Origin: Robiginitomaculum sp.
GTDB lineage: Bacteria > Pseudomonadota > Alphaproteobacteria > Caulobacterales > Maricaulaceae
NCBI GenBank assembly: GCA_015485335.1
Contig: WFTT01000064.1
Span: forward strand, 1-39,093
Direction of reading: 5' to 3'
Length of the DNA stretch: 39,093 nucleotides
Part shown: positions 1 through 39,093 of the stretch, in pieces
Layout of the letters: each line of letters starts with the position of its first letter
How positions within the stretch are numbered: the stretch's first letter is position 1
Notes under the pieces: generated by a model
The model's input: only the letters and a program-made list of their open reading frames with translations
Databases searched by the model: none
What the model was told of the DNA's origin: nothing
Program-made: the position numbers and the translations under genes

Positions 1-172
1 CCTCCTGCATTTCCTGCCATATGGTTTCGGCATCCTGTTTAACCCGGCCCGGTTCCGGGTGAAAACTGGTGGTGCGCGAATGCCCGTGTCCCATCACCTC
101 ACCCTCGTGGGAAAAGGCAATGGCCCGCAATGAAGTGGTGCCCACATCCAGGACCAGTAAAATATCAGTCAT
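1..172 (-). CDS. FGGY-family carbohydrate (glycerol-type) kinase, N-terminus only, cut by window edge
   Basis: Reading the reverse strand from an ATG at 172 gives 57 residues that run off the window. They contain LVLDVGTTSLRAIAF, the phosphate-binding DxGTTS motif at the start of FGGY kinases (glycerol kinase, xylulokinase and relatives), then a PGRVKQDAETIW segment typical of the first subdomain. The family phosphorylates a sugar or polyol with ATP in the cytoplasm. The start codon overlaps the stop of the upstream FAD-oxidase gene (ATGA, 172-169), so the two are probably translationally coupled. The dehydrogenase upstream makes a glycerol-type substrate attractive, but specificity cannot be read from this fragment. 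The family assignment is firm; glycerol is inference. Confidence 0.85.
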   Translation of the reverse strand, partial: MTDILLVLDVGTTSLRAIAFSHEGEVMGHGHSRTTSFHPEPGRVKQDAETIWQEMQE

Positions 173-1596
173 TGGGAACTAGCTTGCTCTGTATTCATAT
201 CAGGTATCAGCACCTCCGCATTCATAATGTGATGGGGATCAATGGCCCGCTTGATCATTTGCAACAGGGCAACGCCCCCCTCGCCAAGATCGTTCACCAG
301 ATAATCGCGGCGCGCGCGCCCGATACCATGGTGATGGGAAATTGTGCCGCCATTGGCAGCGGTGGCTTTGAGCACCCGATCGGCACAGTCAAAATAAGCC
401 GCCTCCAGCGCCTCTTTATCTTCCAGATAAACGGCAAAGGTGAAGTATAAATTGATCCCTGAACGATAGACATGAGAGCTGTGCGCACTGGCATTCACAA
501 TGCCGGGCACCTCGTTCAAGGAGGCCACCACCTGATCATATACATCCACGATCTTTGTCCAGGAGGCGGCGACCTCGATGGTTTCGGCCACCACATTTTG
601 TTCGAACAAAGATTCCCAGCTGGGTACATGATTACGATTGGACAGCCATTTGGTCACCGCCGCTTCGGGGGCCTCATCCAGCCCCGCTTTTTTGGCAATC
701 TCTGCGATGGCGGCCTTCTCGGTCGCGACCATGGCGGTTGGCCCTTCGTGGACCATAATCAACAGGCCATCTTCATCCCGAACGGTTTCGGCAAAGTTTC
801 TGCGCACTTCGGCATTGTCATACTGGCGCATGACCGGCGGCGTATAGCCCGCCTGTATCATCTGTCGCTGGGCCTCGATCCCCCCGGCCATGGTGCGGGT
901 ATAAAACGCCGAATAAGCCTGTTTCGGGGCCTGACGGCGCAAGGAAAAGGTTACCTTGGTGATCACCCCCATGGTGCCCTCGCTACCCAAAAAAATATGG
1001 CGCAGGTCCGGACCGCTGGCCGCCCGGGGCGAAATGCCAATATTGACCACATCCCCATTGGGCAACACCGCCTCAACCGCGTAAATGATATTTTCTATAT
1101 TACCATAGGCGGTTGAAAACTGGCCCGAAGCGCGTGTGGCTACCCAGCCGCCAACACTGGATACGCCAATGGATTGTGGCCAGTGCCCAATGGTCAGCCC
1201 CATGGCCGCCACCGCCTCTTCGGCCTCCAGCCCGTTTTTGCCTGCCTCAAACGTTGCCAATAAATTGGTCTCGTCAATATCAACAACCCGGTTCATGGCC
1301 CCCATATCCAGCAAGATGGCCCGGGCATTGGCCAGCACCCCGCCACAAACCCCGCTGCCCAGACCATAGGGCATAACCGGCGTGCGGGTTTCATTGGCCA
1401 GTTTCAAAATGGCCTGCACATGGGCGGTTTCCCGGGGGCGAACAATGCACAGCGCGTGCTCGCTTTGCTGGGAAAGGTAATCGCGCAAATGGCTGACCAC
1501 CCAGTAATCGTGGCGCTGTTTATCCAGCGTGGTTGCATCGGTGATGACGTTTTGGGGGCCAATGGCCTCGCCCAGTCTGGTGATAATATCGCTCAT
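169..1596 (-). CDS. FAD-binding oxidase resembling alkyl-dihydroxyacetonephosphate synthase
   Basis: The 475-residue protein has a PCMH-type FAD-binding domain (about residues 45-230), with the flavin loop around PYGLGSGVCGG and the segments GGWVATRASG, YGNIE and GSEGTMGVIT. A C-terminal FAD-oxidase domain ends in SHHHGIG and a closing DPHHIMN. The GGW-TRASG, YGNIE and SHHHGIG set resembles alkyl-DHAP synthase (ether-lipid enzyme) more than glycolate or lactate oxidases, as I remember those families. It would be a cytoplasmic flavoprotein acting on a glycerolipid precursor or a 2-hydroxy acid. It lies 12 nt after the GlpD gene and overlaps the FGGY kinase start, so the three form one operon. 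The product class is well supported; the reaction is not. Confidence 0.85.
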   Translation of the reverse strand: MSDIITRLGEAIGPQNVITDATTLDKQRHDYWVVSHLRDYLSQQSEHALCIVRPRETAHVQAILKLANETRTPVMPYGLGSGVCGGVLANARAILLDMGAMNRVVDIDETNLLATFEAGKNGLEAEEAVAAMGLTIGHWPQSIGVSSVGGWVATRASGQFSTAYGNIENIIYAVEAVLPNGDVVNIGISPRAASGPDLRHIFLGSEGTMGVITKVTFSLRRQAPKQAYSAFYTRTMAGGIEAQRQMIQAGYTPPVMRQYDNAEVRRNFAETVRDEDGLLIMVHEGPTAMVATEKAAIAEIAKKAGLDEAPEAAVTKWLSNRNHVPSWESLFEQNVVAETIEVAASWTKIVDVYDQVVASLNEVPGIVNASAHSSHVYRSGINLYFTFAVYLEDKEALEAAYFDCADRVLKATAANGGTISHHHGIGRARRDYLVNDLGEGGVALLQMIKRAIDPHHIMNAEVLIPDMNTEQASSQ

Positions 1597-1608
1597 GATC
1601 GGTCTTCT

Positions 1609-3204
1609 TTATCCCTCGCCTATGGCGGTCATGTTTTGGTGGTGAATGGTTTTACAGGTCTCGATTTCCTGATCCCGGCGGGCCGGGGACCATTGATAAT
1701 AATCGGCCATAATGGCGGCGGCCTCGGCCAGTATGGACAGCCCCGCATCCCGGCTGAACAAGGCACGCGAGGATCGCCGCATCCAATAATCCTCTAATGT
1801 CAGCGCCCCCTCGACGTGCAGGGCCTGATGCATTTCGGCGCACACATCGCCGCCATCTTTTGCAATATTGATGGCTTCGCTGCCATATTTATTCACCAAC
1901 AAATTGGCAACGGCGGTTTCCAGTTTTTGAAGTTCGGGCGCATTGCGCAAGGCATTCATATCAACATCACCGCCGGGCAATCGTGCGATAGCGGTAACAC
2001 AGGGCGAAGGCTCCCTGCCCAACTTGCTCTCTATGGTGGAAACCACGCGTTCGGCCATTTTACGATAGGCCGTCAATTTGCCCCCGGCGATGGATAATAT
2101 CCCACTGGCGCTGGTCCACACTTCGTCTTTGCGGGATATTTCGGACGGGCTTTTGCCCTCCTCGGCCAGCAAGGGGCGGATACCGGCCCAGAGCGAAACA
2201 ATATCAGCAGGCGTTAAATCTTTGATGGCAAACCTGTTGGCCAGTGCCGCAAATAAATAATCCACGTCTGTGCGGGTGATCTGTGGCCAATAATCGGATT
2301 GCTGGTAAAAGGTATCGGTGGTGCCCACATAAACAAAATCGCCTTTTGGCACCGCAAAAACGCTGCGTTTGTCTTCGGTCTGCATAATCACCGTATGAGA
2401 TATGGGCAGCTTTTCCCGCGGCAGAACCAGATGAATACCCTTGGTCAACAGCAAACGTTTTTCGGCCTTTTCATCCTCCAGCGCGCGGATCGCATCCACC
2501 CACGGCCCCGCCGCATTGACAATAAATTTGGCATGAATTGAGGCGGTATAGGTTTCGCCGGGCAGCGCACCGGCCACCTTTACCCCAACGGCCTTGCCGC
2601 CTTCCAAAAGGATGGTTTTTACCGGCGCATAGCTCAGGATCGTGGCACCCGCCTCCTGCGCGCTGCGGATATTGACCAGGGTTAAGCGCGCATCATCGGT
2701 CAGATATTCCGTATAGGCGAGCGCGCCGCACACATGCTCGGTACGCATCAGGGGTTCATGGTTGTGGATGTCTTCTATTGACCAGACTTGGTGGCGATCT
2801 GCGGGGGCAATCTCCGCCAGTTTTTCAAACGTCCACAGCCCGGTTTTCAGCTTTGCCTTCGCCATCGCATTTTTTGCCGGCAAAACGAAGGGCATGGGCT
2901 GTACTAGATGGGGCGCAATGGCACGCAAAATCGTCCGCTCACGCGCTGCCTCGCGCACAAGCGCCACATGACCCTGGGCAAGATAACGCAAACCCCCATG
3001 GATCATCTTTGAGGAACGCCCGGACGTACCGGAGGCAAAATCCCGGGCCTCGACCAGCGCCACCCTTAGCCCTCGCAAGGCCGCATCACGGGCAATGCCT
3101 GCCCCGGTAATGCCGCCGCCAATCACCAACACATCATAGTGTCCGCCATCTACGCCCTGAAAGAGCGCTTGGCGGTCACGAAAATTGAGCGAGGAAGTTT
3201 TCAT
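1609..3204 (-). CDS. glpD: Glycerol-3-phosphate dehydrogenase (FAD-dependent, GlpD type)
   Basis: At 531 residues the length is normal for aerobic GlpD. The N-terminus carries the FAD dinucleotide-binding motif VIGGGITGAGIARDAALRG (about residues 27-45), followed by the GlpD signature SSKMIHGGLRYL and a DAO fold; a C-terminal helical domain follows from about residue 385. The family oxidises sn-glycerol-3-phosphate to dihydroxyacetone phosphate at the inner membrane and passes electrons to quinone. It is the first gene of a minus-strand operon with the alkyl-DHAP-synthase-like oxidase and the FGGY kinase. A GGAAAG ribosome-binding site lies about 10 nt before the ATG. The divergent LysR gene is a candidate regulator. 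Because the neighbours are not a standard glp set, a modified glycerol phosphate substrate is possible. Confidence 0.93.
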   Translation of the reverse strand: MKTSSLNFRDRQALFQGVDGGHYDVLVIGGGITGAGIARDAALRGLRVALVEARDFASGTSGRSSKMIHGGLRYLAQGHVALVREAARERTILRAIAPHLVQPMPFVLPAKNAMAKAKLKTGLWTFEKLAEIAPADRHQVWSIEDIHNHEPLMRTEHVCGALAYTEYLTDDARLTLVNIRSAQEAGATILSYAPVKTILLEGGKAVGVKVAGALPGETYTASIHAKFIVNAAGPWVDAIRALEDEKAEKRLLLTKGIHLVLPREKLPISHTVIMQTEDKRSVFAVPKGDFVYVGTTDTFYQQSDYWPQITRTDVDYLFAALANRFAIKDLTPADIVSLWAGIRPLLAEEGKSPSEISRKDEVWTSASGILSIAGGKLTAYRKMAERVVSTIESKLGREPSPCVTAIARLPGGDVDMNALRNAPELQKLETAVANLLVNKYGSEAINIAKDGGDVCAEMHQALHVEGALTLEDYWMRRSSRALFSRDAGLSILAEAAAIMADYYQWSPARRDQEIETCKTIHHQNMTAIGEG

Positions 3205-3304
3205 TTACACGTCTTTCCGGATGGGAATGAAAAGATTTGCCTTGGCATTCCCCCCATATTTATACACAACAATAAAGGTAATATGGTATTGAATAATTTT
3301 CATA
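3205..3304. promoter_or_regulatory. Divergent promoter region between glpD operon and lysR-type gene
   Basis: These 100 bases separate two divergent starts and turn AT-rich towards the LysR side (3255-3304). Such a gap is the usual location of a LysR-family operator serving both genes. I could not single out one convincing T-N11-A box or sigma-70 pair, so only the region is marked. Confidence 0.5.
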
Positions 3305-4240
3305 ATGAGATTGATTATGAATCTGGATATTCGGCACCTCAGGCATTTCGAAGCGGTATACCGTTTGCGCAGTTTTGTGCGCGCCGCCAAGGAAATATCG
3401 GTCACCCAATCGGCGCTAACCAAAAGCATTAAAGCCCTGGAAAAGGAAATCGGGGCCGCGCTTCTTGACCGCACCACCCATTCCGTGATCCCCACCAAAA
3501 CCGGGGACATTCTGATCCGCTATGCCAAGGATGTGATCAGCTCGCTGGGCCTGTTTGAACAACAGGCTGCCTCGATCAATGATCTGGATACCGGCAACTT
3601 AACACTGGGGTCCGGCCCCTACCCGTTGGAACCATTGGTCACCACGGCCTTGCGGGATTTTGCCACGCATTTCCCCAGCATTCACGTTACCTTACAAACC
3701 GGCAGCTCCAATGCCTTGCTGGAACGCCTGATGAACCGCACACTGGATCTGGTGGTCTGTGATATCAGCAAATATCAGCATGGCCCGTTTTCGGACCAGA
3801 TCGCCGTAGATGCCTTGCCGCCGGAACCGATCATGCTGATCCATGACAAAGATCATCCCTTATCGGGCAAAAGGCCAACCCTGGAAAAGCTGGGGCAGTA
3901 TGCCTGGGCCTCGCCAACCGCTTCACCGGGGCTGTTTCGCCAATTACCAAAAGAATTACGCCAAAGCGCCTTTCCAACCGGCTATGCCCATTATCGGGTT
4001 GAGGTGATATCGGCCTGTCTTGAGATTGTTCGCGGCAGCACGGTATTAACCGCCATTCCACGTTCGCTGGCCAGACGGGTATGCAAGGATGGAAGCCTGA
4101 TTATGAAACCATTGCCCGGCAATTTTCTTACCAATGATGGCATCCATACCCTGGCTCACAAAGCCAAAAGCCCGGCGGTGACCGCCTTTATTAAGCATAT
4201 GACCAGCACCGCAAAGGCGCTGGCCGCCGCGCGCGAATAA
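3305..4240 (+). CDS. LysR-family transcriptional regulator
   Basis: This is a 311-residue protein of normal LysR length. Residues about 8-65 form the winged helix-turn-helix (LRHFEAVYRLRSFVRAAKE, then SVTQSALTKSIKALEKEIG, then LLDRTTHSVIPTKTG). The rest is the periplasmic-binding-protein-like effector domain. The ATG at 3305 gives MRLIMNLDIRHL; a second ATG at 3317 (MNLDIRHL) is the more usual LysR start and could be the true one. It is transcribed away from the glpD operon and probably regulates it and itself, as is common for divergent LysR genes. It converges on the TonB-receptor gene with only 23 nt between them. The effector is unknown. Confidence 0.93.
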   Translation: MRLIMNLDIRHLRHFEAVYRLRSFVRAAKEISVTQSALTKSIKALEKEIGAALLDRTTHSVIPTKTGDILIRYAKDVISSLGLFEQQAASINDLDTGNLTLGSGPYPLEPLVTTALRDFATHFPSIHVTLQTGSSNALLERLMNRTLDLVVCDISKYQHGPFSDQIAVDALPPEPIMLIHDKDHPLSGKRPTLEKLGQYAWASPTASPGLFRQLPKELRQSAFPTGYAHYRVEVISACLEIVRGSTVLTAIPRSLARRVCKDGSLIMKPLPGNFLTNDGIHTLAHKAKSPAVTAFIKHMTSTAKALAAARE

Positions 4241-4263
4241 CACAATATCGGAGGGTGGTTTCG

Positions 4264-6282
4264 TTAGGGGTGGACCCGGATCCCAATAAATAAAGTGCGG
4301 GGGCGGCCGGGAAAATATCGCTCTGAGCCAAAGGCAAAATCCGCACGATCCGCATAGCGAATATCAAAGAGATTATCGATGCGGCCATACACATGAACTG
4401 ATTTGGATACATCCACGCCGCCGCGCAGGGTAAACACATCATGCCCGCCATATTGGGTGGTATTGCCCGGATCGGTAAAATATTTCCCGACGTGCTGGAC
4501 CTTTAGGGACACACTGGTTTTGCCGGTTGGGAACACAGCCATTTGCAAATAGCCCAGGGTTTTTGGGGCACTGTCCACCAGATCCCCCCGATGGATTGAG
4601 CTGGATGATGAGCGGACAATATCGCTAAAGGCATAGGTGTGTCGGGCCAGGGTAACGGCACCCGAAAGCGCCATAAAGCGGCCCAATGGGGCATCAAAGC
4701 TCAGCTCTGCGCCCTTATGGTGGGTTTTCCCATTGCTGACATTAAAACCGTTGGCGTTTCTGAAAAAGAAGTTGTTTTTGCGCATGGCAAAAAGCGCCGC
4801 CTCAAAACGGATCTTGGTAAGATGCCCCTTTAGACCCAGCTCCACCGAATCCAGGGTTTCGGGTTTTATCTCGCCGGGTTGCTGGTTGATCTGCAGACTG
4901 TAGGCATCGGTAACCTGTGGCGCCCGATTGCCCCGGGCATAGCGGCCATAAAGGGTGAGCGTATCACCAAGGTCATGGGTAAGCCCGATTTTGGGGGCGA
5001 AGGTCAGGTAGTCATCCTGGCGATCGGCAATGCGCAAAAATCGGCCAAAGCGGCCATTATCGATATTATTGTGATAGTCATAACGGGTGTAATCGGCACG
5101 AACCCCAAGGTTTAATTTGGTGCCCGCGCCCAGATCAAAGCGGGTTTGCAGATAGGGCGAGAGCACCAGCGCACCAACGTCATAATCATAATGATTGCCC
5201 TGAATAAACGAGAACACCCGGGGACCGGGTTGAAACTCTTTTAAAAAACCATTGGTGTATTCGCTGTCAAAGCCAAGGGTATAAGATCCGCCGGGCAGTA
5301 CGCTTTCATAGGTGGTGATCAGGCCAACGCTTTTATGGCCACTGTCTTCGCGAGCCTTGCCCGGCACAAAATGGCGCAAAAAGGATAAATCCACCCAGCG
5401 CGTATAGGGGATCAGGGTCAGGTGTGAATTCGCCCCCAGCGGCCTTCGCATTTGCATGGAAAACCGGGCAGTTTTGCCATCGCGATAGGCCTCAGGGTTG
5501 GGGTTAGAGGCCGACAATGCCCGGTCTTTATAGGCGTCATGGCCTTTAATAAACCCGGCGGTTTCCTGATTGAGGTTCTGAAACGTCGCCAGGGTTTTTA
5601 GCGCCCACGGACCGGCCATACCATCATAGCGAATTTGCAGTTTCTGCTGATCAAAGCCGGAATTATTCCGAAACCCCGGCTCGTGCGCCAGACTAAGCGC
5701 GGCATGGAAACGACCATCAAACAGCGCCCCATTGGTGGCGGCGATCAATCGCGCATAGCCATGTTCATTGCCTAAAAAATCAAACGAGGGTGAGGTGGTT
5801 TTCGCGGGGGCCGCTGAGAGAATATTGATCAATCCATGCACCGCATTGGATCCATAAAGCACGCTGCCCGGCCCTTTGGTAATTTCCACCCGGCCAGCCA
5901 GTTCCAGCGCACCTTCAAAAAGGCCGTTTACATTTGAAAATCCGGCCGCCCTTAGCGGCACTCCGTCTTCGAGATATAAAAAGGATCCGGCCCCCGCCCC
6001 GCCGGTAAGCACCGGCGAACGAATGGCGGTTAAATGTTCCTGGCCGCTGCCGCGATGAATATTAACCCCGGCCACTTCATTTAATAGCTCGGCGGGGTGC
6101 ACCGGCGACACCTGTTGCAGCCGCACCCGGTCAAGAACAGCAACACTGCCGGCATAGTCTTTAGCCGGCTCTGCCCGGCGGCTAGCGGTAATGATCACTT
6201 CATCTTCCGTGGCAGCCGCCGCAGCACACACAGCAAAAACAAAAAGGGGGACAAAAGCCGTCAGCAGCAAATTTATTTTCAT
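4264..6282 (-). CDS. TonB-dependent outer membrane receptor
   Basis: The 672-residue protein has a signal peptide (about 1-24, ending in an Ala-rich stretch) followed at once by a TonB box, DEVII (residues 27-31). The plug domain (about 45-155) includes VEITKGPGSVLYGSNAVHGLINI, a classic receptor motif; a beta-barrel follows, ending in RPRTLFIGIRVHP. It lacks the N-terminal STN signalling domain found in the second receptor of this window. It imports a scarce ligand such as a siderophore, metal complex or cobalamin at the cost of proton-motive force. Substrate cannot be read here. The 88-nt leader (6283-6370) is too short for a cobalamin riboswitch. It lies downstream of the PII-like gene on the same strand, so read-through from that operon is possible. 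Confidence 0.93.
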   Translation of the reverse strand: MKINLLLTAFVPLFVFAVCAAAAATEDEVIITASRRAEPAKDYAGSVAVLDRVRLQQVSPVHPAELLNEVAGVNIHRGSGQEHLTAIRSPVLTGGAGAGSFLYLEDGVPLRAAGFSNVNGLFEGALELAGRVEITKGPGSVLYGSNAVHGLINILSAAPAKTTSPSFDFLGNEHGYARLIAATNGALFDGRFHAALSLAHEPGFRNNSGFDQQKLQIRYDGMAGPWALKTLATFQNLNQETAGFIKGHDAYKDRALSASNPNPEAYRDGKTARFSMQMRRPLGANSHLTLIPYTRWVDLSFLRHFVPGKAREDSGHKSVGLITTYESVLPGGSYTLGFDSEYTNGFLKEFQPGPRVFSFIQGNHYDYDVGALVLSPYLQTRFDLGAGTKLNLGVRADYTRYDYHNNIDNGRFGRFLRIADRQDDYLTFAPKIGLTHDLGDTLTLYGRYARGNRAPQVTDAYSLQINQQPGEIKPETLDSVELGLKGHLTKIRFEAALFAMRKNNFFFRNANGFNVSNGKTHHKGAELSFDAPLGRFMALSGAVTLARHTYAFSDIVRSSSSSIHRGDLVDSAPKTLGYLQMAVFPTGKTSVSLKVQHVGKYFTDPGNTTQYGGHDVFTLRGGVDVSKSVHVYGRIDNLFDIRYADRADFAFGSERYFPGRPRTLFIGIRVHP

Positions 6283-6370
6283 GGGAATTACAGATCAACA
6301 CACAACGAATCCGATAGTTCCCGCCTTATACCCCATTTTTCAAAAAATCATCCAATCGTGACAATTGCCT

Positions 6371-6688
6371 CTACTGATCGATACGTTTCTTATCGCGAAT
6401 ACTGTAAAAGCGCGAAAGCGGGTTCACCGCAATAATCCCATCGCCCTCTATACCCGCATGAGCTGCATCCATGATGGCATTCACAATGCGGTCCGTCTGA
6501 TCTTCGGGAGCAAAGACCCGCACACAATTATATTGTTGCATCCAGCCACGCCGAAAAAAGTTTTTGCGCTCGCCATAGCCGCGCACCTGAAACACGCTAA
6601 CGCCGGGTACACCAATTTGTTGCAGGTTGAGACGCACCCGTTTCATGGCCAGCACATCCACGGTGGCGGTAATTTCATTATAAACCAT
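6371..6688 (-). CDS. PII-like signalling protein with shortened T-loop, in Rieske/cytochrome operon
   Basis: I start the protein at the ATG at 6688 (MVYNEITATVDV; 105 residues) because AAGGAA sits 6 nt before it. Upstream in-frame alternatives are an ATG at 6709 and a TTG at 6718. The PII ferredoxin-like fold is visible: a first strand, the helix with LNLQQIGVPGVSVFQVRGYGE, then APEDQTDRIVNAIMDAA, GIEGDGIIAVNPL and a closing Arg/Lys-rich SIRDKKRI. Between GYG and the next strand (CVRVF) the T-loop is several residues shorter than in GlnB, and the uridylylated tyrosine is missing. PII proteins bind adenine nucleotides and control partners by contact. Here the gene follows the Rieske gene by 26 nt rather than an ammonium transporter, so the partner is probably not nitrogen-related. 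Confidence 0.82.
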   Translation of the reverse strand: MVYNEITATVDVLAMKRVRLNLQQIGVPGVSVFQVRGYGERKNFFRRGWMQQYNCVRVFAPEDQTDRIVNAIMDAAHAGIEGDGIIAVNPLSRFYSIRDKKRIDQ

Positions 6689-6714
6689 TCTCGCTTCCTT
6701 TTTTTTCATCACTG

Positions 6715-7248
6715 TCAACCAATCCGCACGGTCTCATTTTCCCCAAAGGTATAGGGGGGCAGATCCAGATTGCGCGGGGCCGGTCCCCGGCGCACCCGGC
6801 CTGCGGTGTCGTACATGGATCCATGACAGGGACAGAACCACCCATGCCACGGCCCCCGGTTTTGCGGAATACGCTGGCCAATCGGCACACAACCCAAATG
6901 GGTGCAGATGCCAATAACGATCAGCCAGTCCTTGTGTTGTACCCGTTCATCATCCGTTGCCGGATCAATCAGATCCGCATGATCATCGGCCTCGGCCTCG
7001 GCAATTTCTTTTGGGGTGCGGCGACAGATAAAGATCGGCTTGCTGTTCCACTTAACAGTTATGCGCTGACCGACCTGCATATCGCTTAAATCAATCTCGA
7101 CCTTGCTCATGGCCAAAACATCGGCCGAAGGATTAAAACTGTCGATCAATGGCCAACCAACCAGACCAACCCCCGCAGCGGCCACCGTGCCGGTGGCAAT
7201 ATAGATAAAGTCCCGCCGCCGGGGCTGTGGTTCGGCCTTCATGTTCAT
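6715..7248 (-). CDS. Orphan Rieske 2Fe-2S protein (PetA-like)
   Basis: The 177-residue protein begins with a twin-arginine signal-anchor ([17 protein letters not shown], residues about 10-26), as in PetA. The cluster-binding motifs CTHLGC and CPCHGS are intact, giving the two Cys and two His ligands, with the disulphide cysteines also present; [14 protein letters not shown] follows. In the bc1 complex this subunit transfers electrons from quinol to cytochrome c1 on the periplasmic side. No cytochrome b or c1 gene is present in this window, so it is probably a second Rieske protein serving another route. AAGG lies 8 nt before the ATG. Two small cytochromes c are upstream in the operon and a PII-like gene is downstream. 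Family certain; redox partners inferred. Confidence 0.93.
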
Positions 7249-7271
7249 GAAAACACCTTCCCTGTACCGGG

Positions 7272-7622
7272 CTATGAGCCAAAGGCCTGATGCAGATAGG
7301 CCAGTACATTTTCAATGTCTTCGTCCGACAGATCTGGATTGCCGCCTTTGGCCGGCATGGGCATGGCCGAACCGGCGCTTTCAAAGCCATCGGTGATATG
7401 GCGGATCAGAACCTCATCCCCCTTCGCCAACACGCCGTCAGCCTGGGTAAAATCAGGTGTGCCGGGGATTTCGCCTTTGCCCTTGGCACCATGACAGAAG
7501 ACACAGGTGCCCTCGTAAACCGCCTTGCCTTTGGCGGCGTCCCCATCCCCATGGGCCTGAACGATCCCGGGTAGCAATAATGTGGCACTTACCGTCAACG
7601 CAATAAGGAATTGTTTTTTCAT
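7272..7622 (-). CDS. Small periplasmic monohaem cytochrome c
   Basis: This 116-residue protein has a signal peptide (about 1-23, ending in QAHG), one haem-binding CVFCH motif near residue 40, and a likely axial Met in [12 protein letters not shown]-terminal helix [20 protein letters not shown] is typical of class I cytochromes c (c5/c555 type). It would carry electrons in the periplasm. GGAG lies 7 nt before the ATG. It sits between the second cytochrome gene and the Rieske gene with gaps under 25 nt, which fits a short electron path between the Rieske protein and a cytochrome acceptor. Confidence 0.92.
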
Positions 7623-7637
7623 CAGTTTTCTCCGGTT

Positions 7638-7946
7638 TTAATTACTGGCTTTGAGAAAGGCTTTGATATCTTCTGCCTCTAAAGGCAACAGGTTTGCCCG
7701 CACACGCATGTGGGTGACCGAAACATCCCATTCTTCATCGGTCAGCTCTTTGGGCGAACGCAGATTGTGGCAACGACCGCAATTGTTTTTCCACGCCTTG
7801 GCACCACGAACCACCTGCATGGGATCAGGTTTTTTGGCTTTGGCATTGGCGCTGTCCGGCCCGGCAATGGCCAGCGGCGCAAAAACCAGCATGGCCACGG
7901 CCAATGTGCTTCCCATCCATATGCCATTGTTTTTCATAATTTTCAT
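7638..7946 (-). CDS. Small haem-c-binding protein (cytochrome c)
   Basis: I place the start at the ATG at 7946 (MKIMKNNGIWMG; 102 residues), which has AGGAAC just upstream; the open frame continues to 7985 but would overlap the porin gene. There is a signal peptide (about 1-28, ending in IAGPDS) and one CGRCH haem motif (about residue 53), followed by NLRSPKELTDEEWDVSVTHM. That segment resembles the haem domain of small quinol-linked cytochromes, where a Met in WxxxVxxMR can be the sixth ligand. It is the second gene of the minus-strand operon after the porin. Electron transfer is clear from the motif; partners are inferred from neighbours. Confidence 0.88.
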   Translation of the reverse strand: MKIMKNNGIWMGSTLAVAMLVFAPLAIAGPDSANAKAKKPDPMQVVRGAKAWKNNCGRCHNLRSPKELTDEEWDVSVTHMRVRANLLPLEAEDIKAFLKASN

Positions 7947-7968
7947 CGTTCTGTTCCTTTCACGCCGA

Positions 7969-9345
7969 TCAGAAGCCGTAGGCAATCTGGAATTGATAGA
8001 GGGTTTCGCTGGGCACGCCGGCGACCTTGAAATCGCGCCATTCCAGCCCGGCCTTGGTAACGATGGTGGGGGCCAGCCAATAGTTCAGCCCGACATTAAA
8101 GCGGTCTTGCGCGTTTTCTTCCCTGAGCACGTCATGGCCGGTAATCCGAAACTGGCCATAACGCACCACCGGTTCCAGATTGTGAATGAAGTCAGAACGG
8201 CCCACATTGGACATTCGATATGAGACCTGCCCGTACCAGGCCTTCATCCCCAATCGTGGCAGAAAGACACCGGTCGGATCATCGGCCGTAGGACTGAAAA
8301 AGGCGGCCCGATGGGAATTGAGATATTCAAAACGGGCGGCCAGCGCCCCTTTGGTATAGGCCGCATCCATGCCCCACAGGGTATAGCGCGCCTGATCCAG
8401 GGCGGAGGAGCCCACCGGCACATCCGCCGCAATGGTCACCGGGGCTTCTTCATGCCCTGCCGGAGGTGCATAACCGCTCACCTTGCCAGTCAGATAGGAG
8501 CCACCCAGCTCTAGATAGGGCAGTGCGAAAAAGCCGACACGCCCACCTATGGATTTATTGCTGTTATTGTCCTTGCCAACCCCTTCCAGCTTCACACCGC
8601 CTTCAAAAGTGGTTTGAGGGCCATTGCCCAGCGCCACCGCATAGGTAAAGCGGGTATTGCCCACCGGAACCGTACCACGCAATTGCACACCAGTGTCACT
8701 GGTCGGTTGTACACCGTCGTGACCAAAGCCGGCGGGCGCGCCTTGAATGCGGTTAATCCAGCTTGGATGCAGGCGCTCCTGGAACTGGCCAATCGGACTT
8801 AGATACTTACCGGCTACCAAAGTTACATAATCATTGATCGGAATATCAAATTGTGAATATTCCAATTCTGTGGTGGTTTTGCCGTCGTTAGTTGTTGAAA
8901 ACTCCAGCTCACTTTCAAAGATCAGCAGGTCTTTGTACTGAAAGTGGAACCCCGGGTTGAATTTACCGGTGACAAAACTATCCGGCCCGGGCATATCGCC
9001 GCCAACAAAGCCGACATCCGCATAACCAGCCAAATGCCATTTGGAATCAGATGGTGCGCCCGAATAGGCACCAGCAGCACCGGCTTTGGCCAGTTTCTGA
9101 ACGGTGCTTACTGTCTTAACCGCATTTTGCGCCGTCTCTTTGGCGGTACTGGCAGTTTGCACAGATTGCTGAACACTGGCCCGCAGAGCAATCAGTTCTG
9201 CCTCAAGTTTTTCAATACGTGCCAGCAAAGCCTGATTGGCAGAAGAGAGCCCCTCTTCTGCGCTGGCACTGGTTTGCGCCTCTGCCGGAATCGCACTTAG
9301 CAATACTATTGCGATGGCGGAAGATAGAAATAAAGTCTTTCTCAT
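7969..9345 (-). CDS. Porin-like outer membrane protein with N-terminal coiled coil
   Basis: The start is set at the ATG at 9345 (MRKTLFLSSAIA), giving 458 residues and a clean signal peptide cleaved after AEA. Residues about 30-80 form a heptad-rich coiled coil (NQALLARIEKLEAELIALRA), as in trimeric porins. The rest alternates polar and aromatic residues like a beta-barrel and ends in a C-terminal Phe (QFQIAYGF), the usual outer-membrane insertion signal. It probably forms an outer membrane channel; I do not recognise a substrate-specific subfamily. It heads the operon with two cytochromes, a Rieske protein and a PII-like protein. A promoter-like GAGGGA-N14-GCGTATA lies about 150 nt upstream. 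Confidence 0.82.
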   Translation of the reverse strand: MRKTLFLSSAIAIVLLSAIPAEAQTSASAEEGLSSANQALLARIEKLEAELIALRASVQQSVQTASTAKETAQNAVKTVSTVQKLAKAGAAGAYSGAPSDSKWHLAGYADVGFVGGDMPGPDSFVTGKFNPGFHFQYKDLLIFESELEFSTTNDGKTTTELEYSQFDIPINDYVTLVAGKYLSPIGQFQERLHPSWINRIQGAPAGFGHDGVQPTSDTGVQLRGTVPVGNTRFTYAVALGNGPQTTFEGGVKLEGVGKDNNSNKSIGGRVGFFALPYLELGGSYLTGKVSGYAPPAGHEEAPVTIAADVPVGSSALDQARYTLWGMDAAYTKGALAARFEYLNSHRAAFFSPTADDPTGVFLPRLGMKAWYGQVSYRMSNVGRSDFIHNLEPVVRYGQFRITGHDVLREENAQDRFNVGLNYWLAPTIVTKAGLEWRDFKVAGVPSETLYQFQIAYGF

Positions 9346-9494
9346 GGCATAACCCCTGAATTGAATATTCTCCACGCATGTGGAACGCTTAACAATTCAC
9401 TTAATAAACCATATATACCGAACATAACATTGCGTAATAATGACGCATCTCTTCGTTATACTATATTTTATTTAATAAATTAATCCTTATTACT

Positions 9495-9521
9495 TATACG
9501 CAAGTGCAGGGGCATTCCCTC
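9495..9521 (-). promoter_or_regulatory. Putative ECF-sigma promoter for the porin/cytochrome/Rieske/PII operon
   Basis: On the minus strand GAGGGAAT (9521-9514) is followed, 14 nt after GAGGGA, by GCGTATA (9501-9495). The element has the same hexamer and identical spacing as those at 9573-9599 and 17595-17621. It would give a leader of about 140 nt before the porin start at 9345. Assignment to the CnrH-like sigma factor is inference. Confidence 0.6.
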
Positions 9522-9572
9522 AGAAAAAGTGTAAATCTGCGACAAAGCGCCGCTATTTTTCTAAAAACATTC

Positions 9573-9599
9573 GAGGGAATAGGGTTTTTGGAACGTATT
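9573..9599 (+). promoter_or_regulatory. Putative ECF-sigma promoter for the DUF2231-to-cnrH operon
   Basis: GAGGGA (9573-9578) and ACGTATT (9593-9599) are separated by exactly 14 nt, with the start codon 38 nt further on at 9637. GGAAC also occurs at 9590-9594. The element faces away from the matching copy at 9495-9521, so the two form a back-to-back pair. The sigma gene lies at the end of the operon served, which would give autoregulation. Confidence 0.65.
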
Positions 9600-9636
9600 G
9601 CATGCAAGAACCGCAATTGGTCACAAGGAAAATTTT

Positions 9637-10413
9637 ATGTACAAGAACTATCTGGGCGCGGTGGCGCTGCTCATCGTGCTGGGGTTTATGGCGTTGGCCA
9701 TGCCTGCACAGGCGCACGGCAATAAGCAACACGCGGCCAAACCAGCGACGCCGCCCATAACCGAAGTCACAAAGACAGACCCCGCAACGGCACATAATGA
9801 CGATCACCCGATTGCTTCTGAGGGCCACAATGCCACCCCTCATGAGCATGATGAAAGCGCCCAAGACCATCATGGCGACGAACCGGCGGTCCACAGCCAT
9901 GGGGAGGGCGAGGAAGAAGAAGGCCATTCCCATTGGGGTAAAAACGGCCCCTCCACTCCGTTTGAAAAGTTTTTGGCTTATCTGGGTAATTTTCACGCCC
10001 TTATCGTGCACTTTCCCATTGCGCTGATCCTTACTGCGGCGCTGGCGCAAGGGTTGTATCTCGCCGGACGGCAGGAAAAATACGCAGACATTGTGCGCTT
10101 TACCGTATGGATTGCCGCCTTTGGCGCCTTGGGCGCAGGCTTGCTTGGCTGGGCCCATGCCGGACCAACACCGGCCCACGAAACCGGGGTGATGATGTAT
10201 CATCGCTGGATCGGGACCAGCTTGTTGCTGGGCGGGTTTGCCACGGCCTTTCTGATGGAGGCAGCACGCAAGCGTTCGGGCACCGATACGGTCACCCTGG
10301 CATTCAACATTGCCTTGTTCAGCATGGCTGCCCTGGTTGCCACCAACGGGTTTCTGGGCGGCGCCCTGGCCCATGGGGGCATGAAGCACCTGATGCCAGG
10401 CATGATGGGCTGA
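9637..10413 (+). CDS. His-rich DUF2231-type membrane protein
   Basis: The chosen ATG (9637) follows AAGGAA at 9625-9630 and gives 258 residues. A signal sequence (about 1-27, ending in AQAHG) is followed by a roughly 90-residue periplasmic segment crowded with His, Asp and Glu, suited to binding divalent metal. From about residue 115 there are four hydrophobic helices beginning NFHALIVHFPIALILTAAL, the H-x3-VHFPIAL signature of DUF2231 membrane proteins. The molecular function of that family is not established. As first gene of the operon that ends in the CnrYXH-type module, and preceded by the shared promoter motif, it probably belongs to the metal response. A His-rich loop fused to DUF2231 is the notable feature. 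Confidence 0.82.
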   Translation: MYKNYLGAVALLIVLGFMALAMPAQAHGNKQHAAKPATPPITEVTKTDPATAHNDDHPIASEGHNATPHEHDESAQDHHGDEPAVHSHGEGEEEEGHSHWGKNGPSTPFEKFLAYLGNFHALIVHFPIALILTAALAQGLYLAGRQEKYADIVRFTVWIAAFGALGAGLLGWAHAGPTPAHETGVMMYHRWIGTSLLLGGFATAFLMEAARKRSGTDTVTLAFNIALFSMAALVATNGFLGGALAHGGMKHLMPGMMG

Positions 10414-10416
10414 GCC

Positions 10417-11571
10417 GTGCCCTACCCCAAGGACATACGCAGCCTGACCCGGGTTCGGTTTTTTGCCGCCCTCTGGGTCATTTTTTTTCACTGGCGCGTC
10501 AGTTGGAACGTGAATGTGGATCAGTATACCGGCTTGTTCGAATCCGGACGTCTGGGCGTAGACATATTCTTTGTACTATCCGGCTTTGTGCTGGCCCATG
10601 CCTATTTCAACAAAGTGCGGACGGGGAAATTTGATTACTGGCAGTTTCTGGTGGCGCGTCTGGCGCGCATTTACCCACTGCATGTGCTGGTATTTGGTTT
10701 TGTCGGGGCGATGCTGATCGGTAGTGCCTTTTTGGGTGTGCCGCCGCAAATGGATGCTTTTCCCCACGGTCACATCTTGCCCAATCTGTTGCTGATCCAG
10801 GCCTGGGGCCTCACCCCCGGGGCGACCTGGAATGTACCGGCATGGTCAATCAGTGCGGAATGGTTCGCCTATTTGTTATTCCCCGCCTTTGCCTTGCTGG
10901 GGCTTAAATTCGCCAATCGACCGGTTTATGGGTTTTTGCTGGGGCTGGGGCTGTTTTTTGCCTTTGATCGCCTGTATCTGGCCATGGTTGGCTCCCCTTT
11001 GCCCAGCGCCACAGACAATTTCGGGATATTGCGGATTGTGCCGGAATTTCTGATGGGGTTCATGCTCTATCTGATCGGACAGCACTTTACCCTGAAAGCC
11101 CGCTGGCAGCGCGTCGGCGGACTGTCCATAACCATCATCGCCCTGTTGTTGGCCGCCCACTGGCGGACGGACGAGCGGATCATCGCCCTGTTGTCGGTGC
11201 CGCTGGTATTTTTGCTGGCCGAGCTTTCCAGATATGCACCCGCCACCGTACCCCGCTTTGAGCCAACCGAATATCTGGGCCGGGTTTCCTATTCCATGTA
11301 TCTCTGGCACATGCCGTTTTTCATGGCGGCCTATAACATTCTGGAAGATGTGCTGGGCTGGGTCAGTGGGCCGCTTTCAACCCTGCCCATGCTGATCCTG
11401 CTGGCCATTTTCCTGTTGGTTTGTGTGCTGAGCTACCACTTTATTGAAAATCCCGCCCGCAATGTTGTGCGCCAAAAGGGCAATCATATGATTGCTTCTG
11501 TCCGCCGGGCCTTCTCGGGGGCCATGGCGGAACAAACGGCACCTCCCCAACTGGAAAAAAGGACTTCCTGA
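10417..11571 (+). CDS. Acyltransferase 3 family membrane protein (OafA/YrhL-like)
   Basis: The gene starts with GTG only 3 nt after the previous stop, and encodes 384 residues. The N-terminus RVRFFAALWVIFFHWRVSW has the His of the acyltransferase-3 family, followed by GVDIFFVLSGFVLAHAYF and a typical sequence of about ten membrane helices. The late motif GRVSYSMYLWHMPFF is also diagnostic. Family members O-acylate sugars in the envelope (LPS, capsule, peptidoglycan) from the cytoplasmic membrane. Here it sits inside a metal-responsive operon, between His-rich exported proteins, so envelope modification during metal stress is a reasonable inference. The acceptor is unknown. Confidence 0.9.
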   Translation: MPYPKDIRSLTRVRFFAALWVIFFHWRVSWNVNVDQYTGLFESGRLGVDIFFVLSGFVLAHAYFNKVRTGKFDYWQFLVARLARIYPLHVLVFGFVGAMLIGSAFLGVPPQMDAFPHGHILPNLLLIQAWGLTPGATWNVPAWSISAEWFAYLLFPAFALLGLKFANRPVYGFLLGLGLFFAFDRLYLAMVGSPLPSATDNFGILRIVPEFLMGFMLYLIGQHFTLKARWQRVGGLSITIIALLLAAHWRTDERIIALLSVPLVFLLAELSRYAPATVPRFEPTEYLGRVSYSMYLWHMPFFMAAYNILEDVLGWVSGPLSTLPMLILLAIFLLVCVLSYHFIENPARNVVRQKGNHMIASVRRAFSGAMAEQTAPPQLEKRTS

Positions 11572-11572
11572 A

Positions 11573-12061
11573 ATGCGTACACTTCTGATTATCACCACCA
11601 GCGCTCTGGGCCTTGCCCTTGCCACCCATAATGCGGCAGCAGACCCGGAGCACCAGCACGGCGCCGAACACCATGATATGAACGCCATGGACGCCCCAAC
11701 CCAGGTTTTACAAGCCTATGCCAACGCCATTGCCAGCGAAAACGTGGCGGAAATGGAAACCTATGTTGCCAGCGAAGGCAAAGCCTTTACCATTTTTGAA
11801 GGCAAGGGTGCCAATGCCGGCTGGGCCGATTATCGCGATCACCATCTGGCCCCGGAATTTGCCAATCCGGACCTGACCTTTCACACCTACAAGTACAAAG
11901 ACATTGCCACCCACACCGAAGGTGATCTGGCATTCTCGACCTTTTCCATTGAAATGGTCTATACATACAAGGGCGAAGACAAAAGCCGCACCGGGCATGG
12001 TACGGCCATATTGCGACGCCATGATAATGCATGGAAAATTGTGCATTTACACACATCCTGA
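11573..12061 (+). CDS. Exported His-rich NTF2-like (SnoaL/DUF4440-type) protein
   Basis: The start at 11573 (MRTLLIITTSALG; 162 residues) lies 1 nt after the acyltransferase stop, with an AAAAGGA ribosome-binding site upstream. It has a signal peptide (about 1-23, ending in NAAADP) and a short metal-binding-like stretch EHQHGAEHHDMNAMD. The rest is an NTF2-like cone fold: VLQAYANAIASENVAEMETYV, then WADYRDHHLAPEF, and a closing strand AWKIVHLHTS. The fold is usually a small ligand-binding or enzymatic domain and no catalytic set is evident. The His/Met leader and the operon suggest a periplasmic metal-binding or stress role. Family moderately sure, role unknown. Confidence 0.82.
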   Translation: MRTLLIITTSALGLALATHNAAADPEHQHGAEHHDMNAMDAPTQVLQAYANAIASENVAEMETYVASEGKAFTIFEGKGANAGWADYRDHHLAPEFANPDLTFHTYKYKDIATHTEGDLAFSTFSIEMVYTYKGEDKSRTGHGTAILRRHDNAWKIVHLHTS

Positions 12062-12073
12062 AGGAGGCGCCCC

Positions 12074-12346
12074 ATGACAGACAAGCTGGATCAATTACTC
12101 GGCGAGCTGAGAACCGAAGACCGGGCGCTCAGTCTAAGTGCCCTGGAGGCACAGGTTTGGCAACGCCTGAACGCGGACCGCCCCCTGCCACACACCGTAT
12201 TTTTTATGCAGGCCCTGCGCGCTGTACCGGTGGTGTTGGCGCTGGTCTTGGGCGGCACGGTTGGTGCACGGGCCATGACCTCCCATGATGACATTTCCGC
12301 CTTTTCCGCTACCCCGGCCTATAGCGTCTTGCGGCTGGTGAAATAG
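12074..12346 (+). CDS. cnrY: CnrY-like membrane anti-sigma factor (putative)
   Basis: This 90-residue protein has a hydrophilic N-terminal helix (about 1-40, DQLLGELRTEDRALSLSALE), one membrane helix (about 50-68, LRAVPVVLALVLGGTVGARA) and a short exported tail. That is the architecture of CnrY, the small single-span anti-sigma factor that holds CnrH at the membrane. The primary sequence is too short for confident homology by eye. The assignment rests mainly on position: it is followed 2 nt later by a clear CnrX-type sensor, and then by an ECF sigma gene, in the order cnrY-cnrX-cnrH. A GGAGG site lies just before the ATG. Confidence 0.72.
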   Translation: MTDKLDQLLGELRTEDRALSLSALEAQVWQRLNADRPLPHTVFFMQALRAVPVVLALVLGGTVGARAMTSHDDISAFSATPAYSVLRLVK

Positions 12347-12348
12347 GG

Positions 12349-12795
12349 ATGTCCAGAAGTCATTGGCGTCATACGGTCCTTGCCATCATCCTCAGCTTTG
12401 TCGCCGGCATTGCCGGCGTATGGGTTGGCCTGAACACCCTGCCCGGAACCGGCTCCAGCACGGTGAGCCTGCACGAGAAAATTCACCACGAGTTCGTGCT
12501 GAATTCTGAACAGAAAATCGCGCTGCACGAACTGGAAGACCATTATGCGCAAAGCCGTGAAACCTATATCAAAGCCTTGAAAGCCGCCAATTTCGAACTG
12601 GCATCGGCAATCAAGGAACACCACGACCTTTCTCCGGAAGTCGTCCTGGCCGAACAAAAATACCTTAGCGTTCTTGGTGAGTTTCAGACCGAAACCCTGC
12701 GCCATATTTTTGCAATGCGGGCCATTATGTCCCCCGAACAGGCCAAAAAGTTTGATGATATTGTGTTGCGGTCGCTCCATGACATCGCCCAATAA
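12349..12795 (+). CDS. cnrX: CnrX-like periplasmic metal sensor
   Basis: The protein has 148 residues, the length I recall for CnrX of Cupriavidus metallidurans. A membrane anchor (about 9-28) is followed by a four-helix periplasmic domain. The metal ligands described for CnrX (His42, His46, Glu63, His119, Met123) are all present at the same numbers: HEKIH gives 42 and 46, ELED gives Glu63, and HIFAM gives 119 and 123. In the known system Ni or Co binding changes the CnrX-CnrY interaction and releases CnrH. The ORF overlaps the downstream sigma gene by 17 nt. Ligand conservation makes the sensor role convincing; which metal it answers to here is open. Confidence 0.9.
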   Translation: MSRSHWRHTVLAIILSFVAGIAGVWVGLNTLPGTGSSTVSLHEKIHHEFVLNSEQKIALHELEDHYAQSRETYIKALKAANFELASAIKEHHDLSPEVVLAEQKYLSVLGEFQTETLRHIFAMRAIMSPEQAKKFDDIVLRSLHDIAQ

Positions 12796-13357
12796 CCAAA
12801 CCGAGGACGAAAACACAGATACGGCATTGATTGCCCGGGCATTGGGCGGTGAAGACATGGCCTTCACTCTGTTGATGCGTCGCTACAAAACGCCTTTGTT
12901 TCGCTTTGCCCTGCGCCATCTGGGCGATGAGGATGATGCCGAAGATGCGGTCCAGGATGCCTTCATCTCCTCCTATAACAACCTGCACCGGTTCAACCCC
13001 AAATACCGGTTTTCCACCTGGATCTTCCAGATTACCCTGAACAAATGTCGCGATATCGGACGCAAGCGCAAAACCCGCTCGTTTATGCAGCGCCTGACCC
13101 CTTTTGTGGAAAATACCGTTTCCAGCAATGGTGGTTCAGACAATCCCGAAGCCCTGCATCAGTCCCGGGCCGCCTTGAGCCAGCTCAAAGACCAGATTGC
13201 CCAGTTACCCGAGACGTTAAAACCTGCGTTTATCCTGTGTGCGCTTGAGCAAAAATCCCACAAGGAAGCCAGTGAGATACTAAAACTTAGCCCCAAGGCA
13301 GTGGAATTGAGGGTTTATCGCGCCCGCCAACAGCTCAAAGCTCATTTGCAAATCTGA
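12779..13357 (+). CDS. cnrH: CnrH-like ECF RNA polymerase sigma factor
   Basis: The start at 12779 (MTSPNNQTEDEN; 192 residues) overlaps the end of the cnrX-like gene. Region 2 is clear: FTLLMRRYKTPLFRFALRHLG, DAEDAVQDAFISSYNNL, then FSTWIFQITLNKCRD. A linker is followed by region 4 with LPETLKPAFILCALEQKSHKEASEILKLSPKAVELRVYRA. Length and operon position match CnrH, which directs transcription of metal-resistance genes when released from CnrY. It is the last gene of an operon whose upstream promoter (9573) belongs to a three-site motif set, so autoregulation is likely. The other two copies suggest the porin and lipoprotein operons as targets. Confidence 0.93.
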   Translation: MTSPNNQTEDENTDTALIARALGGEDMAFTLLMRRYKTPLFRFALRHLGDEDDAEDAVQDAFISSYNNLHRFNPKYRFSTWIFQITLNKCRDIGRKRKTRSFMQRLTPFVENTVSSNGGSDNPEALHQSRAALSQLKDQIAQLPETLKPAFILCALEQKSHKEASEILKLSPKAVELRVYRARQQLKAHLQI

Positions 13358-13370
13358 CCCTATCGGTCAG
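13354..13370. terminator. Perfect hairpin spanning both stop codons of convergent genes
   Basis: CTGACC (13354-13359) and GGTCAG (13365-13370) form a perfect 6-bp stem with a 5-nt loop. The stem contains the TGA of the sigma gene on the plus strand and the TGA of the DUF5676 gene on the minus strand. ATTTT follows on the plus side and ATTTG on the minus side, so a weak bidirectional terminator is plausible. The short stem makes it uncertain. Confidence 0.45.
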
Positions 13371-13639
13371 GATTTTGAAAACCAGTTATACAGCGGGACA
13401 TAAATCAGCGCGATCCACCAGCCATACAGATAACTTTCCACCAACCCGATCACAAACCCGGATGGAGACAGCCAGGTAAATCCCGGCAACAAAGCCTCCC
13501 ACGCCGTATGCATATGCATGGGCAAAGGGGTCAACAGCCCCCATACCACACACGCAACAAAACTGATGGCGATAAATAAAGACAAGGCGTGACCAACTGG
13601 CTTTATGCGCATTTTTGAAGACTGGTTTTGCGTATTCAT
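13367..13639 (-). CDS. DUF5676-type small membrane protein
   Basis: The 90-residue protein (MNTQNQSSKMRIKPVGHAL) starts 1 nt after the CDF gene stop. It has two membrane helices: FIAISFVACVVWGLLTP and, near the end, SGFVIGLVESYLYGWWIALIY, closing with VPLYNWF. The GLVESYLYGW and LYNWF pattern matches my memory of DUF5676, small membrane proteins often found with heavy-metal transport genes and of unknown function. Here it is the last gene of the lipoprotein/ATPase/CDF operon. A role as accessory subunit for the CDF protein or the ATPase is only a suggestion from position. Confidence 0.72.
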   Translation of the reverse strand: MNTQNQSSKMRIKPVGHALSLFIAISFVACVVWGLLTPLPMHMHTAWEALLPGFTWLSPSGFVIGLVESYLYGWWIALIYVPLYNWFSKS

Positions 13640-13640
13640 T

Positions 13641-14612
13641 TCAGCTCTCCTTATGGTGTGGCGGTTGCCCGATAAAATCCAGATCCGCCTGTTCGCTTTC
13701 GTCCAGACAATGGGTTTCAATCTGCAGCGTGCTGAAAAACAGGCCAAAATCCTGACGCAGAACCTTGTGGGCAGCCACCAGAATAGCGTTCGCATCTGCA
13801 TCTTTTTCTATGCGTAAATGCGCCGAAAAAAGCGCCTTGCCGGAAGTCAGCGTCCAGGCATGAACATGATGGGCATTGCGCACCCCGGGCAAAGATGCCA
13901 GCGCGCGGATAACCGCCTCCATATCCAGGTTCGCCGGGGCGCTTTCCATCAAAATCGACAAGGCCTCACGGATAATCCCGACCGAGGCCATAAGCAACAC
14001 CACACCAAAGGCCATGCCCAGGATCGGATCAATCATGACAAAGCCGGTAAAGCGGATGACCAGCGCCGCCACAATAATCAAAATACTGCCCACAAAGGTC
14101 TGCATGACGTGCCAGAAGGCGCCACGCATATTGATGTTGTCCTTTTGACCACCAAACAAAAGCGCAATCGAGATCACCTCGGTGACCAGGCCGCCCAGGG
14201 CCGCCACCAGCATGGGGGTGGTGGGCAGGTCCACCGGATCGCCCAGCCGCATTCCCCCCATGACAAACACCAATATGGCCATCAGCAGCAAAAACACGCC
14301 ATTGAGCAACGCACCCACAATTTCAGCCCGGGTGGAACCAAAGGTGTGGCGCGCATCCGCAGGGCGGCGCGCTATGCGGGCCGCCACAAAGGCCAGCACC
14401 ACCCCGCCTACCGCAGAAAATGTATGAAACGCATCCGAGAGCACCGAGATAGAGCCGGTATAGATCCCGATGCCCAGCTCAATCAGAAAATAGATCCCCG
14501 TCAGCCAGCCTGTGATTTTTAGGGCGCGGGCATTGGCAGAGGCCGGCATGTGCGAGCCGTGACCACCACCAGCGCCGGTGGGCATAGGGGCCTTATGCGT
14601 CTTGCCTTGCAT
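13641..14612 (-). CDS. Cation diffusion facilitator family protein with altered metal site
   Basis: This 323-residue protein has a His-containing N-terminus, six membrane helices and the C-terminal cytoplasmic domain (about 215-310, including VRNAHHVHAWTL), as in CzcD/ZitB. These proteins exchange protons for Zn, Co or Cd to export metal. In helix 2 the sequence is SDAFHTFSAVGG where HxxxD is expected, so the Asp is Ala. In helix 5 it is AFWHVMQTFVGS where HVLGD is usual, so the Asp is Thr. Two of four transport-site ligands are therefore missing. The ATPase stop codon is part of this gene's ribosome-binding site (TAGGAG), indicating tight coupling. Family is certain; transport competence or metal choice is in doubt. 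Confidence 0.92.
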   Translation of the reverse strand: MQGKTHKAPMPTGAGGGHGSHMPASANARALKITGWLTGIYFLIELGIGIYTGSISVLSDAFHTFSAVGGVVLAFVAARIARRPADARHTFGSTRAEIVGALLNGVFLLLMAILVFVMGGMRLGDPVDLPTTPMLVAALGGLVTEVISIALLFGGQKDNINMRGAFWHVMQTFVGSILIIVAALVIRFTGFVMIDPILGMAFGVVLLMASVGIIREALSILMESAPANLDMEAVIRALASLPGVRNAHHVHAWTLTSGKALFSAHLRIEKDADANAILVAAHKVLRQDFGLFFSTLQIETHCLDESEQADLDFIGQPPHHKES

Positions 14613-14624
14613 TTTCTCTCTCTC

Positions 14625-16871
14625 CTACAATTTCACCCGGCGCAATCGCAGCGCATTGGAAATCACGGAAAATGAACTGAAACTCATGGCCGCCGCCGCA
14701 ATCATTGGCGAGAGTAAAATGCCAAACACCGGATACAGGACACCGGCCGCTATGGGTACGCCCAGAGCATTATAGGCAAAGGCAAAAAACAGGTTCTGCC
14801 GTATGTTTTTCATGGTTGCCTCGGACAAGCGACGCGCCCGCACAATGCCGCGCAAATCCCCCCGCAAGAGGGTAATGCCGGCACTTTCCACTGCCACATC
14901 GGCGCCGGTGCCCATGGCAATACCAACATCGGCCTGGGCCAGTGCCGGCGAGTCATTAACCCCATCCCCGGCCATGGCCACTTTGTGTCCTTTGGCCTGC
15001 AGGCTTTTGACCAGTTCGGCCTTGTCTTCGGGCATCACGCCAGCGCGAATTTCATCAATGCCCAGCTTGTCTGCTACCGCCTGGGCGGTGCGCACGTGAT
15101 CGCCCGTGGCCATGATGATCTTCAGACCTTCCTTGTGCAGCGCCCATATGGCTTCATCCGTACTTTGCTTGATCGGATCGGTGACCACCAGCAATGCCGC
15201 CGGCTTGCCATCCATGGCCAGAAACATCACCGTGGCGCCTTCTTCACGCTGGGCATCGGCTTTTTGGATAAAGGCCTCGTCCTGAATGCCAGTTTCGTTC
15301 ATCATGCGAGCATTGCCAAGGACCAGCGAATGCCCATCAACCTGGCCAGTAACGCCCATGCCGGAATGAGAGTGAAAATCCTCGGCCGGAGGTATTTCCA
15401 GGGACTTTGCCTTGGCAGCCTCGACAATGGCTTCGGCCAGAGGATGGGCACTGCCTTGTTCCAGTGCCGCCGCGGCCCTTAGAAGGTCATCTTCATTACC
15501 ATTATTGACAACAATAACGCCGGTCAGTTTTGGCTTGCCCTCGGTCAGGGTGCCGGTTTTATCCACTACCAGCGTGTCCACCTTGGCAAAGCGTTCCAGG
15601 GCCTCGGCATTTTTGATCAGAACACCGGCCTGTGCCCCCCGACCCGTGGAAACCATGATTGAGATTGGCGTCGCCAGACCCAACGCACAGGGACAGGCAA
15701 TGATCAATACCGAAACCGCCGCAATTAGGCCATAGGCCATAGGCGGGTTTGGCCCCCAAACGGACCAGGCCACAAAGGCAATTACGGCACTGAGAACCAC
15801 CAAAGGTACGAATATGCCAGAAACGGAATCAGCCAGTTTCTGAATGGGCGCGCGCGAACGCTGGGCCTCGGCGACCATGGTTACGATTTGCGACAGCATG
15901 GTATCGGCACCCACCCGAGTGGCCCGAAATACAAAGGTGCCATTACCATTGATGGTACCACCGGTAACACTGTCACCTGGTTCTTTTTCCGCCGGCACAG
16001 GCTCACCAGTCAACAGCGATTCATCCACATGGGACGTTCCTTCCACAACCTCACCATCGACCGGGATTTTGTCGCCCGGACGGATGCGCAACAGATCTCC
16101 CTGTTGCACCTCTTCCAGAGGGATGTCTTCTTCGCTCCCATCTTCACGGACGATACGGGCGGTTTTGGGGGCCAGGTCCAGCAAGGCCCGTATGGCCCCG
16201 CCAGTGCGTTCGCGGGCGCGCAGCTCCAGCACCTGTCCCAGTAACACCAGGACGATAATTACCGCGGCAGCTTCAAAATAGACTGCCACACTGCCATCTT
16301 CGGCACGAAAGGCATCGGGGAAGATATCCGGCATCAACGCCGCAATGGAGCTGTAAATATAGGCTGCCCCCGTCCCCATGGCGATCAGAGTAAACATATT
16401 GGGGCTTTTGTTCAGAACCGATTGCCACCCTCTGACAAAAAATGGCCAGCCAGACCATAAGACCACCGGCGTGGCCAAAAACAGTTCCACCAGTCTTGAA
16501 AGGCGCGGTTCCACCCAGCTTTCAACCGGCAGGCCAACATAAGGCCCCATGGCCAGAACCAGTAACGGTACCGTCAGTACCAGGCCAAACCAGAAACGGC
16601 GACTGAAATCAATCAGTTCAGGGTTTGGACCATCATCCACGGCCGGCACCCCTTTGGGTTCCAGCGCCATACCGCAAATCGGGCAATTTCCCGGACCCTT
16701 TTGCTCAATCTCCGGGTGCATGGGACAGGTATAAATCGCATTTTCATCCACAGGCCCGGTCGGCGGTTTTGCAGCGCCGTGATCGTGGTGACAGGCATGT
16801 TCATGTGCAGCATGCGAGGCATCATGGTGATGATCATGCCCCGCCGATTTATCATGGTGATGGTGGTTCAT
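14625..16871 (-). CDS. copA: Cu-type P1B ATPase with His-rich and CPMH/CPIC N-terminus
   Basis: The start is placed at the ATG at 16871 ([12 protein letters not shown]; 748 residues); a longer frame reaches 16910. The N-terminus is a 40-residue His-rich tail followed by a heavy-metal-binding domain with TCPMHPEI and CPICGMAL, and there is no GMTCxxC HMA domain. The ATPase core is complete: TGEP (actuator), [10 protein letters not shown] in the transport helix, [11 protein letters not shown] (phosphorylated Asp), HPLAEAIVE and [10 protein letters not shown]. The last helices carry AYNALGVP and [13 protein letters not shown], the YN and MSxSS residues of Cu(I)/Ag(I) P1B-1 pumps. It exports monovalent copper or silver from the cytoplasm. 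It lies 85 nt after the Met-rich lipoprotein gene and before the CDF gene. Confidence 0.95.
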
Positions 16872-16956
16872 TTTTCTACCCATAAAAAAATAAGCTGCAA
16901 ACGAACACAAGGGGGAGGTGCCGTTTGCAGCCAGTTAACGCAAAATGTGTGCGCTC

Positions 16957-17571
16957 TTAATGGTTGTGCGCGGACGGGGCCGCCTCGTCGGCGGCTTCGT
17001 TTTGCGCTTCGGCGTCCTTGTGCATTTTATCATGCATCATTTTATGGCATTTTTTCTGCATTTCGCTCATGCCCTCGCCGGATTTCATTTTTGCTTTCAT
17101 GGCGGCCATATCCATGTCGCCGCTTTGCATCTTTTCATGCATTTTGGCCTTCATGGCTTTGCATTCCGGGGGCATATCCTTCATCTGGCCCGATGATTCC
17201 GACATCATGGGTTTATGCCCTTTTTGATCATCGGACTTGTGCATTTTATCATGCATCATTTTGTGGCATTTTTTCTGTGTTTCGCTCATGCCCTCGCCGG
17301 ATTTCATTTTTGCTTTCATGGCGGCCATATCCATGTCGCCGCTTTGCATCTTTTCATGCATTTTGGCCATCATGGCTTTGCATTCCGATGGCATGGCCTT
17401 CATCTGGCCCGATGATTCTGGCATCATGGATTTATGCTCACCATGCTCCATCGTCATGGGCATGGCGTCTTTGGGCGCCGGCTTAGAGGGGCCGGTTGTT
17501 GTGGTAGCACAGGCACTTAGCGCCAGCACACCAGCCCCAATCAATGCAAAACGAGAAATATGGTTGATCAT
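16957..17571 (-). CDS. Met/His/Lys/Cys-rich lipoprotein with two internal repeats
   Basis: Starting at the ATG at 17571 (MINHISRFALIG) gives 204 residues. The signal peptide ends in a lipobox, LALSAC, so the protein should be lipid-anchored. The mature part is two tandem copies of a 73-residue unit (each with ESSGQMK, ECKAM, KMHEKMQSGDMDMAAMKAK, KKCHKMMHDKMHK). Each copy has two cysteines and many Met and His, a composition suited to binding Cu(I) or Ag(I). I do not recognise a named family. The ORF is preceded 24 nt upstream by the shared promoter-like motif and followed by the Cu-type ATPase gene. A periplasm-facing copper buffer or chaperone is the best inference. Confidence 0.85.
   Translation of the reverse strand: MINHISRFALIGAGVLALSACATTTTGPSKPAPKDAMPMTMEHGEHKSMMPESSGQMKAMPSECKAMMAKMHEKMQSGDMDMAAMKAKMKSGEGMSETQKKCHKMMHDKMHKSDDQKGHKPMMSESSGQMKDMPPECKAMKAKMHEKMQSGDMDMAAMKAKMKSGEGMSEMQKKCHKMMHDKMHKDAEAQNEAADEAAPSAHNH
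17018..17436 (-). repeat. Tandem 219-bp in-frame duplication within the lipoprotein gene
   Basis: The stretch from 17436 down to 17218 recurs from 17217 down to about 17018 with few differences. The period is exactly 219 bp (73 codons); for example TGCATTTTATCATGCATCAT occurs at 17021 and 17240. Near-identity at DNA level means a recent duplication or ongoing homogenisation. Confidence 0.92.
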
Positions 17572-17594
17572 AAGACACTCCCTTGTTCTCGCGT

Positions 17595-17621
17595 AATACG
17601 TAAGAGAGGGGGTCATCCCTC
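17595..17621 (-). promoter_or_regulatory. Putative ECF-sigma promoter for the lipoprotein/ATPase/CDF/DUF5676 operon
   Basis: On the minus strand GAGGGA (17621-17616) and ACGTATT (17601-17595) are separated by exactly 14 nt. Both elements are identical to those of the 9573 promoter. The start codon at 17571 lies 24 nt after the -10-like element. Control by the CnrH-like sigma factor is inferred. Confidence 0.65.
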
Positions 17622-17707
17622 AAATTATCTTGCCATAAAAGCACAGAAAAAAGATGGGGATAGCTGGATGGTTTCGGATGCACGTCCGATCATTTAGAAA
17701 CAACAAA

Positions 17708-17725
17708 GCCGGCACAAAGGCCGGC
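17708..17725 (-). terminator. Second hairpin downstream of the large exported protein gene
   Basis: GCCGGC (17708-17713) pairs with GCCGGC (17720-17725) across a 6-nt loop. On the minus strand it is followed by TTTGTTGTTTC. It may act as a back-up terminator after the stronger hairpin at 17756-17789. Confidence 0.5.
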
Positions 17726-17755
17726 ACTTTATGGCTGTATGACCATACAAAGAAA

Positions 17756-17789
17756 CTCGCGGCGGAATGCATTCACATTCCACCGCGAG
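17756..17789 (-). terminator. Rho-independent terminator of the large exported protein gene
   Basis: A 14-bp stem (CTCGCGG..GGAATG against CATTCC..CCGCGAG, one G-U pair) with a 6-nt loop lies 26 nt after the stop codon at 17816. On the minus strand it is followed by TTTCTTTG. Confidence 0.8.
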
Positions 17790-17815
17790 CTTTGGCCGGT
17801 TAAACGGGGCTAGTT

Positions 17816-19849
17816 TTACCGGTCGTTGCTACGTACGTGACCTTTAGGGAAGAGGTCCAGTACCATGCCACTGTTGCTATCAGCAGTCATTGCCATCCCA
17901 CGGATCGGGTTAACAACCGAGCTTTGGTCGTCATCTTCAACCCGCAGAGTAGCCAGGCCGCTATAGCTTCCAGCCGCTGCGCAGCTTTGCAGAGAAACGG
18001 TCACGGTATAGAGGTTCGTACCCGCAGTGGAGGTTGCAAAGCCACCAGAGACCGTACAAGCCTGTGTGGAACCAGGAACCGTATAAGTCCCGCTGAAGGA
18101 ACCATCGCTGGAAACGGTCAGGTCACCAATGTCCGCACTACCATCGTAGAAGTCGAAGCTGCCGCCGAGATTGGAAAGGACCGTGGCCCGATCATAATCT
18201 CTGGAGAAGGCTGCCCGCAAAGAGCCACTGCCGATAGAGGCAATCGTGGAACCCGTAGACGGAACATACGTACCGGTCAGAGAGTTTCTGGCATTCCAGT
18301 TACCGCCAAGCTGGTAAGCAACACCGCCAACTGTTTTGGCTAGGTCAAGAACCTGGGCGCTGGAAGTCCAGCCACCGGAACCATCGGTGCTGATCGTGCC
18401 GGCAATGAGCGTAGCAGATGCCGTACGGTTTCTTGAATTGTCGTTACCGTCACCATCGCTGTCATTATCGTTGGAGCCGTTGCCGTCACCATCGTTGTCG
18501 TTGTCGCCGGAACCGTTACCATTATGGTCATTGCCATTGTTGTCACCGGAACTGTTGCCGTCACCGTCGTTATCGTTGTCGCCAGAGCCGTTACCGTCCC
18601 CGTCACCATCGTTATCGCCGGAGCCATTACCGTTGTTGTCACCGGAACCGTTATTATCGCCAGAACCGTTGTTATCGCCGGAACCATTGTTATCGCCGGA
18701 ACCGTTGTTATCGCCAGAACCGTTATTGTCACCGGAACCGTTGTTATCGCCGGATCCATTGTTATCGCCATTATCGCCTTCGCCACCACCATCGTGGTTG
18801 CCGTTTTCATCGCTATAGATGATGGCATTCAATGTACCGGCTGCAGAGATAAACAACAGGCCTTCGTTATAGCCGCCATTACTGCTGTTAAAGCGGGCTT
18901 CCCAGATCCCTTCGGGTACAGCCGAAGCGGTCTGAGGGGCAGAATTAGCCGGCGCTGGCGCCGTTACTGCCAGGCCTGTCGCGCCGCGGCCTTCGCCACG
19001 CTGGTCGCTTTGAGGGGTGGCTTCTTCATAAAAGCGCAGGTAAACGCGGGACAGATCTGGAAAATCCGGGATACCCGCATCGGGGTCTGCATTTGCAAAA
19101 ACCGTATAGCTTTTACCGGTCGCACCAACCTTGGTGTGGATAAAGGTGGCCGGGTCAGCCAGACATGCGCCTGTGGCAGCGTCAGTTTCACAAACAAACA
19201 GGCTAACCGGCAGAGCAACATTGCCGGTATCCGGCATGGCGATCAGGTCGGCTTCTTCAGCCTTGCCATTTGTGCCGGCGCCAATGTTTACCGCAGAGAT
19301 AGCCATGGCTTCGGCGCCACCGGTGGACGAGATACGAATGTAACCATCGCCACTGGCTGATTGTGCAATGGTCAGCACATCAGGAGAAGGGGTGGCCGAA
19401 GCAGAAAAGGAAAGAGCGTTCACGCCATCAACGACGGGAGCCTCAACTTTGGCACCAGCATCATCTGTACAGCTGTAGCTGAGCCGCAAAGTTCCGGCAG
19501 GGATCGGGGCGCTGGCCGTAAAGGAAACAACGAAAGCCTGAGAGGTACCGGGCGCGATGTCCACGGGTGTGTCCACGGCAGCGGCGGGGGTAGAGTTGTC
19601 AGCCTGCATGGCTTGATACGAAACGCTTACAGGAAGGTTGGCCTTGCGAACACCAATGCTGCATGAGCGGGCAATACTGTTACCACTATTAACCATGCTG
19701 GCGAAAATCGTTACCGGCCTATTGATCGTGGTTGAGCGACTGGATGGCAGTACTGCTGCTTGTAGTGCAGGACCTGCCAGAGCCGGAGTTGATGCACCCA
19801 TCACCGTCAGGGAAGCTGCACTTAACAAAAATACTTTACGAGAAATCAT
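17816..19849 (-). CDS. Large exported protein of unknown function with GDNNGS and DxDxDG repeats
   Basis: The start is set at the ATG at 19849 (MISRKVFLLSAAS; 677 residues), which has GGAG 6 nt upstream; an ATG at 19861 is in frame. A signal peptide (about 1-26, ending in ALAGP) leads into a roughly 330-residue beta-rich region. Residues about 356-475 are low-complexity: seven GDNNGS-type hexapeptides, then four DNDxDGDGN loops. A last 200-residue domain with paired cysteines has strands such as GGSFDFYDGSADIG and FSGTYTVPG. DxDxDG loops are calcium-binding in thrombospondin type 3, dockerin and EF-hand proteins, so a Ca-stiffened linker between two beta domains is plausible. I recognise no named family. 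It has its own terminator and no obvious operon partner. Confidence 0.82.
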   Translation of the reverse strand: MISRKVFLLSAASLTVMGASTPALAGPALQAAVLPSSRSTTINRPVTIFASMVNSGNSIARSCSIGVRKANLPVSVSYQAMQADNSTPAAAVDTPVDIAPGTSQAFVVSFTASAPIPAGTLRLSYSCTDDAGAKVEAPVVDGVNALSFSASATPSPDVLTIAQSASGDGYIRISSTGGAEAMAISAVNIGAGTNGKAEEADLIAMPDTGNVALPVSLFVCETDAATGACLADPATFIHTKVGATGKSYTVFANADPDAGIPDFPDLSRVYLRFYEEATPQSDQRGEGRGATGLAVTAPAPANSAPQTASAVPEGIWEARFNSSNGGYNEGLLFISAAGTLNAIIYSDENGNHDGGGEGDNGDNNGSGDNNGSGDNNGSGDNNGSGDNNGSGDNNGSGDNNGSGDNNGNGSGDNDGDGDGNGSGDNDNDGDGNSSGDNNGNDHNGNGSGDNDNDGDGNGSNDNDSDGDGNDNSRNRTASATLIAGTISTDGSGGWTSSAQVLDLAKTVGGVAYQLGGNWNARNSLTGTYVPSTGSTIASIGSGSLRAAFSRDYDRATVLSNLGGSFDFYDGSADIGDLTVSSDGSFSGTYTVPGSTQACTVSGGFATSTAGTNLYTVTVSLQSCAAAGSYSGLATLRVEDDDQSSVVNPIRGMAMTADSNSGMVLDLFPKGHVRSNDR
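18430..18780 (-). repeat. Degenerate 18-bp tandem repeats encoding GDNNGS, grading into DNDxDGDGN
   Basis: An 18-bp unit repeats across about 18620-18780, differing at synonymous positions (TTA/TTG, CCA/CCG), and continues at lower order to about 18430. Synonymous variation with a conserved peptide suggests selection on the protein. The absence of stops in the repeat produces long spurious frames on the opposite strand. Confidence 0.9.
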
Positions 19850-19968
19850 CCTAATCTCCATTATTCAACATTTCGGCACCAAGCCGTTCAGTGCATTGAC
19901 GCCATGGCCGGGGAATAACCTCCACTCTGAATGTGATTTCTTGAAATAAAATGATTTGGAGGGGGGGA

Positions 19969-20010
19969 GGTTGATTCAACCATTTCGAAAAAGGTCTATA
20001 ATTTATAGAC
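19969..20010. promoter_or_regulatory. Pair of perfect palindromes in the divergent intergenic region
   Basis: GGTTGA-T-TCAACC (19969-19981) and GTCTATAA-T-TTATAGAC (19994-20010) are perfect inverted repeats 12 nt apart. The second contains TATAAT and, on the other strand, TATAAA, so a repressor bound there would cover a -10-like element. They lie in the 264-nt gap between the exported-protein gene (minus) and the sigma gene (plus). The regulator is unknown. Confidence 0.5.
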
Positions 20011-20113
20011 AATTACCGTTAGAAAACCGCACGAATTTTAATTCAATGATAAAGATAAATTATGGCGCATTCCTCCATTGCGAAGGCCCTTATAATTGCC
20101 CATACTCAGATTC

Positions 20114-20638
20114 ATGCTGGGTGAGGATTTGAAAACCACCTATATGGCACAGCGTGCCAATTTATGCCGGTTTCTGGCAGCACGTTTGCGCGATGATGCT
20201 GTTGCTGAGGACCTGGTACAAGAGTTGTGGGTCAAGGTCAGCAAACTCGAACTCAAAGAAGAACTGGACAATCCGGTCAGTTATCTTTTCACCATGGCTG
20301 GCCGAATGGCCCTGGATCATATCCGCCAGCGCCAGCGCCGCTCCCGCCGTGATGAAAAATGGACAGATGAAAGCACGGAAACCGTTGGCGGCTTTGCCAC
20401 CAGCGCTGAAGATGATGGGGAAACCCGGCTGTTGCGGGCCGAACGCATTGCCCAGGTGCGGGCCGCCATTGATACCTTGCCGCCAAAGGCACGCAGGGCC
20501 TTTCAATTGCACCGAATGGAGGGATTATCCCACAAAGAGGTCGCCGCCGAATTGGGCATTTCCGTCAGCACAGTGGAAAAACATATCATCCGCGCCATGC
20601 GTGAATTAACGCAAATTTTGCGTGAAGCGGATCCTTGA
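20114..20638 (+). CDS. FecI-type ECF sigma factor
   Basis: From the ATG at 20114 the protein has 174 residues; a TTG at 20096 extends it by six. Region 2 is visible as ANLCRFLAARLRDDAVAEDLVQELWVKV and NPVSYLFTMAGRMALDHIRQ. Region 4 contains LPPKARRAFQLHRMEGLSHKEVAAELGISVSTVEKHI. The VEKHI recognition helix and the adjacent FecR and STN-receptor genes place it in the FecI group. This group transcribes the receptor operon when the outer membrane receptor is loaded. It is distinct from the CnrH-like factor in the window. The ribosome-binding site is not obvious, so the start is uncertain. Confidence 0.93.
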   Translation: MLGEDLKTTYMAQRANLCRFLAARLRDDAVAEDLVQELWVKVSKLELKEELDNPVSYLFTMAGRMALDHIRQRQRRSRRDEKWTDESTETVGGFATSAEDDGETRLLRAERIAQVRAAIDTLPPKARRAFQLHRMEGLSHKEVAAELGISVSTVEKHIIRAMRELTQILREADP

Positions 20639-20734
20639 TATATAGAGTGTAAAAATAATTATGCTTTTTTTTGAAAAAAGTGGAGGGTTATCCCGGGCGG
20701 TGGCGTCACCCCTGTGAGACAGTAGAAAGAGAAC

Positions 20735-21805
20735 ATGACCAACAAGTCACACAACAGCGTTCAAAACGCACTGGAAGAGAAGGCCCTGCACTGGCATGTG
20801 CGGCTGCACGGTGGCGATGCTACCGAAGCAGATTGGCTGGATTTTACCAGTTGGCTGGAGGCCGAGCCTGCGCATAATGATGCGTATGACCTGGTTGCCC
20901 TTGCCTGGGATGCTGCGGAAGACTTAAAGGACACCCCTCCTGTTGCTGCCAATGATTCAGAAGACATCCCCAACCCCGGCAATAATGTTGTTGCCTTCCC
21001 GCTGCACCGCCTGCGCAAGGCTGTTACGGCCAAGCCCATGGCCTTTGGTGGCGGATTTGGGGCAGCCATTGCGGCCACCCTACTGGTATTGATGGCTCCG
21101 GTGTTTCTTGGCCCCAATGGCTCTATAGACCCAACCCTTTACGCAACTGGCATTGGCGAACAACGCACCGTAACCCTGGCCGACGGCAGCACCGTGGTAC
21201 TGAATACCGACACCTCGATTGCGGTCACCATGGACAAAAATGCCCGGCATGTGGTGCTGAAAAAAGGCGAAGCCTATTTTAATGTCCACCACGAAAAAGC
21301 CCGCTCCTTTACCGTGGCGGCCAATTCCCTGCGGGTAACCGATATTGGCACGCGCTTTGATGTGCGCATGGATAGCGATCGCACGCTGGTTTCGGTAACC
21401 GAAGGCATTGTTGAAGTTGCCCCGCTAGACCTGAAAAACGCTGCGGATGACGAACTATCCTCTACCCTACGCCTTGTCGAAGGCCAACAGGCCATACACC
21501 AGATGGATACGGCCGAAATCAAGGTACAGTCCTTTGACCCCGTCCAGGTTACCACCTGGCAGCAGGGGTATCTGGTTTTTGAAAATGATGATCTGGGCAG
21601 CGTAGTTTCAGAACTGAACCGGTATTTCCCGACGCCTCTGACCCTGGCGCAAAATGATCTGGCCAGTCTTCATTTTTCCGGCATTTTGCAAATTACCGAT
21701 CAGGATCGGGCGGTGCGGGATCTGACGGCCCTGCTGTCCCTGAGCGCAGAAGAGACCGATAGCGGTATTACTTTACGCATAAAAGACAAAGTGCGTAGCC
21801 AATAA
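20735..21805 (+). CDS. FecR-type anti-sigma factor / signal transducer
   Basis: This is a 356-residue protein. The cytoplasmic N-terminal domain (about 1-60) has the tryptophan-rich pattern LHWHVRLHGGDATEADWLDF and SWLEAEPAHNDAY typical of FecR (DUF4880). One membrane helix lies at about 108-128. The periplasmic FecR domain follows, with GEQRTVTLADGSTVVLNTDT, GEAYFNVHHEKARSF and DIGTRFDVR, and a C-terminal STN-like region (LNRYFPTPLTLAQNDL, FSGIL). FecR relays the signal from the receptor's STN domain to the sigma factor. It lies 96 nt after the sigma gene and 24 nt before the receptor gene. Confidence 0.95.
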   Translation: MTNKSHNSVQNALEEKALHWHVRLHGGDATEADWLDFTSWLEAEPAHNDAYDLVALAWDAAEDLKDTPPVAANDSEDIPNPGNNVVAFPLHRLRKAVTAKPMAFGGGFGAAIAATLLVLMAPVFLGPNGSIDPTLYATGIGEQRTVTLADGSTVVLNTDTSIAVTMDKNARHVVLKKGEAYFNVHHEKARSFTVAANSLRVTDIGTRFDVRMDSDRTLVSVTEGIVEVAPLDLKNAADDELSSTLRLVEGQQAIHQMDTAEIKVQSFDPVQVTTWQQGYLVFENDDLGSVVSELNRYFPTPLTLAQNDLASLHFSGILQITDQDRAVRDLTALLSLSAEETDSGITLRIKDKVRSQ

Positions 21806-21829
21806 TCACTTTTTCGCTATACTGAGGGC

Positions 21830-24319
21830 ATGGTTGGTACGGTTGCTTCCAAAACGGCTTTGTCTGGACTACGCGCTGGGTTCTGCAGCGTTGCATTTTT
21901 CGGCTGTGCATCGATTGCTTCGGCACAGTCTGAAAAAACCTATATCATTGACCTGCCGGCACTTAGCCTGGATCGTACGCTAACTCATCTGGCACAACAG
22001 ATCCGCATTTCCATTGATTTTTCAGACTATGATCTGGATGAAACAAAGCGCCCGGCTATTTTAGGCCTTTACTCGCTGGATAACGCCCTGGGGGCCGTGC
22101 TGGCCGGTACCGGCTATACCTACAACCAGATCAGCCCGGGGGCCTATCGGATCATACGGGTACATAAAAAGCCCAAATCCGAAATAGCCCGCCCCCTGGA
22201 TCTTAAAAAGGCGGCGGCCCCGCCGGCCAATGATTTGATCATCATCCATGCCACCAAACGGGCTGGTGTTGCCGCCCGCCTGCCGCTGAGCCTGAGCGTT
22301 ACCGACAGCGCTAAGCTGGAACAGTTACAGGTCACCGACACCAATGGCCTGGCGCTTCACACCGCGGGTATGTCCTCGACCAATCTTGGCCCCAGCCGCA
22401 ATAAAATTTTTATCCGCGGCATATCCGATGGCAGTTTTACCGGACGCCAACAGGCCACTATCGGGGCGTATATGGATAATTTTCGCCTAAATTATAATGA
22501 GCCTGACCCCTATCTTCAGCTGGAAGACATTGACCATGTCGAGGTGCTGCGCGGCCCCCAGGGCACCCTCTATGGTGCCGGCTCACTGGGCGGACTTTAC
22601 CGGGTCGTGACCAACGCCCCGGATATGCAACGCTATACCGCGGCCTTGAATCTGGACGCATCCATAACCAAAAATGGTGGCAAAAACGGCCGGGTCAGCG
22701 CCACCATCAATGTGCCGATAAAAAAAGACAAGCTGGCCTTGCGGGTTACCGGCTATCTCGACCATAACAGCGGCTATATTGATGATGTCCGGCTGGGCCT
22801 GGAAAACGTCAACACCACCGATGTGTTTGGCACCCGGGCGCGGATATTGTGGAATGTGGGGGACAATTGGGAAGTCAAGGCCGGCATAAACTTTCAGGAT
22901 GTACTGGCCGATGACACCCAGTATTTCTTGCCGGATGTGGGTATATACAAGCGCGAAAACTATGTCCGCGAGCCCCATGAAGATGATTATTTTAACCCCT
23001 ATGTGGAACTGAAAGGCCGCTTTGGCTGGGGCGAGATCATATCCTCGTCAGCCTATATTCATCGCTCGATCGGTGATGAAACCGATGCTTCTCTTGGCGT
23101 GCCTTTGCTCACCTCCTTGCCGGTAACCCCCAGCGTTTACAAACAGGAACGCAAGATCAACATGATCACCAATGAAACCAGGCTGGTATCGCGCCTTGGC
23201 GGACGCTTTGACTGGCTGATTGGGGCATTTGCATCAGTACGTCAGGAAAATTACGCCTCGGCGCTAACCATCCCTGGTTCTGGTGCGCTTTTGCCCGGCA
23301 GAGGCAGAAGCGGGGATGTGGCATTCAGGGAACGGCGTCATGAACAAACCGAAGAGCTGGCCACCTTTGCCGAAGCCATCTGGCATTTGCCCTATAATGT
23401 AAATCTGACCGGGGGCGTGCGCTGGTTTTATTCTGATGAACGCACCCGTTCGCACATTGGTGGCGGTCTGGGTATAAATACGATTATTCGCCATGGGAAC
23501 AGCCGCGATTCCGGCTTTACCCCCAAAGCGGTCATCAGCTGGCAAGCCAACGAAAATACCCTGATCTATGCCCAGCGGGCCCAGGGCTATCGGGTAGGTG
23601 GCATCAATATAAACAGCCCCGACAGTGTCTTCTTTGAAGATGGCAGCGGCGATGTTGATGAAGAAAATGACCTGACTTTTGAGCCAGACAAGCTGACCAT
23701 GTATGAAATGGGCGGGAAGTTCTCATGGATGCATGATGACCTGCACGTGCACGTTTCGGCCTTTACCTTTAAGTGGAACGATATCCAGACCGATCAAATT
23801 CTGCCAAACGGGTTTAATATCATTCTGAATGCCGGTTATGCCCGCAGCCGCGGTGTAGATTTTGATATTGCGCTGTCCCCGTTTCGCGGCCTGACGGTGA
23901 ATGCCAATTTTTCCTATAATGATCCGGATCTGGTGATTGTGAACCCGTTTCTGGGATCCCAGATCAATGATCACCTGCCAGGCATCCCCACCATGGCCGG
24001 AGGCATAAATGCGGAATACACTTGGCCCGCAGGCGATGCGCGGCGTTGGGTGGTCAGCGCCGATTATACCTATAATGGTCGCTCGCAACTTACCTTTGCC
24101 CGCATTGACAACCGTAATTCACAGGCATCGGACATGTTCAATTTCAGACTGGCACTGGAAAACCCGTCCCGGTGGAAAGTCGGACTGTATGTGCGCAATA
24201 TTTTTGATGAAAAGACAAATACTTTTGCCTTTGGCAACCCCTTCAGTTTTCGCCAGAATCTGCAACATACCCCCCCTGTACCCCGAACCATCGGCATTAC
24301 TTTCAAGCGACAATTATAG
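21830..24319 (+). CDS. TonB-dependent receptor with STN signalling domain (FecA type)
   Basis: The 829-residue protein has a signal sequence (about 1-33), an STN domain (about 38-112, IDLPALSLDRTLTHLAQQIRIS and SLDNALGAVLAGTGYTY), then a TonB-box-like NDLIIIHATKR near residue 134. The plug follows, with VEVLRGPQGTLYGAGSLGGLYRVVT, and a large barrel ending in a final strand with GITFKRQL. Receptors of this kind import a ligand and report its presence through FecR to the ECF sigma factor, whose genes lie immediately upstream. The barrel resembles the large alpha- and gammaproteobacterial receptor group of unknown ligand; iron-siderophore, haem, vitamin or glycan are all possible. Confidence 0.94.
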   Translation: MVGTVASKTALSGLRAGFCSVAFFGCASIASAQSEKTYIIDLPALSLDRTLTHLAQQIRISIDFSDYDLDETKRPAILGLYSLDNALGAVLAGTGYTYNQISPGAYRIIRVHKKPKSEIARPLDLKKAAAPPANDLIIIHATKRAGVAARLPLSLSVTDSAKLEQLQVTDTNGLALHTAGMSSTNLGPSRNKIFIRGISDGSFTGRQQATIGAYMDNFRLNYNEPDPYLQLEDIDHVEVLRGPQGTLYGAGSLGGLYRVVTNAPDMQRYTAALNLDASITKNGGKNGRVSATINVPIKKDKLALRVTGYLDHNSGYIDDVRLGLENVNTTDVFGTRARILWNVGDNWEVKAGINFQDVLADDTQYFLPDVGIYKRENYVREPHEDDYFNPYVELKGRFGWGEIISSSAYIHRSIGDETDASLGVPLLTSLPVTPSVYKQERKINMITNETRLVSRLGGRFDWLIGAFASVRQENYASALTIPGSGALLPGRGRSGDVAFRERRHEQTEELATFAEAIWHLPYNVNLTGGVRWFYSDERTRSHIGGGLGINTIIRHGNSRDSGFTPKAVISWQANENTLIYAQRAQGYRVGGININSPDSVFFEDGSGDVDEENDLTFEPDKLTMYEMGGKFSWMHDDLHVHVSAFTFKWNDIQTDQILPNGFNIILNAGYARSRGVDFDIALSPFRGLTVNANFSYNDPDLVIVNPFLGSQINDHLPGIPTMAGGINAEYTWPAGDARRWVVSADYTYNGRSQLTFARIDNRNSQASDMFNFRLALENPSRWKVGLYVRNIFDEKTNTFAFGNPFSFRQNLQHTPPVPRTIGITFKRQL

Positions 24320-24462
24320 GGCTGCAGTTTTCGCTTGAACCTATAGCTACTGTAGGAATTAGAGTGTCAGTGTTGGATAGGGATTACGGGTATTTTGTAA
24401 CTGGTTTACGAACGGCCCCATCATCGCTACAAGACGGCCATTGCGAGTGACTGATTGTTCCT

Positions 24463-24783
24463 ATGAAAACCATGCTCACCAAAGTCCTGATTGTCTGCCT
24501 GATGGCCATTGCTTTGCATGGCTTTGGCACGAACGAGCATGTGTTTAAGGCACAAAATAGCGAAATCACTATCACCAGTACGGATATCGGCAAGGACAAG
24601 TCCGACGATACCATCCCCAATCTGGGGGCTGCATGTGATATTTGTGAAGTCGTACACCAATACGTCACCCTGGAAGACAATATATTGTTGCCAATACCGC
24701 CGGCCATGGCCATGAATATAGGGCCAGTTTTACTGCCGACCGGTCGAAAACCTGGCGATATAGCCCGCCCCCCCACCATCTGA
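24463..24783 (+). CDS. Small exported Cys-motif protein preceding czcCBA
   Basis: The 106-residue protein has a signal peptide (about 1-22, KVLIVCLMAIALHGFG), a middle segment with a CDIC motif (about residue 58) and a Pro-rich end (ILLPIPPAMAMN, then RPPTI). The layout (signal, CxxC with a nearby His, Pro-rich tail) recalls small metal-associated proteins such as DUF2946 or CzcI, but I cannot assign it to either by eye. It lies 140 nt upstream of the CzcC-like gene on the same strand, so a periplasmic accessory role in efflux is inferred. Coding is supported by the signal peptide and the position. Confidence 0.68.
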   Translation: MKTMLTKVLIVCLMAIALHGFGTNEHVFKAQNSEITITSTDIGKDKSDDTIPNLGAACDICEVVHQYVTLEDNILLPIPPAMAMNIGPVLLPTGRKPGDIARPPTI

Positions 24784-24923
24784 TTACTCCATGGGCGTTT
24801 TGCGCGTGCGCGTAATGTCCTCTCATTGCAGGCTCTGGGGTGCCCAATACCCCGCCATGCCTGTCAGATAATGACCAAATGCCGCCGGTTCATCACCGAC
24901 GCATGATTTGCTGAGTAATCACT

Positions 24924-26192
24924 ATGAATTTCAACACCAAGGCGCTTATAGGCGCCCTGTGGGTCGGGGTCGCTTTTATGGCGACACCTATGGCCCAATC
25001 CCAAGACGCCTCTCCTGCCTTAGAACAAAGCTCGCGGCCATTGGTCGTGGAATTTGCCAAAAGCGTGCTGGCCAACCATCCCGGCATTGCCGCGGCCCAG
25101 GCCGAACTGGATGCTGCCAAGGCACGGGCCAAAGGGGCTGGTCGAGCGCTCTATAACCCGGAGATCGAGGCCGGATATGAAAATGCCGACTCGACCACCA
25201 CCTCAGTGGGCCTTTCGCAAACCCTGGACATGTCCGGCAAACGCAAGGCTCGCGCCGCCACCGGTCAAGCCGATATGATGGCCGCCAAGGCAGCGCTGGA
25301 ACTGGTGCGAAAGTCCCTTCTTGCCAATGTATTACAGGCACTGGCAATTCACCAAAGTGCCTTCGAACAATTACAACTGACGGCTTCCAAAGTGCGGCTG
25401 GCACGGGATTTTCTGACCCTGTCACAAACCCGTAAAACCGCCGGGGATTTATCCGAATCCGAACTGTTGACCGCGCGGCTGGCCCTGTCCCAGGCCATGG
25501 CCGAACAAAGCCGGGCCAAGGGTGACCTGTCCCGTGCCCGCGAACGCCTGGCCGCCATTGCCGGCAGACCGCGCGACGTATGGCCATTTATGGTCGGCAC
25601 ACCCCGGGGGACAATGTTGCAGGGCTGGTCCGGTGAGCTAAACCGCCTGCCGGAAATGCGGCTGGTTCGCGCCCAATCAGACAGCTTTCGCACCCGTATT
25701 TTGCTCGCCGATAAAATGCGCAAAGCGGATCCCACTTTGGGTCTAAGCCTGGGGCAGGAAAGTAATGGTCTAGGCGGCAATGCCACGCTGTTTGGCATTC
25801 GCCTGTCGATCCCCCTGCAAATTCGCAATTCCTATAGCGAAAGCGTAACCGCGGCCCGGGCCGAAGCGGTGGGTGCCGAGGCCAATGCCCGTAAAATGCG
25901 CCAGCGCGTCGAGGCACGCCTGAATGCCACCACCGAGCGCTATCTGGCCGCGGCATCCGCATGGCAGGACTGGCAGAACAGTGGGGCCGGTGATCTAGAG
26001 GCCCAGCGCACGTTGCTGAAAACCCTGTGGGAAGCCGGCGAGCTGAACGCCGTCTCTTACCTTATTCAACTTAACCAGACTTTTGATGCACAAGCCGCCG
26101 CCATCGACCTGAAAGGGGCGTTATGGCGCACCTGGTTCGACTGGCTCGATGCATCCAATTCCACAACTTCATGGCTGGAGGCCATCCAATGA
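24924..26192 (+). CDS. czcC: Outer membrane efflux protein of RND system (CzcC-like, TolC family)
   Basis: The 422-residue protein has a signal peptide (about 1-28, PMAQSQDA) and the two long helical repeats of outer membrane efflux proteins. In the first are ANHPGIAAAQAELDAAKARA, EIEAGYENADSTTT and VGLSQTLDMSGKR; the second repeats the pattern with GLSLGQESNGLG and IRLSIPLQIRN. It forms the trimeric exit duct of a heavy-metal RND pump. Its stop overlaps the start of the adaptor gene (ATGA at 26189-26192), so translation is coupled. Order czcC-czcB-czcA is standard. Confidence 0.92.
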   Translation: MNFNTKALIGALWVGVAFMATPMAQSQDASPALEQSSRPLVVEFAKSVLANHPGIAAAQAELDAAKARAKGAGRALYNPEIEAGYENADSTTTSVGLSQTLDMSGKRKARAATGQADMMAAKAALELVRKSLLANVLQALAIHQSAFEQLQLTASKVRLARDFLTLSQTRKTAGDLSESELLTARLALSQAMAEQSRAKGDLSRARERLAAIAGRPRDVWPFMVGTPRGTMLQGWSGELNRLPEMRLVRAQSDSFRTRILLADKMRKADPTLGLSLGQESNGLGGNATLFGIRLSIPLQIRNSYSESVTAARAEAVGAEANARKMRQRVEARLNATTERYLAAASAWQDWQNSGAGDLEAQRTLLKTLWEAGELNAVSYLIQLNQTFDAQAAAIDLKGALWRTWFDWLDASNSTTSWLEAIQ

Positions 26193-27313
26193 GTTTTTTC
26201 AACACCTGTCTTAAAACCCTGCCGGTGATGGCCGCCCTGGTTTTATCAACCCCCTCGACCCCTGCCTTTGCCCAGGAAGACCATGGCGAAGAACATGCCG
26301 AAAACCTGGTCCGGATGAGCGCCAGTCAACGTCGCCAGAATGGCGTGCAAACCATGACCATTACCCCCAGGGCTTTGGCTATGGAGATCAGCGCCCCCGG
26401 TGAAGTGGGCCTGGACCTATATAAAACCAGCCAGGTAACGCCGCGCATTTCCGCGCAGGTGATTACCCGCCATGCCCGTCTTGGTGATGCCGTCACCTTG
26501 AATGCCCCTCTGGTGACGCTTTCCAGCGTCGAAATGGCCAGCGCCCAGGGCGATCTGATCGTTACGGCCCGCGAATGGGACCGGGTGAAAAAACTGGGTC
26601 GCAAGGTGGTCTCTGATCGCCGCTATGTGGAGGCCCAGGTGGCCGCCCAACAGGCCCGCGCCAAGGTGCTGGCCTTTGGCATGACCACCAGTGCCGCGAA
26701 CAAACTGGTGCGGTTGGCCGATGCCTCCAAGGCCACGGGGGCGTTTACCCTCTATGCTCGCCAGAACGGCACCATTATGCGCGATGACTTTGTGGTTGGC
26801 GAAATTGTTGATCCCGGGCGCGTGCTTTTTGAAATCACCGACGAACGCAGTGTTTGGGTGGATGCCCGTCTGTCCGCCGATGATGCCTCGGCCATTATTG
26901 CCGGTGCCCCGGTACGTATTAGTACCAGTGCAGGCAGTGAGTTTGCGGGCAAGGTGCTGCAATTACATCATGAAATTGATGAAACCACCCGTACCCTGGC
27001 TGCCCGGATCGAGGTTTCCAACACACAGGACGCTCTGCACGCCGGTCAGTTTGTCACCGCCTTTATCGAGGCCGGCAAAACCAATCCCGTACTGGCCGTA
27101 CCGCAAGAAGCCGTTACCCTGATGAATGGGGGCAATCATGTGTTTGTTCTCAAAGACAATACGCTGACGCCCGAACCGGTACTGACCGGCGCGGCACGGG
27201 GCAATTGGGTCGAGATCAAAAGCGGTCTGAAGCGCGGCGATGAAATCGCCATTAGCCAGATCTTCCTGCTGAAATCCCTGATCCTGAAATCATCCATTGG
27301 CGACGAGCACTAG
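26189..27313 (+). CDS. czcB: RND periplasmic adaptor (CzcB-like membrane fusion protein)
   Basis: The start at 26189 (MSFFNTCLKTLPVM) gives 374 residues; the frame is open further upstream inside czcC but without support. A signal peptide (about 1-28, ending in AFAQED) is followed by a small acidic/His stretch EDHGEEHAEN. The lipoyl-like and hairpin region includes GEVGLDLYKTSQVTPRISAQV, a beta-barrel domain follows, and the C-terminus carries VPQEAVTLMNGGNHVFVLKD and SGLKRGDEIA, typical of CzcB. It links the inner membrane pump to the outer membrane duct and may bind metal. It lies 9 nt before czcA. Confidence 0.93.
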   Translation: MSFFNTCLKTLPVMAALVLSTPSTPAFAQEDHGEEHAENLVRMSASQRRQNGVQTMTITPRALAMEISAPGEVGLDLYKTSQVTPRISAQVITRHARLGDAVTLNAPLVTLSSVEMASAQGDLIVTAREWDRVKKLGRKVVSDRRYVEAQVAAQQARAKVLAFGMTTSAANKLVRLADASKATGAFTLYARQNGTIMRDDFVVGEIVDPGRVLFEITDERSVWVDARLSADDASAIIAGAPVRISTSAGSEFAGKVLQLHHEIDETTRTLAARIEVSNTQDALHAGQFVTAFIEAGKTNPVLAVPQEAVTLMNGGNHVFVLKDNTLTPEPVLTGAARGNWVEIKSGLKRGDEIAISQIFLLKSLILKSSIGDEH

Positions 27314-27322
27314 GGGCCGAAA

Positions 27323-30300
27323 ATGTTAAACAAACTTGTTGAATTTTCACTCCAGTACAAAGTGCTGGTGCTGATTGCATTTGGCGTTGTCGGCTTTTTG
27401 GGCTGGCGCGCCGTAACCACCATTCCCATTGACGCCTTTCCCGATGTAACCCCGGTGCAGGTCAATATCTATACCGAATCCCCGGGGCTGGCCGCCGAAG
27501 ATGTGGAACAATTGCTGACCTTTCCGGTGGAATCCGGCATGGCGGGTCTGCCCGATGTGCAGGAAATTCGCTCGGTCAGCCTGTTTGGTCTCTCCTATGT
27601 AGCGGTCTATTTTGAAGACAGCATGGACATTTATTTTGCCCGCCGTCTGGTAATGGAACGACTGGCCGAAGTGGCCGACCGTATCCCCGAAGGCTATGGC
27701 ACCCCGGAAATGGGGCCAAACACGTCCGGGCTGGGTCAGGTGTTCTGGTACACGCTGGAACGGGCCGACGAAAAACTGAACGCCGATATCACCGATATGG
27801 ATTTGCGCACGGTGCAGGACTGGAATGTCCGCCTGATCCTGCGCACCGCGCCCGGGGTTGACGATGTCATGTCCTGGGGTGGTCAAGAGCGCCAGTTTCA
27901 GGTGCAGATTGATCCGTTAAAGCTGATCAAATATGACCTTGGTTTTCGCGAAGTAATGGAAGCTTTGCAGGTCAATAACCGTCAGGTGGGCGGCCAATAT
28001 ATTGATCGCGGGCCAGAACAATATCTGGTGCGTGGTCTTGGGCTGGTCAAAAACGAACATGACATTGGCGATATTGTCGTCAAGGTCGCCGATGGCACCC
28101 CCGTTTATTTGCGTGATGTGGCCACCATTGCTCAGGCCCCGGCCTTGCGCTTTGGTGCGGTCACCCGCGATGGCAAAGAAGTGGTGCTGGGCATGGCCCT
28201 GTCGCGCATTGGTGAAAATGCCAAAGCGGTCGTTGATAACGTCAAAGAAAAAGTCGATATCGTTGATGGGGCCTTGCCCGAAGGCATGGCCATCAAACCC
28301 ATTTACGATCGCACCGAATTGGTGGAAAAGGCCGTCGGCACCGCCGAGCGGGCCTTGATCGAAGGCTCCATTCTGGTGGCCATTGTGCTCTTCCTCTTTT
28401 TGGGTGAATTTCGCTCAGCCTTGGTGGTGATCACCGCTTTGCCGCTGGCCATGCTGATCGCCTTTATCTTTATGAGCCAGATGGGTTTATCGGCCAATCT
28501 GATGTCGCTGGCGGGTCTGGCCATCGGGATCGGGATGATGGTCGATGGGGCTGTGGTAATGGTGGAGAACTCGTTTCGCATCATGGCCGAGCGAAAATCC
28601 GAGGGCAATGGCCCGGTCAACCGAACCGCGGCGGTGCTAACCGCGGCGCGCGAAGTGGCCAATCCGGTCAGCTTTGCCATCGGCATTATCATTATTGTGT
28701 TTATGCCGCTGTTCACGCTGGACGGTCTGGAAGGCAAGCTCTTTAAGCCCATGGCCTTTAACATCAGCTTTGCCATGGCTGGCTCGATGTTGTTGACCCT
28801 GACCATTATTCCGGTGCTGGCGTCGCTGATCCTGAAACCCAAAGAAGAAAAGGACACCTTTTTGGTACGCTGGCTGAAAAGGGGCTATCTGCCGCTTTTG
28901 GCCTTTGGCCTAAGACGCAAAGCCGTGGTGGTTCTCAGTGCCATAGCATTGCTGATTGCCTCATTGGGTCTCTTTCCCTTTTTGGGCAAAGAGTTCATGC
29001 CGCAACTTCAGGAAGGCTCGATCATGTGGCGGGTGACGTCCATTCCCTCCACCTCTCTAGATCAATCGATCAAGATCTCAAAAGATATTGAAAACGCGCT
29101 TAGCGCCTTTCCCGAGGTGGAAACCACCATCGCCATGATCGGCCGCGCCGAAAAAGGCGAAACGGCGGACGTCAATTATATGGAGATTTATACGGCCTTA
29201 AAGCCACAAAAAGAATGGCCCGAAAAGCGAACCTTCGAGCATTTGGCCGATGAAATGCGTGAAAAACTGGAAGTGGTGGCCCCGACCTCGGTCATTGCCT
29301 TTACCCAGCCTATCCAGATGCGCGTTGAAGAGCTGATTTCCGGCGTGCGGGCCACTTTGGCGGCCAAGCTCTATGGGGAAGACCTGGCCGAGTTGGACCG
29401 CCTTAGCGAGCAGATCAAGAACGCCATTGCCGAAGTGCCGGGGGCGGCGGATCTGTCGCTGGAGGCCAATATCGGCAAGCCGCAAATTCGCATCACGGTG
29501 GATCGTGAGGCACTGGCCCGTTATGGCATGAATGCCGATGACGTGCTGGAACTGGTCCGCACCGGCATCGGCAATGAGCCGGTCAGCACCCTGATTGATG
29601 GCGTTAAGCGCTTTGATATCACGGCCCGGCTGAACGATGCGTCCAAGGCCTCGGTAGAGGCCATTGGCAATATCCCCCTGCGAACCGGCACCGGGGCGAT
29701 CCTGCCCCTTAAACGGGTGGCCAAAATCACCACCGCCGAGGGGTATTCCTTTATCCGGCGCGAGCAATTGCAACGCTATGCTGTGATCCAGATGGATGTG
29801 CGCGGCCGCGATGTGGACAGCTTTGTCAAAGATGCCAACACCGCCATTGCACAAAATGTGGACATGCCACCGGGATACTGGATCGAATGGGGCGGTGCCT
29901 TTGAGAACCAGCAACGGGCCATGAAGAAGCTGGGCGTCATCGTGCCGGTGACCATCTTCTTTATCTTCGTGCTGCTCTATACGGCGTTTAATTCCATGCG
30001 TTTTGCCGCGCTGATTATCGCCAATGTCCCCTTTGCCACCATTGGTGGTCTGGTGGCGTTGTTCATCAGTGGTCAATACTTATCGGTGCCTTCCGCCATC
30101 GGATTTATCGCCGTTTTCGGGGTGGCCATGCTGAACGGCATTGTGCTGATCAGCTTTATCAACGAGCTGCGCGATAAGGGCCTCAGCATTGCCGAGGCGG
30201 TGCGAAAAGGCGCGGAAATGCGCCTGCGTCCGGTGATGATGACCGCCAGTGTGGCCATTTTGGGCCTCATTCCCATGCTGCTGTCCAGTGGTGTCGGGGC

Positions 30301-30448
30301 GGAGACCCAACGCCCATTGGCCGCGGTGGTGGTGGGCGGGTTGATCACCTCAACCCTGCTGACCCTGCTGCTGTTGCCGGTGATTTACGAATGGATGGAG
30401 ACCCGCATAGAACGCAAACAAACCGCCAAAAGGGAGGCGCAATCATGA
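27323..30448 (+). CDS. czcA: Heavy-metal efflux RND transporter (CzcA-like)
   Basis: The 1041-residue length is normal for HME-RND pumps. The start has the classic MLNKLVEFSLQYKVLVLIAF first helix, then PIDAFPDVTPVQVNIYTESPG. There are two six-helix bundles and two periplasmic porter regions. In helix 4 the sequence GIGMMVDGAVVMVEN keeps the Asp and Glu of CzcA (Asp408 and Glu415) but has Gly where CzcA has the Asp of DFG (Asp402). The pump uses proton-motive force to expel divalent or monovalent metal from the periplasm. Its stop overlaps the start of the PII-like gene. Metal specificity cannot be fixed from sequence by eye. Confidence 0.95.
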   Translation: MLNKLVEFSLQYKVLVLIAFGVVGFLGWRAVTTIPIDAFPDVTPVQVNIYTESPGLAAEDVEQLLTFPVESGMAGLPDVQEIRSVSLFGLSYVAVYFEDSMDIYFARRLVMERLAEVADRIPEGYGTPEMGPNTSGLGQVFWYTLERADEKLNADITDMDLRTVQDWNVRLILRTAPGVDDVMSWGGQERQFQVQIDPLKLIKYDLGFREVMEALQVNNRQVGGQYIDRGPEQYLVRGLGLVKNEHDIGDIVVKVADGTPVYLRDVATIAQAPALRFGAVTRDGKEVVLGMALSRIGENAKAVVDNVKEKVDIVDGALPEGMAIKPIYDRTELVEKAVGTAERALIEGSILVAIVLFLFLGEFRSALVVITALPLAMLIAFIFMSQMGLSANLMSLAGLAIGIGMMVDGAVVMVENSFRIMAERKSEGNGPVNRTAAVLTAAREVANPVSFAIGIIIIVFMPLFTLDGLEGKLFKPMAFNISFAMAGSMLLTLTIIPVLASLILKPKEEKDTFLVRWLKRGYLPLLAFGLRRKAVVVLSAIALLIASLGLFPFLGKEFMPQLQEGSIMWRVTSIPSTSLDQSIKISKDIENALSAFPEVETTIAMIGRAEKGETADVNYMEIYTALKPQKEWPEKRTFEHLADEMREKLEVVAPTSVIAFTQPIQMRVEELISGVRATLAAKLYGEDLAELDRLSEQIKNAIAEVPGAADLSLEANIGKPQIRITVDREALARYGMNADDVLELVRTGIGNEPVSTLIDGVKRFDITARLNDASKASVEAIGNIPLRTGTGAILPLKRVAKITTAEGYSFIRREQLQRYAVIQMDVRGRDVDSFVKDANTAIAQNVDMPPGYWIEWGGAFENQQRAMKKLGVIVPVTIFFIFVLLYTAFNSMRFAALIIANVPFATIGGLVALFISGQYLSVPSAIGFIAVFGVAMLNGIVLISFINELRDKGLSIAEAVRKGAEMRLRPVMMTASVAILGLIPMLLSSGVGAETQRPLAAVVVGGLITSTLLTLLLLPVIYEWMETRIERKQTAKREAQS

Positions 30449-30753
30449 GAGAGATCAAAGCCTATATCCACAGGAACCGGGCGGCTGATGTCGTCCGGGC
30501 CCTACGCAAGGCCGATTTTGGGCATTTCACATTGGTGGATGTCAAACAGGTTCTGCAATCGCTGGAAACCGCCGATCAGGAATTTTCCACCGAATTTGGC
30601 GCCCGTGTGCTGACCGAGGTGAAACTGGAACTGGTCTGTGACAGCGATCGTTTAAAAGAAGCCATTATCCTGATCCGTGAAAATGCCAAAACCGGACAAG
30701 CGGATTCAGGGTGCATCTATGTCAGTGAAATAGAAAGCCGGCATAGGATCTAG
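30445..30753 (+). CDS. PII-like protein coupled to heavy-metal RND pump
   Basis: The start at 30445 (MREIKAYIHRNRAADVV; 102 residues) overlaps the czcA stop (ATGA) and has a GGGAGG ribosome-binding site at 30432-30437. PII features are visible: a first strand REIKAYIHRNRA, a helix and turn VVRALRKADFGHFTLVDV, EVKLELVCDSDRLKEAIILI, and the GCIYVSEIESRHRI end. The T-loop (about 37-54) has no uridylylatable Tyr. PII-like genes linked to CzcA-type pumps are a recognised group (sometimes called PII-NG) of poorly known function. The tight overlap implies stoichiometric production with the pump, fitting direct nucleotide-dependent control of the transporter. Confidence 0.85.
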   Translation: MREIKAYIHRNRAADVVRALRKADFGHFTLVDVKQVLQSLETADQEFSTEFGARVLTEVKLELVCDSDRLKEAIILIRENAKTGQADSGCIYVSEIESRHRI

Positions 30754-30765
30754 CTCCCCCAGGAG

Positions 30766-30811
30766 GCCTTCAGCATCAAAGCGGCCTTATGTCCGTGATG
30801 GTGCTGAAGGC
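30766..30811. terminator. Strong hairpin between convergent operons
   Basis: GCCTTCAGCA (30766-30775) and TGCTGAAGGC (30802-30811) form a perfect 10-bp stem, extended by GGAG/CTCC outside. It lies between the PII-like gene (plus) and the acyl-CoA dehydrogenase gene (minus). It lacks a clear T run, so termination in both directions is likely but not proven. Confidence 0.6.
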
Positions 30812-30820
30812 AGCTCCGGG

Positions 30821-31942
30821 TCACAAAATCAGATCGGCCAGTTTTTTACGATGATACGCCGCATCCCCATATTGCGAGGCATGCCAGATGGCGCTGCGCC
30901 GGTATAGCTGGGCATCGCATTCATAGGTAAAGCCAAAGCCCCCATGAAACTGGATGGCCCGATCCGCCGCATACGCATAGGCTTTGTCGGCCTGGGCCTT
31001 GGCCATGCGCGTGGCAATCTCGCCGGTGCCTTGTTCGTTAAAACTGTGCGCCGCGCTGTAAAGCAGCGAACGCGCCCGTTCATAACCGGTATAAGCATCA
31101 ACACTGGGGTGTTTTAAGGCCTGATAAGAGCCAATGGTGCGGCCAAACTGTTTGCGGGTACGCAAATAATCGAGCGTATAATCAATCACGTTTTGCGTGC
31201 CGCCGCATATTTCTGCGGTGCTTAAAAGATTGGCGCAAAGGTGAATATGGGCCAATGCCGCCTCGGCCTGTGCCATATCCAACAGCGCGCTTTTAGGCAC
31301 GGTAATGCCATCCAGCGTCAATGCAAAAGAACGTTTGGTTTCATCAATGATGACCTCGCGGCGCAGCGCGTCCTTTGGCAGATCATCCTTGGCAATCAGC
31401 ACCAGCGCCGGTTTGTCGTCCACCAGAACCGATGCGATAATCCAGTTTGCCGCCGCCGCATCGCGCACAAAAAACTTCTCGCCCGACAAAGCCAACCCCT
31501 GATCGGTATGGCTGGCCCGGGCGGTAATCGCGGTTAAATCCCAATTGCCGCTTTGCTCACTCAAAGCCAGTGTGGCCACGCTGCCGCCCGCGATTTTGGG
31601 CAAGTAATCCTGTTTTTGCGCCTCTGTACCGCCCACAAGAATGGCCTGGGCCGCCAGCGAGGTCGAGAAAAATGGCCCGGCCAGAAAATAACGACCCATT
31701 TGTTCCATAATGGGCACAATTTCTGCCACGCCCAGCCCGGCACCCTCATAGGCTTCGGGAATGGCAATGCTGAGCCAGCCAAGGGCGGCCATCTCGTCCC
31801 ATACATCTGGGTCATGGCCCAGATCGTCTTCCATCAGGGCGCGCACCTTTTGCATGGGAGATTGCTCACGGCAAAATCGCTTGGCCACCTCCATCAGGTC
31901 GCCTTGCGCTTCGCTAAAGCCTAATTGTCCAAGATTATCCAT
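30821..31942 (-). CDS. Acyl-CoA dehydrogenase (small-subunit type)
   Basis: I start at the ATG at 31942 (MDNLGQLGFSEAQGDL), giving 373 residues; the longer frame to 32062 overlaps the neighbour without support. The three ACAD domains are visible: N-terminal helices, a middle beta-domain (ALSEQSGNWDL, then LSGEKFFVRDAAAANWIIA), and C-terminal helices with RKQFGRTIGSYQALKHPSVDAYT. FHGGFGFTYECDAQLYRR follows and keeps a Glu at the position of the catalytic base of medium-chain ACADs. It oxidises an acyl-CoA to the 2-enoyl-CoA, reducing FAD. It lies 11 nt after a second ACAD gene; the two resemble pairs that form heterotetramers in steroid side-chain degradation. Confidence 0.92.
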   Translation of the reverse strand: MDNLGQLGFSEAQGDLMEVAKRFCREQSPMQKVRALMEDDLGHDPDVWDEMAALGWLSIAIPEAYEGAGLGVAEIVPIMEQMGRYFLAGPFFSTSLAAQAILVGGTEAQKQDYLPKIAGGSVATLALSEQSGNWDLTAITARASHTDQGLALSGEKFFVRDAAAANWIIASVLVDDKPALVLIAKDDLPKDALRREVIIDETKRSFALTLDGITVPKSALLDMAQAEAALAHIHLCANLLSTAEICGGTQNVIDYTLDYLRTRKQFGRTIGSYQALKHPSVDAYTGYERARSLLYSAAHSFNEQGTGEIATRMAKAQADKAYAYAADRAIQFHGGFGFTYECDAQLYRRSAIWHASQYGDAAYHRKKLADLIL

Positions 31943-31953
31943 TGTCCTGGCCC

Positions 31954-33183
31954 CTAACGCTTTGGCAGGCCGAGCACGTGCTCGGCAATAATATTGTGCT
32001 GAATTTCCGAGGTGCCGCCGCCAATGGTTGCCGAAAACGCATTCAGATAGCCGCGCGTCCACAAACCGTGATCCACCGCATTGGGATCGCCCACATAATA
32101 ACCGCCTTTGGTCCCTTGCAAGGTAATGGCAAATTCATTGATGCGCCGGGCAAATTCGGTCCACATCAGCTTGCCTGAAAGCGCCAGCCCAAACGGGCGC
32201 TCTTCGTTTAACGGTGCAAAGGCCCCGCGCGCCTGACAAAGCTTCAGACTCTGTGCCTCGATCATGAACTCAACCAAGGCATCGCGCATCACCGGATCAT
32301 CCATTACCGGCGCGCCATCGCGCTGTAATTTTCGCGCCAGATCAATTACCGCAAAGGCGTCCAGCGGCAACAGGACATAGCCCCCCGCCTGACCGCCATG
32401 CACGCCGCGCTCATATTCCAGGGTCTTCATGGCCACCTGCCAGCCTTCGCCTTCCTTGCCCATCAGGCCATCGGCGGGAATGCGCGCATCGGTAAAAAAG
32501 GTCTGGGTGAAACCGTATTCGCCGGTCAGCTTGCGAATGGGGCGGGTTTCCACGCCCGGAATTTTCATCGGTGCCAGAAAAAAGCTAAGCCCCGCATATT
32601 TATTGGGCGCGTCAGGGTTGGTACGCGCCAACAGGATCATGTATTTTGCGTAATTGCCCTGAGTGGTCCAGATTTTGGAACCGTTCAGCACATATTCGTC
32701 GCCATCGCGCACGGCGCGCAATTGCGCATTGCCAAGGTCCGAGCCGTTATCCGGTTCGGAAAAGCCCTGACACCAGATATCTTCGGCGGACAAAATGCCC
32801 TTAATGTGTTTTTTGCAATGAGCCTCGGTACCGATATCCATCAGCAATGGCCCGGTCCAATTCAGGCCGATGGCGTTCAGCATGATGGGGGCATGATGGC
32901 GGCGCATGGCATCGGTGGCCGCATCCTGAAAGGCCTGATCCAGCCCACCGCCGCCATATTCACTGGGCCAGGCAGCGCCCAGATAACCGGCCTCATAAAC
33001 CTTGTTTTGCCAGTCCCGCAAAAAATCAAACTGTTGATCGGTGCCGACCTCCATAAAGGTCAGCGGCAGCATAAAGCCCGGATCTGGATTGACATTGGCG
33101 GCGAACCACGCGTCTGCCTCTTTGGCAAATTCGTCAAGTTCTTGCGGATTAACCTTGCCCATCAAAACCCCATCGTGTTTCAT
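31954..33183 (-). CDS. Acyl-CoA dehydrogenase (large-subunit type)
   Basis: This protein has 409 residues from the ATG at 33183; an ATG at 33162 (MGKVNPQELDEF) with GGGG just upstream may be the true start. Motifs include AAWPSEYGGGGLDQAFQ, QGFSEPDNGSDLGNAQLRAV, LNGSKIWTTQGNYAKYMILLAR and a C-terminal IGGGTSEIQHNIIAEHVLGL. KTLEYERGVHGG holds a Glu where isovaleryl-CoA-type dehydrogenases have their catalytic base. It uses FAD and probably passes electrons to ETF. It is transcribed divergently from the AtuA/carboxylase operon and is followed by the smaller ACAD gene, so both probably act on the same substrate. Confidence 0.93.
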   Translation of the reverse strand: MKHDGVLMGKVNPQELDEFAKEADAWFAANVNPDPGFMLPLTFMEVGTDQQFDFLRDWQNKVYEAGYLGAAWPSEYGGGGLDQAFQDAATDAMRRHHAPIMLNAIGLNWTGPLLMDIGTEAHCKKHIKGILSAEDIWCQGFSEPDNGSDLGNAQLRAVRDGDEYVLNGSKIWTTQGNYAKYMILLARTNPDAPNKYAGLSFFLAPMKIPGVETRPIRKLTGEYGFTQTFFTDARIPADGLMGKEGEGWQVAMKTLEYERGVHGGQAGGYVLLPLDAFAVIDLARKLQRDGAPVMDDPVMRDALVEFMIEAQSLKLCQARGAFAPLNEERPFGLALSGKLMWTEFARRINEFAITLQGTKGGYYVGDPNAVDHGLWTRGYLNAFSATIGGGTSEIQHNIIAEHVLGLPKR

Positions 33184-33272
33184 CGTTCTATGATCTCATT
33201 CGCGAGACTAAACATATTTATGGCAAATGGAATTATTTTGATCAAACAAATCCAGAAAATGAGACAGATCCC
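33184..33272. promoter_or_regulatory. Divergent promoter region of the acyl-CoA cluster
   Basis: This 89-nt gap separates the ACAD operon (minus) from the AtuA-like operon (plus) and is AT-rich in its middle (33208-33250). TCTCATT (33194-33200) and AATGAGA (33259-33265) are inverted copies near each end and could be operator half-sites, but they are short. Shared control of the two operons is likely from the layout. No regulator gene is adjacent. Confidence 0.45.
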
Positions 33273-35090
33273 ATGAGCGCCGAGCGCGATAGTATCCGCA
33301 TTGGTGGGGCCAGTGGCTATTGGGGCGAAAGCGCCATGGCCACGCCACAGTTTTTGCGCGAAGGCGGGCTGGACTATATCGTCTATGATTATCTGGCCGA
33401 GATCACCATGTCGATCATGGCCAGGGCCAAAGCCAAAAGCCCCGATGGCGGCTATGCCACAGATTTTGTCTCTGCGGTTATCAAACCCAATTTACCGGAT
33501 ATCGCCAGCGCCGGGGTAAAGATCATTTCCAATGCAGGGGGCATCAACCCCGCCGCCTGCGGCGCGGCGGTGCGCGACCTGATTGCCAAGGCCGGACTGG
33601 ACCTGAAAGTGGCGGTGATTACCGGCGATGATCTGATGGCGCAAAAAGACGCCATTACGGCCCGCGCTCCGGATGAAATGTTCACCAATGATGCCTTTCC
33701 GGACCCGGACAAAATCGCCAGCATTAATGCATATCTCGGGGCCTTTCCCATTGCGGCGGCGCTGGATGCCGGGGCCGATATTGTCATTACTGGGCGCTGT
33801 GTCGATAGCGCGGTGACGCTGGGGGCCTGTATCCATGCCTTTGGCTGGAAGGCAACCGATTATGACCTGTTGGCCAGTGGCTCCCTTGCCGGGCACATTC
33901 TGGAATGCGGGCCACAAGCCACCGGGGGCAATTTCACCGATTGGGATCAGGTGCCAGACATTGCCACTATCGGCTATCCCATTGCCAAGATTACGCCAGA
34001 TGGCGCATTTCACATCACCAAAGCCAAAGGCACGGGCGGTCTGGTCAGTGTGGGCACGGTGTCCGAGCAATTGGTCTATGAGATCGGCGATCCGCAGGCC
34101 TATATGCTGCCTGATGTGGTGTGTGATTTTTCGGGCGTGAGGGTACACCAGGAAAGCGCGAACTGCGTCTCGGTCTCTCCCGCCAAAGGCTATGCGCCGC
34201 CGGACACCTATAAAACCTCACTGACCTGGGCCGATGGTTTTCGCGCCGGTCTGATGATGAGCTATTATGGCTTTGATGCCGATAAAAAAGCCCGTGCCAT
34301 GGCCAAGGCCGCCTTTGCGCGCACCAATGCCATTTTACGCAAATTTAATCTGGGTGATTTTACCCAAACCAGTGTCGAAGTGATCGGGGCAGAAAGCCAG
34401 TTTGGCGATTATGCCGCCGTGGATGCGCCCCGCGAAGTGGTGCTGAAAATCGCCGCGCGGCACCCGGACGCCATGGGGGTTGGCCTGCTGCTTAAAGAAA
34501 GCGTGGGGCTGGGTCTGGCCTCACCGCCGGGGCTTAGCGGCTTTGCCGGAGGGCGGCCCAAGCCATCGCCGGTGGTGCGCCTGTTCTCCTATCTCACCCC
34601 CAAGGCGGATATCAGCATCCAGATTGATATCGATGGGCAGGTGCAGCGCTTTGCCGACAAAACAGATACCGCCTTTGATCCGGCCAGCATCCATCGCCCC
34701 GCCCCGCCAGTCCTGCCCGTAAGCAATGACGAGATGACCGAAGTGCCGCTGATCAAGCTGGCCTTTGGGCGCTCCGGCGATAAGGGTGACAAGGCCAATA
34801 TTGGCATTATTGCCCGCGAGGCGGCCTTTATGCCCTATATCTGGGCGGCGCTGGACGAAGATGCCGTGGCGGCACGCTTTGCGCACTTTATCGAGGTCAA
34901 GAATAAAACGGCGGCCGTGCAGCGCTTTTTTATGCCGGGCCTGCCGGGGATCAATTTTCTGATTGATCATGTGCTGGGCGGCGGCGGCATGGCCTCGATC
35001 CGTAATGACCCACAGGGCAAGGGCTATGCGCAAATTCTGTTGGCCCATCCCGTTTCCATTCCTCACACTTTGGTAAAGACGCTGACATGA
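33273..35090 (+). CDS. atuA: AtuA-like protein (DUF1446) fused to a C-terminal AtuA-like ferredoxin-fold domain
   Basis: This is a 605-residue protein. Residues about 5-450 match the DUF1446/AtuA family: IRIGGASGYWGESAM, DYIVYDYLAEITMSIMARAKAK, ISNAGGINPAACGAAV and ITGRCVDSAVTLG. After a linker, residues about 487-600 form a second domain beginning VPLIKLAFGRSGDKGDKANIGI, in other genomes also a separate small protein. AtuA is required for acyclic terpene (citronellol/geraniol) use in Pseudomonas, but its reaction is not established. The stop overlaps the carboxylase beta start (ATGA at 35087-35090). The fusion and coupling support joint action with the carboxylase in catabolism of a branched or isoprenoid acyl-CoA. 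Confidence 0.92.
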   Translation: MSAERDSIRIGGASGYWGESAMATPQFLREGGLDYIVYDYLAEITMSIMARAKAKSPDGGYATDFVSAVIKPNLPDIASAGVKIISNAGGINPAACGAAVRDLIAKAGLDLKVAVITGDDLMAQKDAITARAPDEMFTNDAFPDPDKIASINAYLGAFPIAAALDAGADIVITGRCVDSAVTLGACIHAFGWKATDYDLLASGSLAGHILECGPQATGGNFTDWDQVPDIATIGYPIAKITPDGAFHITKAKGTGGLVSVGTVSEQLVYEIGDPQAYMLPDVVCDFSGVRVHQESANCVSVSPAKGYAPPDTYKTSLTWADGFRAGLMMSYYGFDADKKARAMAKAAFARTNAILRKFNLGDFTQTSVEVIGAESQFGDYAAVDAPREVVLKIAARHPDAMGVGLLLKESVGLGLASPPGLSGFAGGRPKPSPVVRLFSYLTPKADISIQIDIDGQVQRFADKTDTAFDPASIHRPAPPVLPVSNDEMTEVPLIKLAFGRSGDKGDKANIGIIAREAAFMPYIWAALDEDAVAARFAHFIEVKNKTAAVQRFFMPGLPGINFLIDHVLGGGGMASIRNDPQGKGYAQILLAHPVSIPHTLVKTLT

Positions 35091-36709
35091 CGGTTTTTCG
35101 TTCCACCATTGATACCCAATCCGAAGCTTTTAAACAGAACCATGCCGACATGACGGCTTTGGTGGACAAGCTGTGCGAGCTAAACGCCCGCGCACCTGCC
35201 CGTTCGGCCAAGCGCAAAGAACGTTTTGCGGCGCGGGGGCAATTGCTGCCGCGTGAGCGTTTGGCGCGCCTTTTGGATCCGGGCATGCCGTATTTTGAGG
35301 TGGGTAATATTGCCGGCTATCTGGTGGATACGCCTGAGGAAGAAAAATCCATTCCCGGTTCGACCATTATGGCCGGGATCGGCTTTATCAACGGCGTGCG
35401 CTGCGCCATTGTTACCGATGACAGCGGTATCAAGGCCGGCTCGATGACCACGGCGGGGGGCTATCGTCTGCGCCGGGCGCAAGAGATCGCCTTGCAACAA
35501 AACCTGCCCTTCATCCATCTGGTGGAAAGCGCGGGCGGCGATCTTCTGAACTATACTGTCGAGGGATTTATCGCCGGCGGGGCGCTGTTTGGCAATCTGG
35601 CGCGGCTCAGCAAAGCTGGCCTGCCGGTCATTTCGGTGCTGCATGGCTCGTCCACGGCGGGCGGGGCCTATATGCCCGGGCTGTCGGATTATGTGATTGC
35701 AGTGAAGGGGCGCGGCAAGGCGTTTTTGGCCGGGCCGCCACTATTGAAAGCCGCCACCGGCGAGATCGCCACCGAAGAGGAGCTGGGCGGCGCGATGATG
35801 CACGCCAGTGTTTCAGGCCTTGCCGAATATCTGGCCGAGGATGATGGCGAAGGGGTGTTGCTGGCCCGCGAAGTGGTGTCGCGCCTTGGCTGGAATGATC
35901 GCTGTGCGTCCTTGCCTGCGCACGATTTTGCTGAACCACTATATGATGCGGATGAAATTTTGGGCATTGTGCCGATGGATTATCGCAAGCCCTATGATGT
36001 GCGCGAAGTAATCGCGCGCCTTGTGGATGGCTCGGACTTTACCGATTTTAAGCCGCGATACGGCGTCTCCACCGTGTGTGTGCAGGCCAATGTTTATGGC
36101 CTGCCGTGCGGCATTATTGGCAATAATGGCCCAATTGACCCGGACGGGGCGACCAAGGCCGCCCAGTTTATCCAGCTTTGCGATCAGGCCGATATCCCTC
36201 TGGTATTTTTGCAAAATACCACCGGCTATCTGGTCGGCAAAACCTATGAACAGGCCGGCATGATCAAGCACGGATCCAAAATGATCCAGGCAATGACCAA
36301 TACCAGCGTGCCGCGCATCACCTTCATGATCGGGGCCAGCTATGGCGCCGGCAATTACGGCATGTGCGGGCGCGGGTTCGATCCGGATTTCTGTGTCACC
36401 TGGCCCAATGCCTCCATGGGGGTTATGGGCGGCGAGCAGGCCGCCCAGGTGATGTCCATCGTTGCCGAAGCCGGGGCCGCCAAGGCCGGTGTACCCTTTG
36501 ATGCAGACCAGATGGCCGAGCATGGCAAAATGCTGGCCCATCATTTTAACAGCCAATCCGGGGCGTTTTACACCTCGGGCCATTGTCTGGATGATGGCAT
36601 GATCGACCCGCGCCAGACCCGCCAGAGCCTTGGCTTTTTCCTCGCCACCGTCTGGGAGGCCTGCCACCGCGACGTCAAACCCAACAGTTTTGGCATTGCA
36701 CGGTTGTAG
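35087..36709 (+). CDS. atuC: Biotin-dependent acyl-CoA carboxylase, carboxyltransferase (beta) subunit
   Basis: The 540 residues match the length of methylcrotonyl/geranyl-CoA carboxylase beta chains. Two crotonase-like halves are seen: ARGQLLPRERLARLLDPG, FIHLVESAGGDLLNYTVEG and SSTAGGAYMPGLSDY in the first; GNNGPIDPDGATKAAQFIQLC, GASYGAGNYGMCGRGFDPDF and NASMGVMGGEQAAQV in the second. It transfers carboxyl from biotin to the acyl-CoA. Around residues 145-165 it lacks the EVFPDRDHFGRIFYN-like segment I recall from true MCC and GCC, so its substrate may be different. It is coupled to atuA and lies 9 nt before the alpha subunit gene. Confidence 0.92.
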   Translation: MTVFRSTIDTQSEAFKQNHADMTALVDKLCELNARAPARSAKRKERFAARGQLLPRERLARLLDPGMPYFEVGNIAGYLVDTPEEEKSIPGSTIMAGIGFINGVRCAIVTDDSGIKAGSMTTAGGYRLRRAQEIALQQNLPFIHLVESAGGDLLNYTVEGFIAGGALFGNLARLSKAGLPVISVLHGSSTAGGAYMPGLSDYVIAVKGRGKAFLAGPPLLKAATGEIATEEELGGAMMHASVSGLAEYLAEDDGEGVLLAREVVSRLGWNDRCASLPAHDFAEPLYDADEILGIVPMDYRKPYDVREVIARLVDGSDFTDFKPRYGVSTVCVQANVYGLPCGIIGNNGPIDPDGATKAAQFIQLCDQADIPLVFLQNTTGYLVGKTYEQAGMIKHGSKMIQAMTNTSVPRITFMIGASYGAGNYGMCGRGFDPDFCVTWPNASMGVMGGEQAAQVMSIVAEAGAAKAGVPFDADQMAEHGKMLAHHFNSQSGAFYTSGHCLDDGMIDPRQTRQSLGFFLATVWEACHRDVKPNSFGIARL

Positions 36710-36718
36710 GGGGCGGAC

Positions 36719-38734
36719 ATGAGCACACAAATGAACAGCATTTTGATTGCCAATCGCGGCGAAATTGCCTGCCGGATCATCCGCAGCGCCAAGGCGCTGG
36801 GCCTGCGCACCATCGCGGTTTATTCCGATGCTGATGTGGATGCCCCCCATGTTCGCGCCGCCGATGAAGCGGTCCGGCTGGGCCCGGCCCCGGCGGCGCA
36901 ATCCTATCTGGATAGTGCACGGGTGCTGGCCGCCGCGACCGATACCGGCGCAGATATGATCCACCCGGGCTATGGGTTTTTGTCTGAAAATGCGGCCTTT
37001 GCCACGGCTTGCGAGAAAGCGGGTCTGATTTTTGTCGGCCCTTCGGCAAAAGCGATTGAGCTGATGGGCGACAAGGCCAAGGCCAAGTGCGCCATGATCA
37101 AAGCCGGTATTGCCTGCATTCCCGGCTATCAGGGTGAAGCGCAAGACGATGAGGCCCTGACCAAGGCCGCCAAAGACATTGGTTATCCCCTTATGATCAA
37201 GGCCGCCGCCGGTGGCGGGGGGCGCGGCATGCGTCTGGTCAATCAGGAAAGCGAGCTGAAAGCCGCCCTTGGCACGGCACGCAACGAAGCGGAAAATGCC
37301 TTTGGCGAAGGGGCGCTGATCCTGGAACGTGCGCTTGTAAAGGCCCGCCATATCGAGGTGCAAATCCTTGCCGATGGCCATGACAATACCGTGCATTTGG
37401 GTACCCGCGATTGTTCGGTGCAGCGCCGCCACCAAAAAATCATCGAAGAGGCCCCGGCCCCCGGCCTGACGCCCGAACTTTCCGAGGCCATGGGCGCGGT
37501 GGCGGTCAAGGCGGCGCAGGACATTGACTATGTGGGTGCGGGCACGATTGAGTTTTTGCTGGACGAGACAGACACGTTTTATTTTCTGGAGATGAATACC
37601 CGTTTGCAGGTGGAACACCCGGTCACCGAAATGGTCACCGGTCTGGATCTGGTGGCCCTGCAAATCCGCATTGCCCAGGGCGAGGCCCTGAGTTTCATGC
37701 AAGACGATATAAAGATGAGCGGTCATGCCATTGAGGCACGGCTTTATGCCGAAGATCCGGCGCAGGATTTTCTGCCTTCCAGTGGCAAAATTGCCCTGTG
37801 GCGACCGATGCGGGGCGGCGGCATTCGCGTCGATAGCGGTGTGAAAACGGGCAGCGAGATTACACCTTTTTATGATCCGCTGATGGCCAAAATCATTACC
37901 CATGGCAAAACCCGCGAAGACGCCCGGCAAAAGCTGGTCCGGGCTTTGGCGGGCACCCATATTTTTGGTCCCGCCACCAATAAGGGCTTTTTGATCCGGG
38001 CGCTGGAAACCCCAGATTTTGTGCAAGGCTGCGCCGATACTGGCTTTATAGAAACCCATTTTGACAAGGATGCGCTGGCCCCGGCGCCGCTGAGCTTTGC
38101 CGAGGCGGCCATGGCGGCGGTGCTGTTGTTTGATCGCGCCCGCAGCCGAGCACAAGAGGCGGCCATTTCCATGACGCCCGCCCTTCACAACTGGGCCAGC
38201 GCCACACCAATTTCCACGCCATATTCTTTTGCTCAAAACGAAGAGACGCTGGACCTGTTTCTGACCCCCAATGAGCCGGATGCCTATGACGTGCGCGGCC
38301 CGGATGAGGCAAGAACCAATATCCGTGTGCTGGCTATTCGCGGGCATAAAGCCATGTTGGAAATTGATGGGCATCAGGTAAAACTGGCCTTTCATCAGCC
38401 AAATGACGATCAGGCTGGCGCACGCATTTCAGTGTCGATCAAGGGCCGCGAATTTCATGCTGAAAACCGCTGTGCCGTGGCCGCCTCATCGCAAAAGACA
38501 GTGGACAGCGGATCTGTGATCGCCCCCATGCATGGCCTGCTTGGCAAGGTGCTCGTCAAACCCGGGGATACGGTGCGCAAAGGCGCGCCGCTGGCCATAT
38601 TGGAAGCCATGAAAATGCAACACGAATTATGCGCCGGCATAAATGGCACCATCAAAGCCGTTCATGCCCAGCCAGGCACCCAAATCGCCGCCCATACGGT
38701 ATTGATCGAAATCGCCGCCGCGGCTGAAAAATAA
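36719..38734 (+). CDS. atuF: Biotin-dependent acyl-CoA carboxylase, biotin carboxylase/BCCP (alpha) subunit
   Basis: The 671-residue protein has the biotin carboxylase N-domain (ILIANRGEIACRIIRSAKALG, then HPGYGFLSENAAFA) and an ATP-grasp domain with KAAAGGGGRGMRLV and DCSVQRRHQKIIEEAPAP. The C-domain includes EMNTRLQVEHPVTEMVTGLD; a linker domain and a biotinyl domain follow, with EAMKM near the end (biotinylated Lys about 632). This is the MCC/GCC alpha architecture. It carboxylates biotin with bicarbonate and ATP and works with the beta subunit encoded just upstream. It is the last gene of the operon; no clear terminator follows. Confidence 0.94.
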   Translation: MSTQMNSILIANRGEIACRIIRSAKALGLRTIAVYSDADVDAPHVRAADEAVRLGPAPAAQSYLDSARVLAAATDTGADMIHPGYGFLSENAAFATACEKAGLIFVGPSAKAIELMGDKAKAKCAMIKAGIACIPGYQGEAQDDEALTKAAKDIGYPLMIKAAAGGGGRGMRLVNQESELKAALGTARNEAENAFGEGALILERALVKARHIEVQILADGHDNTVHLGTRDCSVQRRHQKIIEEAPAPGLTPELSEAMGAVAVKAAQDIDYVGAGTIEFLLDETDTFYFLEMNTRLQVEHPVTEMVTGLDLVALQIRIAQGEALSFMQDDIKMSGHAIEARLYAEDPAQDFLPSSGKIALWRPMRGGGIRVDSGVKTGSEITPFYDPLMAKIITHGKTREDARQKLVRALAGTHIFGPATNKGFLIRALETPDFVQGCADTGFIETHFDKDALAPAPLSFAEAAMAAVLLFDRARSRAQEAAISMTPALHNWASATPISTPYSFAQNEETLDLFLTPNEPDAYDVRGPDEARTNIRVLAIRGHKAMLEIDGHQVKLAFHQPNDDQAGARISVSIKGREFHAENRCAVAASSQKTVDSGSVIAPMHGLLGKVLVKPGDTVRKGAPLAILEAMKMQHELCAGINGTIKAVHAQPGTQIAAHTVLIEIAAAAEK

Positions 38735-38760
38735 GATAAGGCGTTGTGCGGTTATTCTTT

Positions 38761-38783
38761 CATCCTTCGACAGGCTCTGGATG
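38761..38783. repeat. REP-like element CATCCTTCGACAGGCTCTGG-ATG
   Basis: The arms CATCC (38761-38765) and GGATG (38779-38783) are inverted. The sequence matches a short dispersed element that I recall from many proteobacterial intergenic regions. Copy number in this genome cannot be seen from one window. Confidence 0.55.
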
Positions 38784-38804
38784 AGGGAAAGTGTTCTCCG
38801 TGTC

Positions 38805-38884
38805 TGTCATTACCCGGTTTATCCGGGTAATCTAGTATGATGTTAAGGCCACTCTGGATTGCCAGGACAAGCCCGGCAATGACA
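38805..38884. repeat. Inverted pair of alphaproteobacterial REP-type palindromes
   Basis: The left unit starts TGTCATTACCCGG (38805) and has a perfect 9-bp stem (38809-38817 with 38823-38831). The right unit, read on the minus strand from 38884, starts TGTCATTGCCGGG and aligns along about 35 bases with the left one. Two such units head to head form a composite element like the BIMEs of enterobacteria. Confidence 0.75.
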
Positions 38885-38990
38885 GGTGGGGGGACGATAC
38901 AAATAGGATACCCCACCAGCACCAGTGTGGGACAAGGTTTTGCTATCCCCACCCCGAAAACCATGGCACCGGCATAGGGACAATCTCTTT

Positions 38991-39008
38991 CCTCTCCCCC
39001 AGGAGAGG
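38991..39008. repeat. CCTCTCC-GGAGAGG hairpin element
   Basis: A perfect 7-bp stem (38991-38997 with 39002-39008) and a 4-nt loop lie in a G/C-biased intergenic stretch. It resembles a widely dispersed short repeat and has no T run, so it is not called a terminator. Confidence 0.5.
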
Positions 39009-39093
39009 GGGAAATCCCCCGCATAACGAATATGAGGGGCAAAGAGGGGCACCTCTTACCCCTGCGCATGCCCGTCTCTATCCCTTAAATACC

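Follow-up and report, generated by a model that had tools for sequence, protein, structure and literature searches.

Organization of the locus

The window, which is the whole analysed stretch of 39,093 nucleotides from Robiginitomaculum sp., contained a six-gene operon (9637–13357) ending with a sigma factor gene, a divergent operon encoding a porin-like protein, cytochromes, a Rieske protein, and a P-II family protein, and a third operon encoding a lipoprotein, a P1B-type ATPase, and a CDF exporter (Table 1). The CPC, N-x6-YN-x4-P, and MxxSS motifs read in the ATPase sequence form a Cu(I) signature. CDF exporters usually move Zn, Co, or Cd.

Table 1. Genes and predicted promoters of the three operons
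Feature	Position	Strand	Basis
P-II family protein	6371–6688	-	PF00543
Rieske iron-sulfur protein	6715–7248	-	TIGR01416, E 8.9e-63
Cytochrome c	7272–7622	-	PF13442, PF00034
Small CxxCH c-type cytochrome (by eye)	7638–7937	-	Sequence; no Pfam match
Porin-like outer membrane protein (by eye)	7969–9345	-	ORF; no Pfam match; orthologues in relatives
Predicted CnrH-type promoter, porin operon	9496–9521	-	GAGGGA-N14-GCGTAT; predicted start ~9488; matrix 29.8, top score of the window
Predicted CnrH-type promoter, sigma operon	9573–9598	+	GAGGGA-N14-ACGTAT; predicted start ~9606; matrix 23.8
DUF2231 membrane protein, first gene of sigma operon	9637–10413	+	PF09990
Acyltransferase-3 family membrane protein	10417–11571	+	PF01757
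Secreted SnoaL/NTF2-like protein	11573–12061	+	PF13474
Candidate anti-sigma protein in the Y position (90 aa, single hydrophobic stretch)	12074–12346	+	Not recognisably CnrY
CnrX-type periplasmic metal sensor	12349–12795	+	PDB sequence matches up to E 1 only CnrX/NccX chains, best 2.6e-14
ECF sigma factor, CnrH-type, overlapping sensor gene	12779–13357	+	PF04542, PF08281
2TM protein DUF5676, operon end	13367–13639	-	PF18926
CDF cation exporter	13641–14612	-	PF01545, PF16916
P1B-type ATPase with HMBD (CopA)	14625–16874	-	PF00122, PF19335; motifs in sequence (see text)
Met/His-rich lipoprotein (by eye)	16957–17571	-	Sequence; no Pfam match; orthologues in relatives
Predicted CnrH-type promoter, lipoprotein/CopA/CDF operon	17596–17621	-	Predicted start ~17588, 17 nt before ATG; matrix 29.2

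Promoter elements in the window

A pattern scan of both strands found three copies of GAGGGA-N14-RCGTAT, each 26 bases long and identically spaced. The ATG of the first downstream gene was located at 9345 (-) for the porin, 9637 (+) for the DUF2231 gene, and 17571 (-) for the lipoprotein. The first two sites were divergent and back to back, separated by 51 bases. The number of matches expected by chance was 0.01, and none of 100 dinucleotide shuffles contained three. The original prediction had described three equally spaced motifs, each heading an operon, two of them back to back, and together far below one chance occurrence. These points were confirmed; its coordinates were correct at the near ends of the sites but off by one at the far ends.

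A matrix was built from 23 sites, all from other genomes, with the window sites held out. The three sites took ranks 1–3 in the window, and the next score was 13.3, which exceeded the maxima of five letter-shuffled windows (7.0–10.7). The next-best scores, 13.3 at 31148 and 10.3 at 23244, lay inside gene regions. The czcCBA-type operon of the window (24924–30448), the TonB receptors, and the FecI-type cassette were rejected as additional targets, since none of the best 15 matrix scores was suitably upstream of them.

The sigma factor cassette

The Y-X-H gene order was present together with the promoter element at the head of the operon. The best PDB sequence match of the sigma factor was CnrH (4cxf, E 1.4e-22), to which it was 34% identical. 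In the ECF tree, CnrH was located within the same 38-row group as the window sigma factor, with a support of 89/89 (not starred), which is a weak check only, given the long branches. The sensor kept all five residues aligned to His42, His46, Glu63, His119, and Met123 of CnrX. Among 23 sensors, with CnrX and NccX left out, these ligands were kept in 22, 23, 23, 22, and 22, respectively, and the exceptions were L064 and L066. The window sensor gave 27.6 bits with the Pfam Metal_resist model, just under the cut-off of 29.2.

The Y-position protein and CnrY agreed in position, size, and a single hydrophobic helix. The window protein gave no match to the CnrY/NccY model (NCBIfam NF033790), which matched the pMOL28 CnrY at 1.9e-40, and its comparison with CnrY gave an E value of 19 in BLASTP and a probability of 0.2% in hhalign. 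Its AlphaFold model, with a pLDDT of 64.5 and a pTM of 0.24, tentatively suggested three helices. The proposed CnrYXH-type cassette was therefore borne out for X and H, which by sequence are nearest to CnrX and CnrH among solved structures, but not for the Y protein, which had no detectable similarity to CnrY.

Conservation in related genomes

Within 336 kb of homologous loci, window sites included, there were 22 copies of GAGGGA-Nn-CGTA with n = 15 and a single copy in total for 20 other spacings; a relaxed form, again with the window sites included, gave 43 copies at the peak versus 19 across 20 other spacings. A CnrH-type site headed the operon ending with the sigma gene in 20 of 21 loci, the remaining locus being truncated by a contig end, whereas the chance expectation for such a site was about 0.02 per 3 kb. 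At the chosen cut-off, the ECF sigma factor was carried by 39 of the 137 family genomes. The element TTGAGGGA-N15-CGTA was found in 26 of these 39 and in 5 of the 98 sigma-negative genomes (p 1e-13, kinship ignored), and it gave 46 matches versus 12 for the reversed control, as counted from the match table. Genome G132 had sites though it was sigma-negative at this cut-off. Several of the sigma-positive genomes consisted of one contig each, so cultured strains may exist.

The orthologous porin was preceded by a site in G135, G119, G130, G127, and G132, and by a weaker one in G122; the porin-promoter sites of G135 and G130 belonged to the matrix training set. No upstream site was found for the porins of G120, G123, and G133 or for those of G121 and G125, which are more distant (41%). 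CopA orthologues were preceded by a site in G135, G119, G120, G127, G128, G125, and G132, the sites of G119 and G120 being training sites, and no upstream site was found for CopA of G123. Retention of the motif before orthologous operons held for the sigma operons and for many porin and CopA orthologues, but some orthologous operons were without a site.

The genes behind the sites in relatives included multicopper oxidases, cupredoxins, Cu-type ATPases, CDF exporters, and, in two other genomes, cyclopropane synthase. Outer membrane efflux genes followed sites in G008, G011, and G097. In G135, a cupredoxin-like gene replaced the DUF2231 gene at the head of the sigma operon; its product was 76% like that of a G119 gene preceded by this same promoter, and the G119 product matched Copper-bind (PF00127, 4.6e-05).

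Further sites in the genome

The genome-wide scan suggested in the original prediction gave five exact matches to GAGGGA-N14-RCGTAT and none to the reversed pattern. Two lay outside the window, on contigs C57 and C13. The C57 site (matrix 15.6) was 118 or 172 nt upstream of rpoH, depending on the start ATG, which makes rpoH a candidate target; none of the exact-pattern matches inspected in congeners was before rpoH. The C13 site (matrix 30.2) lay inside the 3' end of a coding frame (dGTPase by eye), 271 nt before a gene for a secreted protein. The pattern TGAGGGD-N15-CGTAT gave four matches versus none for its control, namely two window sites, the C13 site, and the promoter of a multicopper oxidase operon on contig C4, which also encoded CopB and a fatty acid cis/trans isomerase. 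The regulon is thus predicted to reach at least this one operon outside the window. Neither the C4 operon nor the copper theme had been part of the original prediction. The isomerase was rejected as a general regulon member, as it was seen in this genome only and was not found in the multicopper-oxidase stretches retrieved from G120, G130, G111, G115, and G107. No match to the cupredoxin family PF00127 was found in the Robiginitomaculum genome.

Comparison with known systems

The same element is found at the cnr promoters of Cupriavidus metallidurans pMOL28, where cnrCp is exactly GGGA-N15-CGTA and cnrYp has N14; ncc carries it with shorter spacers (N13 and N14). The published starts of cnrYp and cnrCp are located 8 nt past CGTAT, the distance that the predicted window starts also have. 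One report (PMC11647585) assigns the cnrYp start to RpoD, and another describes both an RpoD promoter before cnrY and a non-RpoD cnrYp (PMC9045368). Since the element recurs at cnrYp and cnrCp, the promoter is, by sequence, of the CnrH type and not new, and a wholly new promoter type was rejected. The target set, copper-linked genes under a CnrH-type promoter, is new.

The locus resembles CnrYXH and NccXH in the Y-X-H order, the overlapping X and H genes, the CnrX ligands, and the nearest solved sigma structure by sequence. It differs from CnrYXH in having a sigma factor with 34% identity, in the position of the sigma gene as the last of six, in a Y protein that could not be aligned to CnrY, and in its targets. 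As originally proposed, these are unlike classical cnrCBA: no sigma-dependent RND efflux operon of the cnrCBA or nccCBA type was found among the window targets, and the czcCBA-type operon had no site. Sensor and sigma factor also occur together in CnrXH-like plasmid cassettes from Novosphingobium (L098), Caulobacter (L099), and Sphingorhabdus (L100), in gene sets that differ from the window. Those of L099 and L100 adjoin copper genes, and the L098 record carries no annotation. GGGA-N15 or N16-CGTA was located upstream of sigma in L098 and L099, and no such promoter element was found in L100. No described regulon was found for these three cassettes.

CorE of Myxococcus xanthus is an ECF sigma factor that activates multicopper oxidase and copper ATPase genes and, unlike a factor under anti-sigma control, binds copper itself via a Cys-rich C-terminal extension, according to the excerpt available of PMC10141476. 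By eye, no such tail was seen on the window sigma factor, which ends after region 4, and the window cassette has Y and X genes, unlike the CorE-like scheme. SigAb of Acinetobacter baumannii is an ECF sigma factor that responds to copper, and its anti-sigma factor is likened to CnrY; its direct regulon comprises sigAb, relA, and an sRNA, metal genes being indirect, and a CnrX-type sensor is not mentioned in the available portion of PMC12153292.

Interpretation and alternative explanations

The three sites are very probably CnrH-type promoters read by the ECF sigma factor encoded at 12779–13357, which would be autoregulated. Both the predicted autoregulation and the local regulon of three operons were strongly supported: the sites are conserved across 20 relatives, the spacer control and the held-out matrix single them out, and they match the cnr promoters. 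Chance resemblance is hardly credible for the three window sites and was rejected by the shuffles, the spacer control, and the held-out matrix, beside the 20 of 21 sigma operons, even if about one exact genome-wide match may arise by chance, by estimate, and the C13 match lies inside a coding frame. Binding of a repressor or activator to the repeats would suit the two sites in the divergent region, but the motif is neither palindromic nor directly repeated and is laid out like a -35/-10 pair. In 20 loci it is directed toward the sigma operon, and it coincides with pMOL28 promoters whose starts are published; this explanation is very improbable. ECF -35 elements like GGGAA and -10 elements like CGT are common to several ECF groups, and one exact site precedes rpoH, so another sigma factor, such as the paralogue on contig C55 or a general stress sigma factor, might read the sites. 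This is very unlikely, as motif presence tracks presence of this sigma factor across genomes, the site heads its operons and matches the cnr promoters, and the C55 paralogue has only 33% identity.

Copper is probably the main signal. The sensor ligands do not point to copper, because they are identical to those of the Ni/Co sensor CnrX, and the outer membrane efflux genes behind sites in three relatives are compatible with other metals. Together with the CDF exporter in the window regulon, these features leave some room, though distinctly less, for the same sigma factor and promoters responding to Ni, Co, Zn, or several metals, with the copper genes as part of a broad response. Against this, many of the site-linked genes have copper functions (multicopper oxidase, CopB, cupredoxin, and Cu-type ATPase), and the czcCBA-type operon is not preceded by a site. 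The locus is most likely a CnrXH-type sigma system that controls its own expression and has been redirected to copper in the periplasm.

In this autoregulated copper system, the one-helix Y-position protein would at rest keep the sigma factor at the inner membrane and would itself be restrained by the CnrX-type periplasmic sensor. A metal, most likely copper, would fill the His/His/Glu/His/Met site of the sensor and loosen the grip. The freed sigma factor would join RNA polymerase at promoters of the type [G/A]AGGG-N16-CGTAT and fire its own operon as positive feedback, along with the porin-cytochrome-Rieske-PII, lipoprotein-CopA-CDF, and multicopper oxidase-CopB-isomerase operons.

In this bacterium, a copper response thus seems to be under a kind of regulator that is known from nickel and cobalt. 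It seems about evenly balanced whether a CnrXH-type sigma pathway became a dedicated periplasmic-copper regulon in much of one alphaproteobacterial family, keeping Ni/Co-type ligands and linking the oxidation and export of copper with remodelling of the membrane; in one genus, a Cys-Cys tail of the anti-sigma protein could bind Cu(I) directly. The link to membrane remodelling would lie in the fatty acid cis/trans isomerase of this genome and the cyclopropane synthase of two others, and lipid-modifying enzymes would be predicted as part of copper defence. A sensor/anti-sigma type whose regulon is defined by sequence in many genomes would be a second mode beside CorE, the copper ECF type described in the available excerpt. 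The retention of CnrX ligands with copper targets would make the metal specificity of CnrX-type sensors directly testable.

Putative promoter elements in the window

The motif GAGGGA-N14-RCGTAT occurred three times in the window, upstream of the porin, DUF2231, and lipoprotein genes. The original prediction was thus right about the sites and their place in front of operons, and had drawn each far end one base too long. The count was beyond chance, as had been claimed, with 0.01 copies expected in the window and three copies in none of 100 dinucleotide shuffles. A matrix trained on 23 sites from 20 relatives, and on none from the genome of the window (G000), ranked these sites first to third in the window (29.8, 29.2, and 23.8; next score 13.3), and the maxima in five letter-shuffled windows were 7.0–10.7.

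Features of the window and of other contigs of the same genome
Feature	Location	Strand	Description
Site	9496-9521	-	upstream of porin gene, ATG 9345 (-)
Site	9573-9598	+	upstream of DUF2231 gene, ATG 9637
Site	17596-17621	-	upstream of lipoprotein gene, ATG 17571 (-)
Porin operon		-	porin, two c-type cytochromes, Rieske, P-II
Sigma operon	9637-13357	+	DUF2231 membrane protein, acyltransferase, SnoaL-like, 90-aa one-helix protein, CnrX-like sensor, ECF sigma
Lipoprotein operon		-	lipoprotein, P1B ATPase, CDF, DUF5676
CDF gene	13641-14612		DAFHTFSA at place of DxxHxxxD
Secreted protein	17816-19861		long NGSGDN-type low-complexity repeat; adjoins lipoprotein promoter; no Pfam match
FecI-type group	20096-24319		FecI-type ECF sigma, then apparent FecR protein and TonB receptor
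CzcCBA-type efflux operon	24924-30753		span includes another P-II gene (PF00543) after the operon; CnrH-type site absent
Site, contig C13	L001:1501-1526		matrix score 30.2; within 3' end of dGTPase-looking gene
Site, contig C57	L002:1501-1526		exact site, 118 or 172 nt (per start chosen) upstream of rpoH (sigma-32, by eye)
Gene run, contig C4	L170:536-5514		multicopper oxidase, then CopB (PF05275, 1.7e-84), then fatty acid cis/trans isomerase (PF06934, 1.1e-255)

The promoter had been proposed to define a new regulon. By its sequence, this is the promoter element already known from the CnrH system. The pMOL28 promoter cnrCp reads GAGGGGA...CGTAT (GGGA-N15-CGTA) and cnrYp reads GGGGGA-N14-CGTAT. 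Cupriavidus sp. EM10 carries, in its ncc operon, GGGA-N14-CGTAT ahead of nccC and GGGGA-N13-CGTAT upstream of nccX, at the expected place of nccY, which is unannotated there. The pMOL28 starts are given as 53286+ and 54660+ in PMC9045368, and by our own arithmetic on these positions both fall 8 nt past the T of CGTAT. The published status of the first start is mixed: PMC11647585 labels 53286+ as RpoD, and PMC9045368 mentions both an RpoD promoter before cnrY and a non-RpoD cnrYp. By the 8-nt rule of pMOL28, transcription in the window would be predicted to start at ~9488 (-), ~9606 (+), and ~17588 (-).

Proteins of the sigma operon

Among PDB sequences, the window sensor matched only CnrX/NccX chains up to an E value of 1 (7 distinct sequences, best E 2.6e-14), and the best match of the sigma factor was CnrH (E 1.4e-22; identity 34%). 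The sensor keeps all residues aligned with the CnrX ligands His42, His46, Glu63, His119, and Met123; these positions were kept in 22, 23, 23, 22, and 22 of 23 sensors, respectively, with CnrX and NccX excluded. The 90-aa anti-sigma candidate at the Y position (12074–12346, +) had no match to NCBIfam NF033790, the model that scores pMOL28 CnrY at 1.9e-40, and its comparison with CnrY gave a BLASTP E of 19 and an hhalign probability of 0.2%. By sequence this protein is not CnrY, although it is like CnrY in size, place, and single hydrophobic helix, so that the X and H parts of the predicted CnrYXH-type cassette stood and the Y part did not. In all seven fetched sigma loci of the genus g18 (L052, L053, L054, L055, L057, L060, and L061), the Y-position protein ended in a Cys-Cys tail (CCG, CCD, or CCGS), which was found in none of the 16 other Y-position proteins of the same alignment. 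A periplasmic location is expected for this tail.

Conservation of the element and its link to the sigma gene

The sigma gene was present (E at most 1e-20) in 39 of 137 family genomes, G000 among them, and flanks were fetched from the 20 best-scoring others. Over the 336 kb formed by the first 20 kb of the window and the 20 relatives' loci, n=15 accounted for 22 occurrences of GAGGGA-Nn-CGTA and the remaining spacings between 5 and 25 for a single one in all, and the relaxed form with [GA]AGGG[ATG] occurred 43 times at n=15 versus 19 at the other 20 spacings combined. In 20 of 21 loci, the nearest upstream [GA]AGGGN-N15-CGTA site headed a same-strand gene run ending in the sigma gene. The sole exception, L048, begins at a contig end within the operon; its genome has a divergent site pair on a separate contig, which we take to be the missing operon start. 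Sites also preceded the sigma genes of L159, L160, and L162–L164, which were left out of the counts because their genomes were chosen for their motif hits.

The pattern TTGAGGGA-N15-CGTA had 46 hits (counted by hand), spread over 31 of the 137 genomes, versus 12 hits for the reversed pattern. By the same kind of hand count, it was present in 26 of 39 sigma-positive versus 5 of 98 sigma-negative genomes (Fisher p 1e-13, uncorrected for kinship). Four of the five sigma-negative hits lay within same-strand open frames of 309–450 codons, and the fifth belonged to G132, a 520-contig assembly whose sites lie ahead of porin and lipoprotein genes. Among sigma-positive genomes, too, there are hits that resemble chance matches, such as the ones inside open frames in G003 and G127 (L068 and L094). 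At the level of the element, the distribution and the sigma-operon sites strongly support the predicted autoregulation, and comparison across genomes shows both the elements and their tie to the sigma gene.

Retention before the orthologous operons, proposed as a check, held for the sigma operon and failed for some porins and one CopA. Among sigma-negative congeners with a CopA match, no site stood before the gene in G124 (62% identity; best score 3.9) or in G126 (where the gene is split in two; best score 3.1), and one did in G132 (24.0). Some genomes with sigma lacked sites: at the porin in G120, G123, and G133, at the more distant porin (41%) in G121 and G125, and at CopA in G123; the CopA site of G122 was weak (12.9). 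The porin of G128 and the lipoprotein of G130 were truncated by contig ends.

Putative target genes

In other genomes, sites stood before multicopper oxidases (L073, L079, L085, and L104 by Pfam; L109 by similarity), cupredoxins (L090 and L107; L112 weakly), a CDF (L086), outer membrane efflux proteins (L069, L070, and L081), and cyclopropane synthases (L083 by Pfam; L084 by similarity), and also ahead of acyltransferases, a PepSY protein, and lipoprotein-CopA genes. This annotation covers part of the sites: of 60 first downstream frames, a redundant set, 16 were Pfam-scanned and some others were placed by similarity. In G123 and G133, the site stands at the head of cupredoxin, multicopper oxidase, and CopB genes, after which come the genes from DUF2231 to sigma, and in G135 a cupredoxin-like gene replaces DUF2231 behind a near-identical promoter.

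A multicopper oxidase was sought in G000 because relatives had sites before such genes, and one was found on C4 as predicted. TGAGGGD-N15-CGTAT had four matches in G000 (control, 0), comprising two window sites and one each on C13 and C4. The C4 site (GAGGGG-N15-CGTAT) lies 86 nt before the ATG of the multicopper oxidase and scored 14.6 (next best in the same stretch, -0.8). The C13 site lies 271 nt before a gene for a secreted protein that by eye resembles the window protein at 17816–19861 (AAVLPSSRS and SFTASA in common). CDF proteins are expected to have the metal-site motif DxxHxxxD, and the sequence of the window CDF suggests that its metal site may be altered.

Proposed regulation and biological meaning

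We read the window system as an autoregulated sigma switch, in which the X sensor would hold the Y-position protein, which in turn would hold sigma; periplasmic metal would free sigma, and the freed sigma would fire its own operon and the other operons. The binding of sigma, its release, and the identity of the metal are what we infer; copper is favoured, pointed to by the targets and not by the sensor ligands. We speculate that the operon of porin, cytochromes, and Rieske protein may support electron transfer toward the oxidation of copper in the periplasm.

Among the matches listed in the open-licence PMC literature, there were no papers on copper resistance of Robiginitomaculum, and as far as searched there, a copper regulon of the CnrXH type is undescribed. 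Because similar cassettes adjoin copper genes in plasmid records of Sphingorhabdus and Caulobacter, the association between the cassette and copper genes may be wider than the family of Robiginitomaculum.
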